64,000 bases of DNA. Origin: Pyropia yezoensis (Eukaryota > Rhodophyta > Bangiophyceae > Bangiales > Bangiaceae). This document shows, in pieces, positions 1-64,000 of this stretch; positions within the stretch are counted from its first letter, which is position 1; each line of letters opens with the position of its first letter. The notes beneath the pieces were generated by a model that was not told the origin of the DNA, ran no database searches, and was given only the letters and a program-made list of their open reading frames with translations. The stretch covers positions 20,507,346 to 20,571,345 of the forward strand of contig CM020618.1 of assembly GCA_009829735.1 (NCBI GenBank), written 5' to 3'. The position numbers were made by a program, and so were the translations under genes.

Positions 1-1
1 T

Positions 2-946
2 GGGAGGAATGCACAGGCTCCTCCCGGTGCGGTGCCGGCAGGCGGGCCACTTAGGGCCGTGGCCGACGCCACCGGCGAGACTGTTGCCGGGTCGGCAGAC
101 GGGACGTCCGAGGAGGCCGAGGCGGCAAGTGGGGCGGCGGCGGCCAGTGCTGTGGCGGCCGGGGGAGTTGGGGCAAAGGCGGCCGCCGACGCGGCCGCCG
201 TTGGTGGTGAAGCCGACACAACGGACGCGCCTACGCCTACGGCCGCAGCAACAGACGCTGGGGAGGATGGGTCACGCGGGAGGGGGGCTGGCGACTTGGT
301 TGCCGGCGGGACTGCAACCGGCCGGGTGGAGGACGCCGCGGCCGCCATCGCCGCCGCCGCGGTGAGAGGTGCGGCCGCCGCGACCGCTGAGGTCGTTGCC
401 GCGGGTGTTGTGCGCCTAGACGGCCGCCCGCCGGCGAGCGCCAGGGAGTGGGCAGGACCCGATTCTTCCCCCATCCCCGCGGGACGCTTCAGCTTTGCAG
501 ACTCACCGTCTCCATCTCTGTCTTCTGCCGCCGTCCGACCGCCGCCTCCTCCACCGACTGCCCCCGTACTGAGGCCACCGACGGAGCCAGCACACCCTGT
601 CACGGCCGCAGCTGGCGGCCGCGTGGCGGCCGCCTTTTTGTCAGTTGGCCGCCGCGCGCAGCTGACAAAGCAGTTGCAGTTTGCGGCCGCAGCGCGGCGC
701 AGCGCAAAGGGGAAGGGCCCGAAGCGTGCGCCCACTTTCACGTCGGGAACTCCATCCTCGTTGATGTCAGACGAGGAGCTGGGCGCCGGCGCGGGTGCCG
801 ACGCGGTTGCCGACGCGGATGCCGACGCGGATGCCGACGCGGATGCGTACGACAATGTGGAGGAGGATGAAGAGTTCTCCTCTTTGATTAGAGAGGTGAA
901 GGAACTGGAGGAGGAGGAGGTGGACGACGATGAGTTGTACCTGTGA
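2..946 (+). CDS. PIF/Harbinger ORF1 (Myb-like accessory protein), 3' part, copy A
   Basis: Partial gene whose 5' end lies outside the window; the frame is open from base 2 to the TGA at 944-946. The encoded 314 residues equal the C-terminal half of the copy B protein ending at 7325. The sequence is alanine-rich and low-complexity, with Pro-rich linkers, an Asp/Ala repeat (VADADADADADADAYD) and an acidic tail rich in Glu and Asp. The DNA-binding Myb/SANT region seen in copy B would lie upstream of this window. The gene converges on the transposase at 1577-3403, leaving 630 bp between the stops. In PIF/Harbinger elements ORF1 proteins bind DNA and help bring the transposase to the nucleus and element ends; that role is inferred from the family. 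Confidence 0.65.
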   Translation, partial: GRNAQAPPGAVPAGGPLRAVADATGETVAGSADGTSEEAEAASGAAAASAVAAGGVGAKAAADAAAVGGEADTTDAPTPTAAATDAGEDGSRGRGAGDLVAGGTATGRVEDAAAAIAAAAVRGAAAATAEVVAAGVVRLDGRPPASAREWAGPDSSPIPAGRFSFADSPSPSLSSAAVRPPPPPPTAPVLRPPTEPAHPVTAAAGGRVAAAFLSVGRRAQLTKQLQFAAAARRSAKGKGPKRAPTFTSGTPSSLMSDEELGAGAGADAVADADADADADADAYDNVEEDEEFSSLIREVKELEEEEVDDDELYL

Positions 947-1507
947 GAGGGCTTTGCTTTTGTTGGTTTCGTGTTGGCGTGCGCAGCGTGCTGCGTGCCC
1001 GTCTTGTTCATTGCGTGTGCCATTTTGAATGCGTAGGACACTCGTTTGTGTTGTTCTCAGCGGTGCACGCGCGGCACCGTCAATGTTGTTCCCGCTGGCG
1101 TGTAAAAACAGTCAGCTCTTGGCAGCGACTCCAACTGGCCTCTTTCCTTTGCACAGAAAAACACCCTCGTCACTCCCGCGAGGCACTTCAAGCGTGCTGC
1201 CAACGCCCGAAGTCCCACAGAGGGCCTGTCGATCTACTCGGGCGCCAGGTTTCACAATCCCGCGCCCAGTCGTGCCCTTTCGACGCGCACGTTCCTCAAG
1301 CGGCACGCGGCGACCCCTGACTGCCTCGGTCCCTCTATTCCGCCCAGCTAGCTGCTCAGGACGGTCCAGCACGGCTGTCCTGCAGTAAGTGCACATTGGT
1401 CACGCAGCGTGATTCCACGACAAGGAGCCACCCAGGCCTGCGATCGGAGTTCAAGTCAGCGCTGGGCGCCAAAGCACCACGCAAAAAGGCAGACCCTATT
1501 CATGTGA

Positions 1508-1546
1508 GGAAAAAAAAATCCGCGACGGGGTAAAAAAAAAACCTTT
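1508..1546 (-). terminator. Double T-tract motif after transposase, copy A
   Basis: Read on the minus strand, about 30 bp after the transposase stop, there are two T tracts (10 T then 9 T) separated by a C/G-rich spacer of about 14 bases. The same arrangement follows the diverged transposase relic ending at 38958. A 3'-end-forming or terminator role is an inference from position and recurrence. Confidence 0.35.
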
Positions 1547-1576
1547 ACGCTCCAGCCCAATCGCTTCGACCCCCTG

Positions 1577-3403
1577 TCATCTCCAGTCGGCACGGCGGCG
1601 AAGGTATGGTGCAAGGGCCACCTCCTTGTGCGCCCAGACATGCGCCATGAGATCCTCTCGTAGGCGCTCATGCGCAATCGGGCTGGTCAATGCAGATATT
1701 CGCAGAACGTCGTCAGACCGCGCAGGGCGCGCCCCCCCCGCACCGCCTGTGGCGTCAGTCCCCGCAGCGGCCCCCCTAGCAGCAGAGCCTCCATCCGCTC
1801 CACCGGCCGCTGGGGCGCTACTCCCCGATGGCGCTCCACCAGCCGCCGGCGCGCCACTCCCCACGGGCACCACATCCGCACCCCGACAACCCTCTCCCTC
1901 AGCGGCTGCCGGAGCGCCACTCCCCGCGGCCCCCCCCGCCGGAACCCCCGACCCCGCTACCGCATCGGCCGCTGGCACGCCTCTCCCACAGGCTGCCCCA
2001 TCCGCACCACCGTGACTCGCTCCCGCACCGGCCGCGGGGGCGCCACTTCCTGCGGCTGCCCCGTTTACACCGTCAGATCTCGCCGCTCCAGCTGGCGCAG
2101 GGCCGCCACTCCCCGCGGCCGCAGGGCCGCCACTCCCCGCGGCCACTGCGGCTTGGGCAGCCAACGCCTCGGCCGCCAGAGTGGCGGCCGCCGCACCGGG
2201 CTCGCCGTACGCATCGCCCATGCGGCGACGGGAGAGATATCCGTCGCGTCGCTCGATCACCACCATGTTGTGCAGAATGGCAACAGCCTTGGCCGTCCGG
2301 ATGATTCGGTCCACAGAATGAAAGCGTGCAGGGCGGAGAAGGATGTGGAAGCGTGAAGTGAGCACGCCGTAGTGGCGCTCTACGTCCTTGCGCATTGCCT
2401 CCTGGAGGCGGTTGTACGTTCGTCTTTTCAGCGTGTTGTTGGCGACGCGGGAAAATGGGCGGGCAAAAATCGGGAACTTGGGGTACACGCCATCAGCCAA
2501 GTAATAGGGTAAGCGACGAGTCCGGCCATTCAGTGTATAAGAAAACTTGTTGGGGGGCCAAAGTCCGGCGGTATAATCCATGTACAGTGGCGATTGGCCC
2601 CAAACGTTGATGTCGTTCTGGCTCCCAGGAGAGCCTACGAAAACATGCCAGATATATAGGTCCTCATCGCAGACAGTCTCCATGGCAACGGAGCGCCGCT
2701 TCTTGTAGTCCTGGTACTGTCCAGCCAGCGCCTTGGGGCACATGCGCCAGACCCAATGTAAGCAGTCGATGCTGCCCATGCACCCAGGCATGCCCCGTTG
2801 CGCGTTGCGATCCAAAATACGGGCCAGCTCCGTGTCATTGGGTGGCCGCAAAAAAACATCCTCGTAGTTGTCCGTGATGTGGTCAACCAACATCTGAGTA
2901 GCCATCGCAATGGACGTTCGGGACAAGCGCACGTACTCGTCCGAGCGGTCGTTAGACTCTCCATACGCAAGCACACGGAAGGCGGCCGCCACCTTTTGCA
3001 GTGCGTGGGCTTGCGGCCGCCCCGTCGCGTTGATGCTCCGCTTCCAGTAGAGCAGGTCCTTCACATCATTGTACACGTGCATGAACACGTTCCTCGGCAC
3101 GCGAAACCGCGTCTCAAAGTCCGCCTCCCCGTACACAGGAGGGCGGCCATCCACGCCGAAATAGTCGCGCTGCAGGCTGCGAAACCCCACGTCGAAATCA
3201 CGTGCCCGGTTCTGTCGGCGGCCGGGGAGAGATCCGCGCCAGCGGCGCCGCTCAATGGCGCCCGACAGGGCAATGAAGTGTCGCCGCCGCTTCAGCGACT
3301 GCTGGGCAACGAGAATGGCCGCGTGCACGTCATCCGCCGAGCCGTCAGACATGTCCCACACCTCCGTGTCGTGGACAGGGTTGGGGGAGAGGGGGGCCGC
3401 CAT
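1577..3403 (-). CDS. PIF/Harbinger DDE transposase, copy A (608 aa)
   Basis: An intact 608-aa transposase of the PIF/Harbinger type (DDE_Tnp_4 / plant transposon protein families). The catalytic core is visible: first Asp at about residue 213 in GCMGSIDCLHW, second Asp at about 264 in GSPGSQNDINVW, a conserved LADGVYPKFPI block near 303, and the Glu at about 342 in RKDVERHYGVLTSRF, followed by AILHNMVV. Residues 1-100 include a basic stretch and the typical DYFGVDGRPPVYGE block. Residues about 400-560 are a long Ala/Gly/Pro low-complexity linker, and the protein ends HVWAHKEVALAPYL plus a basic tail. The ATG at 3401-3403 starts the conserved N-terminus. The enzyme should cut and paste elements with matching inverted ends, usually with a 3-bp target duplication. 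Of the two copies this one has the uninterrupted frame. Confidence 0.92.
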   Translation of the reverse strand: MAAPLSPNPVHDTEVWDMSDGSADDVHAAILVAQQSLKRRRHFIALSGAIERRRWRGSLPGRRQNRARDFDVGFRSLQRDYFGVDGRPPVYGEADFETRFRVPRNVFMHVYNDVKDLLYWKRSINATGRPQAHALQKVAAAFRVLAYGESNDRSDEYVRLSRTSIAMATQMLVDHITDNYEDVFLRPPNDTELARILDRNAQRGMPGCMGSIDCLHWVWRMCPKALAGQYQDYKKRRSVAMETVCDEDLYIWHVFVGSPGSQNDINVWGQSPLYMDYTAGLWPPNKFSYTLNGRTRRLPYYLADGVYPKFPIFARPFSRVANNTLKRRTYNRLQEAMRKDVERHYGVLTSRFHILLRPARFHSVDRIIRTAKAVAILHNMVVIERRDGYLSRRRMGDAYGEPGAAAATLAAEALAAQAAVAAGSGGPAAAGSGGPAPAGAARSDGVNGAAAGSGAPAAGAGASHGGADGAACGRGVPAADAVAGSGVPAGGAAGSGAPAAAEGEGCRGADVVPVGSGAPAAGGAPSGSSAPAAGGADGGSAARGAAAGTDATGGAGGARPARSDDVLRISALTSPIAHERLREDLMAHVWAHKEVALAPYLRRRADWR

Positions 3404-3839
3404 CTCTCAGCACGGCCGGCCGGGCCCCGACAAGTCGACATGACGTCGCGACGACTGGGTGGCGCTTCCGCTGCGGGGCCTCAGCTGAGGCCACACTCAC
3501 ACTGCAGGTGGTAGCGAAGGCCGGTGGCCCACGGTGGCAAAGAACAGCTGTCAAGGGTACGTCCCGTCCTTGGCGAGGAGAGAAGGGGCCGCGTGCGCGG
3601 GCACGACAGTTGCCGTCAGTAGCCGCAGGATACGGTGGCCGTGGTAGAGGGTGCGGCCAGCGGTGGGAGCGGCCGCTCGAGACGGACGCAGAAACGGCCG
3701 CGTGGGCGGCAACGATGGTGGTGGCGACGACCGCGATCGGCAGGACGTCGGCAGGTCGGCACATGGGCTGGTATGGCCCAGCATCCATGCGTGGACCGTG
3801 CCCAGGGCACCCCACCCCGGACAGGACAGGCCCGTGGGT

Positions 3840-4438
3840 AGCTGCGCGCCACCCTGCCCCCCCCCTCTGGATCGCAACCAGGGTGCTCCCCCCCCAGTAC
3901 CACGCCCACAGGCGGGGTGGGCAAAACCGCCCCGACTGGATGCTACCGGGGCAACCGGCCCCGCTCCTCCCCCCAAAAAACATGCCCACAGGCGTGTGTG
4001 CTCCCTCCCCCCCCCGCGCCGGGATCGCACCCAGGGTGCCCCCCCGCCCATTCCAGGCCCACAGGCGGGGTGTGCCCAACCGCGCTAGCTGGGTGCCACC
4101 GGGGCGCCGCCCCCCCACCGCCCCCCCCCAGAAACCGTCCCACAGGCGGGTGGCTGCCGTCCAAGCCCGCCCCGCCCGGGACTCACCCGCGCGCCTCCCC
4201 CCTAGAGCGGGCCCACAATTAAACGAGTGTTCCCCCCCCCCGCCTGCATCGCATCGAGGGCCCCCCCCCCCCCTCGAGCGCACTCACAAGGGGTGCGTGT
4301 CTCCTCCCCCCCCCCCACGTCGATCACGCCAGGGCGCCCCCCCCCCCAGTACAGGCCCACAGGCGGGTGTGTGCCCCCCCCCCCCCCCCCGAAACAGGCC
4401 TACAGGCAGGTGTGTGCCCGCCCCCCCCCCCCTTGAAT
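3840..4438. repeat. C-rich irregular tandem repeat, copy A
   Basis: About 70-bp irregular units share a core like GGCCCACAGGCGGGTGTG, each followed by a run of 6-14 C. The C-run lengths differ from the matching array at 10225-10815. Open frames here are Pro-rich artefacts in all frames on both strands. The array lies 5' of the transposase, on the outer side of the element. Confidence 0.8.
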
Positions 4439-4455
4439 AGTGCGTATGGCGGCCC

Positions 4456-4955
4456 NNNNNNNNNNNNNNNNNNNNNNNNNNNNNNNNNNNNNNNNNNNNN
4501 NNNNNNNNNNNNNNNNNNNNNNNNNNNNNNNNNNNNNNNNNNNNNNNNNNNNNNNNNNNNNNNNNNNNNNNNNNNNNNNNNNNNNNNNNNNNNNNNNNNN
4601 NNNNNNNNNNNNNNNNNNNNNNNNNNNNNNNNNNNNNNNNNNNNNNNNNNNNNNNNNNNNNNNNNNNNNNNNNNNNNNNNNNNNNNNNNNNNNNNNNNNN
4701 NNNNNNNNNNNNNNNNNNNNNNNNNNNNNNNNNNNNNNNNNNNNNNNNNNNNNNNNNNNNNNNNNNNNNNNNNNNNNNNNNNNNNNNNNNNNNNNNNNNN
4801 NNNNNNNNNNNNNNNNNNNNNNNNNNNNNNNNNNNNNNNNNNNNNNNNNNNNNNNNNNNNNNNNNNNNNNNNNNNNNNNNNNNNNNNNNNNNNNNNNNNN
4901 NNNNNNNNNNNNNNNNNNNNNNNNNNNNNNNNNNNNNNNNNNNNNNNNNNNNNNN
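4456..4955. other. Assembly gap (500 N)
   Basis: Exactly 500 N, so probably a placeholder length. It hides the junction between copy A and copy B, the 5' end of the copy B ORF1 gene and any terminal inverted repeat there. Confidence 0.99.
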
Positions 4956-5323
4956 GCCGAGGCTCGCTCCCGCGCCCGCGCACGAGGTCGTGGCGGCGCT
5001 CGCTTTCGAGGTAGCGGCGCCACGCGTGGCGGGCCCCCCGGCACGGCCCCCAGCGGACCGCGTCGAGCCACCAGCGACGGCGACGACGACGGCCTCACGA
5101 TGGCGACGGAGACAGCGAGGGGGAGGCCGCGGCAGCCGCTGCCGGAGCCCGCACGCAACGTGGCGTCCGGCGGGGCGGCGCGGCCGGCCGAGAATGGGCC
5201 GGCCGCGGCCCGCGGGGGAGAACCTGCAGCACGTGGGGCCGGCAGAACAGCAGGCAGTGCCGGCCGCGCCTCCGTCCCCTGTGGCGGACCAGGCGCCGCA
5301 GCGCCCATGGCTCCCGGGGCTGA

Positions 5324-7325
5324 CGGCCGCGGACGCGGAACGGGCAATGCTGGAGTGGGACTCGCGTCAACACCAACGGGCTCCCCTACTCCGCCGTCGA
5401 GCGACTACAGCTGAGCAAGGCGTGGCTGGACGAGTCTGAGAATGCTGTGGTGGGGACCGACCAGAACCGGAAGGAGTTTTTCTCCGTCGTCACCGCCAAC
5501 TTTCAGGCCCGAATGGACCGGATCGGCCAGCCAGTCGCCGGGGGGGCTTCCTGAGCGTGTCGTGCGGGAGCCGTCCGGCGTGTATCGATACTGGCAGAAG
5601 CTGATGAAGATGGTCATGCGGCTTGTGGAAGCTCGCGTGTACGTGGAGAGCCAGGACCTGACGGGCAACCCGTCGGAGCGTGACATGGAGCTGGCCATGA
5701 TGGCCAAGTTCGAGAAGCGCGACATGTTCGATGCCATCAGGCTGGGGCAGTACGAGCCCAACCCGGCCTTGACTGCGCCCGAGTCTAAGGCCGTTTACTG
5801 GATGGACTGCTGGCGAGCGCTGAGGGAGTCGGACAAGTTCAGTGGGGCCGCGGCAATGGCGGCACTGGCAGCCCGCCGCAGCCGCGCTGCTCGCGCGGCG
5901 GGGGGGGGGGCGCTAGCCGTGGGTGGGGAGGGCCGCGGGGAAGCTGGATCGATGGGGGGGGGGGCGGCCGCCGGTGCGGCCGCCGACTTTGGGAGCGAGG
6001 TCGCCGCGGATGGCACCGCCATCGACGTGGACGGCCTCGCCTTTTCGACTGGTAAGCGACAGCGGCTGGCATCTTTTGCTGCGCGGCCGCTGGGGACGCA
6101 GTCGACTTTAGCCCAGAGCGCGCTGCACACGGCGATGCACGAGGAGAGCGTCGCTGCCACGTCAGCGCTGAAGGTCCTCACTGGGGCTGTGTCCGCTAGG
6201 GCCCTGACGGCCGCGCTATCGGCCCCGGCCATCCGCGATGTACCGCGCTTTCGGGATTTTCTTGCCCGACGTGCCGACCAGATGATTGCGGCGCATCTGG
6301 CCGCGCATGGACAGCCGGCCGCTCCGGCTGCAACGAACGGGGTGGCTGCCAGCGCCACCGTCGGACAAGAAGGGGAAGGTGGGAGGAATGCACAGGCTCC
6401 TCCCGGTGCGGTGCCGGCAGGCGGGCCACTTAGGGCCGTGGCCGACGCCACCGGCGAGACTGTTGCCGGGTCGGCAGACGGGACGTCCGAGGAGGCCGAG
6501 GCGGCAAGTGGGGCGGCGGCGGCCAGTGCTGTGGCGGCCGGGGGAGTTGGGGCAAAGGCGGCCGCCGACGCGGCCGCCGTTGGTGGTGAAGCCGACACAA
6601 CGGACGCGCCTACGCCTACGGCCGCAGCAACAGACGCTGGGGAGGATGGGTCACGCGGGAGGGGGGCTGGCGACTTGGTTGCCGGCGGGACTGCAACCGG
6701 CCGGGTGGAGGACGCCGCGGCCGCCATCGCCGCCGCCGCGGTGAGAGGTGCGGCCGCCGCGACCGCTGAGGTCGTTGCCGCGGGTGTTGTGCGCCTAGAC
6801 GGCCGCCCGCCGGCGAGCGCCAGGGAGTGGGCAGGACCCGATTCTTCCCCCATCCCCGCGGGACGCTTCAGCTTTGCAGACTCACCGTCTCCATCTCTGT
6901 CTTCTGCCGCCGTCCGACCGCCGCCTCCTCCACCGACTGCCCCCGTACTGAGGCCACCGACGGAGCCAGCACACCCTGTCACGGCCGCAGCTGGCGGCCG
7001 CGTGGCGGCCGCCTTTTTGTCAGTTGGCCGCCGCGCGCAGCTGACAAAGCAGTTGCAGTTTGCGGCCGCAGCGCGGCGCAGCGCAAAGGGGAAGGGCCCG
7101 AAGCGTGCGCCCACTTTCACGTCGGGAACTCCATCCTCGTTGATGTCAGACGAGGAGCTGGGCGCCGGCGCGGGTGCCGACGCGGTTGCCGACGCGGATG
7201 CCGACGCGGATGCCGACGCGGATGCGTACGACAATGTGGAGGAGGATGAAGAGTTCTCCTCTTTGATTAGAGAGGTGAAGGAACTGGAGGAGGAGGAGGT
7301 GGACGACGATGAGTTGTACCTGTGA
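5324..7325 (+). CDS. PIF/Harbinger ORF1 with Myb/SANT-like domain, copy B, frame break at a G run
   Basis: The open frame that starts at 5442 is not the true start. One frame over, 5324-5548 encodes a Myb/SANT-like segment (YSAVERLQLSKAWLDESEN followed by AVVGTDQNRKEFF) typical of Harbinger ORF1 proteins. It passes into the downstream frame if the seven-G run at 5539-5545 is one base too long. The later part has REPSGVYRYWQKLMKMV, a helical block up to about 5850, then Ala-rich low complexity, Asp/Ala repeats and an acidic C-terminus identical to copy A. Frame 2 meets a stop at 5321-5323, so the N-terminus is either in another frame, in an upstream exon or in the gap. 4956-5323 is Arg/Gly-rich when translated and may be part of it. 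Role inferred from the family: DNA binding and nuclear delivery of the transposase. Confidence 0.65.
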
Positions 7326-7886
7326 GAGGGCTTTGCTTTTGTTGGTTTCGTGTTGGCGTGCGCAGCGTGCTGCGTGCCCGTCTTGTTCATTGCGTGTGCC
7401 ATTTTGAATGCGTAGGACACTCGTTTGTGTTGTTCTCAGCGGTGCACGCGCGGCACCGTCAATGTTGTTCCCGCTGGCGTGTAAAAACAGTCAGCTCTTG
7501 GCAGCGACTCCAACTGGCCTCTTTCCTTTGCACAGAAAAACACCCTCGTCACTCCCGCGAGGCACTTCAAGCGTGCTGCCAACGCCCGAAGTCCCACAGA
7601 GGGCCTGTCGATCTACTCGGGCGCCAGGTTTCACAATCCCGCGCCCAGTCGTGCCCTTTCGACGCGCACGTTCCTCAAGCGGCACGCGGCGACCCCTGAC
7701 TGCCTCGGTCCCTCTATTCCGCCCAGCTAGCTGCTCAGGACGGTCCAGCACGGCTGTCCTGCAGTAAGTGCACATTGGTCACGCAGCGTGATTCCACGAC
7801 AAGGAGCCACCCAGGCCTGCGATCGGAGTTCAAGTCAGCGCTGGGCGCCAAAGCACCACGCAAAAAGGCAGACCCTATTCATGTGA

Positions 7887-7925
7887 GGAAAAAAAAATCC
7901 GCGACGGGGTAAAAAAAAAACCTTT
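7887..7925 (-). terminator. Double T-tract motif after transposase, copy B
   Basis: Copy of the motif at 1508-1546. It lies about 30 bp after the position where the unbroken transposase frame would stop (7956). Confidence 0.33.
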
Positions 7926-7955
7926 ACGCTCCAGCCCAATCGCTTCGACCCCCTG

Positions 7956-9781
7956 TCATCTCCAGTCGGCACGGCGGCGAAGGTATGGTGCAAGGGCCAC
8001 CTCCTTGTGCGCCCAGACATGCGCCATGAGATCCTCTCGTAGGCGCTCATGCGCAATCGGGCTGGTCAATGCAGATATTCGCAGAACGTCGTCAGACCGC
8101 GCAGGGCGCGCCCCCCCGCACCGCCTGTGGCGTCAGTCCCCGCAGCGGCCCCCCTAGCAGCAGAGCCTCCATCCGCTCCACCGGCCGCTGGGGCGCTACT
8201 CCCCGATGGCGCTCCACCAGCCGCCGGCGCGCCACTCCCCACGGGCACCACATCCGCACCCCGACAACCCTCTCCCTCAGCGGCTGCCGGAGCGCCACTC
8301 CCCGCGGCCCCCCCCGCCGGAACCCCCGACCCCGCTACCGCATCGGCCGCTGGCACGCCTCTCCCACAGGCTGCCCCATCCGCACCACCGTGACTCGCTC
8401 CCGCACCGGCCGCGGGGGCGCCACTTCCTGCGGCTGCCCCGTTTACACCGTCAGATCTCGCCGCTCCAGCTGGCGCAGGGCCGCCACTCCCCGCGGCCGC
8501 AGGGCCGCCACTCCCCGCGGCCACTGCGGCTTGGGCAGCCAACGCCTCGGCCGCCAGAGTGGCGGCCGCCGCACCGGGCTCGCCGTACGCATCGCCCATG
8601 CGGCGACGGGAGAGATATCCGTCGCGTCGCTCGATCACCACCATGTTGTGCAGAATGGCAACAGCCTTGGCCGTCCGGATGATTCGGTCCACAGAATGAA
8701 AGCGTGCAGGGCGGAGAAGGATGTGGAAGCGTGAAGTGAGCACGCCGTAGTGGCGCTCTACGTCCTTGCGCATTGCCTCCTGGAGGCGGTTGTACGTTCG
8801 TCTTTTCAGCGTGTTGTTGGCGACGCGGGAAAATGGGCGGGCAAAAATCGGGAACTTGGGGTACACGCCATCAGCCAAGTAATAGGGTAAGCGACGAGTC
8901 CGGCCATTCAGTGTATAAGAAAACTTGTTGGGGGGCCAAAGTCCGGCGGTATAATCCATGTACAGTGGCGATTGGCCCCAAACGTTGATGTCGTTCTGGC
9001 TCCCAGGAGAGCCTACGAAAACATGCCAGATATATAGGTCCTCATCGCAGACAGTCTCCATGGCAACGGAGCGCCGCTTCTTGTAGTCCTGGTACTGTCC
9101 AGCCAGCGCCTTGGGGCACATGCGCCAGACCCAATGTAAGCAGTCGATGCTGCCCATGCACCCAGGCATGCCCCGTTGCGCGTTGCGATCCAAAATACGG
9201 GCCAGCTCCGTGTCATTGGGTGGCCGCAAAAAAACATCCTCGTAGTTGTCCGTGATGTGGTCAACCAACATCTGAGTAGCCATCGCAATGGACGTTCGGG
9301 ACAAGCGCACGTACTCGTCCGAGCGGTCGTTAGACTCTCCATACGCAAGCACACGGAAGGCGGCCGCCACCTTTTGCAGTGCGTGGGCTTGCGGCCGCCC
9401 CGTCGCGTTGATGCTCCGCTTCCAGTAGAGCAGGTCCTTCACATCATTGTACACGTGCATGAACACGTTCCTCGGCACGCGAAACCGCGTCTCAAAGTCC
9501 GCCTCCCCGTACACAGGAGGGCGGCCATCCACGCCGAAATAGTCGCGCTGCAGGCTGCGAAACCCCACGTCGAAATCACGTGCCCGGTTCTGTCGGCGGC
9601 CGGGGAGAGATCCGCGCCAGCGGCGCCGCTCAATGGCGCCCGACAGGGCAATGAAGTGTCGCCGCCGCTTCAGCGACTGCTGGGCAACGAGAATGGCCGC
9701 GTGCACGTCATCCGCCGAGCCGTCAGACATGTCCCACACCTCCGTGTCGTGGACAGGGTTGGGGGAGAGGGGGGCCGCCAT
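7956..9781 (-). pseudogene. PIF/Harbinger DDE transposase, copy B, frameshifted near the C-terminus
   Basis: Identical in translation to the copy A transposase from the ATG at 9781 through the catalytic core (GSIDCLHW, GSQNDINVW and VERHYG all present) and the Ala/Gly linker. A C run is one base shorter here (C7 at 8111-8117 against C8 in copy A), so the frame now ends at 8066 with RALRGLTTFCEYLH instead of the conserved HVWAHKEVALAPYL end. The original frame continues to a stop at 7956. All catalytic residues lie before the break, so the product could still be active. The break could also be a homopolymer sequencing error; copy A and the relic at 37489-38958 support the longer end as ancestral. 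Confidence 0.85.
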
Positions 9782-10224
9782 CTCTCAGCACGGCCGGCCG
9801 GGCCCCGACAAGTCGACATGACGTCGCGACGACTGGGTGGCGCTTCCGCTGCGGGGGCCTCAGCTGAGGCCACACTCACACTGCAGGTGGTAGCGAAGGC
9901 CGGTGGCCACGGTGGCAAAGAACAGCTGTCAAGGGTACGTCCCGTCCTTGGCGAGGAGAGAAGGGGCCGCGTGCGCGGGCACGACAGTTGCCGTCAGTAG
10001 CCGCAGGATACGGTGGCCGTGGTAGAGGGTGCGGCCAGCGTGGGAGCGGCCGCTCGAGACGGACGCAGAAACGGCCGCGTGGGCGGCAACGATGGTGGTG
10101 GCGACGACCGCGATCGGCAGGACGTCGGCAGGTCGGCACATGGGCTGGTATGGCCCAGCATCCATGCGTGGACCGTGCCCAGGGCACCCACCCCGGACAG
10201 GACAGGCCCGTGGGTAGCTGCGCG

Positions 10225-10815
10225 CCACCCTGCCCCCCCCCTCTGGATCGCAACCAGGGTGCTCCCCCCCCCAGTACCACGCCCACAGGCGGGGTGGGCA
10301 AAACCGCCCCGACTGGATGCTACCGGGGCACCGCCCCGCCTCCTCCCCCCCAAAAACATGCCCACAGGCGTGTGTGCTCCCTCCCCCCCCGCGCCGGGAT
10401 CGCACCCAGGGTGCCCCCCCCGCCCATTCCAGGCCCACAGGCGGGGTGTGCCCAACCGCGCTAGCTGGGTGCCACCGGGGCGCCGCCCCCCCACCGCCCC
10501 CCCCCAGAACCGTCCCACAGGCGGGTGGCTGCCGTCCAAGCCCGCCCCGCCCGGGACTCACCCGCGCGCCTCCCCCTAGAGCGGGCCCACAATTAAACGA
10601 GTGTTCCCCCCCCCCGCCTGCATCGCATCGAGGGCGCCCCCCCCCCCCCCCTCGAGCGCACTCACAAGGGGTGCGTGTCTCCTCCCCCCCCCCCACGTCG
10701 ATCACGCCAGGGCGCCCCCCCCCCCCAGTACAGGCCCACAGGCGGGTGTGTGCCCGCCCCCCCCCCCCCCCGAAACAGGCCTACAGGCAGGTGTGTGCCC
10801 GCCCCCCCCCCCTTG
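10225..10815. repeat. C-rich irregular tandem repeat, copy B
   Basis: Counterpart of 3840-4438, with the same CCCACAGGCGGG cores and C runs of slightly different lengths. No credible coding sequence. Confidence 0.8.
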
Positions 10816-10835
10816 AATAGTGCGTATGGCGGCCC

Positions 10836-11700
10836 CTCCCCCCACCAGGAGCTCTCCCTCAGGGGCCGACACAGGGCCCCGCGCCAACGACCCCACCGCC
10901 GAACGAGCCTGGGGGCTGCATGTTGTATTTTTGCTTATTTTGCCCGGCACGTGAGCGGGGCGCGTCGGGCGCGTCGGGGGCTCCACAGCACGGCGACCGT
11001 GGGGCGTGGTGCTGACGTGTATCACTTCCTCACGGGACCACCCAGCAGGACGCCGAACGTGGTAGCGATACGTGCCACACAATTCGAAAAATCGGCCAGA
11101 CGTGTGACGAGTCGGTCATGATGGCGCGCGGTCAACATCCATGGCGGACGTGCCGACCGGCTCCGCCGCGAAGAACCCCGCCTCAACCAGGCGAGCGGCG
11201 CCAGCAATGTTGCCAGATTGCATTCCGAAACTTTCGAGAGGGTCTTCAATGTTTCGAGTTCGACCCCGTTCTGGCGCAATATGTCGTCCCACAAGCCGAA
11301 ACGAGCTGGTCATGTACAACTGCGATACCATCTCGGGGGGTCAAGATGGTATCGGAGTGCTACATGACCATCTTGTGTAGATCTCTGACGTATACGTGGC
11401 AAAGAATACTTGACGCAAGTACACCAACTCCTTTAACGTCCAAACCCGAATCGGGGGCCCGAATCAGGCCGAATCGAGAGCCGAACGGCGGCCCACAAGC
11501 GGGCGCTTCTCTCCCATTGGCCAACTGGACATTCGGAGGCCACGTGGATCCTCAAATGAAAGGTCCGAAAATATATGCGAGATGGTATCGAGTTCGTACG
11601 ACGTTGGTGGGAGCACTCTCAAGGGCTCTCGAGATTTCGTTCTTGAGCAATCCGCATCGCCTGGAGGTGTTCGCTTCCCTCCTCCACTTTGTGCACGTTG
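10836..11700. other. No recognisable gene; right flank of the duplicated segment
   Basis: Moderately GC-rich, no ORF with a recognisable domain. From about 11300 the base composition becomes more even. It contains the hairpin at 11307-11370, and GAGATGGTATCGAG recurs once more near 11580. Confidence 0.5.
11307..11370. repeat. 27-bp imperfect inverted repeat (hairpin)
   Basis: Arms 11307-11333 and 11344-11370 pair over 27 bp with three mismatches (TGGTCATGTA...CGATACCATCT) around a 10-base loop. A further copy of AGATGGTATCG lies near 11582. Confidence 0.75.
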
Positions 11701-12438
11701 AGAGCACCTCTATCTGTCCGCCAAATTCCGCCCCCGTTTGCCATTTTTCAAGGCGAATGCGGCTAAGCATCTCTACCACTTGACCGCAATGCGACATGTA
11801 GAAGTCCACATTTTATGTGAGGTGCTCACTAAGTTCATGCGGCTTCGCCTCTCCAACTCCTTGCAGCGCTGGCTCGCGGGCAGGCCGGCGCCCCCGCGGC
11901 CAACCGTTCCCGTGCTGGTTGTGCTGACCCACCTCCCACGTGACGCTCTGTACGAGGCGCCCGCCCTCCCCTCCTTCCGCCCTGGCGCTTCCTGTGGGTC
12001 TTCGTTTCCCCCCTCCCGCTCGCGAAGAAAAGAAGACAACTGGAGCCATGGGAAGCGAAACGAGCGGGCCAGGGCTAAAGTGACGGAAGAGAGACGAGTC
12101 AGTTTCCGTGCGGTAGAGGCGCTTTTAGCCGCTATGGGCGACCCGGCGCACAGCGCGGGGGGAGAGGACAACAGAATGCAGCAATCTCCAGGGAATGCCA
12201 GTGCACAGAGCCTCTGTCAAGCGCCGAGTGCTTTACACCTGTGGTGAACAGAGCCCGAATGGCCTTCGCTCATTGGCCAGACGATATACAGATAGAAATA
12301 GCGGCCGCCATTTCCATCGCCAAATCTCGCAAGAATGGCGATGCAGATGGCGAATGGGGGTGAGATTTGGCAGTTTGCTTGTCCGATAGACATGCCCGGC
12401 GCCAAATATATGGCGATTGGCGCACCGATAGAGGTGCT
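11701..12438 (+). mobile_element. Left 738-bp arm of a large foldback element (MITE-like)
   Basis: This segment is the reverse complement of 12729-13466; both arms are 738 bp. Apart from about 90 bp at the outer end, the arms differ at only a few positions by eye. Each arm begins and ends with related termini (AGCACCTCTATCGGT outside, AGCAYCTSTATCGGT inside), so each arm may itself be a complete MITE with its own inverted ends. Matching ORFs in both arms (for example the 132-aa frame 11773-12171 on minus) show no known domain. Confidence 0.85.
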
Positions 12439-12444
12439 GCTATT

Positions 12445-12559
12445 GTGCGTCGCGTAAAAAGTGGACGTGCACAGGTCGTGTAGTGTGGCTTTGATTGGTC
12501 CAGTGGCCGATACTTGACGTGATCACGACACGTGCACGTCCACTTTTTACGGGACGCAC
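12445..12559. mobile_element. Small foldback element in the palindrome spacer
   Basis: Arms 12445-12472 and 12532-12559 are 28-bp inverted repeats with one mismatch (GTGCGTC..CGTAAAAAGTGGACGTGCAC pattern); partial pairing extends inward to GTCGTG. At 115 bp with only about 60 bp between the arms it resembles a foldback MITE. The rest of the spacer (12560-12728) is GC-rich with no gene. Confidence 0.6.
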
Positions 12560-12728
12560 TATACTGCATCGGCGCTGCGGCCACTCGCCGGCGGCCTGTC
12601 GGTGGGGCGGGGAAACGTGGACGGGCTGCTGCCGCTGATGCTGTTGCCGCCACTGCCTGACTCCCTCTGACCACCAACAGGGAGGGCAACCTTGCCGCGG
12701 AGCCATAAAGTCGTGTTTGGGCAATCAG

Positions 12729-13466
12729 AGCATCTGTATCGGTGCGCCAATCGCCATATATTTGGCGCCGGGCATGTCTATCGGACAAGCAAACTGCCAA
12801 ATCTCACCCCCATTCGCCATCTGCATCGCCATTCTTGCGAGATTTGGCGATGGAAATGGCGGCCGCTATTTCTATCTGTATATCGTCTGGCCAATGAGCG
12901 AAGGCCATTCGGGCTCTGTTCACCACAGGTGTAAAGCACTCGGCGCTTGACAGAGGCTCTGTGCACTGGCATTCCCTGGAGATTGCTGCATTCTGTTGTC
13001 CTCTCCCCCCGCGCTGTCCGCCGGGTCGCCCATAGCGGCTAAAAGCGCCTCTACCGCACGGAAACTGACTCGTCTCTCTTCCGTCACTTTAGCGCTGGCC
13101 CGCTCGTTTCGCTTCCCATGGCTCCAGTTGTCTTCTTTTCTTCGCGAGCGGGAGGGGGGAAACGAAGACCCACAGGAAGCGCCAGGGCGGAAGGAGGGGA
13201 GGGCGGGCGCCTCGTACAGAGCGTCACGTGGGAGGTGGGTCAGCACAACCAGCACGGGAACGGTTGGCCGCGGGGGCGCCGGCCTGCCCGCGAGCCAGCG
13301 CTGCAAGGAGTTGGAGAGGCGAAGCCGCATGAACTTAGTGAGCACCTCACATAAAATGTGGACTTCTACATATCGCATTGTGGTCAATCGATAGAGATGC
13401 TTTGCCGCATTCGCCATAAAGATTGGCGAATGGGGGCGGAATTTGGCGGACCGATAGAGGTGCTCT
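12729..13466 (-). mobile_element. Right 738-bp arm of the foldback element
   Basis: Inverted partner of 11701-12438. The outer end reads ...CCGATAGAGGTGCT followed by CTAA; the inner end starts AGCATCTGTATCGGTGCGCC. The left flank reads TTGA and the right TAAG, so no exact target duplication is evident. No transposase is encoded; mobilisation would have to be in trans. Confidence 0.85.
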
Positions 13467-13643
13467 AAGGGGGGTTCATATATTCGCCGACGCGACACTG
13501 GTGTTTGCGGTGCAGTGTCCGTGACAGTGCCGGTCCAAAGAGTGGGGGCCTGTTTGGACCAGTAATCTGCAGTTCCAAGCGACTTCCACTGCGCCGGTGT
13601 AGTTGCTTCGCATCGCTGGCGGGATGTCGAGCGCACCGCCTGT

Positions 13644-14933
13644 GTGCCTGATTCCTTAGGCGACTGCCCGACCGTGCGCAGCGCCTGCACACCCGAGCCA
13701 CGCGTCAGGTGGACGGCGTCGTGCACTTTGACGGCACTTGTGGGCCTCGAGGTAGGCGGCTTCGTGCCTCGCCTGCGCTTAGACGCGCGCGGATTGTCTG
13801 GTGTATCGGCCTCTATTTTGCTTCTTTTGTGTGCTCGACAGGTGCTTCGGACTCTCCTGGAGAATCGGTACCTTTACATGCGCCGTGGTAGTGTGCCCAA
13901 GAGCCGTCATTGGGGTTGGCACACGATTGATGAGCTTCCCGAGAGCCGATGGCGGGTTTTTATGAGAATGAGCCGCTCGACGTATGCACAACTGTCTGAG
14001 CACTTGGCTGCCCAGGACAACGTGGCCCTGCCTCGTCGCCGGCGTCGCCCTGCCATCCCCCAAGACGTGCAACAGAAGGTTCCTCTCTTCAGGCTTGGGC
14101 ATGACGGCAACGGTGCATGTGAGTTATTTTTCGCCACCTTCGCATGGGTCGAGGTTGTATGTGCATTTTGCTCGGTTTTATTTCCGACTTTTGTTTACCT
14201 TTTTTTGTACAGTGGTCGTGTGTGTGGCAAACATGTTCGGTATGAGCCCTGGGTCTGTCGTCAAGGTCACCAGCAGGTTTATTCGACGCGTGGGGCGCCT
14301 GGCGGAGGCGCACATTGTCTGGCCTGACCCTCAGAAGCGGGAGGAGCTGGCCAGCTACGCATGCGTCGGGTCAGGAGATGGTACAACCACACCTCTGGCA
14401 TATGCGCCGAGCTATCAGCCATGGACCTTTTGGGACCGCCACGACAACTACAGCATGCACCTGCTGGTAGCGACCGACCACCAGCGCAACATCATATCCG
14501 CGACGCTAGGCTTCACGGGGGCGGCTGGCGACGCGCTGATGCAGCGACACTCGGAGTGGGAGCGCCAGCCGCAGCTACATTCTTCCCATCTGGAGCACCT
14601 CCTCGGCGACAAAAGCATGCATCGTACGGCCCACGTGGTTCGTCCCTACAAGGGGGAAGCTGCCAAGACGACAGAGGATGTCAATTTCAAAATTCAGTTG
14701 GCTCGGCTTCGCGTGATCGCCGAGCACCTGATTGGCTTGCTGAAGGGGCGGTGGGAGAGTCTGCGGAAGCTGAGACTCAGATCGCTGGTGAGAACGACCT
14801 GAGAACGATGGCTTGGATAGTCGCATGCTGCGTGCTCCACAATACCTGCAATGCTGACGGGGATGCCGACGAAGAGGTGGCCCGAGGCCTCCCCGGAGCA
14901 GGAGGACGAACTGGCAGCTGCACTGGGGGCTGA
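13644..14933 (+). CDS. Harbinger-type DDE transposase with one intron and a likely frame break
   Basis: A second transposase lineage, of the DDE_Tnp_4 type. Exon 1 carries the N-terminal region (LENRYLYMRRGSV; STYAQLSEHL). A clear 94-bp intron at 14119-14212 (GTGAGT...TTTGTACAG) joins it, in phase, to ANMFGMSPGSVVKVTSRFI, a helix-turn-helix-like block. The catalytic core follows: GDGTTTPLAY (first Asp), LGFTGAAGDALM (second Asp) and RVIAEHLIGLLKGRW (Glu). The frame then stops at 14802, but the next frame continues with the expected ENDLRTMAWIVACCVLHNTC, so one base seems missing near 14785. The true start is unsure: 13644 opens the frame, but CTCGACAG at 13841 could be an upstream splice acceptor. 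It converges on the broken ORF1-like gene at 15335-16740. Confidence 0.75.
14119..14212 (+). other. Spliceosomal intron in the transposase gene
   Basis: The donor GTGAGT at 14119, a T-rich tract ending TTTTTTTGTACAG and the acceptor AG at 14211-14212 bound a 94-bp AT-richer insert. Removing it restores the reading frame exactly between two halves of a conserved transposase region. Confidence 0.85.
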
Positions 14934-14959
14934 GGCGTCGCGCGAGCGTGTCTTTCCTT

Positions 14960-15430
14960 GTTTTAACCTGCCGCGGGCCCCATTCAGCCACCACCAACTC
15001 CCCACAGAACCTCCCCCGCACCCCCCTGTAGCTCCCTCCCCCGCCGCTGCGGCCCTCCCAAAAACCTCTCTTGCCCCCCACCTCAACCACCTTCTCCACC
15101 CTGCTCAGCCTGTCGCCATCCCCTCCCCAACAAACCCCCTCCCCCCCATGCCATTCCCCCCCTTCAAGAGCGAGCCCTCCCCCCTCCCCCTCCCCACTCA
15201 CTCACTCACTCCCCCCAGCCGACCGTTTAGGCGCCCCCCCCCCCCCCCAGCCACCGCCCCCCCCCCCCCTCCCCCAGCTCCCCACCCCGGCGGCTCCTCG
15301 TGCTCCTCTCGTGCACGTTCAACCGCTCCCCTATTCACCCTGACGTCAAGCGCCCCTCCTCCCGCCCCAGTCCCCGCCCCTTCCGCTGACCCCCCCCCCC
15401 CCCCGCCGCCCCCCCCCCCCCGCCAAGGGC
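14960..15430. repeat. C-rich low-complexity tract between convergent genes
   Basis: Dense CCCCTCCCC/CCACCCC sequence with C runs up to about 12. It lies between the transposase end and the 3' part of the minus-strand ORF1-like gene, overlapping the Gly-rich tail of the latter. Frames in it are compositional artefacts. Confidence 0.7.
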
Positions 15431-16740
15431 GCAGATGCGATCCAGGAGGTCGTCCGATGGGTAAGCAGTGTTGAGGCGCTCAAGGATATCCAGCGCCTTG
15501 AGCTTGGCTGGGCTCCGTGCCTGCTCGAGCACAGTCGCGACGTGCTGCTCGTCAACCCGCATACTCCGCAGGGCTACGGCGCCTTCGCGGTCCTCCCGCC
15601 GCTCGTTGAGCTCAAAATGCCGGTCAGCCTGGCGCTCTGCTACCTCTGCCTGCAAGTGCGCGGATTGCAGTGCGAAGCTGGCCTCGTTCTGCTTGGCCGC
15701 GTTCGACGCCTCCACCGCGCCTCACATGAACTCGACCACCTCATTTCCCCCAAGCGCAGCCAACGCCTCCTTGTCAGTCGCCGACAGCCTGCGGGTGCGT
15801 CCACTGGCCCCCCCCGGCTTGGAAGGTGTAGAGAGCGCGGGCATAGGAGCGCCCTCGGGGTGCTCGCCCATCCCGACGGCACCCGTGGTTGCGGGCGCCG
15901 AGGCAACCAATCGGCGTGGTGTCAAACCGGGAGGTAGCACGCCCTGGTCAGCGGCTGGGCGTGCGGCTGGAGATGGAGGTGGGTGGCGGGGGCTACCTTG
16001 CGACAGCCCCTCCTCAGAACAAGTTGACCGGCTCAACTTGGATCCATTCGACACGACACGTACGCCGCCGTCACTGTCAGCAGATGCAGACCGTCGAGGG
16101 CTAGGGGACGACGGAGCTGGGGGGCCCGGGGGTGTCCGGCTTGGGGTGAGCGGTGTATCCGACCGCGATGGAGGACCAGGGTGCCGTGAAGCTGGCGCGT
16201 GCGGAGCGGCACGGGGAAGCGGGGCGCCATGCAGCGGAGAGCTGGCACGTGGCCCTGGAGCTGCACGTGGTTATCGTGCACCCGAAGGCGACGGAGTGGG
16301 CGCTCGCGGAAGGTGTGAGGCGTCAGGCCGACGACGTGGTGTAGCGGCGGACCCCACAGTGAGGGCCTCCGACCACATTGTCTTGCAGGTGTGCCCCATC
16401 ACACCGTTCGCCATGCGCGGAAGGGACTGCATCTGGTCCCAGGTCATCCGCCACGACGAGGCCAGCACCTCGTCCAGGTTCTCGCGCCTCACCTGGAGCT
16501 CCGCTTCGCCCATCCCCGTCGGCTTGTGTGCGCGCTTGTCCACGTGTGCCTTGATGGACTCCGAGAAGCGTTTCAAAGCGAGCGGCTTGATGGAACCCCA
16601 CTGCCTCGTCAGCTGCGAGCTCGCGCTGATCCACGTGGCAGCATTGCCCAAGGCGAGTTAAAGGACGGCGCCAGGCATGGCATTCTTGAACTTTACAAAG
16701 TCGACCCATAACTCCATAACAGTGAGACGCACTTCCACTC
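15335..16740 (-). pseudogene. Harbinger ORF1-like gene with three in-frame stops
   Basis: One minus-strand frame runs from about 16740 to 15335, broken only by TAA near 16661, TAA at 16271-16273 and TGA at 15722-15724. In order it encodes VRLTVMELWVDFVKFKNAM, a helical block (LTRQWGSIKPLALKRFSES ... WDQMQSLPRMANGVMGHTC), a Ser/Pro-rich linker, and a coiled-coil-like C-terminal part (EAELQVRRENL; HLQAEVAERQADRHFELNE; RSPAKLKALDILERL). I recognise no catalytic motif. Position and convergence with the transposase make it the likely ORF1 partner, but no intact Myb domain is visible. An upstream exon may exist: 16323-17192 has an overlapping open frame with a GTGAGT near 16788. A mutated pseudogene fits better than programmed read-through. 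Confidence 0.5.
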
Positions 16741-18215
16741 TGAAGACGCCACCAGGATGCTTTGGGTTCTTGGGGGGGGTAACTCACAGGGGTCACTTCC
16801 CTGACCACCGCGCGCCCGACTACCCCGCGCCCGACCACCTCGCGCCCGACCATCCCGCCGTTCCTCGCCTGTGTGGGAAGAGGTGTCCCTGCGACGGCGG
16901 CGTTGACTAGCTGCTCTGCGTTGAGAGGCTCAGCAGGTCGGGCGGACTCCCCTACCTCCAGAAGTGTGGGTGTAGGCGCGGGGCTGGGGCTGCTGGCAAC
17001 GGATGGACGGGCCTCAGGGTCGTCCGCACGGTAGACTGTGGCCTCTCCGGAGGGCCGGCCACCATCGTCAGCGGCTGTCGGTGCGGACGCACCATCCTGA
17101 CCTGTGCTGATGTCATACATAGCCTTCTCAAGCGCAGGCACAGGCACAAGACGATACAAACCAAATGACCATGAGCAGAAGGAACAAGGCAATCAGGAGG
17201 AGCACTGGCAGGACAGAGCAAGTTAGACTTGTGGCAAAAAAAAACGATACCACGAGGACAAGAGCACGGCTCAAACCCGTGCCCACATTCTGAACGCGTG
17301 GAAGCCGCAGGGTCCGAGAAAAGAAACGAATGTGCTCACTGTCAACGGGTGGCTGGTGGTAGGGAGTAGGGACGGGTAATGAGAATGGGTGGGTATAGCA
17401 CCAATGCTCCGCGCATGTGGCGCTTCAAGCGGTCGCGCAGATGAGGGTGCACGGTAGGCGGGGAGGAGGAGGTCCGCGACGCCCAGATGCGGCGCACGTG
17501 TAGGGACCCTCTGGGCCCTCCACGTCGGGGGACCTCGCAGAGATCGCGTCGTACCCCTGTGCCCACCTTCCTAGTGAGGAGGACTGGGCCGATTTGGCCC
17601 CTTGGGATTTTACTGGCTTCCGATTGGTCCCCTCCTATGGAGATGGGACCGGCTCGCCATTGGTTCTGGAGCCCATGTTGGGATTTCTAGTGTAAGGGGA
17701 ATTTCCCCTGACCGGAATTGGCCATTGGTCAATATTCCGGGATGGGATGCATTTCGGGTTTGGATTTTGATTGTGTATTTTGCGTGATTGTGAGATTGGG
17801 GAGATCTTGAGTGTTGGCACTGATGTCCGGCGGGGCTCCTCTTCCCCGTATCTTGGAGGTTCCTGCCCCGCTGGCAGAGATGATCCGTGGGGGAGGGGGC
17901 CCTCCGGACATGTTGGAGGGTTTTGATTGGCCCGCACGTGGCCCGGTGTGGAGGGTTGCTGGGTGCGGGTGAGAGAGAATAGGAGTGTGCGTGGGGGTGC
18001 GCGTTGCTTCCCCCTTCGAAAAAAAAAAACTTTCCTGTGCTTGAACACTGTCGTCCTGGTCGCGGATCCCCGCGTGAACCAGCCAGGCGGTCGGCGTTTC
18101 GGTATCTCTCCTGTCTCCCCGCGTTCTTGGTGGGTTGTTTCTCTGTGTGTTCTGGGTGCTACGCGCCTAAGGTACGTAAAATCACTACAGCACGTACATA
18201 TATGCTCGTCGGGTC
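16741..18215. other. No firm gene; AT-richer stretch with CCAAT-like motifs
   Basis: 16741-17200 may hold 5' exons of the minus-strand ORF1-like gene (Ser/Pro/Ala-rich). 17590-17780 is AT-richer, has three ATTGG (inverted CCAAT) motifs and a 15-bp palindrome AGGGGAATTTCCCCT at 17695-17709; this could be promoter or old LTR sequence. An 11-A tract near 18020 is followed by CTTTCC, like the tracts next to the Harbinger genes. Confidence 0.35.
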
Positions 18216-18683
18216 TGTGGCAGAACTGGCCCCACGCAGGGGGGCCGGGCGCGCCATACTGGGGCGGGAGACGACTGGTCTGACCCGTTTCTGCCTTTGC
18301 TTTTGATCCCGAATTTCCATAAGTCAGGAATACTTTGCTTGATAGTAAAACCACCATGGATTAGAGGGTTTTCTGCATTCTATCGTCTTGAATTTTCGTG
18401 TGGCCCGGTGGGCAGGTGCTGGGGTGGGAGATTCTGAGTAGCGAGATTCTGAGTGGACCCCGGAGGGATAAGGGGAGGGAGCGGGGCTTGTCCTCGCTTC
18501 CCCGTCCCGACCAAGAAACTGTGTGGCCCACACACCATCATCTTGTTTACTGGTGGGGGGATTGCCCCACAACAGGGATAGCGTGTATGCGACTTGCACT
18601 TCTTCCGGTTCCCCCGACACGGGAGGCAGCCCTTGTGCACCGCTCCAACTTGAATGCTGCGTGCGTGAGTGGTTTCTGCCACA
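18216..18683 (+). mobile_element. Solo LTR of a Ty3-type element, with target duplication
   Basis: 468 bp starting TGTGGCA and ending TGCCACA, flanked on both sides by GGGTC (18211-18215 and 18684-18688), a 5-bp target duplication. It is a diverged, inverted relative of the 469-bp LTR at 54605-55073: both contain TCTTGAATTTTCGTGTGGCC, GGTGGGAGATTCTGAGT and CCCCGACACGGGAGGCAGCC. No internal element sequence is next to it, so it probably arose by recombination between two LTRs. Confidence 0.88.
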
Positions 18684-18688
18684 GGGTC

Positions 18689-19695
18689 GGTCGGACGCAG
18701 CAGCACGCCAAGCGCTGTGCGGCGGGGTGAGCCACTCGGTGCCAACGCCCCCCGCCTGACGCGTATCTGCTTGATGGGCTTGTCGGGGGGGGGTTTGTGG
18801 CGGCAACAATGCGAGCGCATTCCATACAGCCAGACCGCCTGGTGGGTCACGCCCCTGTGGACCCACAGCTGTGGAGGGGCACGCACATCCAGCATACCGC
18901 TGTGAGGGTGAACGTACATCCAGTTCACGGCGGTGGGGCGCCACACGCATCCAGTCCACGGCTGTGGGGCGCTCCCGCTTCCAGTGAACAGTCTCTGCCC
19001 AATCGCGATACGCTTCTCAGAGAGGAGGGAGTGTCGTTGCGTGGCCGGTGGAGCTGTCAGCGGCTCGGGGGGCTACGTAAACCACTTCTCACCTATTGCG
19101 CCAATCACAGTACGCCCCGGTGGACGCACCACTTGAAATGGAATGACTCGTAAATGAGGGACCATCCAGATGCTTCTGTGGGCTCCCACCGCTGCGACGT
19201 CGCCCTGCGGGACTCCGTGGATGGTCTGTTTGTGGACCGGCAGTGCCGACCCCCGCGAGCACTGTCGTGACAGTCAATTTGTGAACCAGCCTAGTGTTGG
19301 CGATAGGTGGCGGCAGCAGTCTGTTTGTGGACCGGCAGTGCCGACCCCCGCGAGCACTGTCGTGACAGTCAATTTGTGAACCAGCCTAGTGTTGGCGATA
19401 GGTGGCGGCAGCAGTGGCGTCGGCCGCGGCGGCGCGTCTTGCGGGGCTCCCATCAGCGGTGAATGGCGGCGGCCAGCCAACGGCGGGCGGGGCGTCAAGC
19501 GCGCAACCGCCGACCCACCGTTAGCCGAGTATGGCGCCTTTACGGCCGCTGCAATACTGCAGCCACGGCCGCCGCCTGTGAGCTCCCTCCCATTCCCCCT
19601 TGATGTACACCCTCATCCGCACACCCTCCTCCAGACCTCGCCTCCGTATTTCCTCCCCCTACGTGCCCACCCGTGACGGCATCGCCGCGTTGTCT
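18689..19695. other. No recognisable gene
   Basis: Mixed GC-rich sequence without a recognisable ORF. It contains a local pair of similar segments (AGCATACCGCTGTGAGG and following, near 18890-18970) and the 95-bp tandem duplication at 19224-19415. Confidence 0.5.
19224..19415. repeat. 95-bp tandem duplication
   Basis: Two perfect or near-perfect copies with a 95-bp period, starting GTCTGTTTGTGGACCGG at 19224 and 19319 and ending GGTGGCGGCAGCAGT. Each includes CACTGTCGTGACAGT, a local palindrome. Confidence 0.9.
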
Positions 19696-20663
19696 CTATG
19701 AGTTCGTGGCGCCCATCCCCCCCGCGCCTGAGTCACCCGAAGAACCACGGTGCCCCCTACAACGAAGAAGCCTCTTAATCGGTGGAACCGAGCGTGCGTG
19801 GGGTCGAAGGACAAAGGTACCAAACAGCGACTCGGCACCAACAGCAAAGGTTGACATGGTCGTGCCATACCCTTTTTTCATAGAGTCCATGTCGACCACC
19901 ATTGCGCTGTCGATTGAAAGCGACGGTTTGCAAGTCGTCAAGTCCGGCGATACAGGAGCCGTAGCACGAACAACAAAGCCTTGTGCCATCCGCGGCTTCC
20001 AAGAATCCCACAGCTTCGAACCAAATGTCTTGCTCAGCGAGAAGCAGGAGGCGGCTATATCGCCCTTGACAAAGAGCCTCGCCCCGCTCTTGATCTCGAC
20101 AAGAACCATCACCAGCTCTCCGTTGCGCGGACCGCCCAATATACCTTGCACGCAGCGGATGAACTTCACGCCATCTAGACCTGTAAAGTTGGACTGTAAC
20201 GGCCGACACACATGATCGAGCAGCACCTCCTCGGCACTCTCCAGTAGCTTTGGAATATCATAACAGTGCGTAACGCCGCGTCGCGGGGCTCCCGCGTCCA
20301 GTAGCGCCCGAGAGAGCCACCGGGCACTTGCTGTCATACGGTCAGGTACACGGAACAGCTTCCTGATGGTGTATTTGCCATACGGAACGCGCCTCACGCC
20401 CTTAAGCACCGCCTCGTGCCGCAACATCAACTTCCGAGCGCGCCTCAACAGCACATCTGTCAAAAGGAAAAGGGTTTCCCAGGAAACAGGAACGTGGCTG
20501 ACAAGAAGGGCGCGACGTGGCTCCCAGCATGCGGCGTATGTTCCGCCGTCATCTTGAGAGATGACGTGAGTAGTGGCCACGACGGCATCCTGGCTGCTCG
20601 CGACGTTGACGTGGTATCCAATAACGTGGTGCTTGCCGCCGACAGCATCGGGGACGTTGAGCT
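19696..20663 (-). CDS. Unrecognised protein, probably a 3' exon of a spliced gene
   Basis: The frame is open on minus from about 20663 to the stop at 19696 (roughly 320 residues). There is no ATG at the 5' end: the first start-like codon at 20580 is GTG, and convincing coding sequence (VPDAVGGKHHVIGYHVNV) continues upstream to a TAA at 20665-20667. Just there the minus strand reads a pyrimidine-rich tract ending TTTTTAAG, a plausible splice acceptor, so an exon is probably missing upstream. The middle part is a balanced globular sequence (PYGKYTIRKLFRVPDRM; LLESAEEVLLDHVC; GELVMVLVEIKSGARLFVKG) unlike the low-complexity ORFs around it. The VEIKSG block resembles the E-x-K strand of PD-(D/E)XK nucleases, but this is too weak for a call. 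Function unknown. Confidence 0.5.
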
Positions 20664-20697
20664 CTTAAAAAGAAGCCAGGAAGAACGACAAAATGAT

Positions 20698-20776
20698 AGC
20701 GTGTCTATCGGTAGAGCCAAAATCCGTACCCATTCAGCCAATTTTTTTTTGCGATAGCTCCGAGCATGTCTATCGG
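20698..20776 (+). repeat. Two CTATCGG terminal-repeat-like motifs
   Basis: AGCGTGTCTATCGG at 20698-20711 and GAGCATGTCTATCGG at 20762-20776 match the termini and subterminal motifs of the foldback at 11.7-13.5 kb. The second lies about 240 bp before the transposase relic and could be its left terminal inverted repeat. I found no matching right end before the LTR element. Confidence 0.45.
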
Positions 20777-21017
20777 TCCTGAGTCATATTGTCTTCTTCA
20801 GCAGAGTTGCGTGGCGCAATGTGAACAAATTATGGTAGAACACTTCTTCATTTGATAATTCCGACAGGGTTGAAGAACGGCTAGGTAACTCACTCGATCG
20901 TGCCTCGTTCCCAACCTCCCTGCCAGTTTCCGATTGCGTGACCCACCACACACCCCTTGACCTTCCCCTCCCCCTCCCCTTCTCTTTCTCCAATGGGACG
21001 AGCTGTTCGCCGACCTG

Positions 21018-22220
21018 ATGAGCGACGATGACGAGGAGGAGGCTGCTGTCGCAGCATGCTTGGCTGCTGCAACGGCCGGTGGAGCAGCGCTCAACACCGT
21101 ACCAGCAAGGTGGGACGGGCCACAGCCATGGTCGGCCTCGAACATACACCGAGCTTGTTCTTCCTGGTTTGCCGACTATCTCTCATCCTCTCCTAGATAC
21201 AGCTCTTCCCATTTTCGCGCGGTGTTTCGAGTTCCTCTCCGCCTGTTCCATGCCTTGGAGCGCGAACTACCCCTCGTGGACCCGACGCTGCTCTGGCGGA
21301 CCGACTGCACCGGTAGGCGTGGCCACCCGCTCCACATCAAATTTCTCAATTCGCTGTGGCGTCTGGGCACCCGTCGATATTTTCGAGATCTTGACGACCA
21401 CTCCCGCATGTCCGTAGAGGCTCAACGACACTAATATGTAGCTGTTCTCCGTTCCGTGCGGTCACGGTTCGGTCCTCAATTCTTGAACCGGCCTCTGACT
21501 GCAGCTGAGCTCGTGGCCTTGACTGAAAGCTTTGCGGCTCGTGGTCTCCCTGGCTGTATAGGGTCGGTGGACTGCATAAAGATCAAGTGGAGAAACTGTC
21601 TCAGAGCCTTCAAAGGACAGTACCAGAACCCCAAAGACAGAAAGCTGGCGGTGCTGTCGTGCCAGGCGCTAGTGGACGGGGACCTGTATTGCTGGGATTG
21701 GTTTGCTGGTTGGCGGGGTACGAACAACGACATCACCGTGGCCAGCCACAGCCCCCTCTTCTCCGACATAATGCGCGGTCGCCGGTGCATCCATCTTCCT
21801 GATGGCAGCATTTTGAACGGAATCCGGCGCTTCTGGCCACTCTACTTCCTCGGTGACAATATCTACCCGCGGGGGGCCTTCTTTTTTCTTCCGGGCTCCG
21901 GTGCTACGATTGAGAAGGAGATTCACGCCAAGAAGCGCCAAAAAAGGATTCGCAAGGATGTCGAGAGATTCTTTGGTTGTCTGCAAGGGCGATTCAGGGT
22001 ACTGCGGCTAGACAGGGAATAGTGGAGTGACGAGTTAATACTGCTCGTCGCGGATGTGTGTGTCATCTTGCACAATTTGATTGCTTTCATGCATAAGCGT
22101 GGGGAGCTTGCTGTGGAGACTGATCATGGGGAGGAGCCTGTTGGCCTGCTGGATGAGGTTTATAAGGACCTCCCCGGTACGCATGGAGCCGGGGACACTG
22201 CTGCACCGGTGGGACATTGA
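21018..22220 (+). pseudogene. PIF/Harbinger DDE transposase relic with two in-frame stops
   Basis: A single frame from the ATG at 21018 (acidic N-terminus MSDDDEEEAAVAACL) to TGA at 22218-22220, interrupted only by TAA at 21432-21434 and TAG at 22020-22022. The catalytic residues are kept: GCIGSVDCIKIKW (first Asp), GTNNDITVASHSPLF (second Asp), FLGDNIYPRG and RKDVERFFGCLQGRFRVL (Glu). The conserved end VADVCVILHNLIAF comes after the second stop. Two nonsense changes and an otherwise open frame suggest recent inactivation. It is related to, but clearly diverged from, the copy A transposase. The minus-strand ORF at 23448-24195 lies in the ORF1 position. Confidence 0.85.
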
Positions 22221-23447
22221 GCTAGGCTGGCTTCCTTAGTGAAGCGCTTTGACGAGGTCATGAGCGAGAGTGGGCATGTTGCTCTGCGTGTTGCTTTGAC
22301 TGTCCACTTGTGGTCGGTTCGTGGGAAGACGTAACAGCCGTGGTATGTAGTCGTCGGTTCGTGCCGTCGGCTTGTGGGGAGAGGCACCTGACCTGATGGC
22401 TTTGTGCATCGTGATATGTCGTCCTCGTGTTTCAAAGAGCGGAAGCCATCTGGGACGACGCCAGTGCCGCACGCACCACGCACAATCTCAACTGCTGTTG
22501 GATTCCGGTGCTGCAAATACTTTAGTAAACACACACAATAAAAGACTAATCTGAAATGAGTCCATGGTTTGATATATGTCAGCAATTATCGTGAGCGTCG
22601 TACCCAGAGCAAGGCCAGCAATCGCGTCGGCGGCGACAGCCGAGGCAGTGAATGCGGCGGCGCGGCAGCGCAGTTGGCCGCCAGTGCCAAGAAAATAGCT
22701 CTCTTCCCGAGGGTACGCGAGTCCTTGCCGGGGAGGGGGGTGCGCGCACATACCCGGGGGGGCAGGCGTTTGCGGATGCGCGTGTCCGGGGCGAGGGAGG
22801 GAGAAGCGCGCGTAATCACGGGGGGTGCGGGGGAGGGGGGGAGGGCTCGCGTCCATCGGGGGGGGAAGTGTGCGCGTGTCCAGGCGGGGGGGAGGGGGGG
22901 TGCGCGCATGCAGGGGCGGAGTGGGGGCGCTGCGGCACGGGTCGGGCCGCCGCCACGCATCACAGTACGCGTGCGCATGGTACTCCAGAAGGATGAGAGG
23001 GCAGGGTGAGCAACAGACTGCGACGGCGGCGCCGGCCCCGGCGGTGTCGGTCGGGCCGGTGTGGCAGGACGAGCCAGAAAGAGCAGCTTTGTAGGTGGCG
23101 CCCGTGCCGTTGTTCACGGTGTGCCGGTGGCCCCGAGAAGTCCACCATTGGGGGGGGCCTCGGGAGAGAGAGGTTCTTCTAGACGGGTGGGCGGATCACG
23201 GTGAGCATTTTGGTCTGGCAGGAGGGGGGCGCGAGGCACCCGACAGCGAGGTGCAATTCCCCGATCTCCGCGCATCGCCACATTCGTAGCCCCTAAACCA
23301 TCATCCCACGAAGTCTGTGATAATATGACCGTAGACGCGGCCCAAAGTATTTGCTCCTGAGTTTGTCGGAAAACAACTGCCAAGAAAGTACGCTGCAACA
23401 GGTACATGTCGCTGACACGAGGCACACAAGCGCGAACAAGACATCCA
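22221..23447. other. No firm gene; G-rich low-complexity core
   Basis: 22690-22990 is strongly G-skewed (repeated GGGGGAGGGGGG and GCGCGYGT motifs), so the frames here are compositional. It lies between the transposase relic and the convergent minus-strand ORF, where the other Harbinger pairs also keep low-complexity DNA. Confidence 0.5.
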
Positions 23448-24195
23448 CTACCCCTCCTCTTCCTCCTCCCTGTCGCTCACCCTACGGCCTCGCTCGGACT
23501 GTGCACGCTGCTGCGTGGACATGGTTGCGTTGCCAGCTGCGGTATTGGCCTGCCTAGTCCTACGCAGCAAGTCCCGCACCATCGTCTTCTTCCGGGCTGC
23601 AGCGTCCAGCACGTCCACCAGCTTAGCTTCGAGGGCCAGCCCCGCCAGTTCCGGCTTCCGCCGGTTGGCAATGGCCATTGCTTCCTTCATGCTGGTCACC
23701 GAATCATCCAAGCGCTCGATGGCGGCACCAGCGGCGTTGGGCTCGTCCAAAGCAGCCTTCGTCCGTTTACGCCCCGAGGGCGAGCCGCGCTTCGCTTGGG
23801 AGCCGGGATGGCGGGTACCGCATCTGGTGGCTCAGGTATCGCAGAGACGACTCGACGCTCGCCAGTGGCGCCCGGAGTCGCCACAGCGTCGGACGGCCCA
23901 GCCCCCGACTCAGGCTGCTCCGCTGCCGGCACCACAGGCTGGCCTGGACCGCCGGGAGAAGTCTCCAGTACCTGGCTCGAGAACTTGGGACATGTGGCGA
24001 GAAGATGCGCCGCGTCGACACTTTTGAATATTGGGGCGTCCACGCGTTCCTTCATCTTGTTCAAAACTTTGTTGGACACGCGGTAGTACGCCATTATGTT
24101 CTTGACAGCTTCGGCCTCTGTCTCACCAGATGGGATGGCGCTGCGATACTTGGCCTCATCTGCCAAAGCTGGCGAGTCCGTTAGAATGTCCTCGC
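23448..24195 (-). pseudogene. ORF1-like minus-strand gene, frame broken
   Basis: Two minus-strand frames join into one plausible protein. 24195-23780 encodes DEAKYRSAIPSGETEAEAV, NIMAYYRVSNKVLNKMKER and DAPIFKSVDAAHLLATCPKF, then a Pro/Ala linker. 23770-23448 encodes KRTKAALDEPNAAGAAIERL, a helical block (SMKEAMAIANRRKPELAGLA; AARKKTMVRDLLRRT) and an acidic EEEEEG end. A frame break lies near 23780, not in a long homopolymer. The helical C-terminus resembles in style the ORF1-like gene at 15335-16740. No Myb domain is seen; the 5' part may be lost, because coding character ends near 24200. Assigning it as the ORF1 partner of the 21018-22220 transposase is inference from layout. Confidence 0.45.
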
Positions 24196-24590
24196 TGCAG
24201 CATTGCAGCGATGTGACTGGCTAGCCGGCTGGCCGATTCGGTCGACTCGATCGAACCGTTCTTGCACGCCTCTCGGACCTGCGGACCGACTGGCGGCTGA
24301 GGCCGGCTGGGGCGGCGCACAAGGCGCCGCGCACCAGACCTATTTGTTTGGGGCAAACTGGGGCTGCACCCCTTTAGGGCGCACGCCCGCCCAATCTTGG
24401 TCTTGAGAGCCATGGTTTGTTTTTGGGCCGCTTTGTGCCTACCGGCGGCGCGTCGGGGAAACGCACGCTTTGGGGCGCTTCGGGTGCCCGGACGCGAGTA
24501 AATGGTGCGTGGGTGTCGGCGCCACCGGGGGAGACCGAACGGGCAACCAGAGACACAGATCAAAGGCGACCTTAACCCTTGGAACCCCCC
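24196..24590. other. No recognisable gene
   Basis: GC-rich sequence up to the LTR insertion point. It ends in a C run that provides the CCCCC target site. Confidence 0.5.
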
Positions 24591-24952
24591 TGTAGCAATA
24601 TGGTTGTCCGTATTGTGACCCGAATATCAGGGGGGCTACTTCTAACTCTTAACTTTCAATTTGAGAGTCCGAACTGGTCACGGTATCTATAAGTTACGTA
24701 TGACCAGAGGGACTTGCATCTTGGGGTGGAGGGTAGTTAGGAGTGTCTCCGAGGGTTTATAACGAGGGGGCCGGTGGCGAATTCACCGCCGGCCAAGGAG
24801 AACAACAAACCCCTCCCATTTGGGCTCCCATCTTGGTCCCGTGGCTTGCGCTCCAAGGACAGCAGCCTTGGCCTCCCGGTGACGTTGGTGCCGATCCCCC
24901 TTGGTGAGTGTTCCCTGAGAGTGGACGTGCGACGGATCCCTATTGTGCTACA
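24591..24952 (+). repeat. 5' LTR of element 1
   Basis: 362 bp, TGTAGCAATATGG to ATTGTGCTACA, with 7-bp inverted termini. It differs from the 3' LTR at four sites: G/T in GACCCKAAT, C/T in GGTATYTATAAG, C/T in TTTATAAYGAG and G/A in GACAGCARCC. Confidence 0.97.
24684..24762 (+). promoter_or_regulatory. TATA-like motifs in the 5' LTR
   Basis: TATCTATAAG at 24684-24693 (TATTTATAAG in the 3' LTR) and TTTATAA at 24756-24762 are the AT-rich motifs inside an otherwise GC-rich LTR. They are candidate core promoters for the genomic RNA; which is used cannot be told from sequence. Confidence 0.35.
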
Positions 24953-24953
24953 T

Positions 24954-24972
24954 TGGTGGAGCAGCAGGGGAC
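24954..24972 (+). other. Primer binding site of element 1
   Basis: TGGTGGAGCAGCAGGGGAC starts one base after the LTR. It would pair with a tRNA whose 3' end is CTGCTCC-A-CCA (acceptor 5' strand GGAGCAG). This is not the initiator-Met type (TGGTATCAGAGC). The same 19 bases occur at the matching place in element 2 (63487-63505, minus). Confidence 0.75.
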
Positions 24973-25177
24973 GGGTTTCCGTCACCCTTGTGGTGACGCC
25001 GTCTTCGGCCCCGGCACACGGATAGGGATCCGGTCCTTTTCTTGTACTCGTGGTGTTGCGACCTGATCGATTGTGTTGAGCTTTTACCTGTGACTGTGAC
25101 CTACTGTTACTCTCCCCAATCTACCCCCTCGCTCTCTTATTCGTGGTGATCGTTGCGTCGGTTGACTGATTGTGACT

Positions 25178-27361
25178 ATGTCTACCCAAGAGACGGGGAA
25201 CGTTCAAGATGACGGATCGGCGTCTACGCCGACTCCGGAGGTGACTACGGGAACCGGGATCGGGAACCCGATCGATAACATTGAGACGCCAATGCTTTCC
25301 GGTGCCGGATCGACGTTTGGCACGGCTCGGACGGCAGGAGGCGGGGGCCCGCCTCAACTGTCGTCGACCGACCTCACTCCGCCGCCTCCTTCACCAGGGG
25401 ATTCCCTGATGGCATCATTGGCCCGCATCGAGGCCCGGTTTTCCGGGCTCGACGCCCGTCAAGATCGGACGGAGGACGCAATGGCAGTGTTGATGTCAAC
25501 ACGGCACACGACGGGACCCCGTCGTGTTCCTCCCACACCGGTACGGTTCGAACCGGCCGGACTACTTTCGGAGTCCACCAGGGTCAACCCCGGTGTTGCT
25601 ACTCCTGGACAACCCCCGGACACAATGGGGTATGGGTCCGACTCGTCGGCAGAGTTGGAACGGAGTCACACGGAGCGATACGCTCGGAGCACCCGAAGCG
25701 GACTCCGCGGACACGACCCGGCGGATACGTACGCCGGGGGAGAGTCGGTTAATGGGGGAGGGGGTACCCTCTCGCAGTACCCCCACGACGAAGGAGGCCA
25801 GGCAACTCGGGTTCCCGAGGTGCCGACGCCTGAAGTACCATCTTCAGTGGTGGAAGCTATGACCGCGCAGGTAACTGCGAGCCTACTGAAGCGGATGGAG
25901 TCCGATGAGTTCGCTCATCAACTGGTTAAGCGACTGGATATCCAGGACGCTGACACGGAGATCGTCAACGAGGTATTCCGGTCGGTTCTTTCTCCGGAAC
26001 GTGATCGTTTGGAGGACCGCTCTACCACCGTATCGGAATCGATGCGTAATACGTCGCATCGGGCGATCCGCTCTATGCAGACCCTTATGAAGGGAGTCCC
26101 TATGTTCGGGGGGCCGAACGGACGCCCGTTGGCAGTCATCGGCTTCTTGACTAGCTTCAAGGCAGCCGCAGACAAGGCGCTCGTCAACGAGGGGCTGGCC
26201 CTGGAGATCCTCCCGTTCTTTGTTGATGAACGGGTGCGAGGCATTCTTCGCCAGGCATCCCCGATGCCGGGAATGAGGGTCGCGGCCACCCCCATGGATT
26301 ACCGTGGGATATTGAAGGAGCTGCTGAGCAGCTACCTCAGTGCGGACAAGTGCGAGGACCACTATCGGGCCCTTCGCACTGCCACCGCCCAGTCCTGGGA
26401 GGATGAGGAGATGTTTGCACGCCGGATCCAAGAGCTCGACTACGAGCTGGGGAAGCTCCTCGGAGAAGGCGAGCTACGGGCCATCCTGTTCGCAGGAGTA
26501 CCCAACTACGTGCGGATATCCGCACGGGGCGCCAACACGGCACGGACGAACTTCAGTCGACTGATGCATATGTGCAAGTCCCTAGGGGACGCCTACCGGG
26601 TTCTACACCCGGAGTGTGCCTTGGCCCCGAAGCCCAAGGGTGAGGGAGGCAAGCCCAGTCTTACCCCGGTACCGAGGCAAGAGAAGGTGGAACGTAAGGC
26701 CGCACCAGTACTGGTGGCGACCGAACATACCCCTATTGGTGAGGATGACCCTCTAGTCGACCAACAGGGCCACCTGTTGCTACCGGCGACGCCGGTGATT
26801 GATGAACATGGTACGGTAGCGTACATCGCCCCGGCTGGAACCCAGTTCCAGGTCAACGAAGGAACGGGACGGCGCGTCCCGTATGTGCGGACTACGGGGT
26901 ACTCCCCGGTGACGGGTAACCCTCACCAACCCTTGCCAACATGGGCGGTGCGCACGGAGGCACCTCCGCAGATTGCGGGCCGACCCAACCGGTTGGGGGA
27001 ATCCATGTTCCGGTTGACCCAAGGACCCAAGGCCTACCAGGGAGCAGGCACTCGGGCGCCCGAGGGAGGCAACCGTAGCTACGGGGCTACCCCGATGCGA
27101 ACTCAAGGGGGGACCGGCACGTCCGGGTGTATGTTGTGTGGGGATCCCCAGCACTGGGTGTCTTCCTGCCCACTCATCCCCGAGGAGTCCCGGCGGGCAG
27201 CGGCGCAACGCAAGGCATCCACCGGGGGGTATCCCGCCCGAGCACCCGGACCCGCACCGGGTAGGCAGCCAGCTCCAGGGGGAGTACTGGCCGTCGAGGG
27301 GGCACCTCCTCAGCCGGATGTCCCGGCGGACAGCACCCTACCAAGGGCGGGAAACGAGTAA
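25178..27361 (+). CDS. gag: Gag polyprotein of element 1 (727 aa)
   Basis: The first ATG is at 25178 (MSTQETGNVQDDG); the six bases upstream that also read open start with GTG. The N-terminal third is Gly/Pro/Thr-rich and disordered. A helical capsid-like region follows (AHQLVKRLDIQDADTEIVNE; KAAADKALVNEGLALEILPF; YLSADKCEDHYRALRTATAQ; ISARGANTARTNFSRLMHM). A single CCHC zinc knuckle (CMLCGDPQHWVSSC) lies near residue 650. The protein packages the element RNA into cytoplasmic particles. It ends at TAA 27359-27361, eight bases before the pol ATG and in a different frame, so pol must be made by frameshifting, bypass or re-initiation. Confidence 0.93.
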   Translation: MSTQETGNVQDDGSASTPTPEVTTGTGIGNPIDNIETPMLSGAGSTFGTARTAGGGGPPQLSSTDLTPPPPSPGDSLMASLARIEARFSGLDARQDRTEDAMAVLMSTRHTTGPRRVPPTPVRFEPAGLLSESTRVNPGVATPGQPPDTMGYGSDSSAELERSHTERYARSTRSGLRGHDPADTYAGGESVNGGGGTLSQYPHDEGGQATRVPEVPTPEVPSSVVEAMTAQVTASLLKRMESDEFAHQLVKRLDIQDADTEIVNEVFRSVLSPERDRLEDRSTTVSESMRNTSHRAIRSMQTLMKGVPMFGGPNGRPLAVIGFLTSFKAAADKALVNEGLALEILPFFVDERVRGILRQASPMPGMRVAATPMDYRGILKELLSSYLSADKCEDHYRALRTATAQSWEDEEMFARRIQELDYELGKLLGEGELRAILFAGVPNYVRISARGANTARTNFSRLMHMCKSLGDAYRVLHPECALAPKPKGEGGKPSLTPVPRQEKVERKAAPVLVATEHTPIGEDDPLVDQQGHLLLPATPVIDEHGTVAYIAPAGTQFQVNEGTGRRVPYVRTTGYSPVTGNPHQPLPTWAVRTEAPPQIAGRPNRLGESMFRLTQGPKAYQGAGTRAPEGGNRSYGATPMRTQGGTGTSGCMLCGDPQHWVSSCPLIPEESRRAAAQRKASTGGYPARAPGPAPGRQPAPGGVLAVEGAPPQPDVPADSTLPRAGNE

Positions 27362-27369
27362 GAGGAAGG

Positions 27370-30300
27370 ATGACCGGGGGGCGCTGGGGTTACCCAAGCA
27401 AGCCACCCCGGAGTACCGCGGGGAAAGCCCCACGGAGAGCGCGGTTGAGCCGACGCCGCATCAACCCCCGGGTACACCTTCCGGCCCCGACGACACGGCG
27501 TCAGGGGATTGATGACCAACCTCCAAGGTTGGGAGGAGAGGACGGGAAGCCCCGTCACGTTGAACCAGACAAGGGCCCTGTTCAGGATGCCCGAGCTACA
27601 CCGGATATCGGTGTAGGACATGTGTTGTTTACCTTGGAGAACTTCAAGGTATCAGCCACACTGGGGGTTGACCCCCAGTCGACACGATCGTACTACCCTG
27701 TACTGGATACAGGGGCTGGACCCAACCTTATCCAGAAGGATACCCTCCCGGACAAGTGGCTTCCACGAGTCAGAGTGACTCGGGGACCCACCATCAAGGA
27801 CGCGAATGGTCGACTCATTCGTACGACCGCAGCGATGTCGCTGCGGGTTACCATCGGGGATCTCACCACGGAAGTTGACTTCCTGGTATGTGAAACGCTA
27901 TCGGTGCCCTGCATACTGGGGTGCACCTTCATCAACGTTCACGTTGATGCAATCCGGCCAGGCCGGAGGACCGTCGAGCTTCAAGAAGCCGACGGGACGA
28001 AGCGAGGACACACGGCTATCGTCAGGGATCTGACGCTACAAGGAAGCCACGTTAACGTGGCTGAGGTGTACGCAAGCGTCGAGCCGAAGACACTTCGATT
28101 GGCCAAGCGAACTCGCTTTGAGCCGTTGTCAGAGACAGTCCTCCCGGTTAACTGCGACCTCGCAGGCATCTGCAGAGTCCAGTCCAACCTACGGACGTAC
28201 AAGCGCCATGGGTTGACCATGGCCAACGGTCTCATAGACCTCCCAGCAGGAGGGTCGTCCCTCCTAGTGATGGCGAACTATCGCCGTAAGGCAGTCACCC
28301 TCCCGAAGGGAACTATCCTCGGGATTGCCGAACTCTACGAAGGAGATATCCTTACCCCTGATAAGGAAGGTCAAGTGGAACCACTTGAAGTACTGGCGGT
28401 CGCCGAGACCACCGAGCGACAGCAACCCGATGACGGGAAGCCTAACCCATCGGCGGCTCCGGCGGACCTGCCGCCAAAGGACCAACAGGCCTTGAAGGCA
28501 CTGGCCGAGGCTGACCTCGACCACCTTCCCCCTTCGGTAGCCGAAGGGGTACGACGGATGCTAAGAAAGCATGACGTTATGTGGACAGGCGGGGCCTTGG
28601 GGACCATTGGGGCAACCCAACATCGTATAGACCTGGTACCAGGCGCACGACCCGCCCGCTCACAACCGCACCGAGCGGGACCTATGCAACGAGAGATCGT
28701 TGATGGAGAAGTGAAGAGGATGAGTGAAGCTAAAGTGATCCGACCTTCGATGTCGGAATGGGGTGCCCCAGTCGTTAATGTGCCGAAGAAGGATCAAACC
28801 CCTCGGTTTTGCATCGATTATCGACGCCTCAACTTGGTTACCAAGAAGGACTCATACCCTTTACCAAGGATGGATGAATGCATCGACTCCCTGGGGGAGG
28901 CTACGGTGTTTACCACCATCGACTGCAATGCCGGATACTGGCAGATCCCGGTGGCGGACGAGGATATCCCCAAGACGGCATTCGTCTGTCACAGTGGAGT
29001 GCACGAGTTCCTAAGGATGCCCTTCGGATTGTCCAACGCCCCAGCCACATTCCAGCGGGCTATCGACATCATACTGTCGGGGGTGAAGTGGCGTAACTGC
29101 CTAGTGTACCTCGATGACGTCATCGTCTTCTCGCGTAACATGGATGACCATGTACAACATGTTGACGAGGTACTCACCCTCTTGAGGAACGCCGGGGTAA
29201 CCCTGCGTCTGAAGAAGTGCGCCTTCTTCCAACAGACGGTCGAATATCTGGGCCACCAGATAACCCCTGGTAAACTAGGGGTACTCGAAGCCAATACCCG
29301 GGCACACCGGGATGCCCGCTTCCCTAACACCCAGACGCAGCTCAAGAGCTTCCTGGGAATGTGCAATGTATACCGACGGTTCGTCAAGGACTTCGCTCGG
29401 ATAGCTAAACCGTTAACGGTTCTTACGAGCAGTACCTTACCCAAGGTACTCCAACCCCCTTCGCCTAGCGAAGAGGAGGCATTCGAGTCGCTGAAGCGAG
29501 CCCTACTAGCCCCACCCGTCCTTGCGTTACCGCATAGACGGGGTACCTTCGTCATCGATGTCGATGCGTGTGATACACAAGTGGGATGCACCCTGTTACA
29601 GGGAGAGACGTTGATAGGTACCGACAACGTTATCCCGGACCTACGTCCGGTAGGGTACTTCAGCCGGACACTCAACCCGGCTGAGCGGAACTATAGTGCC
29701 ACCGAGCGTGAATGCCTCGGAGTTATATGGGCAGTGCAACTGCTCCGTCCATACCTGGAGGGCTCCAGGTTCATCGTGAGGTACGACCACGAACCCCTAC
29801 GATGGCTCCTCAACCTTGGTGACAAGGATTCCGATAGCCATGGGAGGCTAGCCCGATGGAGGCTGAAGATGGCCGAGCACGACTACCGCACGGTGTATAA
29901 GGCTGGGTCAACCCACCACCTCGGAGACGCGTTGTCTCGACTCGACACCCCGAGCGGGGATACCCGCCCGGTGGACGAGGACATCCCGGTGGTACCGGTG
30001 TGCATGGTGGGTAATGCTACCCAGGGTATGGCTGACCATACCATGGCACACCTTGGGTGCCCATTGACCCTCGCGGACGTCCGCGAGGCACAGGCCAACG
30101 ACGATGACTGTAGACGTCATCGTGCTAACCTCCTGGCCGGTACGGCCGGCATCTTCTCCGAGAACGAAGACGGACTCATATACCGGCGGGCACCCGCCGA
30201 TGGACGACATCAAGTCGTGGTTCCCGTGTCCTTACGGCAAGCCGTCATGAAACGAGAACATGAGAACCCTACAGCCGGACACCCGGGGGGTTCACGTATG

Positions 30301-31536
30301 TTCGCAGCAATGCGAAGGTTCTTCTACTGGCCAGCAATGGCCGTCGACGTGGTCGACCACGTAAGGGGATGCCACCCCTGTGCACGTAACCGCATGAGTC
30401 TACATAGGCGGGCGTCTGCCATGAAGCTATTCCCACCTGATGGGCCCAACGAGCAAGTCGCTATCGACATACTCGGGCCACTTCCGATAACGGAAGAAGG
30501 GAACAGGTACATCCTGGTCATGTCTGACCGCTTCACTAAGCTGTCAAGAGCGGCAGCCATCCCGAATGATACGGCATACACGATCATGAACGCAGTGGTT
30601 GACCACTGGATCAGTGCATACGGAGTCATGAAGCAACTCCTCTCCGATAACGGAGCAAACCTTACGTCGGCATTCTGCACTAAGGTCCTGGGCATGTTCG
30701 GTATCGAACCACGTCGGGCATCCGACTACCACCCGCAGTCCAACGGGCAGGTGGAGCGGTTCAACCGCACCATCGTAAAGATGCTACAGTGCTACGTGGC
30801 CGAGCACACGAACACTTGGGACAGGCTTCTGTCCGTACTCACCCTGGCATACAATGCCAGGCCACATCGGAGCACAAACATTGCTCCGCTGGAGTGGGTC
30901 ATGCCACTAGGCGTCGGTAACCTGACGCTGCCAGCCGGCAGGTGCACTCGGTATGATACACCGAAGGGCCGACCCGCCGAACGCATCCACCTAGCTTGGT
31001 TGGCCAAGCTATCGTGGATGATTCCTAAGCTCAAGGGTGCCCTTGACAGAACACAACTTCGATACAAGAAGAACTTCGACGCCCGACTACGGGTGCGCAA
31101 CGCAACCCTGGTAACAGGTGACTGGGTCTATATCAGACACCAGAAGTTCCGAGGGAACAAGCTTATGCAACCGGTCAAGGGACCGTACCAGATCCTCCAC
31201 AGAGATGACCACTCTGTTATCTTACACTCCGATACGGAGATTCAACGCATCAGCATGAATGATGTCACACCTGCTCCGATGCCGGAACAGCCTCAGCCGG
31301 TACCGGCTGGGTTGCTACATGAAGCTCTTACAACCCACCGGTCAGATGACCCGGTGGGACCGGATGGGATTCCATACCAAGTAGAGAGCGTAGTCGGACA
31401 CACCGACCCGGACCTACCAGGACCCTGGTACGTCAAGGTTATGTGGGTCGGATACGACTCACCCACCTGGGAACAGGCGGCAAATATACCCCGCCAACTC
31501 CTCATGCCGTACATGAGGCGACGACGCCTACTGTAA
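27370..31536 (+). CDS. pol: Pol polyprotein with C-terminal chromodomain, element 1 (1388 aa)
   Basis: Intact. Aspartic protease: VLDTGAGPNLI with Asp at 113. Reverse transcriptase: FCIDYRRLN, SYPLPRMDE, MPFGLSNAPATFQRA and the catalytic YLDDVIVF at about 580-587. RNase H: FVIDVDACDTQVGC and RYDHEPLRWL. Integrase: an HHCC finger (REHENPTAGH...GCHPCARNR), then the DD35E core with Asp 1033 (VAIDILGPLP), Asp 1093 (LLSDNGANL) and Glu 1129 (SNGQVERFNRT). The last ~53 residues (YQVESVVGHTD...WYVKVMWVGYDSPTWEQAAN) form a chromodomain, which defines chromoviruses and can direct integration to modified histones. The DNA is packed with short palindromes (see findings). The stop lies 80 bp before the 24-bp hairpin repeats and about 480 bp from the end of the antisense gene. 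Confidence 0.97.
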   Translation: MTGGRWGYPSKPPRSTAGKAPRRARLSRRRINPRVHLPAPTTRRQGIDDQPPRLGGEDGKPRHVEPDKGPVQDARATPDIGVGHVLFTLENFKVSATLGVDPQSTRSYYPVLDTGAGPNLIQKDTLPDKWLPRVRVTRGPTIKDANGRLIRTTAAMSLRVTIGDLTTEVDFLVCETLSVPCILGCTFINVHVDAIRPGRRTVELQEADGTKRGHTAIVRDLTLQGSHVNVAEVYASVEPKTLRLAKRTRFEPLSETVLPVNCDLAGICRVQSNLRTYKRHGLTMANGLIDLPAGGSSLLVMANYRRKAVTLPKGTILGIAELYEGDILTPDKEGQVEPLEVLAVAETTERQQPDDGKPNPSAAPADLPPKDQQALKALAEADLDHLPPSVAEGVRRMLRKHDVMWTGGALGTIGATQHRIDLVPGARPARSQPHRAGPMQREIVDGEVKRMSEAKVIRPSMSEWGAPVVNVPKKDQTPRFCIDYRRLNLVTKKDSYPLPRMDECIDSLGEATVFTTIDCNAGYWQIPVADEDIPKTAFVCHSGVHEFLRMPFGLSNAPATFQRAIDIILSGVKWRNCLVYLDDVIVFSRNMDDHVQHVDEVLTLLRNAGVTLRLKKCAFFQQTVEYLGHQITPGKLGVLEANTRAHRDARFPNTQTQLKSFLGMCNVYRRFVKDFARIAKPLTVLTSSTLPKVLQPPSPSEEEAFESLKRALLAPPVLALPHRRGTFVIDVDACDTQVGCTLLQGETLIGTDNVIPDLRPVGYFSRTLNPAERNYSATERECLGVIWAVQLLRPYLEGSRFIVRYDHEPLRWLLNLGDKDSDSHGRLARWRLKMAEHDYRTVYKAGSTHHLGDALSRLDTPSGDTRPVDEDIPVVPVCMVGNATQGMADHTMAHLGCPLTLADVREAQANDDDCRRHRANLLAGTAGIFSENEDGLIYRRAPADGRHQVVVPVSLRQAVMKREHENPTAGHPGGSRMFAAMRRFFYWPAMAVDVVDHVRGCHPCARNRMSLHRRASAMKLFPPDGPNEQVAIDILGPLPITEEGNRYILVMSDRFTKLSRAAAIPNDTAYTIMNAVVDHWISAYGVMKQLLSDNGANLTSAFCTKVLGMFGIEPRRASDYHPQSNGQVERFNRTIVKMLQCYVAEHTNTWDRLLSVLTLAYNARPHRSTNIAPLEWVMPLGVGNLTLPAGRCTRYDTPKGRPAERIHLAWLAKLSWMIPKLKGALDRTQLRYKKNFDARLRVRNATLVTGDWVYIRHQKFRGNKLMQPVKGPYQILHRDDHSVILHSDTEIQRISMNDVTPAPMPEQPQPVPAGLLHEALTTHRSDDPVGPDGIPYQVESVVGHTDPDLPGPWYVKVMWVGYDSPTWEQAANIPRQLLMPYMRRRRLL

Positions 31537-31613
31537 CAACCCAACCGACACCGACTTCGGCTGTTGGGGGGTGAGGCTTATACCTACTAAGTAGGGTGTG
31601 ACAGGGTTACGGC

Positions 31614-31709
31614 AGACTTAGGTTTCTAAGTCAAATCAGACTTAGGTTTCTAAGTCGAACCAAGCTTAGGTAACTAAGTAGAGCTAAGCTTAGGTAACTA
31701 AGTAAAACC
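31614..31709. repeat. Four 24-bp hairpin repeats between pol and the antisense gene
   Basis: Four units with an exact 24-bp period (31614, 31638, 31662, 31686). Each holds a small palindrome: GACTTAG-GTTT-CTAAGTC in units 1-2 and GCTTAG-GTAA-CTAAGT in units 3-4. The array lies in the convergence zone of pol (+) and the antisense ORF (-). Further on, GGAGGATGACCTCCCCAAG is repeated at about 31781 and 31818. 31537-32014 has no ORF. Confidence 0.9.
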
Positions 31710-32014
31710 TGAACCTTAATAAGTTAACTTAAAGGTAAAGGCTAACTCCGATAATATCGAAGTAACTAGGGAGCTTACACGGGAGGATGACCTCCCCAAG
31801 CCAAGACACCGAGGGAGGGAGGATGACCTCCCCAAGCATGAACCTACCGGAAGAAGTTGGACGGGAGGCAAGGCACCACTGAGCCAGAAGGGGTACTCCC
31901 CAGGGCAGCAAACAGAGGCAAGCAATGCCCCCAAAGGGGATGAGTTTATACTCACTACTACCCGGCTACCATAAGGGTTGCCGGGGCCCTCTCCCGCACA
32001 AACAATAGCACTCC

Positions 32015-34462
32015 TCAGTGGGAAGACCCACTGCCCGAGGGAGGCCACTCACGCGTAAGCGCGTAGACCTCCGTGCTCCACCGGTCGGCAACGTCACGAC
32101 GGTCGACCACCCGAGTTACCTCGGTGCATAGCTGGACGAGGGTGCTGCGGCCAGCCTCCACGTCCTCCAGAGCTTTCTGGAGGCGGTCCAGCACGCCACC
32201 GAAGCAACGCGCTGACCCAACCAGCGCAGCACCTGAGGGGATATCCCCCCAGCTAACAGAGAGACCCCCACGCATTGCGCGGGTAACAAGGGCGTCAACG
32301 CCTTCATACCAGAGACGGGGACCCCCGTCATGTAGGACAGGGGCGGGAGGTGACACTGGCGCAGCCAGAGGAGCCACAGGAGCCGACACGGCTACCACCG
32401 GAGCCGGTGGCACCTGATACGAGGCCCGGTAGGACCCTACCGAAGGGGCTCCACCGTTACCACGGCGGTACTCCGCCCGACGACGGGACACCTCACGCTC
32501 CCCACCCACAGAGCCCCACTCTCGGGGACGACGGCCAACCGCCGCCGGCATCGGGTTACCGAACCACGGAGCAAGGACCTGAAGAGGGTCATGGATAACC
32601 ATGGGAATACCCAGGTCAGCAACAGCCTCGGTGGATGCCCACCCATGGCAACTGGGCTCACCCTGCTGAGTACGCCGGACACGCAACGAGTGACGAGGCA
32701 AGGGGGAAGCCCCAGCCTGCGGGTCCCGGTACGGGGGAAGGGCCAACACCCCAGCCCAGTTCACGGCATCGTGAACAGCCAGCAGGGCTTCGAACTCCCG
32801 GGCCAACCCGGTCTTGGCGGCTTTCAGATCCACGCCCAACTGCGCGATGTGCCGACGGACACCCGTCGGGAGATGAAACAGACGACCCTGCCGGCGGACG
32901 GACAGCAAGAAGGATGAAGCCTGCCCGAGGGTAACCTCAAGGGTGAAGGTACCCTGCAACGGGTGGACCGGTCGCGAGGCCAACACACTCCCGAAGTAGC
33001 GAAGGCAGGAGCCGGTGTCAAACCGGAAAGCAGGGGCGGGTTCCCACCCCTCCTGCCATAGCGGCGGGCGCACGGGAGTGTATACCGGAGCACGACCGTT
33101 GCCGGTCTGCAACGCACACGTTATATCCGTGCGGAACGCATCCGCCATGACACCATGGTTACGTCGCCAACTCGACGCCGACTTCAACCCCGCCATGGGC
33201 GGGTAGGGAGACGTCAACGACAGATACGGGGGTACCCCCGGGTAGTAGTCAAAGTCGGGATACCGACCGGTACGGCTCACCGTCTCCCCAAACGCAACCG
33301 GCTCCGCCGCCGCCGCAATCCCCCGAGCACTAGCCGGGTAGTCAATCTCCCGCGGCAACGCGGGGGCAATCAAGTCGCAGACCCCGAAGTTGGGGTCGAG
33401 GTAGACCTCACCCCGTCCCACCCGGGTGCGCCAAAGCTGCGCATGCCGGTCGTCCGGCTGACTCAGGATCCAATGATGTTCCACCCGGACCGCGTTCGGC
33501 TGGTTGACCAGCCGCACCAACTCCCGCTCCCAGCTCGGGTCCACCTTAACGCGGCGGGAGGACTCTCCACGGGGATGCACCAGGTGGAAGTCCACCCGCA
33601 TACGCCCATCGGACTCCATCGACTCTTGCACCGTGAGGCCTCGAACCCGAGCCACCAAGTCGGACACCGACATGGCGGGTTGACCCGCCGCCACGGCGAC
33701 GCCGCCACCCAACGGGGCAACCCGGGCAGGACCAGGAAGAATCGGGGGCGCCGGGGGACGCACCACCGGCAGAGGGGCCGACGTCGGAGATGGACGAGGC
33801 CGAGGAGGAAGAAGAAGGGCGGGCGCCCGCCCGGAGTAACTCCCGGTGTCAACCGCCATGGGAGAAGGAGCGTCTTGACCGCTCGACGCCCGCGGCACCG
33901 CAGGTACGGCACCGGCGCCGGCACCACCCGTCGGCGTAGCCCCCGCCTCGGAAGGGGAAGGCACTTGGACAGCCTCCGGAGCCGGAGCCCCGGCCGTGCG
34001 GACACCCGCACCGTCTTGACCCACCGCACCGGGTGTCGCACCGCCACCACCACCCGCGTCAACGTCGGGACCGCCTCGAGGAGTCACCGCCCGGACACCC
34101 GGACCACCTTGACCAGCCGGAGTCGGCTGCGGGTCGCCACCTCCGCCGCAGGGCGGACCATCTTGAGGTAGCTGCGGTGAGCCGGCACCGGCCCCAGGCT
34201 CCATCCGGGCAGCCGGCAGAGAGGGGGTAGAAGCCGCCACGCGCGGTTGACCGCCGGGTTGACCTCCGGCCGACGGCACCGTCGTGCCGCTGCACACGGA
34301 CGACAGTCCTCCGGCCGACAGACGGACGGACACCGCAGGCCCGTCGTCGTCAGACGAGCTCACCCCGTAACGCGCGGCGTCGGGACCGACAGGCGCGTCG
34401 TCCTCCATCTCCTCCCCGATCAGGAGGTCTTCCTCCTCTTCAAGCACCTGGGGATAGGACAT
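32015..34462 (-). CDS. Long antisense ORF of element 1 (815 aa from the likely ATG)
   Basis: Minus-strand frame open from 34744 to the stop at 32015. I place the start at the ATG 34462-34460 (MSYPQVLEEEEDLLIGEEME) because element 2's antisense protein also opens with a short acidic stretch ending in MED; upstream ATGs exist to 34744. Residues 1-290 are acidic then Pro/Ala/Gly-rich. From about 290 the sequence becomes globular (MRVDFHLVHPRGESSRRVKV; VNQPNAVRVEHHWILSQ; VGRGEVYLDPNFGVCDLIAP). Residues 490-560 contain FGSV, LEVT, VRRQGRLFHLP and FEALLAVHDAVNW, collinear with element 2. It ends LQKALEDVEAGRSTLVQLCT and a Ser/Gly tail. No known enzyme, capsid or envelope domain is recognised. It lies between pol and the 3' LTR on the opposite strand and would need its own promoter or the 3' LTR firing antisense. 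Function unknown. Confidence 0.8.
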   Translation of the reverse strand: MSYPQVLEEEEDLLIGEEMEDDAPVGPDAARYGVSSSDDDGPAVSVRLSAGGLSSVCSGTTVPSAGGQPGGQPRVAASTPSLPAARMEPGAGAGSPQLPQDGPPCGGGGDPQPTPAGQGGPGVRAVTPRGGPDVDAGGGGGATPGAVGQDGAGVRTAGAPAPEAVQVPSPSEAGATPTGGAGAGAVPAVPRASSGQDAPSPMAVDTGSYSGRAPALLLPPRPRPSPTSAPLPVVRPPAPPILPGPARVAPLGGGVAVAAGQPAMSVSDLVARVRGLTVQESMESDGRMRVDFHLVHPRGESSRRVKVDPSWERELVRLVNQPNAVRVEHHWILSQPDDRHAQLWRTRVGRGEVYLDPNFGVCDLIAPALPREIDYPASARGIAAAAEPVAFGETVSRTGRYPDFDYYPGVPPYLSLTSPYPPMAGLKSASSWRRNHGVMADAFRTDITCALQTGNGRAPVYTPVRPPLWQEGWEPAPAFRFDTGSCLRYFGSVLASRPVHPLQGTFTLEVTLGQASSFLLSVRRQGRLFHLPTGVRRHIAQLGVDLKAAKTGLAREFEALLAVHDAVNWAGVLALPPYRDPQAGASPLPRHSLRVRRTQQGEPSCHGWASTEAVADLGIPMVIHDPLQVLAPWFGNPMPAAVGRRPREWGSVGGEREVSRRRAEYRRGNGGAPSVGSYRASYQVPPAPVVAVSAPVAPLAAPVSPPAPVLHDGGPRLWYEGVDALVTRAMRGGLSVSWGDIPSGAALVGSARCFGGVLDRLQKALEDVEAGRSTLVQLCTEVTRVVDRRDVADRWSTEVYALTREWPPSGSGSSH

Positions 34463-35033
34463 GATAACGGGTGCGGAGTCCCCCGCGCCCACAAGCCGTC
34501 GACGGCTACAACCCGGTACGGTGGGATAACCGGGACGAGCCAGGGAAGCGCGGACACCCGCGCTTATGACCACAAACGGCCACGAGAAGCGCCGCAGGCA
34601 CGCGGGTCGACCCACGCCCCACGGGGCTACGAACGCGCTCCACCCAGGCACCTGGGCGGGACGGGGCCACCCCCACACACGGGGTAAGCAAGCGGGGTCA
34701 CCCCCAACCGCCCCCACGCAACGCGGGCAGCCCCCGCCCCCCACTCAATCGCCCACACGAGAGGGACCCCCCTACCACCAGGCACCTGGTGGCGGATCCG
34801 CTTGCACCACCCCTCGGAAAGGGGGGTCGTGAACAAAAACCCGCATCGGGAAATTAACGGTCCGGAAAACGGATCGTGTGTGTACCACACAAAGGGGGGC
34901 ACCCCCCTCGGACAACCTCGAAAAGGGGTGTCTGTCGCGACGGGGCGCAAAGCCCCACCCGACGGGTAAACAGTCACGCGACCCACTTACATTCGGTAAC
35001 CCGAATGCAACTCGACCCGAGGACGGGCCGAAT

Positions 35034-35047
35034 CTAAGGGGGGGATA
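35034..35047 (+). other. Polypurine tract of element 1
   Basis: AAGGGGGGGATA directly before the 3' LTR, the expected plus-strand primer. 34745-35033 upstream has no gene and is rich in short palindromes. Confidence 0.75.
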
Positions 35048-35409
35048 TGTAGCAATATGGTTGTCCGTATTGTGACCCTAATATCAGGGGGGCTACTTCT
35101 AACTCTTAACTTTCAATTTGAGAGTCCGAACTGGTCACGGTATTTATAAGTTACGTATGACCAGAGGGACTTGCATCTTGGGGTGGAGGGTAGTTAGGAG
35201 TGTCTCCGAGGGTTTATAATGAGGGGGCCGGTGGCGAATTCACCGCCGGCCAAGGAGAACAACAAACCCCTCCCATTTGGGCTCCCATCTTGGTCCCGTG
35301 GCTTGCGCTCCAAGGACAGCAACCTTGGCCTCCCGGTGACGTTGGTGCCGATCCCCCTTGGTGAGTGTTCCCTGAGAGTGGACGTGCGACGGATCCCTAT
35401 TGTGCTACA
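35048..35409 (+). repeat. 3' LTR of element 1
   Basis: 362 bp, same boundaries as the 5' LTR, followed by CCCCC (target duplication) and then TCGATC of the flank. Confidence 0.97.
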
Positions 35410-37488
35410 CCCCCTCGATCACCACCGACGCCGCGCGGTCCCCTTCTTCAGACCCACCACCGTCGCTACCTCCATCCTCGTCCCCGCACCTTCTCGTCCT
35501 ATTGGCTGGCACGAGTCGCTGACACCATCACGAGTACGTTGAAGGCTGCCCAAATGTGGGTGCCTCGCAGGCTGCCACAAGTCCCCCGCTTTCCTCTCTC
35601 CCACCCTCACCGTGTGACCTCTTTCTCTGCCTGAATATTGCTTTGCCTTCCCCCTAGCCCCCATCTACCTCTGCGCTGTCAGGCTAGAGGCTCCCTGCCC
35701 TCCTTTCCCTTGTCGGGTCGTCGCCCCAACCCTCAACTCTCTCCCGCCCATAAGTGGCCCACCGATCGCTACTGCCGTTCACCCCCCTTCCCCCCGTGGC
35801 GGTGACACACCCCTCGCCTCGGCCGTTTCTCCCGCATCCCCCTCCTCGGGGTGAACGCGGGTGCCCCCGCTGCCGCTCCGGTCTCGTCTCGCGCCCTGCC
35901 AGCGACACGCATGCCGTGGCAGCCATCCCACCTCCCTCCTCTTCGTCATGAGTGACGCTCCCGCGGCCGCTGCCGTTCCATCCCCCTCCTGTCGGGCGGT
36001 GACGCGCCCGCCACTGGCTGGACTGTGGCACCAAGGTAGGCGACGTCCTGTGCTGACAAGGGAGCACCGCGCGCCGAATGGCAGTCCGCGCCGTCACAGC
36101 TCTTTAGCTGCACGGAAGGCACATCATTGCAGTCGAATTTGCCCACGTAGCGCCTCAGTATATTTCTGGTATGAACAAACTGTATCGTAAATCGGCTAGA
36201 AACCGCAAAACAAGGAACCTCCCCATACATAATGTCCGTACGTCGGGCACACGTGGCAAGGGCACATCATATTTTAGTGAGATTCTGGTGAGAATCTGGT
36301 TGCTGAAAATGATCTAATACCAGGGTAGGATTCTTGACTAAGAGCCCGCCCTTCAACAGCAAACCCCGACCGAATATGTACATGTGGCAGAACATTCCGC
36401 CCCAACCACTCCAATATGACACAAATGTGGTCGATTCCGCAATAAATGGGTTGGTCGGGTGCCTGCAGCAACCCTGGGACCCCAAGACTATTGCAAGCAT
36501 TTCGGATTCATTTACCCGACTGTCGGTAACTCCTTGTCGATTGAGAATCAGGAATGGGGGTTGGTCTTGGTCCCGCCCCGTTTTTTCAGAAATGGGGGAT
36601 CACCAAGGCCATTACCCATTCTTGAAGCTCTTTGGCAGGCGATCTGGAGAGTCCGTGGCGTGCCGCGTGGCATCTTTCTGGAAGTCATTCTTGATGTAGG
36701 CGATCGCTTTCGCGTCGCCCGACGATCAGCTCCCGACTGGCGCTGGACGTGCCCCGCCGTCGGCTTTCTCAAGTGATATCGCCCTCGTGTGCCGAAGCGC
36801 AGGCCAGCCATTCCGTCCGAACGTGGTTTTTGCCGGCCCCGCTGTCTGCAATCCCCAGCGTGGTCTCGATGACAAGAAATGTGTGCTCTGTTGCCATCCC
36901 CCCTCACTGGGACCGTTGATTTCCTGCAGCGATAGCAAAAGCGGCCCCCCCTCCAGAAATGCGTGGAATGGGCACCCGGCGTGGAGGGGCGGCGGCGCCG
37001 CAGTGATTGCCGCCCGCTGATTGGGTGCTTTGAAGCAGGCGGGAGAGTCTAGGAACGTCCGCCGAGCTCCCCCCCCTGCCAACAGTGTTTTCTTGCTGGT
37101 GGAGGATGAGCGTGCGGCGGCGCGACCACATCGTGCCACAGGCGTGACTGGATGAGGGGGGAGGACAGGGGGCACAGCGTTTGTCTGACTTCTCGCCGCT
37201 GATTCGGCGACGTGAGGAAAGAAATGTGCCGGCGAGCTCTGGCGACCCAACCGCCGTCCGCAAGCAAGTTCTCAGGGGTCGGGGTGGGGGGCGCGGCGTG
37301 TTATTGCGACAATGGCCGTGGGGCCGAATCCTGGGGGGGTGGCCAACCCTGGCGGCATGGCCACCGCCGCTGCCACCGCCTTCACGCCCATCGTCTTCGT
37401 CGTCATGCCCGCCATCGTCGTCACCCGCGTCTCTACGCCCGCCATAAGCTCCTTCATCCCCCGGCAAAAGAGCTGTGTACCCGCCGGC
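35410..37488. other. No recognisable gene
   Basis: 35410-36050 is CT-rich sequence without a credible ORF. 36100-36560 is distinctly AT-richer than its surroundings and includes a hairpin AGATTCT-GGTG-AGAATCT near 36279. 36560-37480 has mixed ORFs without known domains. Part of this may be the flank broken by element 1. Confidence 0.45.
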
Positions 37489-38958
37489 ATGGAAAAGGAG
37501 CCTAATTTGGACGATTGCGCGCTCATGCGGGACCAGGAGGACATTGGGGCGGCCTCGGCGGTTGCTGCCCACCTGTTCGTTCTGCGGCGATATCGCCCCC
37601 GTGTGCGCGCGACCCGGCGTGGAAATTAGCCGCGGTACCGCGGATCTGCGCGGGGCCGAAAGAACAAAGCGGGACTTCGCGTTTGGCATGTCTTGTATCC
37701 TACGTGACTATTTTGGTGTGAATGGCGCCCCCCCTGTGTACTCGGAGGCCGATGTTGATCATCGCGTTCGCGTCCCTCGCGCTGTGTTTGTCCGGGTTTA
37801 TCGAGCATCGAAGGACCGCCCGTGGTGAGCGCAGAAGGTCAACGCCACCGGCCAACTGCAGGCCCACCCGCTGCCGAAGCTGCATGCCGCTTTTCGCGTG
37901 CTGCGGTATGGGGAAGCCACTGACCGTCCCGATGAGTACAGCCGCGTTTCCTCCACCACGATCGAGATTGCTGTGAAGAAGCTGGCTGATTTTATTGGTG
38001 ACGAGTTTGGAGGAGAGTACCTTCGCCCCCCCAACGATGCCAAGCTGGACGCGCTGCTGGATAGAAACGCGGAGAGGGGCCTGTCGGGCTGCATTGGATC
38101 GCTAAAGTGTTCCCAACGTGAGTGAAAGAACTGTCAGAAGTGCAGGCTGTGCTGTATCAGAACAGGAAGGGGCGTCAACAATTGGCATGGAGACCGCTTG
38201 TGACAAGGACCTGCATATCTGGCACCTGTTTGTCGGCTGCCCCGGCAGTATGAATGACCTCAATGTTATGCAGCAGTCCCCGCTTTACCAGGATATCACT
38301 GCGGGGGATTAGCCACCCCGCAGCAAGCCCTTCACGATCAATGGCTACACGCGCACGCTTCCCTACTACGTAGTTGACAGCAATTACCTGCATTACGCCT
38401 TTTTCATGTGCTCGTATAGACGGGCGGTCATGGACAAGCAGAAGACCTTCAATCGCCTCCAGGAGGCGCTGCGTAACGACGTTGAGCGACTTTTTTGCGG
38501 TACTGACCTCTCGCTTTCAGATCGCCCTCCACCCGGCCAGGTACGCTAAGGTCACGACCATCTGTGATGTGGCCAAGGAGGTTGCTACTTGGCACAACAT
38601 GGTGACTCAGGTGCTTCGGGGGGGGTATCCGGCAAAGCAGCGGCGGGACTCCGCTGCTGCTGTCGCTGAAGAGATGTCAGACTCTAATTATTCTTTGAGT
38701 GTGTCTGGTGGTTCTGCCGCCGGGAGTGGTCCACCCGGCAGTAGGCGGGGGGGAGGTCCACTTGGAGCAGGCTTTCCCACTGCTGGTGAGGCAGGCCCAG
38801 ACATCATGCCCATTGCCCAGGCGGCACCCAACGCGCTTCTACGAGCGACGTTAGCCTGGAAGGAGGTCCGGAGTGCTAAGGAGCACATCGTGCAGCGTAA
38901 CGACCTAGCCGAGCACATCTACCGCGACCGGGGGGAGCTGCTGGAGCCGTACCTGTGA
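37489..38958 (+). pseudogene. PIF/Harbinger transposase relic, catalytic Asp lost
   Basis: Diverged relative of the copy A transposase. Pieces in several frames align in order: DYFGVNGAPPVYSEADVDHR, HAAFRVLRYGEATDRPDEYS, YLRPPNDAKLDALLDRNAER, then GLSGCIGSLKCS where the family has GSIDC, so the first catalytic Asp is replaced by Lys. Next come GMETACDKDLHIWHLFVGCP with GSMNDLNV (second Asp kept), INGYTRTLPYYVVDSNY, LRNDVERLF (Glu kept) and VATWHNMVTQVLRGGYP. Breaks include a stop in KDRPW*, a frame change near 38120, TAG near 38312 and a shift near 38480. The C-terminus VQRNDLAEHIYRDRGELLEPYL* is intact and matches the copy A ending. Cannot encode active enzyme. Converges on the ORF1 relic at 41328-42660. 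Confidence 0.88.
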
Positions 38959-38991
38959 GAGAGTCCGACAGGCTGAGAGCGTAGCTGTCAT

Positions 38992-39037
38992 CAAAGTTTT
39001 TTTTTCCCCCTTCAGCAGGGTTTTTTTTCTTCCGTGG
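38992..39037 (+). terminator. Double T-tract motif after the transposase relic
   Basis: AAAG followed by 9 T, a 14-base C/G-rich spacer, then 8 T, about 35 bp after the stop at 38958. Distance, orientation and layout match the motif after the copy A and B transposases although the genes are diverged. Role inferred. Confidence 0.4.
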
Positions 39038-39039
39038 AC

Positions 39040-40850
39040 ACGAATGTCTCTTGTTGCTTCTTATACAAACCCTGGACGCAGCTGTGTAGCAGTCCGCAGC
39101 CGGGGAAGACGGCAGGGCATTCGGTGGAGGGAAGAGGTGGAGCGTAGCAATTGGCTCCTCGAAGGGCGCGTGTGTTTAGCAGCGGAGAACGGGGGAGGGG
39201 ATCGGAAAGCTGGGGGCGTGCGGGCGGAGGACTGTGACGGGTGTGAGCGTGTAAAAAGAGTGCAAGTCGGGGATGGGTGGCACGCGCGTGCGGCGGTGCG
39301 AGTAAGTGGGTGCGGGGGGAGCGAAAAGGGTTCAGACCTGCGGCGGTGGCCGCGGACACCGACGACAGGCACAGCGGCGCCGCGGCCACAGCCGCCCGGC
39401 GTTGAGGGAAGGGTAATGACTGGTGGCGGGGTCGGAAGGCGGCCGACCCCTGTGCCGCTCGCCGGCCGCCGCCATCCGCAGAGCCAGTGGCGGCGGCGGT
39501 CGCGGCGGCGCCAGCCTCGGCGGCGGCCGCTGGGTTTGGTTGCTAGGGAGCTGGAAGGACAGGTGGTTAAAGGGGGGGGCAGGAAGCCACCACCTGTGGC
39601 ACTCGCAACCCGCCGCCATCGGGGGCGGTGCCGGTAGCGGCGCCGGCCACGGCGCCAGCCGTCGCGGCGGGCTGCAGAGGAGGGGGGGGACTGGGGGGAG
39701 CCGGAGGGGGGGAGCGGCCACTCCCTTGTGATGCTTGCCGCCTGCCGCCATTGGCGGCGGGAAGCGTCTGCGGCGGCGCTGGCCGCGGCGCCGGCCGCTC
39801 TGGCTGGCTGGGGTAGATCGAGGGGGACAGGTGAGCGGTAGTGGGGGAGGGTGCCAGCGGCTGTCCCGCTCGCCTCCGCATGGAGACGGTTGCGCCGGTT
39901 GGGGCGGCAGCCGCTGGGCCAAGCTTGCGCGGAGGGGGGGGAACTCGTGCGAGGTGGGGGGAAATATGGGCCAACCGATTCGGCGCTTGTCGCCCGCCTC
40001 CATCGGGGCAGTGCCGCTTGCGCTGGCCGCCACGGCGCTGCCCGCGGCGGCTGTTTGAAGACGGGGGGGGGACTGGTAAGAGGTTTGTGGTAGAGCGGGA
40101 AATCAACAGTGGTGCTTGCCGCCCGCTGCCATTGGGCGCGGTGGCAGCGACGGCGGCCGCTTGTGCCGGTCGGGAAGATGGGTGGGACACTCGTGGGAGG
40201 TAGGGGGAGAAGGGGGCCAGCACCTGTGGTGCTTGCCGCCCGCCGCCATCGGCGGCGGTGCCGGTAGCGGCGCCGGCCACGGCACCGGCCGTCGCAGCTG
40301 GTTGCAGAGGAGGGGGGGGTACTGGGAGAGGGCCACTGAGGGAGCGGCCACACCATTGTGGTGCTTGCCGCCTGCCACCATTTGCGGCGGGAAGCGTCTG
40401 CGGCGGCGCTGGCTGCGGCGCCAGCTGCTCTGGCTGGCTGGGGTACATGGGGAGGGAAAGGTGAGCGGTGGGTGGGGGAGGTTGCCAGCCGATGTCCCGC
40501 TCGCCTCCCCGTGGCGGCGGTTGCGCCGTTTGGGGCGGCAGCCGCTGGGCTAAGCTTGCGTGGAGGAGGGGGAACTCGTGCGAGGTGGAGGGGGAGGTGG
40601 CCAACCGCTGTGGCGCTTGTCGCCCCCCGCCATCGGGGCAGTGCGGGTCGCGGCGGCGGCAACGGCGCCGGCCGCCGCAGCTACCTGGGGTGGAAGAGGG
40701 GGGATTGGTGGGAGTCTGGGGGGTAAGCCGGCCAACCCCGTACCGCTTGCCGCCCGCCTCCATCCGCGGCGGTGGCAGCAGCGGTGAAGGCCGAGGAAGA
40801 AGTTGCCAAGATGCTCTGGCTCGCTTACGACAAACAAGAGATATAGGAAA
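39040..40850. repeat. GC-rich satellite with a ~630-bp higher-order repeat
   Basis: Two long repeats of about 630 bp (about 39590-40215 and 40216-40850) are each built from ~100-bp subunits beginning GCTTGCCGCC and ending in G runs. Matching landmarks: GGTGCCGGTAGCGGCGCCGG at about 39629 and 40257, GCTTGCCGCCTGCC at 39734 and 40362, GGGGCGGCAGCCGCTGGGC at about 39900 and 40533. The 533-aa and 497-aa minus-strand frames across it are Pro/Ala/Arg artefacts of the repeat. It lies between the convergent transposase and ORF1 relics. Confidence 0.8.
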
Positions 40851-40854
40851 AAGA

Positions 40855-40896
40855 AAAAACACCCCGCCCAATGGGTGTGAAAAAAAAACTTTCGAT
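40855..40896 (-). terminator. Inverted double T-tract motif at the right edge of the satellite
   Basis: On minus: CGAAAG then 9 T, a CACACCCATTGGGCGGGGTG spacer, then 6 T, C, 5 T. It mirrors the motif at 38992-39037 on the other side of the satellite and faces the ORF1 relic ending at 41328. Confidence 0.35.
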
Positions 40897-41327
40897 TCCC
40901 ACGGTCTGGGACGAGAACAAGCAACATGCAAATGACACTTCCCAGGTACAACACTACATGCCGGTATCACAATAAGACTCACTGCTGGATTGGTCAAAAA
41001 GCCGGGGAGTCCGCGCCCGCTCGCGAGGCGAGGACAGCCCAGAGGACAGGTCCGACTCATCGAGGGGTAGCGTGGTGCCCAGTGACTTGTTATGCAACTG
41101 CGCCGCGGCCGCCGCCTTGGTCAGTTAGGCTTTGGCCTCGCGTGAGAGCGCGAGAACAGGGGGCCCAACTGTTTGGGGGCTGGAGCGTGGAGCGCTGTCC
41201 GCTGCTGCGGGCAGTTGCGCGGATGCGGCTGCTTTCGGTCGCGTGAACGGCTGCACGGGCGGGTCCAGAGCCGCTTCATCAGTTTCCACAAAAGGCCCAG
41301 CCTCAGGGGCGGGCAACGGCACCATGT

Positions 41328-42660
41328 TCACAGGGAAGGCGGGGAGGGCGGCGGCGGTCGCACACTGTCGTCGTCCTCGTCCTCGTCAGCAATCTCATAC
41401 ACGGCAGGCCTGGTCGTGGCGTCCATTGCCGCGGCCGAGCTCACCGTCGATGGGGTCCAGGACTTAGCCGGCTCGGGGCCGAGAGGGCTGCCGGCCGCCT
41501 TCCGCATACGGCGCGCATTCTTGCGCATAAACAGCTTCGCCTCCTCCGCATCGCGCATGTTTGGCTGGTTGAAAAGGACAATGGCCGATCGCTCGGCCGC
41601 GGCATCGGCCACAGCCTGGAGTGCCTCAGTACTGGCCCGCACTTCCCGCGCCGCCGCAATGTCATTTTTGCGGCCACGCTTCGCCGCGTTGGTGCCAGGT
41701 GCGCGAGGGTCAAACTCTCGTGCAGGGCCCCCGGCCTTGTCACCGGTGCGGGGGCCATTTGACGGGTCGTCCGTCTCTGGGTCCTCATGCTTGCTCGTTC
41801 CGCTGCCCTCCGGGCCGCTGCGGGTGCCGATTCCAGCGGCGGCCGATCCAGCGGGGCCGCTCCACTTCTTGGAGTTGCGCAGCACCTTCTAGCTCGGGAC
41901 ATACCTCTCCAGCGGGTAATACTCGCGCTTCTCAGTCTCCGCCTCCGTCCCTTCCATGCGCGCCTGGTGCTTGCGGATAGCCACGTAGATGTACACGCCC
42001 TTTCTGTGGGCCAGAACGCCTTGGATGAACGCCTCCTCGAGCAGGTTGCCTGTAAGCAGCAGGCGCTGCACAGCCAAAAACGACGATACAAAAGCGCAGA
42101 TCCCCTTCTTGACTTTGTCCCAGGTCTTGGTGATGGATCCCATCGTGCGGTCGCTCGTGACCGGCAGCGCCCCGCGGGCGCGCATCAGGTCCAGTTACTC
42201 GTCACGCACCCCAGTGTAGAAGTCTGCCCCCCTCTGGTCCGTCCCCAGAATGTTGTCCCGCATCGTCACCAGCCACGCCTGCGACGACAACGTCTGCTCC
42301 ACCTCAGACCACCCCAGGCCAGAGCCCATGGCGTTAGTTGCGCGGAGGACCTTGCCCGCGGTAGTCGCCACGACCACCCTGGCGCGGCAAAGGCAGTCGA
42401 GGAGTCGGCGGGCGGGGGCCAAGGTCGGCGGCAGGCGGGGGCGACGGCGGTGGTGGCGCCCGCTGCGCAGGGTGCAGGAGGGCGCTCGTTGTAGGGCGGG
42501 GGCGGGCGATCGTTGTAGGACGTGGGCTGGCGCTCGTTGTGAATTTGGGGCATGCGCTCGTCGTAGGGCGGGGGGGGGGCGCCAAGGGAGACCCAGCTGT
42601 CGCTGCGCTCCTGCTCCCAGCCGGGACTGAGGGGGCGCCGGCTTTGGTGCTCCCGGTAGC
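41328..42660 (-). pseudogene. Harbinger ORF1 relic with Myb/SANT-like domain
   Basis: One minus-strand frame from 42422 to 41328 is broken only by TAA at 42192-42194 and TAG at 41886-41888. It opens with a Myb/SANT-like segment (LGWSEVEQTLSSQAWLVTMR then DNILGTDQRGADFY), matching the copy B ORF1 pattern of AWL...GTDQ...FY/F. Next are ITKTWDKVKKGICAFVSSFL, LLEEAFIQGVLAHRKGVYIY, a low-complexity acidic/Pro linker, and a helical block (NAAKRGRKNDIAAAREVRAS; NQPNMRDAEEAKLFMRKNAR). Upstream, one frame over (about 42430-42660), there is a Pro-rich region with repeated PPPPYNERPP-like motifs, probably the N-terminus after a frame break near 42420. It is the partner of the transposase relic at 37489-38958. 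Confidence 0.75.
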
Positions 42661-44099
42661 GCAGCGCGCGAGTGCGGCTGCGGGAGCGTGGCGGCTCGTC
42701 CCGCTCAGCGCGGGGTGGCGGCGTTCAAATTTGTCGTTGTCGCGACCGCCGTAGTGGCCGTGATGATCCCTATGCGAAGGGCCAAGTCCGCCACCTTACG
42801 TAGTCGGCGGCGGGTTGTAGGTCCAGCCAGGAGGCGGGGTCGCCGCCCAAGGGCACGGGCAGGCCCAGTGGCATGCGCCGTGGGGCGCGCTTCTCGCCGC
42901 CCACGGCATCCATTCAGTCGACGGGGGCGCAGCCGGCACCCAAGCGCCGTCGCGGGGGGGCAACATCCAGGCGCCCCCCGCGGAGGGGCCGTCAGAACCG
43001 CGGCCGAACTTGTCGTTGCGGGCCGGGGAGGGAACGGTTGGCGTGGGTGGGGCCGGGGTCTTGTGCGCCAAGGCGGGGGAGAGGAAGGCCGGAGACGGAA
43101 TGGTGGGTACCGTTCGGCTGGGGCAAGCAGAGTGGCGAGAGTCGTGCGGGGTGGGGCGTGGATATCGGTGGCGGGTGGGCGAGGAGGCGTCGAGCCGGGC
43201 GGGGGTCGCGACGTCCGCGCCCCCTCCCAAGAAAAAACTACGATGCCAGGAGGGAGCGCGCCCTCCTGCAGCGCAACGCCAACGCCCCGCCCCCTTCCTT
43301 ACAGAGGAGGCGGGGGGGGTGCGTGTCCGGCCGTTGGGGTTGTTGGGTGGTCGGCCCCCCCGGATTTCACGTTGTGTGGGGGGGGGGGGGGGGGGGGGGG
43401 GGCAGACACGGGGGGGGGGCGGTTTTCGCGGTGTACTCCCCCCGATCCACGCTATGAGCCGGGACTGACGGCGGGGGGGGGGCGGTCATCGTCGGCGACC
43501 GGAACCACTGTATTTCAGTGCATGTTTTCCTGTATTTCAACGCCTGTTTGAAATGCAGCAAATACAGGCGGATGCTTGCAACTCAGGCACCGAAAAAGGG
43601 CAGCAACAATAGTGTGATGCAACATACACCACGTGTATTGCATCCCATAACACATCCCAATGCAAGCTAGATTGCAGTGTGAAACACAATGAGTTGAATA
43701 GGCCACTACAGGGCGTATCCAGCACATGCCGGATGACGCAGGATGACGGCCCATTTTATTCCGGTCCTTGTGGATTTGCTCTTTCAATTTTGTTTACTTT
43801 AGTTGTTGCTCAGAAACATATCACAGAGGCGGGCCACCTGGAGCTGCCTGATCATGTGAATAGACACAGACACGGACAGACACTCCAGACAGACACAGTC
43901 ACAGCCACTCGCCACATCGACGTCAGTGCATCGCCACAGTGTCTGGGCCGCGCCCGACACACACCGTCAGACACCGCCACAGACACACACGGTCGTCGGG
44001 TCCACCTGTCATCCCCCACCGCGTGCACCACAACAGCATCCGCCTCCCATACACACGCCAACCTTCACCACCACAGAGGCTGTCACTCTCTTACCTGTC
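42661..44099. other. No firm gene; G-rich DNA with a 25-G run, then a CA-rich stretch
   Basis: 42700-43500 is G-rich with a 25-G homopolymer at 43378-43402; frames on both strands are compositional. 43500-43830 is AT-richer and unique-looking. 43850-44060 is rich in CAGACACA/CACCACA motifs. Confidence 0.5.
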
Positions 44100-44960
44100 C
44101 ACTCCACCGCCACCACCGCGCCAGCCACCACTGACAGCCGCCACGCCACCCCAACTGCGCTGCGGTAGCCGCCCTGTGCCGAGCCGCCCACCAACAACGC
44201 CACGAGAGGTGCCACCTGCGGACGCTTACCCCAATTGCAGCCCCCACCCGCACAGCAGCCCATCTTCACCACCTTGTCAGCGGCGCCCGTGCATCCCGCC
44301 CCGCCGCGGCAGCCACCACCCGCCCAGCCGCCCACAAAACCGCCCGAGGCAGCCGTTGCACGTGCGGCTCGCACCGCCGTGGCAGCTGACACCCGTTCAG
44401 GCCACCCGCCCAGCTGCCCCCTCGACCACCGTGGCAGCGGCGCCTGTGCATTCCGCACAGCCGCGGCAGCCACCACGCGCCGAGCACCACCCGCCAAGCC
44501 ACCCACGAAAACCACGGCGGCAGCCGTCGCCCGTGCAGCTTACACCGCCGCGGCATTTGCCACCCGACCAGGCCACCCGCCCAGCCAACGTCCTCCACCA
44601 CCGCGGCAGTGGCCCGTGCATCTCGCACGCACTTTTGCGGCAGCCACTCCGAGCCCACCGCGCACCGACGCCACGGTGAAAGCGGCGCCCGCGAAGATAG
44701 CGCCGCCGCGGCGGCTGCCGCACGTCCTGCTGCCCCCGAGCAGGACATTGGCAGTCGCCACCCACCAGACCCCCGACCGACACCAACGCGCCACCACTCG
44801 TCCAGCCACCCACCACCACCACCGAGGCAGCCGTCACCCACCCGCACCGCCGCGGCAGCTGCCGTCCGCCCAGGCCATCCGCCCAGGCGTCAGTGACGCC
44901 CGCGCCTTCACAGCAGCTGCCGCCCGTCCAGTCGCCCAACAAAAGCACCGTGGCAGCCGC
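44100..44960. repeat. Degenerate ~165-bp minisatellite
   Basis: GCGCCYGTGCATYCCGC-like landmarks recur at about 44282, 44442 and 44607, and CAGGCCACCCGCCCAGC at about 44399 and 44567. Half-units of about 80 bp share CCGCGGCAGCC. Long Pro/Ala frames on both strands follow from the repeat. Confidence 0.65.
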
Positions 44961-45127
44961 TGCTAGCGGCCCCCCGTGCATCAGGACCCCCGCGGAAGTC
45001 GCCGCACACTTGTTGTCCAGTACCATTATGGCGACGGCATATCGGACATACAGGGACATACAGGGACATACATTGACACACAAGAAAACACAGGAAGTAG
45101 CAAGAAAGCAATGATCATTGAACACTG

Positions 45128-47785
45128 TCACGCACTGCCACTCTCATCCTCATCCCCGCTCTGCCGACCATCCCCACTCTCACCCGAGCCACTACAATCT
45201 TCACTCCCACCATCGCCATCTTCCTCGGCCTCCTCGTCCTCATCCCCCCCCTCCTCATCCTCTCCCTCCTCCTCCTCGCCCTCGTCCTCCTCTCCCTTCT
45301 CCTCCTCGCCCTCCTCCTCCTCGCCCTCCTCCTCCTCGCCCTCCTCCTCCTCGCCCTCCTCCTCCTCCTCCTCCTCCTCCTCACCTACACTACCCTCCCC
45401 CTCAGCCTCTTCACTGGGGGCCCCCCCGTCATCAACCTTCTCCATCTCCCAGGACGCGTCACTTCCTTCACCCTCTTCCTCCTCCACGATCTGCAGGTCC
45501 TCATCACTTTCCCGCCCCATCTTGACCTTTACTCCAGGCACACTGTCGCGCATCGGCTCAGTCGACATCAGCCGCTGCATGCGCAGCTCGTCCCGCGACT
45601 TCGGCGCGACCGTGACAGACGGCGGCGTCACGAGCACGACCTCGTCGTCTGACGTGAAGTCCGACTCCTCCTCAATTGTGGAGTCGCACAGGTGCCGCAG
45701 GGTCTCCTTCTGCTTGTCCTCGTCGCCGTTGAACTTCCGCTTGGCACCCCGCCGAGCGGCAAACGTTCGGGTCCCCAAGGTCACTTCCGGGTCCTTCAGC
45801 GAGGCGCAGTCGTCCTCGTCCACGTCCGTCTTAAAAAGCCGGACCCATACACAGTCTGGCGAGCGCGCAGACTCGTAGAGAGCCGCCAGCTCCTCGCAGA
45901 AAATGGCACGGTGAGACGGGATCAGGCCGCCAAACACCTTCTGCTTCCCGTCCCTACCCAGCGACCACAGCAGTAGCTGGGCGCGCACCTGCACAGGAAA
46001 AGCGACAACGCAACACACACCAACCGTATACATCCACGACACGGAAGAAGCGACAGAGCACGAGCCAACCACACAGTACCATGTGTCAGGCCGAGATCGG
46101 AAGTAGGAACTGGCACTGCGTGACAGCGACTCACAATGAATCGCAGAGAGATACAGTACGATGGAGTGCGGTACAAAAGATATAGTACCCGGCACAGCAC
46201 AATGTAGTGCGATGCAAGGAGATGCGCTAACCTATAAAACAGCGCAGACGAATGCAACAACTTACCTTGGCGAGAATGATGGCCAGTTGACAGAGCCGCA
46301 ACCGCAGCACTACGCGTCCCTTATGGATCGCCGTTGTCTTCGCGTTGTCAACGTCGAGGTTGCGGATGAACTCAGCTGGAATCTGATACAGCGCCAGGCG
46401 ACCCTTCTTTGTCTTCAGGTACCGCCTGCCACGCAGCCACCACCGCGCCGCCTTCGCCCGGGTATCCTGGGCACGCACCTTGGCACGGGCTTCCTCGCCC
46501 TCGCCCCGCACCCCGTCCTCTCCTCCATCCTCTTCGTTCGGTGGCGTAAACCCGGCTGAGTCGTAGAACTTGGCATGGTACTGCCACCGATGGATGATCC
46601 AGCGCGTGAGCGCGCCGTAGACGGCCGACGGCGCCATCCCACAGAGCCCGAGGAGGTCATTTACCCGCCTCTTGCTCCCCGACCCACCTTCCTTCGGCTT
46701 CCCCTTGTGCTTCCGGGGCACCGTCTCGGCCACAGTGTGGCGCAACTCCTTTGCCCGCTCCAGGCTGGCGGGGGCCGCCGCCATCATAGTCGCCAGGTAC
46801 ATGGCGTCGGCATCTTCAGCACAGAGGAAGACGTAGTCAGCGTCCTCGGGCGCCGCCATCCCGTGGTTGACGCGGGCGCTGACCTCCGCCCGAACTGCGA
46901 CGGCAAGGTCGATCCCCTCTTTCTCGTCCGGGTGCCGTGCCGGCCCCTTGCCCTTCTTCGACTGGCGAGGCTTCTTGTGCATGGGGGGGTTGGCCTTGTC
47001 CGCGTCGCCGTCGGCGGGGTCCTCGACGGGGTGCCCAGGAACTGGGCTTGCAGGTAAGAGCGCTGCTGCGGTAGGCGCGCGGCGCTCGCCAACCACTGCA
47101 CCGAGTGGTCCTCGGACAAGAGGCCCCCCCCTTCTTCATCGCACGCACTACAGCAGGCACCCGCGCTTTAAAAGCGCGCACAGGAGCGCGTGCCGTCGTC
47201 GACGCGGCCGCGGCAGCCCCCGCACCACCCGCAGATGCAGCCGGGACTGACAGAGTGCGGTGCCTTGCCGGGCGCCCGACATCCACCGGAGGTACAGCGA
47301 CAGCCGGGGACTTGCCTGCGCGAGGCATGCCACCCGCTGGCCCCCCCTCCCTCGCCCCACCAGCCTTGGCCGCGCCGCCCACCTTGCCCTGCACAGGCGT
47401 CTTGCGCCGTACTGCAGGGGCTGTGGCGCTGGCCGGGCGGGTGCCCCGCTTCTGTTGCGCGGCCGCCTCGGCGGCTGCGGCGTCCTCCGAGTCGCTGCTG
47501 GACCGCCCGCTGGCGGATGTCGACGGCGACTTCGGCGGCGGTGGCTTCTTCCGCTTCTTTTGCAGCTTCTTTGCAGGTACAACCGCCTTGGCCGGCCTCT
47601 TGGGCGCCTTTGCCATGGTAGCCGCCGCCCTCAATGGAGGGCCCGCGGTGCCCTTTGCCTCTTTGGGAAGAGCCGACCTCTCGGGCGCCTTCGGACGAGG
47701 GGCAGGCGCAGGCGTGGCATCCTCCGCACGTCCCTGGGGGGGGGGAAATCAGGAAAGATGAGGGGAGTGGGGATTGGAGATCGAA

Positions 47786-47816
<31 letters not shown>

Positions 47817-50185
47817 AGGGGGGGGGAGGAGGGCGTCAAGACAGTGCTTGAGAGGCTGCAGGTAAGGATCCGGAACATACAGTATCATACAACGTGCAAT
47901 ACAGGCCTGTACAACCAGCAGCACACAAATACAACACACGACAAGGACCGGGTCGTGGCGTTGCACGACGTGGACTCCGACGCTACGTACCTGTTGCTTT
48001 GTCCTCGCCACCGCCTTCGCCGGTCGGGGAGGCGCTTCCGCAGGTGTCTGTTCATCCGTGTCAGCTGGTGCCTGTTTCTCCGTGCTCGCCTCCTGAGAAA
48101 GTACCATGGCGAGGGGATCAAGCAGAACGCGGGCGGGGGGGGGGGGGGGGGGGGGGGGGGATGTTCGAGAGGGGCAGTCGGCGGACGGTGGACAGCCAAA
48201 GTCTTACGGAAGACGGGAGAGGGAGTAGGGTCAGTCCCCTGAATACATACAAACATACAACACGCTGCACGCAACACAGCGCCTTGCGTGGGCCTGCACC
48301 CGACCGGGCAGTATCGCCAAGCACACCACAGCAAGCAGAACAAAAGTGTAAACGTACCTGTTGGTTCTGTTTCGCCACCGCGTTTGGCGGACTGCGCACG
48401 GATACCGGCTTGGCTCTACGGCGTGGGGTGAAAGCTGCAGCCGCCATCGCGGATGCGACTGCCTTTGCAGCCCGGCGCGCAGGCGCGACTGGCTTCTTCA
48501 CCGCAGACTTCTGTTGAGAAGGGACAAAAGACAGGGAGGGTGATGAACGACATTCCAAAGAACCAGAAGCAATGCGAAACAGTGGAGGGGAGCAGGGTTG
48601 GCTGGCAAGTCAGCATATAATTTCTCTCCAACGAGCAGGGTCACGCGCACCATAACAGCACAACATGTCCAAGACAAGCAAAATGCATGGAGTGGTGCAG
48701 TTGTTGAGGCGTACCAGTTGCTTCTCTTTGCCCGCGGCCTTCCGCCACATGGGTGGCTTTCGACCACCTGTCTTCTTGGTCTGCTACGCTCTAGACATGG
48801 AGGCCAGTGAAAACAACGAGGCGATCATGCGCGTGAGTGACGGTTAGCATGTGATACAACAACTGGACCCAGGATTGGAACTGGCGCGTCGCGAGTTGCA
48901 CAGAGATACAATGAGAGGTGGCGAAAGGCAATCCCGTACAGTGTGACACGGTCAGACACAACAAAATCCAACAAACACAATGCAGTACACAATATGTCCA
49001 TACCTTCACCGTGGCAGCCGACCTCAACCGTTGTCGCGGGCTTACGGTCCGCTTCTCAGCGGCTGTTGGTGTTGCTACAGGGGCGTCGTCCCCCGATGAG
49101 TCTCCCACAACGGTATCAGCACGCACAACGCCGGGACCGTCTCCATCGCGGGGTGCCTTATCTGCTGCTTCCACACCGTCAAGTGGTGCTTTGTCGGTCT
49201 GCTCGTCGTTGCCAACAGCGCCTCCGGCGTCACAAAAAACGCCGCCTGTGCCGTCATCGGTCACTTCCCCAGCGTCGGTTCCACCGCCACCGTCCTGGTT
49301 TAGCCGCAGCGTCAGCGCGCTGGCCGCGTGCGCCGCGCGCAACGCGTCGGTTGCCCCTTCCGGGGTGAGGGTCCTCTGCCTCATCCCGGTGTCACTACCC
49401 TCAGTGTCCGTGAAGGGATGACCCGGCGGCCACGCAGTAGTTGCAACTGTCGACAGGAGGGGCGTTGTCACAGGGGGCGTCACTCCTGGTAAGTCAGCGC
49501 CGTCGCCGCCGCCGCAGGACTGGCCGAAGAGGCGACTGGCCGCCAAAGTGGCTGCCGCCCCCAGCCGCACGGCCTCCGACTCGATCGGCGCGGAAGGCGC
49601 GGCCGACGTCGTCGCCGCTGCCCCAATCGGTGTCGCCGTGGGCGTTGCCGCCGGGGCGAGCACGGCCCCTGGCGCGGCCGCCGTGGTAGCGGCCGGACAG
49701 ACCGGCGTGGTATGCGGGGACGCCGCCGTCCGGGTTGGCGTTGCGGGCGCGGCCGCCGTGCTTGTCGCTGCCAGGATACGCGCGGTCGGCGCAGCCGCCG
49801 CGGTACCCGCCGCACAGACCGGCGCTGTGCGCGGGGACGTCGCCGTCTCGGTCGAGGTGGCGGGCGCGGCCGCCGTGACTGCACCCGGCGACCTGATCGT
49901 TGCCGTGGGCGCGGCCGCCGAGGTTGCCAACGCCGGCCCGATCGGTGCGGCGGGCGCGGCCGCCGAAGTTGCCGCCGCCGTCTGGACCGGGGTGGCGGGC
50001 GCGGCCGCCGCGGTATCCGCCTCGCAGACCGGCGCGGTTAGCGGGGACGCCGCCGTCCGGGTCGGTGTGGCGGGCGCGGCCGCCGTGGCCGGTAGTGCCG
50101 CGGCCCCCGGGCCCGCGCGTGAAGCATTGTTGTCCGTTGTGTCCGTGGGGGGGGGGCGCGTGTGGGCGGCTTGCCGTTGGGGCAT
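45128..50185 (-). CDS. Multi-exon gene for a basic/acidic low-complexity nuclear-type protein
   Basis: Consistent GT-AG junctions chain minus-strand exons: 50185-49004, 48783-48715, 48510-48358, 48092-47991, 47733 to about 47150, about 47050 to 46266, and 45988-45128. All well-defined junctions are phase 0; donors are GTATGG, GTACGC, GTACGT, GTACGT and GTAAGT. The protein starts Ala/Pro/Thr-rich with imperfect repeats (PATPTRTAASP). It then has Lys/Arg/Pro-rich segments of histone-H1 style (QTKKTGGRKPPMWRKAAGKE; KSAVKKPVAPARRAAKAVAS), a globular block (NDLLGLCGMAPSAVYGALTR; RYLKTKKGRLALYQIPAEFI; AQLLLWSLGRDGKQKVFGGL), and a very acidic Glu/Gly tail. The junction near 47050-47150 is unresolved (intron, or a slip in the G8 run near 47130). 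No known family recognised. It diverges from the Plavaka-like transposase at 51609. Confidence 0.6.
45236..45396. repeat. CTC/CTCCTCGCC microsatellite coding for poly-Glu
   Basis: A 15-base unit CTCCTCCTCGCCCTC is repeated, followed by pure CTC. On minus it encodes the Glu/Gly-rich acidic tail (GEEEE units) of the multi-exon gene. Confidence 0.9.
47789..48160. repeat. Poly-G/C runs inside introns
   Basis: G runs of 28 (47789-47816) and 26 (48135-48160) on plus are poly-C tracts on the coding strand, 55-85 bp and 43-68 bp upstream of splice acceptors 47734 and 48093. Similar runs lie near 50255-50290 and 50620-50641, upstream of the first exon recognised. Confidence 0.85.
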
Positions 50186-51608
50186 TATCGGCGTAGTTGG
50201 TGCAGGGGGCAGATTGGTGCGCGTGGGGTGGGGGAGGGGGGGGGTAAAAGGGGGGGGGGGGGGGGCGTGGAAGGGGGGGGGGGGGGGGGGATGTCATCAC
50301 GTCAGTGTGCGTTGCAGGCCCTCGAACAGCAAGTACGTGCGCTTCACCATAGGTACAGGCGCTTGAGCTGTGGGATCGGCGCCTGGCACGGTACAGGCAA
50401 GGACGAAGGCCCGCTGTCTTGGCCTGTATCGGCGTGTGACTCCTTCGAGGGCCAGCGACCTGCTGTTGTGCCCTGTGTTGCACCGGCCAGGTATGGGGCC
50501 ACCCTGCGACGCCTTGCAGGGGTGAACTCGCTGTATGCTCCTCTGTGGCTGTCGGGGAGGGTGGCTGTGTGGTGCATTGCAAGGTCCAGTGGGAGCTCCG
50601 AAGGGGTGTGTGCCAGGGGGGGGGGGGGGGGGGGGGGGGGGCAGGGAGGCGCCGGGGAGGGCAGTGGGGAGGGGTTGGTGCCCGCAGCTATTGTGTCCAC
50701 AAATAGGTGTATGCGGGGCCAGTTCGTGGTGGCGGATTGCAGTGATTGGTCGGACGAGCGAATATAACGTGGAGCTTGCTCGACCGGGTGTCCCGATCAG
50801 ATTCTCTGCGGTCACAGCTCTCAAATGAGACACGTACTTACAAAACATTTTTTGTGATTAACGACATGTAACAACTATATAAAGGACTGTAAGTTATTAA
50901 CTTCGTCTATGTCTTTGAGTGCGGTGAACTCACGGTGGAAAGAGACTCTTGGAGCCCGTTTACGTATCGACCAACCAGAACAAGGCGTGTGCATACTTTG
51001 CAGGACAAAATCCGTATTTCTTCAGACTTCACGAACACAATCACATTCCGACGGCACTTGAATGATATATGCTGCTCCTTATCCCTACTTGGAAGCTCCG
51101 TAGTCCTGCGTGTACGGTGGGGTATTTTTGCCAACAACCGTGATGAAGTAAATCGAGGAGGGGAGGTTGTGTCATGAGAGTTGCTGTGTATCTCCTTGTG
51201 CACGATCTGCGGTGGGGCCGGCGCACCATGCTCGCCACACACAGCAATTCTGCTCACTGCAAAGCGTGTCCACAGGTGCGGGGCACGGGTGTGACGAGAG
51301 CTGGTTGCCAAACTGGGGTGAGCTCGTTGTCGGACTGCCCCATTGTCCTGCCTTCCGTCGACCGATCACGGTTATTGCTCGCGAGCGGGAGGATTGATCC
51401 TCAACCCCGGACTCGGCGGCTGGAACGGCGTGTGTCCTCTATGCCTGGGGCGCGCGTGTTTCCGTCGTCCGCGTGTACCTTGGCGTGGGTGTGCACCGGG
51501 GTCATCGCTATTTTCGTTGGCGAAGCCACGTGGTTCATCTGAGTTGCAGTGCGTTGCAATTGTCAATGCACGGAGATGTAATGTGCTACACAACGGCGGT
51601 GAACAACT
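50186..51608. other. Intergenic region between divergent genes
   Basis: It contains the G runs near 50255-50290 and 50620-50641, then from about 50820 an AT-richer segment (TATATAAAGG near 50875-50885 is TATA-like). It may hold 5' exons of the minus-strand gene and the shared promoter zone; no exon is defined with confidence. Confidence 0.4.
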
Positions 51609-54604
51609 GTGATGATCGATTGTCCTGTGTTCGACTGCGGGGAGCAGTTCGTGTACTCCATTTTATTGGGTCGCCACCTACGGAGGCGCCATGCCTTTGA
51701 TGGGCGACGTCCCGTCGACGATCCCGGGAATGCTCGTGGAGAGGGCTGCGGTGATGCCAATCCAGTTGGAGGCGCAGCAGGCGGGGGCGATACAGTCGGT
51801 GGCGGTGGTGAAGATGCTGGTAGTGTGGCTGGAGGTGGTATGGGCGAAGAGGATGCAGGCCCTCACCCTAACGATCTTGGAGACGACTGTGCAAGCTCGG
51901 TCGGGACAAGTGACGGTGAGAGCAGTGACTCGGATGGATTCATGGACGAGGATCACAGTGAACCTGATGACGAGACGGACGAGGAGGGGGTGCTACCAAG
52001 CGATGACACTGGTTCAACTGTCGCAGAGGACGCGTGTTTTGAGACCTGTGGTTCCCTGCGAGTGGGGGCAGAAGGCGAGTCGATCGAGCCCGCGGACGAC
52101 GTGGAGGATCACGCCTTGTCCAAGTTGTACTCCCTTGCCGCACGTCATCATCCGGGGGAAGTGGATATTGGAGCAGGCGACCTTGGGGCCTCGTTCTGCG
52201 GTCAAGTGTGGGACTACTACAACGCACTGCCGTGCGCCAGCAACTCCGTGTATCACCCTGCAACGTTTGCTTCATCCCACACGCACGTGTCTGCATTTAG
52301 GTCTCCTGCAACGAGACAGTTCTTGTTCTGCGTTTGTACGTCTGGTGGCACTGGTGTGTCGAAGGGTGAGGTCGCCCGGCTCTATCGCCTTTGTCGACGG
52401 GTCGAAGACGGGACCGGCTCGACTACCAGACCCATCAAGGACGCCTTCAAGTCTCCAACCGCCATCAAAGAGGCTGTTCAGAAGGAGAAGAAGCGACTGT
52501 TGCAGTCGCTGGGATGGAAGGAGGCCGACGCTCCTACCGTGCTTGGACCGCAGCGTATCATCTTCCGCAGTGGCATGGCGGAGGTCATGAAGGCAGTCGC
52601 CTCGGCACCAGTTATTCGTTGGGAGCGTGGAGGTGGTACCTGCAACTGTCGAGAGGGTGTGCGCTACGACCGACCCAACTGTGATACAAGCAAAGGCAGT
52701 GTGTTGCAAGGCGACCCAAGCAATGTCGAGAGTCCTCGGGTTGAAAGAGGTTGCCGCGCTTGCACTCCTGAACTCGACGAGTGTGGCGAGCCGCGGCTTT
52801 CACCGATGCAGAACGACGACGTGTTACGTGACTGCTTCGATGGGAAAGCGTACGGGGCCCAGAGAGCCGATGTGCTCAAAGTTCTCGGCATGGGTGCGCT
52901 CATGTTGGCCTTGGCTCTTTACTCGGACGGTACTGTCGTGACCACCTCTGGAGGAAGACATGCCACTTGCCACCTTTGGCGACCATTGGGTACATTCTGC
53001 AGTATGTGGCGCCACAGCTTCGTCAGCGTTGCGTTGATACGTATGTGCGTCGCCTTGTATTGTGGAGGTGTTGCATCGACTTGCATTTTGTTGTATCTTG
53101 TTGCGTTGCACGATGTGTACCGTACTGACATCGTGTCCGCATATTTGGTCACCACCATGCCTCTCCACAGGTGTGTCTGCTTACCCGATAAGAATGAGGA
53201 TTAAGAACTTGTTGTCGCGTGTGCCTGTTTGGGTGACTGTGGCATATGTTCCACAGGTGTGGGCAGACTTCCAGAAGTGCTCGGCATCCAACGCCGCTGC
53301 AGCGCGTGCGCAGGTGTTGCAGCACACGCTCAACCTGGCCTTTGGCGACCTTATGCGTGCGAGTCACTTCGGCGTTGCAGTTACCATGCTGGACGGTACG
53401 CAAGGCATTGTATCGCCTCGCGTCGTACTGTATGTCAGTGATCAGCCTGAGGAACGAGACATTGTGTGTCTGAAGAGGCACGGTACGGCCTTCAGCTGTA
53501 CACTTTGTATGGCTCCTTTAAGCAGCTGTGGTCGTCGGCCGAGTGTGCCACACAAGCAGCGCAACGTGTTGAAGACGGTGGGCAAGCAACTCAAGGGAGC
53601 TCGAATGAGAGGGTCCTATGGTGCGGTTGTCGTGATTGATGCAATGGAGATGAAGTATAGTATCCACTGTATCATACCTGCACTGGCAGCCTGGGCGGGT
53701 CTGGGCTCCGGGTGTCTTCTGCTCTACAAAATATTCGGATTAGACCGCCTGCATGTACGTTTACCATTTCGTTTATGTTTGTGTGGGTAGTGTGCTGTTG
53801 TTGATTGTATGTCGCTGCATGTCGCTGTCTTCCGTACGAGGTAACTGTGTATGTTTGTCATTCCCTTTATGTTCTTGCCACTTAATAATCATGTACGTGA
53901 CGAGACAGACGTCCCACCGCAGTGCACTCTTTGTTATGGCCTGGTCGTCTCGTTCGCCAGGTGATCGATCTTGGTATCCGTCGGGATCTGACAAAGGGCG
54001 TGTACAACTACGCGAAGGCGACTGCGCGACAGGGACTTCTCCTCCATGGGACAGACACAGAGTCGATACGTCACGCTAACCAGCGGTTCCGCTTCGCATT
54101 CCGCACCCATCTCGTCCCCTCTGTGGCCCCCGGCTACTTCATTAAGCCGGGTGTGTTGCAAGCCACGCTGAAAGGAAAGGAGCACCGCGACGCTGTGCAT
54201 TTCCTGCCTTTTGCGGTTGCAGGCTTGTTTGGGCGAGGTGCCCCCGGTCGTCGATTCCATGGGATATTGACATGGAGCATCTGTGAGCTGGCGGCGCTGC
54301 TCAGGGACTTCTTCGACCCGCGGGCGAAGACGTGGCGCGATGCCAAGGACCTGTGCGAGCGGTTTTCAGATTGGGTTGAGAATGACTTCCACGAGCTGAT
54401 TGGCGAGACCAACACGAGCAAGGTGCATCGCACTGTATCTCATCTCAAAGATGAGTTCTTGTTGCGCGCGAGTGTGATTGACGGCAACACCGGCGCAAAC
54501 GAGGCGCTGCATAAGTATGTGAAGCGGGCCTTCCAGCTCACCAACAAGAACCGCGGACATGCAGCGCTACAGATGGTGTTGGCTGAGCAGATATCGACCC
54601 TCAT
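51609..54604 (+). pseudogene. Plavaka/CACTA-like DDE transposase with C2H2 finger, introns, truncated by an LTR element
   Basis: Exon 1 starts near 51612 with a C2H2-like finger (CPVFDCGEQFVYSILLGRH plus LRRRH), an acidic linker, then FCGQVWDYYNALPC and MGALMLALALYSDGTVVTTS. The acceptor CTCCACAG at 53163-53170 joins to GVSAYPIRMRIKNL and VPVWVTVAYVPQV, together the Plavaka-type block (SDGT...SAYPI...YVP). Later come SHFGVAVTMLDGTQGIVSP, VLYVSDQPEERDIVCLKRHG and CTLCMAP. A second intron (53755-53960, GTACGT...TCGCCAG) joins LLYKIFGLDRLH to VIDLGIRRDLTKGVYNYA exactly. The donor of the first intron is not certain. The last exon is cut at 54604 (AEQISTLI) by the LTR of element 2, so the C-terminus is displaced into or beyond the terminal gap. 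A related KDZ-type assignment is less likely. Confidence 0.62.
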
Positions 54605-55073
54605 TGTGGCAAAAACCACAAGCACACACGGCACCCAAGATGGGGCGGTGTGCTAGGGCTGCCTCCCGTGTCGGGGGAACCGGAAGAAGTGCAAGTCGCA
54701 CACACTCTGTCCTTGTTGTGGGGCAAACCCCCCACGGACAAACAAGAGGATGGTGTGTGGTCCAACAGTTTCTTGGTCGGCACGGGGACGCAGGGCCAAG
54801 CCCCGCTGTCCCTCCCCTTATCCCCCCAGGGTCCACTTAGAATCTCGCCACTCAGAATCTCCCACCCCAGCACCTGCCCACCGGGCCACACGAAAATTCA
54901 AGACGATAAATGCAGAAAACCCTCAAATCCAAGTTGGATTTACTACTAAGCTAACTATCCCAAACTTAGGGAATATGGACCCAAATGCAGGGGGAGGAAC
55001 GGACCAGGCTAGTGGCCTGCCGCCCCTTGCATGGCACGTGTTGCCCCCCTACCTGGGGGTCAATACTGCCACA
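54605..55073 (-). repeat. 3' LTR of element 2
   Basis: 469 bp; on plus it starts TGTGGCAAAAACCAC and ends ATACTGCCACA, with 7-bp inverted ends. Relative of the solo LTR at 18216-18683. The outer flank is CTCAT (54600-54604); the matching target copy would be beyond the gap. Confidence 0.92.
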
Positions 55074-55086
55074 CTCCCCTCTCCTC
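55074..55086 (-). other. Polypurine tract of element 2
   Basis: GAGGAGAGGGGAG on minus, directly before the LTR start TGTGGCAGTATTG. 55087-55411 has no gene. Confidence 0.7.
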
Positions 55087-55411
55087 AGTTCCGACCGACT
55101 CGGTCGGCCCTGTGAGGGGGTGCGTAAACACACGTCTCGGCGTTGGGGGCGCGACTTCCTGTCCCCCAGCGAGTACGTAACGCGGATGTGGAGGCGGTCA
55201 CGTTGACCGCCCCTCTCCTCAAGCTTGCCCACTCGGCAGCTTGCTCTCCTCAGTTCACACTTCACCATCACCACCACCTCCCCTTCACCTTCCACTGGGC
55301 CGCCCCACGCTGGGGAGGCCACCCGTATACCCACGATCCGAGTCCCCCTCAACTCGAGGCGGGTCTCGTGCTGCGATAGCCAGAGCGTCTCTCCCCAACT
55401 TGGGGAGGGCC

Positions 55412-57355
55412 ATGGCGACTCCGGGAGTGGAGACGGACTCTCTTGACGAGCGCATGGAGGACACCTCCTACGGTGCAGCACCCGCCGGGACTTCCGGCGG
55501 GGGCTCCGCGATCGCTCTGGGGGGCGGGACTCCCGCGTCACCCGGCTTTGGGTTGACGGCGGGGTCTCCCCCGGAGGCGGGACAAGTTGTCCCGCGTGAG
55601 GCCTTGGGGCGGTGGTTTTACCCCGCTTGGCCTCTCTATGAGGAGGGGCTGACTGTTCTTCGCTGTGGCCGACTTGGCGCAGCGATGGGCCGGGTATGGG
55701 ACCGCCTACGGGAGAAGTATCCCCGTAGGGTCGGGTTCCCTGCCGGCTTCAGGACGGACCAGTTTGCCTTCCTGGACGATGAGGAGGTTGAGGACGTTCA
55801 GCGGGCCAAGGCCATGGTGGACCGCGGGGGAACTATCCCGGGTCCCGGCGACTTGCCGACCTTCACGTGGGACGCTGTGGCAACTCGCCCACCGTACCTC
55901 CACGAGGCCGATCCGCACACTCATCACTTTGATGTGCGGATGGAGAAAGACTTCCGGCGAGGTCCCTACTTGGTGACCTCGGCTCAACTTGAGTTTCCTC
56001 AACAGTCTGCTGCCAGTAAGGAGCAGTACTATCCGAAGAAGCCCGAGTGGTGGCCTCAAGTTGAGGTCCCCTACGGGTTCCCGGCGTTGTTGCCACGGTT
56101 GCTTGACCACTTCGGCTCAGTCATGTTGACGGCTGCCCCTGATCACCTGGTGTGGGCCATGTTGGCCACCCAGTGGCTCCTCGAGGTCATGTCGACCTGG
56201 GTGTCCTGTGTTCAGCGGCGGGGGATGCTCTGGCATCTCCCCCTCCGGCTCATCCAAGGTTGGGAACAGCTCACCCCTCAGCTAGTTGCTGAGGGGTGCT
56301 CATCAGGACAACTCACTCTACTTGAGGAGATGCTCCGGCTCCATAAGTTTATCGAGTGGGAGAGCATTGAGCACAAGTTGCGCCGCCCCACTCGTGGGCC
56401 CAAGGACGATGGCGCACTTCGCCAGTTCGTGTGGGTCGCTCGTGAACTTCACGACGGCCGTGTGGTCCTACGAGAGGGGTTGGGTATCGGGGACTACCCG
56501 TATGCCCCGGGGGTGGATCGCCACACTGCGCCACCCCCGGACAAGCCCATAGTTATGGCCGTGCCGTCCTATGATGACCATATGACTCAACCCACTGCGG
56601 GGGCCCTAAGTCGGGGTCGCAGTTACACCCGGGTACCGCCACCTCGGCGGGCCCCTCCGCTTCCTCCTGTTCCTTTCCAACCTCACGGGAACATCCCGAT
56701 CAGCGTGGCCGTGGAGTCTTCCACCCCGGTGTCCCCCAACTTGGGGGCCACCCTCCTGACGGTATACCCCAAGTTGGTGTTGCCGCCCACGCCTCTAACC
56801 TCAGAGATGATGATCACCACGTTGGTGCGCACCATTTCCTGGTTGGCCGCGTCGACCGCAACCCTACAGAGTTCCGAGACTCCTCAACTTGAGGAGCGCG
56901 TTCGTACTGCAGTGGCGACCGCGAGTTGCGAGTCGGTGGCGGAGTTTATGACAGCCGAGCTGGCTCGCATTGGGGCTATTATGCCCCAGCCAGCCCCACT
57001 TGGGCGTGGCAAACGTCGCGCGAGCCGGGCATACTCGCCTCCTCGCCGTCGTCGCCGACACTCGCGGCGCTCTCCTTCCGTATCGGAAGACAAGCTGTCT
57101 TACTCCGTTTCGGAGTCCTCTACCCCGTCGGAGACGGAGTCTGTCCAGCGTCTGCGTCGCAAACTTGCGCGCAAGACCAGGCAGAAGAGTGGCCACGGTC
57201 GGCGCCACTTGCGCGACCGTGAGGGGCGCGACGGTTCCGACTTGGAGCCGCCGCCCACTCCAACGAGTGGAGACCGTTATCGGCGTGGGTCTCGCCGCTC
57301 GCCTCCACTTAAGGGCAAGGGCCGTGGAGTGGGAGAGTCTAGCATGCGTGCCTAG
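55412..57355 (+). CDS. Long antisense ORF of element 2 (647 aa)
   Basis: Plus-strand frame, antisense to gag-pol, open from 55241; the first ATG is at 55412 (MATPGVETDSLDERMEDTSY). Residues about 70-330 look globular: REALGRWFYPAWPLYEEGL, LREKYPRRVGFPAGFRTDQF, DLPTFTWDAVATRPPYLHE, then FGSV at 234, LEVM, VQRRGMLWHLP and LEEMLRLHKFIEW. These match FGSV, LEVT, VRRQGRLFHLP and FEALLAVHDAVNW of element 1's antisense protein in order, with spacings equal to within one residue. The C-terminal ~150 residues are Arg/Ser-rich (YSPPRRRRRHSRRSPS; SVSEDKLSYSVSESST), SR-protein-like, suggesting nuclear or RNA-binding behaviour (inference). Intact although gag and pol of the same copy are broken. The stop lies about 110 bp from the pol stop, so the genes converge. 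No known domain recognised. Confidence 0.82.
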   Translation: MATPGVETDSLDERMEDTSYGAAPAGTSGGGSAIALGGGTPASPGFGLTAGSPPEAGQVVPREALGRWFYPAWPLYEEGLTVLRCGRLGAAMGRVWDRLREKYPRRVGFPAGFRTDQFAFLDDEEVEDVQRAKAMVDRGGTIPGPGDLPTFTWDAVATRPPYLHEADPHTHHFDVRMEKDFRRGPYLVTSAQLEFPQQSAASKEQYYPKKPEWWPQVEVPYGFPALLPRLLDHFGSVMLTAAPDHLVWAMLATQWLLEVMSTWVSCVQRRGMLWHLPLRLIQGWEQLTPQLVAEGCSSGQLTLLEEMLRLHKFIEWESIEHKLRRPTRGPKDDGALRQFVWVARELHDGRVVLREGLGIGDYPYAPGVDRHTAPPPDKPIVMAVPSYDDHMTQPTAGALSRGRSYTRVPPPRRAPPLPPVPFQPHGNIPISVAVESSTPVSPNLGATLLTVYPKLVLPPTPLTSEMMITTLVRTISWLAASTATLQSSETPQLEERVRTAVATASCESVAEFMTAELARIGAIMPQPAPLGRGKRRASRAYSPPRRRRRHSRRSPSVSEDKLSYSVSESSTPSETESVQRLRRKLARKTRQKSGHGRRHLRDREGRDGSDLEPPPTPTSGDRYRRGSRRSPPLKGKGRGVGESSMRA

Positions 57356-57466
57356 TTGGCAGCTGCCTTTGTTGTGAGAGTGTGAGGGTTAGGGCTGTAG
57401 TTAAAAGCCACTCTGCGTACCACTTCGACTTGAAGCACTCTCTTGGCACTGTTGCTCGGCCTTCCC

Positions 57467-60400
57467 TCACGTTGAGGGAGGGCTGTTAGGGTCTATCTCA
57501 TTCCGGGCACAGTACGCCCGGACCTTCTCAGCGGGGAGGTCCTCCACATACTCCCACGTATCATCCTTGGCTTTGAAGCCAAACCAACGCACCCTCAACA
57601 TGAGGCGGTCAGTGTCTTCATCCCATCCGTGGTCGATGAACTTATCGAACACGTACTCCTGTGGGCCCTGTTTGGCCGCAGGCAGTGAGGGGAGGCGCCA
57701 CGATTCCAACGCACGCGCCCAAGCTGGGTCGCCTGCAGGCGGTGGTGCAACTTTGACCACGTCCTGTCCGTTCACTGTGCGGACCCCATCGTCACTTTCG
57801 ATGGTGAAGCGCCGCCCATCAGTACGAAGGACCTGGTACGGTCCCTTCGTCTGGAATACCAGCTTACCCCCAGTTGGGGTGTGCGAGTGTACCAGCACCC
57901 AGTCACCCTGCTCGGGGACGTGCTTAGCATTGCGCACCTTTTTGTCAAAGGTACGCTTGTAGCGCTTTTGTGCTTTCTCCATCTCAGCCCTGACTTTAGG
58001 GATGAGGTTTTCAAGCCTAGCAGCGAACTCCGCCTTACTCTCAGTAGGAGTAGGCGTACTGCCACCATCCTCCCTAGTTGGGAGCGACCGCCGCACGGCA
58101 ATAGACCGCACACGACGGGGGGTCACAAAAGCGAGGGGTACTTCCCCTGTAGATGAGTGAACCTGCGAATTGTAGGCAGTAGTAAGGATAGAAATGTATT
58201 GGTCCCACGTCTTCACGTGCTCACTCACATAGTGGCCCAGCTGCCTAACAATAGTTTTGTTGAAGCGCTCCACCTGCCCATTAGTTTGTGGGTGGTAGGG
58301 GGTGGCATAGTTTGCCTTAACCCCCAACATATCCAGCACTCCCTAAAACAGTACAGACGCAAATTGCGGTCCATTGTCCGATAGTTTACTATCTGGGATG
58401 CCATACGCGGCAACCCAGTGATCTAGGAAGGCTGACACGACCGACATGGCCGTGATCTCTGCCAGTGGGATCGCTCGCGTAAGTTTCGTGAAGCGGTCAC
58501 AGATGACCAGGAGGTACTGGTTGCCCTCCTCGGTCACTGGCAGTGGCCCAAGGATGTCCATCGCCAACGCGGCGAAGGGCTCCTTGGCCGGGAACAATAA
58601 CATAGCCGTACTAGGCCGCCGTTCCATCAGACGGTTCTGTGCACAACTTGTGCAGGCAGCCACCCAACTGTAGATGTCCACCACCATGGACGGCCAGTAG
58701 TACCTGGTCCTCAGGGTCTGGTACAGTTTACTAGACCCCAGGTGTCCACCCGTGGGAGCGTTGTGCTCCCTCTCAATGATACTGTCCTTGAGGGATGCGG
58801 GGACGACAAGTTGTTCGGTCCCCAGGAATACCCCTCTCCTCATGAGGAGGCCATCGTCTCCCAGAAAGAAGCGCGTCTCAACCACCGTATCCAATGTATC
58901 CCTCTGCGACTTGCAGAAGGGATCCTCGGCCTGGGCCTTCACCACCTCGTCCAGGGACAGGGGCAAGTACTTCTTGTTCCCCGGCGCCTCGGGGTCCAAC
59001 GCCTGACCCGAGCGCGTGACTACCCCCACGATGGGGATGTCCTCATCGACTGGGTTAGTGTCCAGCCCCTCGGTAGGTACCCGAGAGAGGCCGTCGGCAA
59101 GGGCATGTTGCCTGCCAGGTCGGTACTCAATGTCAAAGTTGAAGGGTGCCAGTCGCACCCTCCACCGGTTGAGACGAGTGTTCGTACAGTCCGTCTTAAA
59201 GATGAACTGCAACGCGCGGTGGTCACAGCGGATGAGGAACTTCTCACCCTCTAGGTAGTGAAGAAGTGACGTCACCGCCCACACCACTGCGAGTCCTTCC
59301 AACTCGGTGACTCCGTAGTTCTTCTCGGCCGAGTTCAGCCCCTTACTAAAGTATCCCGCCGGCAAGTACTCCTTGTCCGGCTGCTGCTGAAGCAACACAC
59401 AACCAAGTTGGTCGTAGTTAGCGTCCACATCCAGGATGTAGTGGCCTCCCAACCCGGGAATAGCCAAGATGGGGGGCTTCAGCAGAAGGTCCCGAAGAGT
59501 CTCAAAGGATTCCTGCTCCACCCGACTTGGGGGAGGCAGGTTCTTCGGTAGCGTTGAGCTCACTAGCTCATTCAACGGCTTCGCCACCTTGGCGAAGCCC
59601 TTGGTGAAACGTCGGTACACGTTACACATCCCGAGGAAGCTCCTCATCTGGGTCTGGGTCCGGGGGTACTGAGCCTTACGAATGGCCCTCAAGTTCTTCT
59701 CGTTAACACTGAGACGCCCTGGACGGACAACATGTCCCAAGTACTCCACCTTTTGAGTAAAGAGGTGGCACTTACTCGCCTTCAGTGACACACCGGCGTC
59801 AGCAAGTAGCTTGAACACCTGGCCAAGATGGCCAATGTGTTCCTCCGGACTTCGGGAGAACACAATGATATCGTCTAGGTACACAAGACAGATCTGCCAC
59901 CGTACTCCGGCCAGAATCATGTCCATAGCGCGCTGGAAAGTTGCCGGCGCGTTACACAGACCAAACGGTAGACGCTTGCACTGGTAGGTACCACAGTGAC
60001 AGGTAAAGGTAGTTTTGTGCCTGTCCTCCGGGGCAATGGGAATTTGCCAGTACCCCGCGTTACAGTCCAGGGTAGAGAACACGTTTGCCTCCCCCAGAGA
60101 GTCCAGACCGTCATCCATCCTAGGTAGGGGATAACTGTCCTTCACCGTGCTCTCGTTGAGCTTACGGTAGTCGATACAAAACCGGGGGGTCCCATCAACT
60201 TTGGGGACTATAACCACCGGACTCGCCCACTCGGCGTTGCTGGCCTCGATCACATCGAGGGCCTCCATGCGAGCAACTTGCTCCTTAACGAGGGCCCTTG
60301 AACGAGGTCCTCCCATATACGGTTGTTGGCGTATAGGGGGTGCACCGGGCTTCAACTCGATCCGGTGTTGGGTGGCTCTCATGAGTCCCAATTGACCATC

Positions 60401-61450
60401 CCACAACTTGTGATATTGGTCCAAGAGGCGTTCAACTTGAACCCTCAACCTGGGGGGGACACCCTCCATGTTCACATGGGGTCGAGGAGAGGCGGCCGAC
60501 TTGGCTTGATGCTTCTCCTTTCCGGACTTCGGGTCGCTACTTGCGCCCGCGTTGAGGGTGACCGCTACTACCGGTCCCTCGTGTTGGTCGATATAGCCGA
60601 ACTTGGCTCCCGACTTGAAGTACTTGGGCGTCGGGCTCAGGTTCATCACCTGGATCCTCCACGGGACTCCGGCTTTGGAGTCCATCGTGCCAAGGGCAAC
60701 ATGCACTTGGTGCTTGCGAGCAAGACGGGGGTGAGGGTGCACCAACCCGTTCCCCGTAAAATCAGTTACAACATCAACGTGCGCCACCGAGTTGGGGGGC
60801 AACGTGACTTTGCGGGCTAAACGCAGGGTAGCACTAAACCCTTCCCTCACCGAACAAACAGGCTTCGACTGTGAGACTGTCACAGGAGCCACAGACTTTC
60901 CCTTACCAAGGATGGGGATAGTCTCCCCATTCATCAACTTGACCCAGTACTCAGGGCCACAAATCAAAGGCACTTGTGTAACAACATAAGGGGTACCCAG
61001 AAGCAGGGGTACCGATATATTCTCAACTACGCCATAGGTCACGTCGACCTCATGGGTCCCCAACCTAGTTGGTAGGGTCACGGCACCAACGATGGGAAGT
61101 ACCCCACCATTGATGTCAATCATATGGTCAGCTTTGGACCTCCAGCGTTGGAGCTTCACCTCCTTCGGTAATAGCGACTTGCGTATCAAGGAGGCTCCTG
61201 ACCCCGTATCAAGTTCGATACGGGCACAACAGGCGCGGCCGGGGGCAAGATACACCCGTCCAGCCACCTGGAAGTTCTCACCCGTCAGCACCGCGATGAC
61301 CCGACGTGGGTTTACGTTCTTGGGGAGTCCTACCCGAGGTGGGCGGACTCCCTTAGGTCGCCGCAGTATCCGGCACGGTTGGTTCGTCCTCCTGGCCCAC
61401 TTGGCCGAGGCTGCCGTTGTGAGCTTCGGACGACCAGCCCCAACGGTCAT
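57467..61450 (-). pseudogene. pol: Pol polyprotein with chromodomain, element 2, one in-frame stop
   Basis: Frame open from the ATG at 61450 to 57467 apart from a TAG at 58343-58345. Protease: IELDTGSGASLIRKSLL. Reverse transcriptase: FCIDYRKLN, SYPLPRMDDG, LPFGLCNAPATFQRA, YLDDIIVF. RNase H: YILDVDANYDQLGC, RCDHRALQFI. Integrase: HHCC finger (REHNAPTGGH...ACTSCAQNR), AMDILGPLP, KLSDNGPQF, then VLF*GVLDML, then HPQTNGQVERF. The stop therefore falls between the second Asp and the Glu of the catalytic triad and would kill integrase. The end has a chromodomain (VFDKFIDHGWDED...RVRWFGFKAKDDTWEYVEDL). Apart from the stop the 1328-codon frame is complete. Confidence 0.93.
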
Positions 61451-63389
61451 TCGTTTCCCGCCGACTTGGCGTCCGAATCTGAGGGCGGGGAGGAAGACGA
61501 CGAGTCCGAGGACGACGTGTCCGCCTCCTCCGCCGAGGGTGTGGCGACCGCAACGACCGGTCGAGACTTACCCTCGCGGCGTGAACGTACTTCGTTCGTA
61601 GCCGACTTTTTACTCGCATTCCTAACAAGTTGTTGGATGCGTTTACTCAACTTGGGGCAATCATATGCCCAGTGACCATCGGAGTTGCAGTTCCAACACC
61701 GATGGTCCGTTCCGGGGGGGGTCTTCCCAACTGGGAGGACGAAGGGATACCCTGGGAAGTTCCCACGGCAGCTACCACCCTCTCCTTGCGGATTCGGCGT
61801 GCCTCTCTCAACTCTCTGGCCTGGCGCGCCTCCTGACGTTCCTTGGCCAACTCGGCCTGACGCTCCTGGCGTTGTTCCTCCCGCAACTTGCGGTAGGCCT
61901 CGCCTCTGGGATAGGCGAACCTGGCCAACTCGGCCAGGGTCTCCCGGGCAGTGTTATGCTCCCGGGTCTCCATCCGGACTGACCAATGGAGTCCCTCCAC
62001 AAACCGACTCTTCACCACAGCTTGTGGACGAAGAAACCCACAAAGATTGTTGAGCTTACGGACTCGCTCCGCAAAGGACAACTCGTCCTCCGCCTCTTCC
62101 TGATGGGCTTGCGTAAACTCCCTCGACTTGAGAAGCCAACGCTGCCTCATCAACCATGGCTCTCAACAACCAGTTGACGAGCTCCAAATAGGACGTCACC
62201 TCCCCAGCGCCTCCACTTGAGGAGCTGGCATGACGGACATAAGTTCTGTCCGTAGGTCACCCTTCGTAAACTCCTGTAGCATGTAAAAAGCCATGCCTTC
62301 ACTTATGGCATTGTCGTCACAGGCTTTTGTGAAACGACGTAGGAACTCAAAGACACGGAGGGGGGGAGTTCCGTCCCACTCCGCTTTGTGCCCAAAAGAA
62401 TGAAGCGCATTCTTCTTGGCACGGCCCATGGCTCGGGCCTGGTCAGGACCATACGCCACCGACTTGTTGTGGAGGGCGTAGGTCTCACAGTCAAAGATCC
62501 TCTGGTAGACCGGGTTGGCTACCTGGATCTTGGGCGGCACCTCACGTTGAGGGAACAGCCGCTGTGGCACTGGGGTAAGTTGACCCTCAGCGCCTGTAGT
62601 CTGGTACGGCGAGCTTGGTGTAGCCGCCGGCGTTTCCGAGGGGAACTCCCCCGTGAAGGGCGTACGCCCCACCGAGAATGGTGCGGCTCCCACGTTGGGA
62701 GTCACAGGGGTCCCCCCTGTTCGGGGCGACCCGAGGTAGGCGTCAGGAGAGATTCCCCCTGCGCCTGCGGGCTCGAAAGCCCCAGTCCGGTCTGGACATT
62801 AAGGCCATCTGGCAAACTCGCCACAATCTGATTCAGAATAGTATTCGTCATCGTGACCACCAGGTCCGGCAAAGTCTGCCGCAACACATTGGTCGCCTCC
62901 CGACGGACAGTTTCCGCGAGGAGTGGATTGACGACTCCAGTTGAGTCTCGGTCCGCCTCCGGGAGTCCACCTGAGGGGTAACCACGTTCCTCAGGGGTCT
63001 CAACCGGGGGCATTGGCGCGAGCCCATCGCCGACCAACGGAGGTCCACCGTCCTCCGAAAGCCTAGTTGGCGACGGCTCCAAGCCAAAGTTGGCTCCAAC
63101 CCGAGTGGAACCCGCGGGGACAGTCCTCACCCCTTGGGACGTTCCCGTTGAGTACACCACGCGGTGGCCAGACTTCGGCCCACCCACATCAGAAGTGTCA
63201 CCCGAGTGAACTCCCGACTGAGTCGGGGTGGCCTGTTGCCCGCCCGTACTTCCAGTCCTGCTGGCTTGAGGACCTCTAGTCCCTCTGCGACCCCAGGTAA
63301 ACCCACCTGTGTCTCACCAGTATTCAAAGGCACTGAAGTACGTGCGTCACCCGTGTACTCCCCGGACGACGGGGGTCCGAACTAGCCAT
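61451..63389 (-). pseudogene. gag: Gag region of element 2, several frame breaks
   Basis: The likely start is the ATG at 63389-63387 (MASSDPRRPGSTRV). Pieces in three frames follow in order: about 63187-62702 (Pro/Gly-rich, then RREATNVLRQTLPDLVVTMT), 62705-62196 (capsid-like: DPRT-poor, VFEFLRRFTKACDDNAISEG, FYMLQEFTKGDLRTELMSV), a +1 segment near 62195-62110 (SYLELVNWLLRAMVDEAALA), 62115-61740 (DELSFAERVRKLNNLCGFL; REHNTARETLAELARFAYP; a Glu/Arg/Gln coil), and 61700-61451 with the CCHC knuckle CWNCNSDGHWAYDC followed by a Ser/Asp-rich tail. At least four frame changes are needed, several at short G or C runs. Nucleocapsid function as in element 1. Confidence 0.85.
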
Positions 63390-63486
63390 GTTGGCTGACG
63401 ATCCGTATGACACGGTCCAAGTCCACCGTTCCTCTGAGACAGAGGGCCCCCTACACCCGGGTGCACCCGAGGCAAAGTTTACCTCT

Positions 63487-63505
63487 GTCCCCTGCTGCTC
63501 CACCA
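63487..63505 (-). other. Primer binding site of element 2
   Basis: On minus, TGGTGGAGCAGCAGGGGAC lies two bases after the LTR end, identical to the element 1 primer site at 24954-24972. Confidence 0.75.
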
Positions 63506-63507
63506 AA

Positions 63508-63571
63508 TAGGGAAAAAACCACATGCACACACGGCACCCAAGTTGGGGCGGGGTGCTAGGGCTGCCTCCCG
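63508..63571 (-). repeat. 5' LTR of element 2, partial
   Basis: Matches the start of 54605-55073 (ACACACGGCACCCAAG, GTGCTAGGGCTGCCTCCCG) until the gap. The terminal TGTGGCA is altered to TAGGGAA. Over about 60 comparable bases there are several differences from the other LTR. Confidence 0.8.
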
Positions 63572-64000
63572 NNNNNNNNNNNNNNNNNNNNNNNNNNNNN
63601 NNNNNNNNNNNNNNNNNNNNNNNNNNNNNNNNNNNNNNNNNNNNNNNNNNNNNNNNNNNNNNNNNNNNNNNNNNNNNNNNNNNNNNNNNNNNNNNNNNNN
63701 NNNNNNNNNNNNNNNNNNNNNNNNNNNNNNNNNNNNNNNNNNNNNNNNNNNNNNNNNNNNNNNNNNNNNNNNNNNNNNNNNNNNNNNNNNNNNNNNNNNN
63801 NNNNNNNNNNNNNNNNNNNNNNNNNNNNNNNNNNNNNNNNNNNNNNNNNNNNNNNNNNNNNNNNNNNNNNNNNNNNNNNNNNNNNNNNNNNNNNNNNNNN
63901 NNNNNNNNNNNNNNNNNNNNNNNNNNNNNNNNNNNNNNNNNNNNNNNNNNNNNNNNNNNNNNNNNNNNNNNNNNNNNNNNNNNNNNNNNNNNNNNNNNNN
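63572..64000. other. Assembly gap (429 N to the window end)
   Basis: Hides the rest of the 5' LTR and the continuation of the interrupted Plavaka-like gene. Confidence 0.99.

Follow-up and report, generated by a model that had tools for sequence, protein, structure and literature searches.

An antisense accessory gene with mosaic structure in likely chromovirus-type LTR retrotransposons of the red alga Pyropia yezoensis

The window analyzed here, a stretch of 64,000 nucleotides from the genome of Pyropia yezoensis, contains two LTR retrotransposons. Element 1 is complete, with LTRs of 362 bp (24591–24952 and 35048–35409, both plus strand; 358/362 identical), TG..CA ends, and flanking sequence in which CCCCC is seen as a target duplication of 5 bp. 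Its 5′ LTR is followed by the primer-binding site TTGGTGGAGCAGCAGGGGA, a gag gene of 729 aa (25172–27361, plus strand) with a weak zinc knuckle at residues 653–667 (zf-CCHC_2, E 0.075, under the cut-off), and a pol gene (27370–31536, plus strand) with protease, RT, RNase H, integrase, and a chromodomain-like C-terminus. A convergent intergenic region (31537–32014), with four 24-bp repeats (31613–31708) and two identical 21-bp repeats that are palindromic inside (31781–31837), separates pol from an antisense gene that we designate aORF1 (32015–34462, minus strand), which encodes 815 aa within an open run of 909 codons. The 585-bp region between the start of aORF1 and the 3′ LTR (34463–35047) ends in a purine tract and is a candidate site for an antisense promoter. 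Element 2 lies on the minus strand and comprises a 3′ LTR (54605–55073, 469 bp, TGTGGCA..TGCCACA), the antisense gene aORF2 (55412–57355, plus strand, 647 aa) with a basic, Arg/Ser-rich C-tail, a pol gene (57467–61450, minus strand) interrupted by a stop near 58340 and likewise chromodomain-like at its C-terminus, and a gag region interrupted into three ORF pieces (61647–63187, minus strand); the end of its 5′ LTR is represented by a 61-bp match of 93% (63511–63571, minus strand), the rest being cut by an N run from 63572. The coordinates and lengths originally given for the long antisense ORFs, which in both elements follow pol and precede the 3′ LTR, are right.

The pol C-termini match Pfam Chromo at E 0.0057 (17.0 bits, element 1) and 0.00075 (19.8 bits, element 2), both under the curated cut-off of 25.1, and element 1 pol matches PDB chromodomain proteins at E 0.25–0.68. 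Both pols also contain KGPYQ, which we take to resemble the GPY/F motif. The elements are likely of chromovirus type.

Judged from their sequences, the aORF1 and aORF2 proteins are homologous. They align by BLASTP with 24% identity over 230 aa (E 6e-10) and by profile comparison at E 7e-6 (probability 84), and a profile of the family from which element 2 was withheld recovers aORF2 from the six-frame translated window at E 4e-6, the next best match being at 0.085. Their similarity goes beyond that of shuffled sequences, as had been predicted, with a Smith–Waterman score of 122 that none of 1000 shuffles reached (mean 47, maximum 73). Across the 36 pairs of frames compared, the antisense in-frame pair alone scores (48.5 bits), all others remaining at or below 22.3 bits with E 1 or worse. 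The shared motifs originally noted are present in both proteins, although one spacing had been given slightly too long: FGSV and HLP stand 40 and 41 residues apart, start to start, about one fewer than noted. At 909 and 724 codons, the two open runs are longer than any found in 1000 Markov sequences each (maxima 480 and 498); however, the mean simulated run is already 238 and 205 codons long, and elsewhere in the window real open runs extend to 636 and 539 codons, so that ORF length alone is weaker evidence than homology. No further relative of the antisense genes was found in the window below E 0.08, and none was found in viral_contigs and genome_contigs, where pol was searched too. Protein searches named homologues from Pyropia vietnamensis and none outside Pyropia, which places the host most likely among the bangialean red algae; a related protein in another species is 51% identical.

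Searches against Pfam, PHROGs, NCBIfam, and PDB by sequence gave no convincing match for either protein (best PDB match E 0.16); DUF6214, considered as a candidate domain, was rejected since its matches (E 0.014–0.074) fall under its cut-off. The Pfam chromodomain is absent from both, as is any CxxC or zinc-knuckle-like pattern. By simple hydropathy no transmembrane segment is predicted (19-residue maxima 1.37 and 1.23), which argues against an envelope-like protein, and an origin from gag was rejected because BLASTP against either gag was never better than E 0.05. No inverted repeats framing the antisense genes, as would mark a nested DNA transposon, were seen among repeats up to 300 bases apart, nor any with arms of at least 80 bp in 20000–64000.

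The antisense gene is present in multiple copies in the source genome of the window, where it shows several divergent core types (A, B, D, and E). The antisense frame is open over the core in 38 of 44 fetched copies and each of the other five frames in none (0/44), a count that leaves out L038 (at the same place as L004), the tandem copies L014–L016, and loci with a core match of at most 500 aa. Among best-scoring copies, 52 of 55 of the aORF1 type are without a stop, and all 68 scored of the aORF2 type are full length without a stop; over L001–L038, 9 of 38 loci have a stop inside the core. It should be noted that the genome search ranks the best copies first and that L051–L054 were hand-picked among long open frames, both of which favor intact copies. 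The pol C-terminus lies on the strand opposite to the antisense gene in 35 of 38 loci; the three exceptions are the tandem copies L014–L016, whose flanks yielded no pol C-terminus.

These copies show the antisense ORF to be an accessory gene of the LTR-retrotransposon lineage that encodes a protein and whose antisense frame is maintained by purifying selection. At the level of subfamilies, dN/dS of the core is 0.25–0.46, not near 1, which together with the 38 of 44 open copies supports the original claim of selection on the protein. When all six frames were compared in codon alignments of four pairs, the aORF frame was lowest (0.28–0.36), followed by the best sense frame (0.42–0.47), as expected given that third positions are shared, and the other four (0.96–1.91). 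Differences at codon positions 1, 2, and 3 number 125, 87, and 225 (A vs. B, L001–L017). Near-identical copies give higher ratios, each from few changes (0.26–0.83 within A, 0.58–0.69 within B, and 0.62 within D), and the N-tail within A ranges from 0.20 to 1.62.

The antisense gene is built of two parts whose divergence is discordant between related elements: an acidic, low-complexity N-tail, and a conserved core with the C-terminus. In aORF1 the exchangeable core and C-terminus (amino acids about 215–815) correspond to 32015–33820 and the Gly/Pro/Ala-rich tail (amino acids 1 to about 214; pI 4.3 for residues 1–263) to 33821–34462, both on the minus strand, as delimited by nucleotide identity in 20-base steps and dS. 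Subfamily B combines an A-like tail (dS 0.11–0.16 in 9/10 loci) with a distant core (0.72–0.79), the exception being L011 (tail 0.39, core 0.75), and subfamily C combines a distant tail (0.76–0.84) with an A-like core (0.12–0.18) in all six loci. Nucleotide identity between A and three B loci is 0.64–0.85 inside the exchanged part and 0.80–0.98 outside; between A and two C loci it is 0.85–0.99 inside and 0.58–0.82 in the intergenic region and tail. The edges of the exchange, at about 31980 and 33820, are common to these B and C loci, and three tail–core arrangements co-exist (a-a, a-b, and c-a). P0004, a protein from the separate source lgn, has a C-type tail (87% identical to L040, 52% to aORF1) and an A-like core (94.5% to aORF1); its low tail identity (144/223, against 311/329 for the core) therefore reflects the mosaic structure, and weaker constraint on its tail was rejected as an explanation.

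This discordance is best accounted for if co-existing elements have recombined. The trees of the core and of the pol C-terminus agree in placing A with C against B, and for a grouping of A with B, tested among groups named after the data had been seen, p-AU is 0.0017 with the core, which rejects it, and 0.20 with pol, which does not; as these topologies do not conflict, the claim of exchange rests on the discordant dS and the shared edges. Outside the antisense gene the comparison covers about 1 kb of pol and small RT pieces, and the fetched B and C pieces L047 and L049 gave no gag match.

Antisense ORFs at this position are already known from Grande, Retand, and Boty, and it is the mosaic structure of the gene that is new here. 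Maize Grande (GENE23), rice RIRE2, and Silene Retand (ORF4/TRP28) carry, in the interval from pol to the 3′ LTR, antisense ORFs that, in the sections cited, are found in most copies, are conserved like other element proteins, and have no function assigned; about half of the surveyed Retand elements also carry tandem-repeat arrays in this interval (PMC7264820, PMC11963269). The Pyropia genes share with these their position, antisense orientation, and conservation across most best-scoring copies, so that the plant comparison made originally was apt. They differ from Retand TRP28 in lacking a match to PF04195 (Transposase_28; none up to E 1 for both proteins and up to E 10 for eight aORF1-type members), and Retand is called a non-chromovirus in the text cited, whereas the Pyropia elements have a chromodomain-like pol. 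The plant genes belong to flowering-plant hosts, and the sections cited do not mention for them the modular exchange seen in Pyropia. Boty-like elements with brtn were reportedly described by Zhao et al. in 2011. In Botrytis cinerea, brtn is presented in the parts cited as an additional antisense gene of the aORF-3R class (PMC8365987, PMC7264820). Like the Pyropia genes it is, on this description, an extra antisense gene of an LTR retrotransposon outside plants; the Pyropia protein searches named no relative outside the genus. An algal counterpart is REM1 of Chlamydomonas, a Ty3/gypsy chromovirus with a reverse-frame part that was reportedly described by Perez-Alegre in 2005. That part is given, in the section cited, as a truncated integrase in which GPY/F and a chromodomain are retained (PMC2774666). 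The Pyropia antisense proteins, in contrast, have no Pfam chromodomain, and in Pyropia the C-terminus of pol is still part of pol itself.

LTR retrotransposons with antisense accessory genes are on record from plants and from a fungus, the function of these genes being unsettled in the account cited (PMC7264820). Here a single genome provides codon-frame-specific purifying selection over many copies and several subfamilies of such a gene, and their range would extend to red algae, another major lineage, in elements with a chromodomain-like pol.

The roles listed originally (capsid, packaging or nuclear factor, or antisense RNA) are candidates. Our overall explanation, which we consider evenly balanced between right and wrong, is that a selected, mosaic antisense gene with its own mRNA encodes a trans-acting, probably nuclear accessory protein. 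The gene would be transcribed as a separate antisense mRNA, with its promoter either in the interval that separates its ATG from the 3′ LTR or in the 3′ LTR itself, and the product would be soluble, non-enveloped, and non-enzymatic. By analogy, it may enter the nucleus and could act in trans on the chromatin, RNA, or pre-integration complex of the element; basic clusters occur in aORF2 (residues 532–550), but aORF1 has few, which speaks against the nuclear role. The exchanges of tail and core would most likely arise when reverse transcription switches templates from one genomic RNA to another packaged with it. VANC proteins are anti-silencing proteins of the Arabidopsis VANDAL transposons, which are DNA transposons; as fast-diverging accessory proteins of a mobile element they offer a working analogy only. 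Nuclear, trans-acting functions on the element have been suggested for the antisense proteins of plant elements such as Grande and Retand.

The long simulated and real open runs, and a 338-aa sense ORF that overlaps the antisense ORF, might suggest that the frame is open by chance in GC-rich DNA or that it mirrors a gene on the sense strand; this is refuted by stops in every sense frame over the core in 44/44 copies, by the frame-specific homology, and by a dN/dS of the best sense frame that is what third-position sharing predicts. Convergent genes would yield dsRNA if both strands were transcribed, as discussed for other elements in the part cited (PMC7264820), and the antisense RNA might then carry the function, in dsRNA formation or copy-number self-limitation, with the ORF a by-product. 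We regard this as very improbable: the subfamily-level constraint is codon-frame-specific, openness is confined to the antisense frame, and a related protein occurs in another species, so that a purely RNA role, which leaves protein-level constraint unexplained, fits poorly. It is somewhat unlikely that the protein, made from a separate mRNA, is a component of the particle (a second capsid-like, packaging, or RNA-binding factor) and not a nuclear regulator. Its predicted solubility, the basic aORF1 core (pI 9.6 for residues 264–611), and the basic aORF2 C-tail would suit such a role, as would its having diverged between the elements about as far as gag has (for gag, 24% over 220 aa); however, residues 61–380 of aORF2 have a pI of 6.5, neither gag similarity nor a zinc-knuckle-like pattern emerged in the searches above, and the source cited links known antisense ORFs at this position to nuclear localization (PMC7264820).

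The remaining alternatives concern what the exchange is for. If the core were a recognition domain under diversifying selection, in self/non-self distinction or against a host silencing factor, exchange would be favored and not merely tolerated. The two discordant modules, the breakpoints that recur close to where tail meets core and to the 3′ end of the gene, the three co-existing arrangements, and the divergent core types are in line with this; we nevertheless hold it to be unlikely, as subfamily-level core dN/dS does not exceed 1, exchange also takes in the N-tail and the intergenic region (L051–L054), as under free recombination, and the comparison is limited to the short stretches of pol and RT given above, with no gag. 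A specificity gene of two modules, in which the core recognizes, the acidic tail serves as an effector or interaction domain, and recombinants escape host silencing or distinguish their own copies, can be likened to the exchangeable specificity domains of other mobile elements and seems to us decidedly unlikely. The natural exchange of parts serves as a mutational map, so that the tail/core junction and the 3′ end of the gene likely mark functional units, and this exchange of modules makes the function of the antisense gene testable.

Element 1, delimited by its LTRs, target duplication and ORFs, is a complete LTR retrotransposon (24591–35409, gag-pol on the plus strand) with LTRs of 362 bp each (358/362 identical), a 5-bp target duplication, a gag of 729 aa and a pol of 1388 aa containing protease, RT, RNase H and integrase. 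The original prediction placed a long ORF opposite gag-pol at the same location in both LTR elements of the window, and this holds: aORF1 (815 aa, 32015–34462, minus strand) lies between pol and the 3′ LTR of element 1, as does aORF2 (647 aa, 55412–57355, plus strand, antisense to gag-pol) in element 2, a minus-strand element of the same plan (3′ LTR at 54605–55073, minus strand) in which gag and pol are both interrupted and a run of Ns cuts the 5′ LTR. The elements have the primer-binding site TTGGTGGAGCAGCAGGGGA in common. They are 42.5% identical over 1023 aa of pol (33% in its C-terminal 289), 24% over 220 aa of gag and 24% over 230 aa of the antisense proteins; judged from these alignments, the antisense gene has diverged about as far as gag.

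That the two antisense proteins resemble each other beyond shuffled sequences is borne out, and their similarity is not due to chance: they match at E 6e-10, with a local score of 122 that none of 1000 block-shuffled versions reached (maximum 73). Among the 36 frame pairs compared between the two regions, the antisense in-frame pair alone scores (48.5 bits; second-best pair 22.3 bits, E 1), and a family profile built without element 2 recovered aORF2 at E 4e-6 in the six-frame window, with a runner-up at 0.085. The open runs of 909 and 724 codons exceed those of all simulated sequences, with real runs elsewhere in the window of up to 636; run length is weaker evidence for an antisense gene than homology.

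We searched the 107.5-Mb genome (11 contigs, three of them of 29–44 Mb) for further copies, scoring the best first and so favoring intact ones; on this basis 52 of 55 full-length aORF1 copies and all 68 scored aORF2 copies have no stop. None of the latter falls below 98% identity to the window copy and 41 of the 68 share one score, so a recent burst of the aORF2 family is likely, even though gag and pol of the window copy are interrupted. Among the aORF1-type loci L001–L038, nine have a stop within the core, the region from aa ~215 to the C-terminus (L006, L009, L010, L012, L014–L016, L023, and L025), and the C-terminus of pol lies on the strand opposite the ORF in 35; it was not found in the ~1.5-kb flanks of the other three, the tandem copies L014–L016. 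Of all the loci fetched, 44 match the core over >500 aa once the duplicate L038 and these tandem copies are set aside; the antisense frame is open over the core in 38 of them and each of the other five frames in none.

Together with this openness, substitution patterns support the claim that selection acts on the antisense protein. Between subfamilies (A, to which aORF1 belongs, B, C, and D), the antisense frame gives a pairwise dN/dS over the core of 0.26–0.28 for A–B, 0.36–0.38 for A–C and 0.28 for A–D; measured against aORF1 it is 0.25–0.29 for B, 0.26–0.46 for C and 0.28–0.29 for D. Among near-identical copies the ratio is noisier and higher (within A 0.22–0.46 in three pairs and 0.26–0.83 in eight; B 0.58 and 0.69; D 0.62; C 0.33). 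Tail values are 0.20–1.62 within A (few changes), 0.36–0.70 in B and 0.34–0.41 in C. For the pair L001 and L017 the other five frames gave 0.42, 0.97, 1.25, 1.83, and 1.89, the lowest belonging to the mirror sense frame, whose third positions coincide with those of the antisense frame. Pol is more constrained: of 17 pairs, 15 gave 0.05–0.15 and the remaining two 0.19 and 0.27. The antisense protein is under purifying selection weaker than that on pol.

The acidic N-terminal tail (aa 1 to ~214) and the core show discordant divergence. Compared with A, subfamily B (in L017, L032, and L023) has an identity per 100 bases of 0.80–0.98 in the LTR, upstream region, tail and intergenic region (31537–32014, between the convergent pol and aORF1), dropping to 0.64–0.85 between ~31980, the 3′ end of the aORF1 gene, and ~33820, the end of the acidic tail. 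Subfamily C (L040 and L046) has 0.85–0.99 inside these limits and in the pol C-terminus, and 0.58–0.82 in the intergenic region and tail. Likewise, dS from aORF1 in B is 0.11–0.16 for the tail in nine of ten loci (0.39 in L011, with only 136 codons aligned) and 0.72–0.79 for the core in all ten, with 0.23–0.30 in the pol C-terminus and an intergenic identity of 81–91%; in all six C loci it is 0.76–0.84 for the tail and 0.12–0.18 for the core. An RT piece gives 0.11 for A–B and 0.62 for A–C (198 and 109 codons), and the A–B over A–C dS ratio is ~5 in the core, ~0.8 in the L040 pol C-terminus and ~0.2 in the tail.

As dS is largely free of protein-level selection, this discordance calls for recombination. 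Against this reading, the core and pol trees have the same topology, and the low-complexity tail aligns more roughly. An assembly artefact is unlikely for the combination of C-type tail and A-like core, since P0004, a related protein from another source, shows it too (tail 87% to L040, core 94.5% to aORF1). Four of the six C loci (L051–L054), hand-picked from the listed copies with an 825-codon open frame, combine a C tail and A-like core with an A-like intergenic region (91.5–97.4%), so the tail too moves separately from the rest; in L042, grouped with A, the tail is partly aberrant (dS 0.41).

Pyropia is a genus of bangialean red algae. Relatives known from protein matches alone occur in Pyropia vietnamensis (51% identity across the whole query region; several "hypothetical protein" records) and on contigs of the sources ena and lgn; no other named organism appeared among the best 8000 candidates scored per search. 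The P. yezoensis genome is described as GC- and LTR-rich (PMC7423979); GC in the window is 0.47–0.67 in 2-kb steps.

In aORF1, aa 1–263 are acidic and Gly/Pro/Ala-rich (pI 4.3) and aa 264–611 basic (pI 9.6), with another stretch on their C-terminal side; aORF2 begins acidic (pI 4.1), is close to neutral in its middle (pI 6.5) and ends in a basic, Arg/Ser-rich tail (pI 11.9). Since neither has a membrane segment by hydropathy, a CxxC motif or a convincing known domain (Pfam, PHROGs, NCBIfam, and PDB by sequence), an envelope role is unlikely. By position, orientation and conservation, both belong to the known class of antisense ORFs between pol and the 3′ LTR, which includes Grande GENE23, described as nuclear with its own promoter (PMC7264820); they did not qualify as counterparts of Retand TRP28, for which DNA binding is predicted (PMC11963269). 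By analogy with these two proteins we favor a trans-acting nuclear accessory factor, the main rival being a particle component. Four 24-bp repeats (31613–31708) and two identical 21-bp repeats (31781–31837), all internally palindromic, lie between pol and aORF1 and are candidate binding sites for such a protein; alignment gaps of 24–48 columns suggest fewer 24-bp copies in subfamily B. The antisense ORFs had been said to accompany a chromodomain-type pol; the ORFs stand, and the chromodomain is likely, with a match below the cut-off. A 2012 survey reports retrotransposon chromodomains as absent from the three red algae that it names (PMC3350952). Titles and abstract openings of the open-licence papers that literature searches listed yielded no report of the antisense gene or of module exchange in such genes.

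Some aORF-bearing elements look as if they occur in tandem pairs: same-strand, equal-scoring copies lie ~5–15 kb apart (e.g., G000:C1:3314250/3319288 and C3:1925175/1930153). L030 and L014–L016 (G000:C2:9880067–9892399) form four tandem copies with a period of 3489 bp, and LTRs are present in the ~1.5-kb flanks of L014–L016. At L047 (G000:C3:6138400–6140800), the pol of another element, 37% identical to that of element 1, occupies the expected place of gag upstream of a subfamily-B element, which suggests nesting or truncation. Elsewhere, the window contains a large tandem duplication (1–10800, offset ~6379 bp; its arrays of repeats lie at 121/6500, 785/7164, and 2081/8459), a Plant_tran/DDE_Tnp_4 transposase gene (1577–3403), and a Plavaka-type transposase fragment (53062–53790, Pfam E 1.4e-8) with a weak, below-cut-off C2H2 finger ORF upstream (51609–53204).
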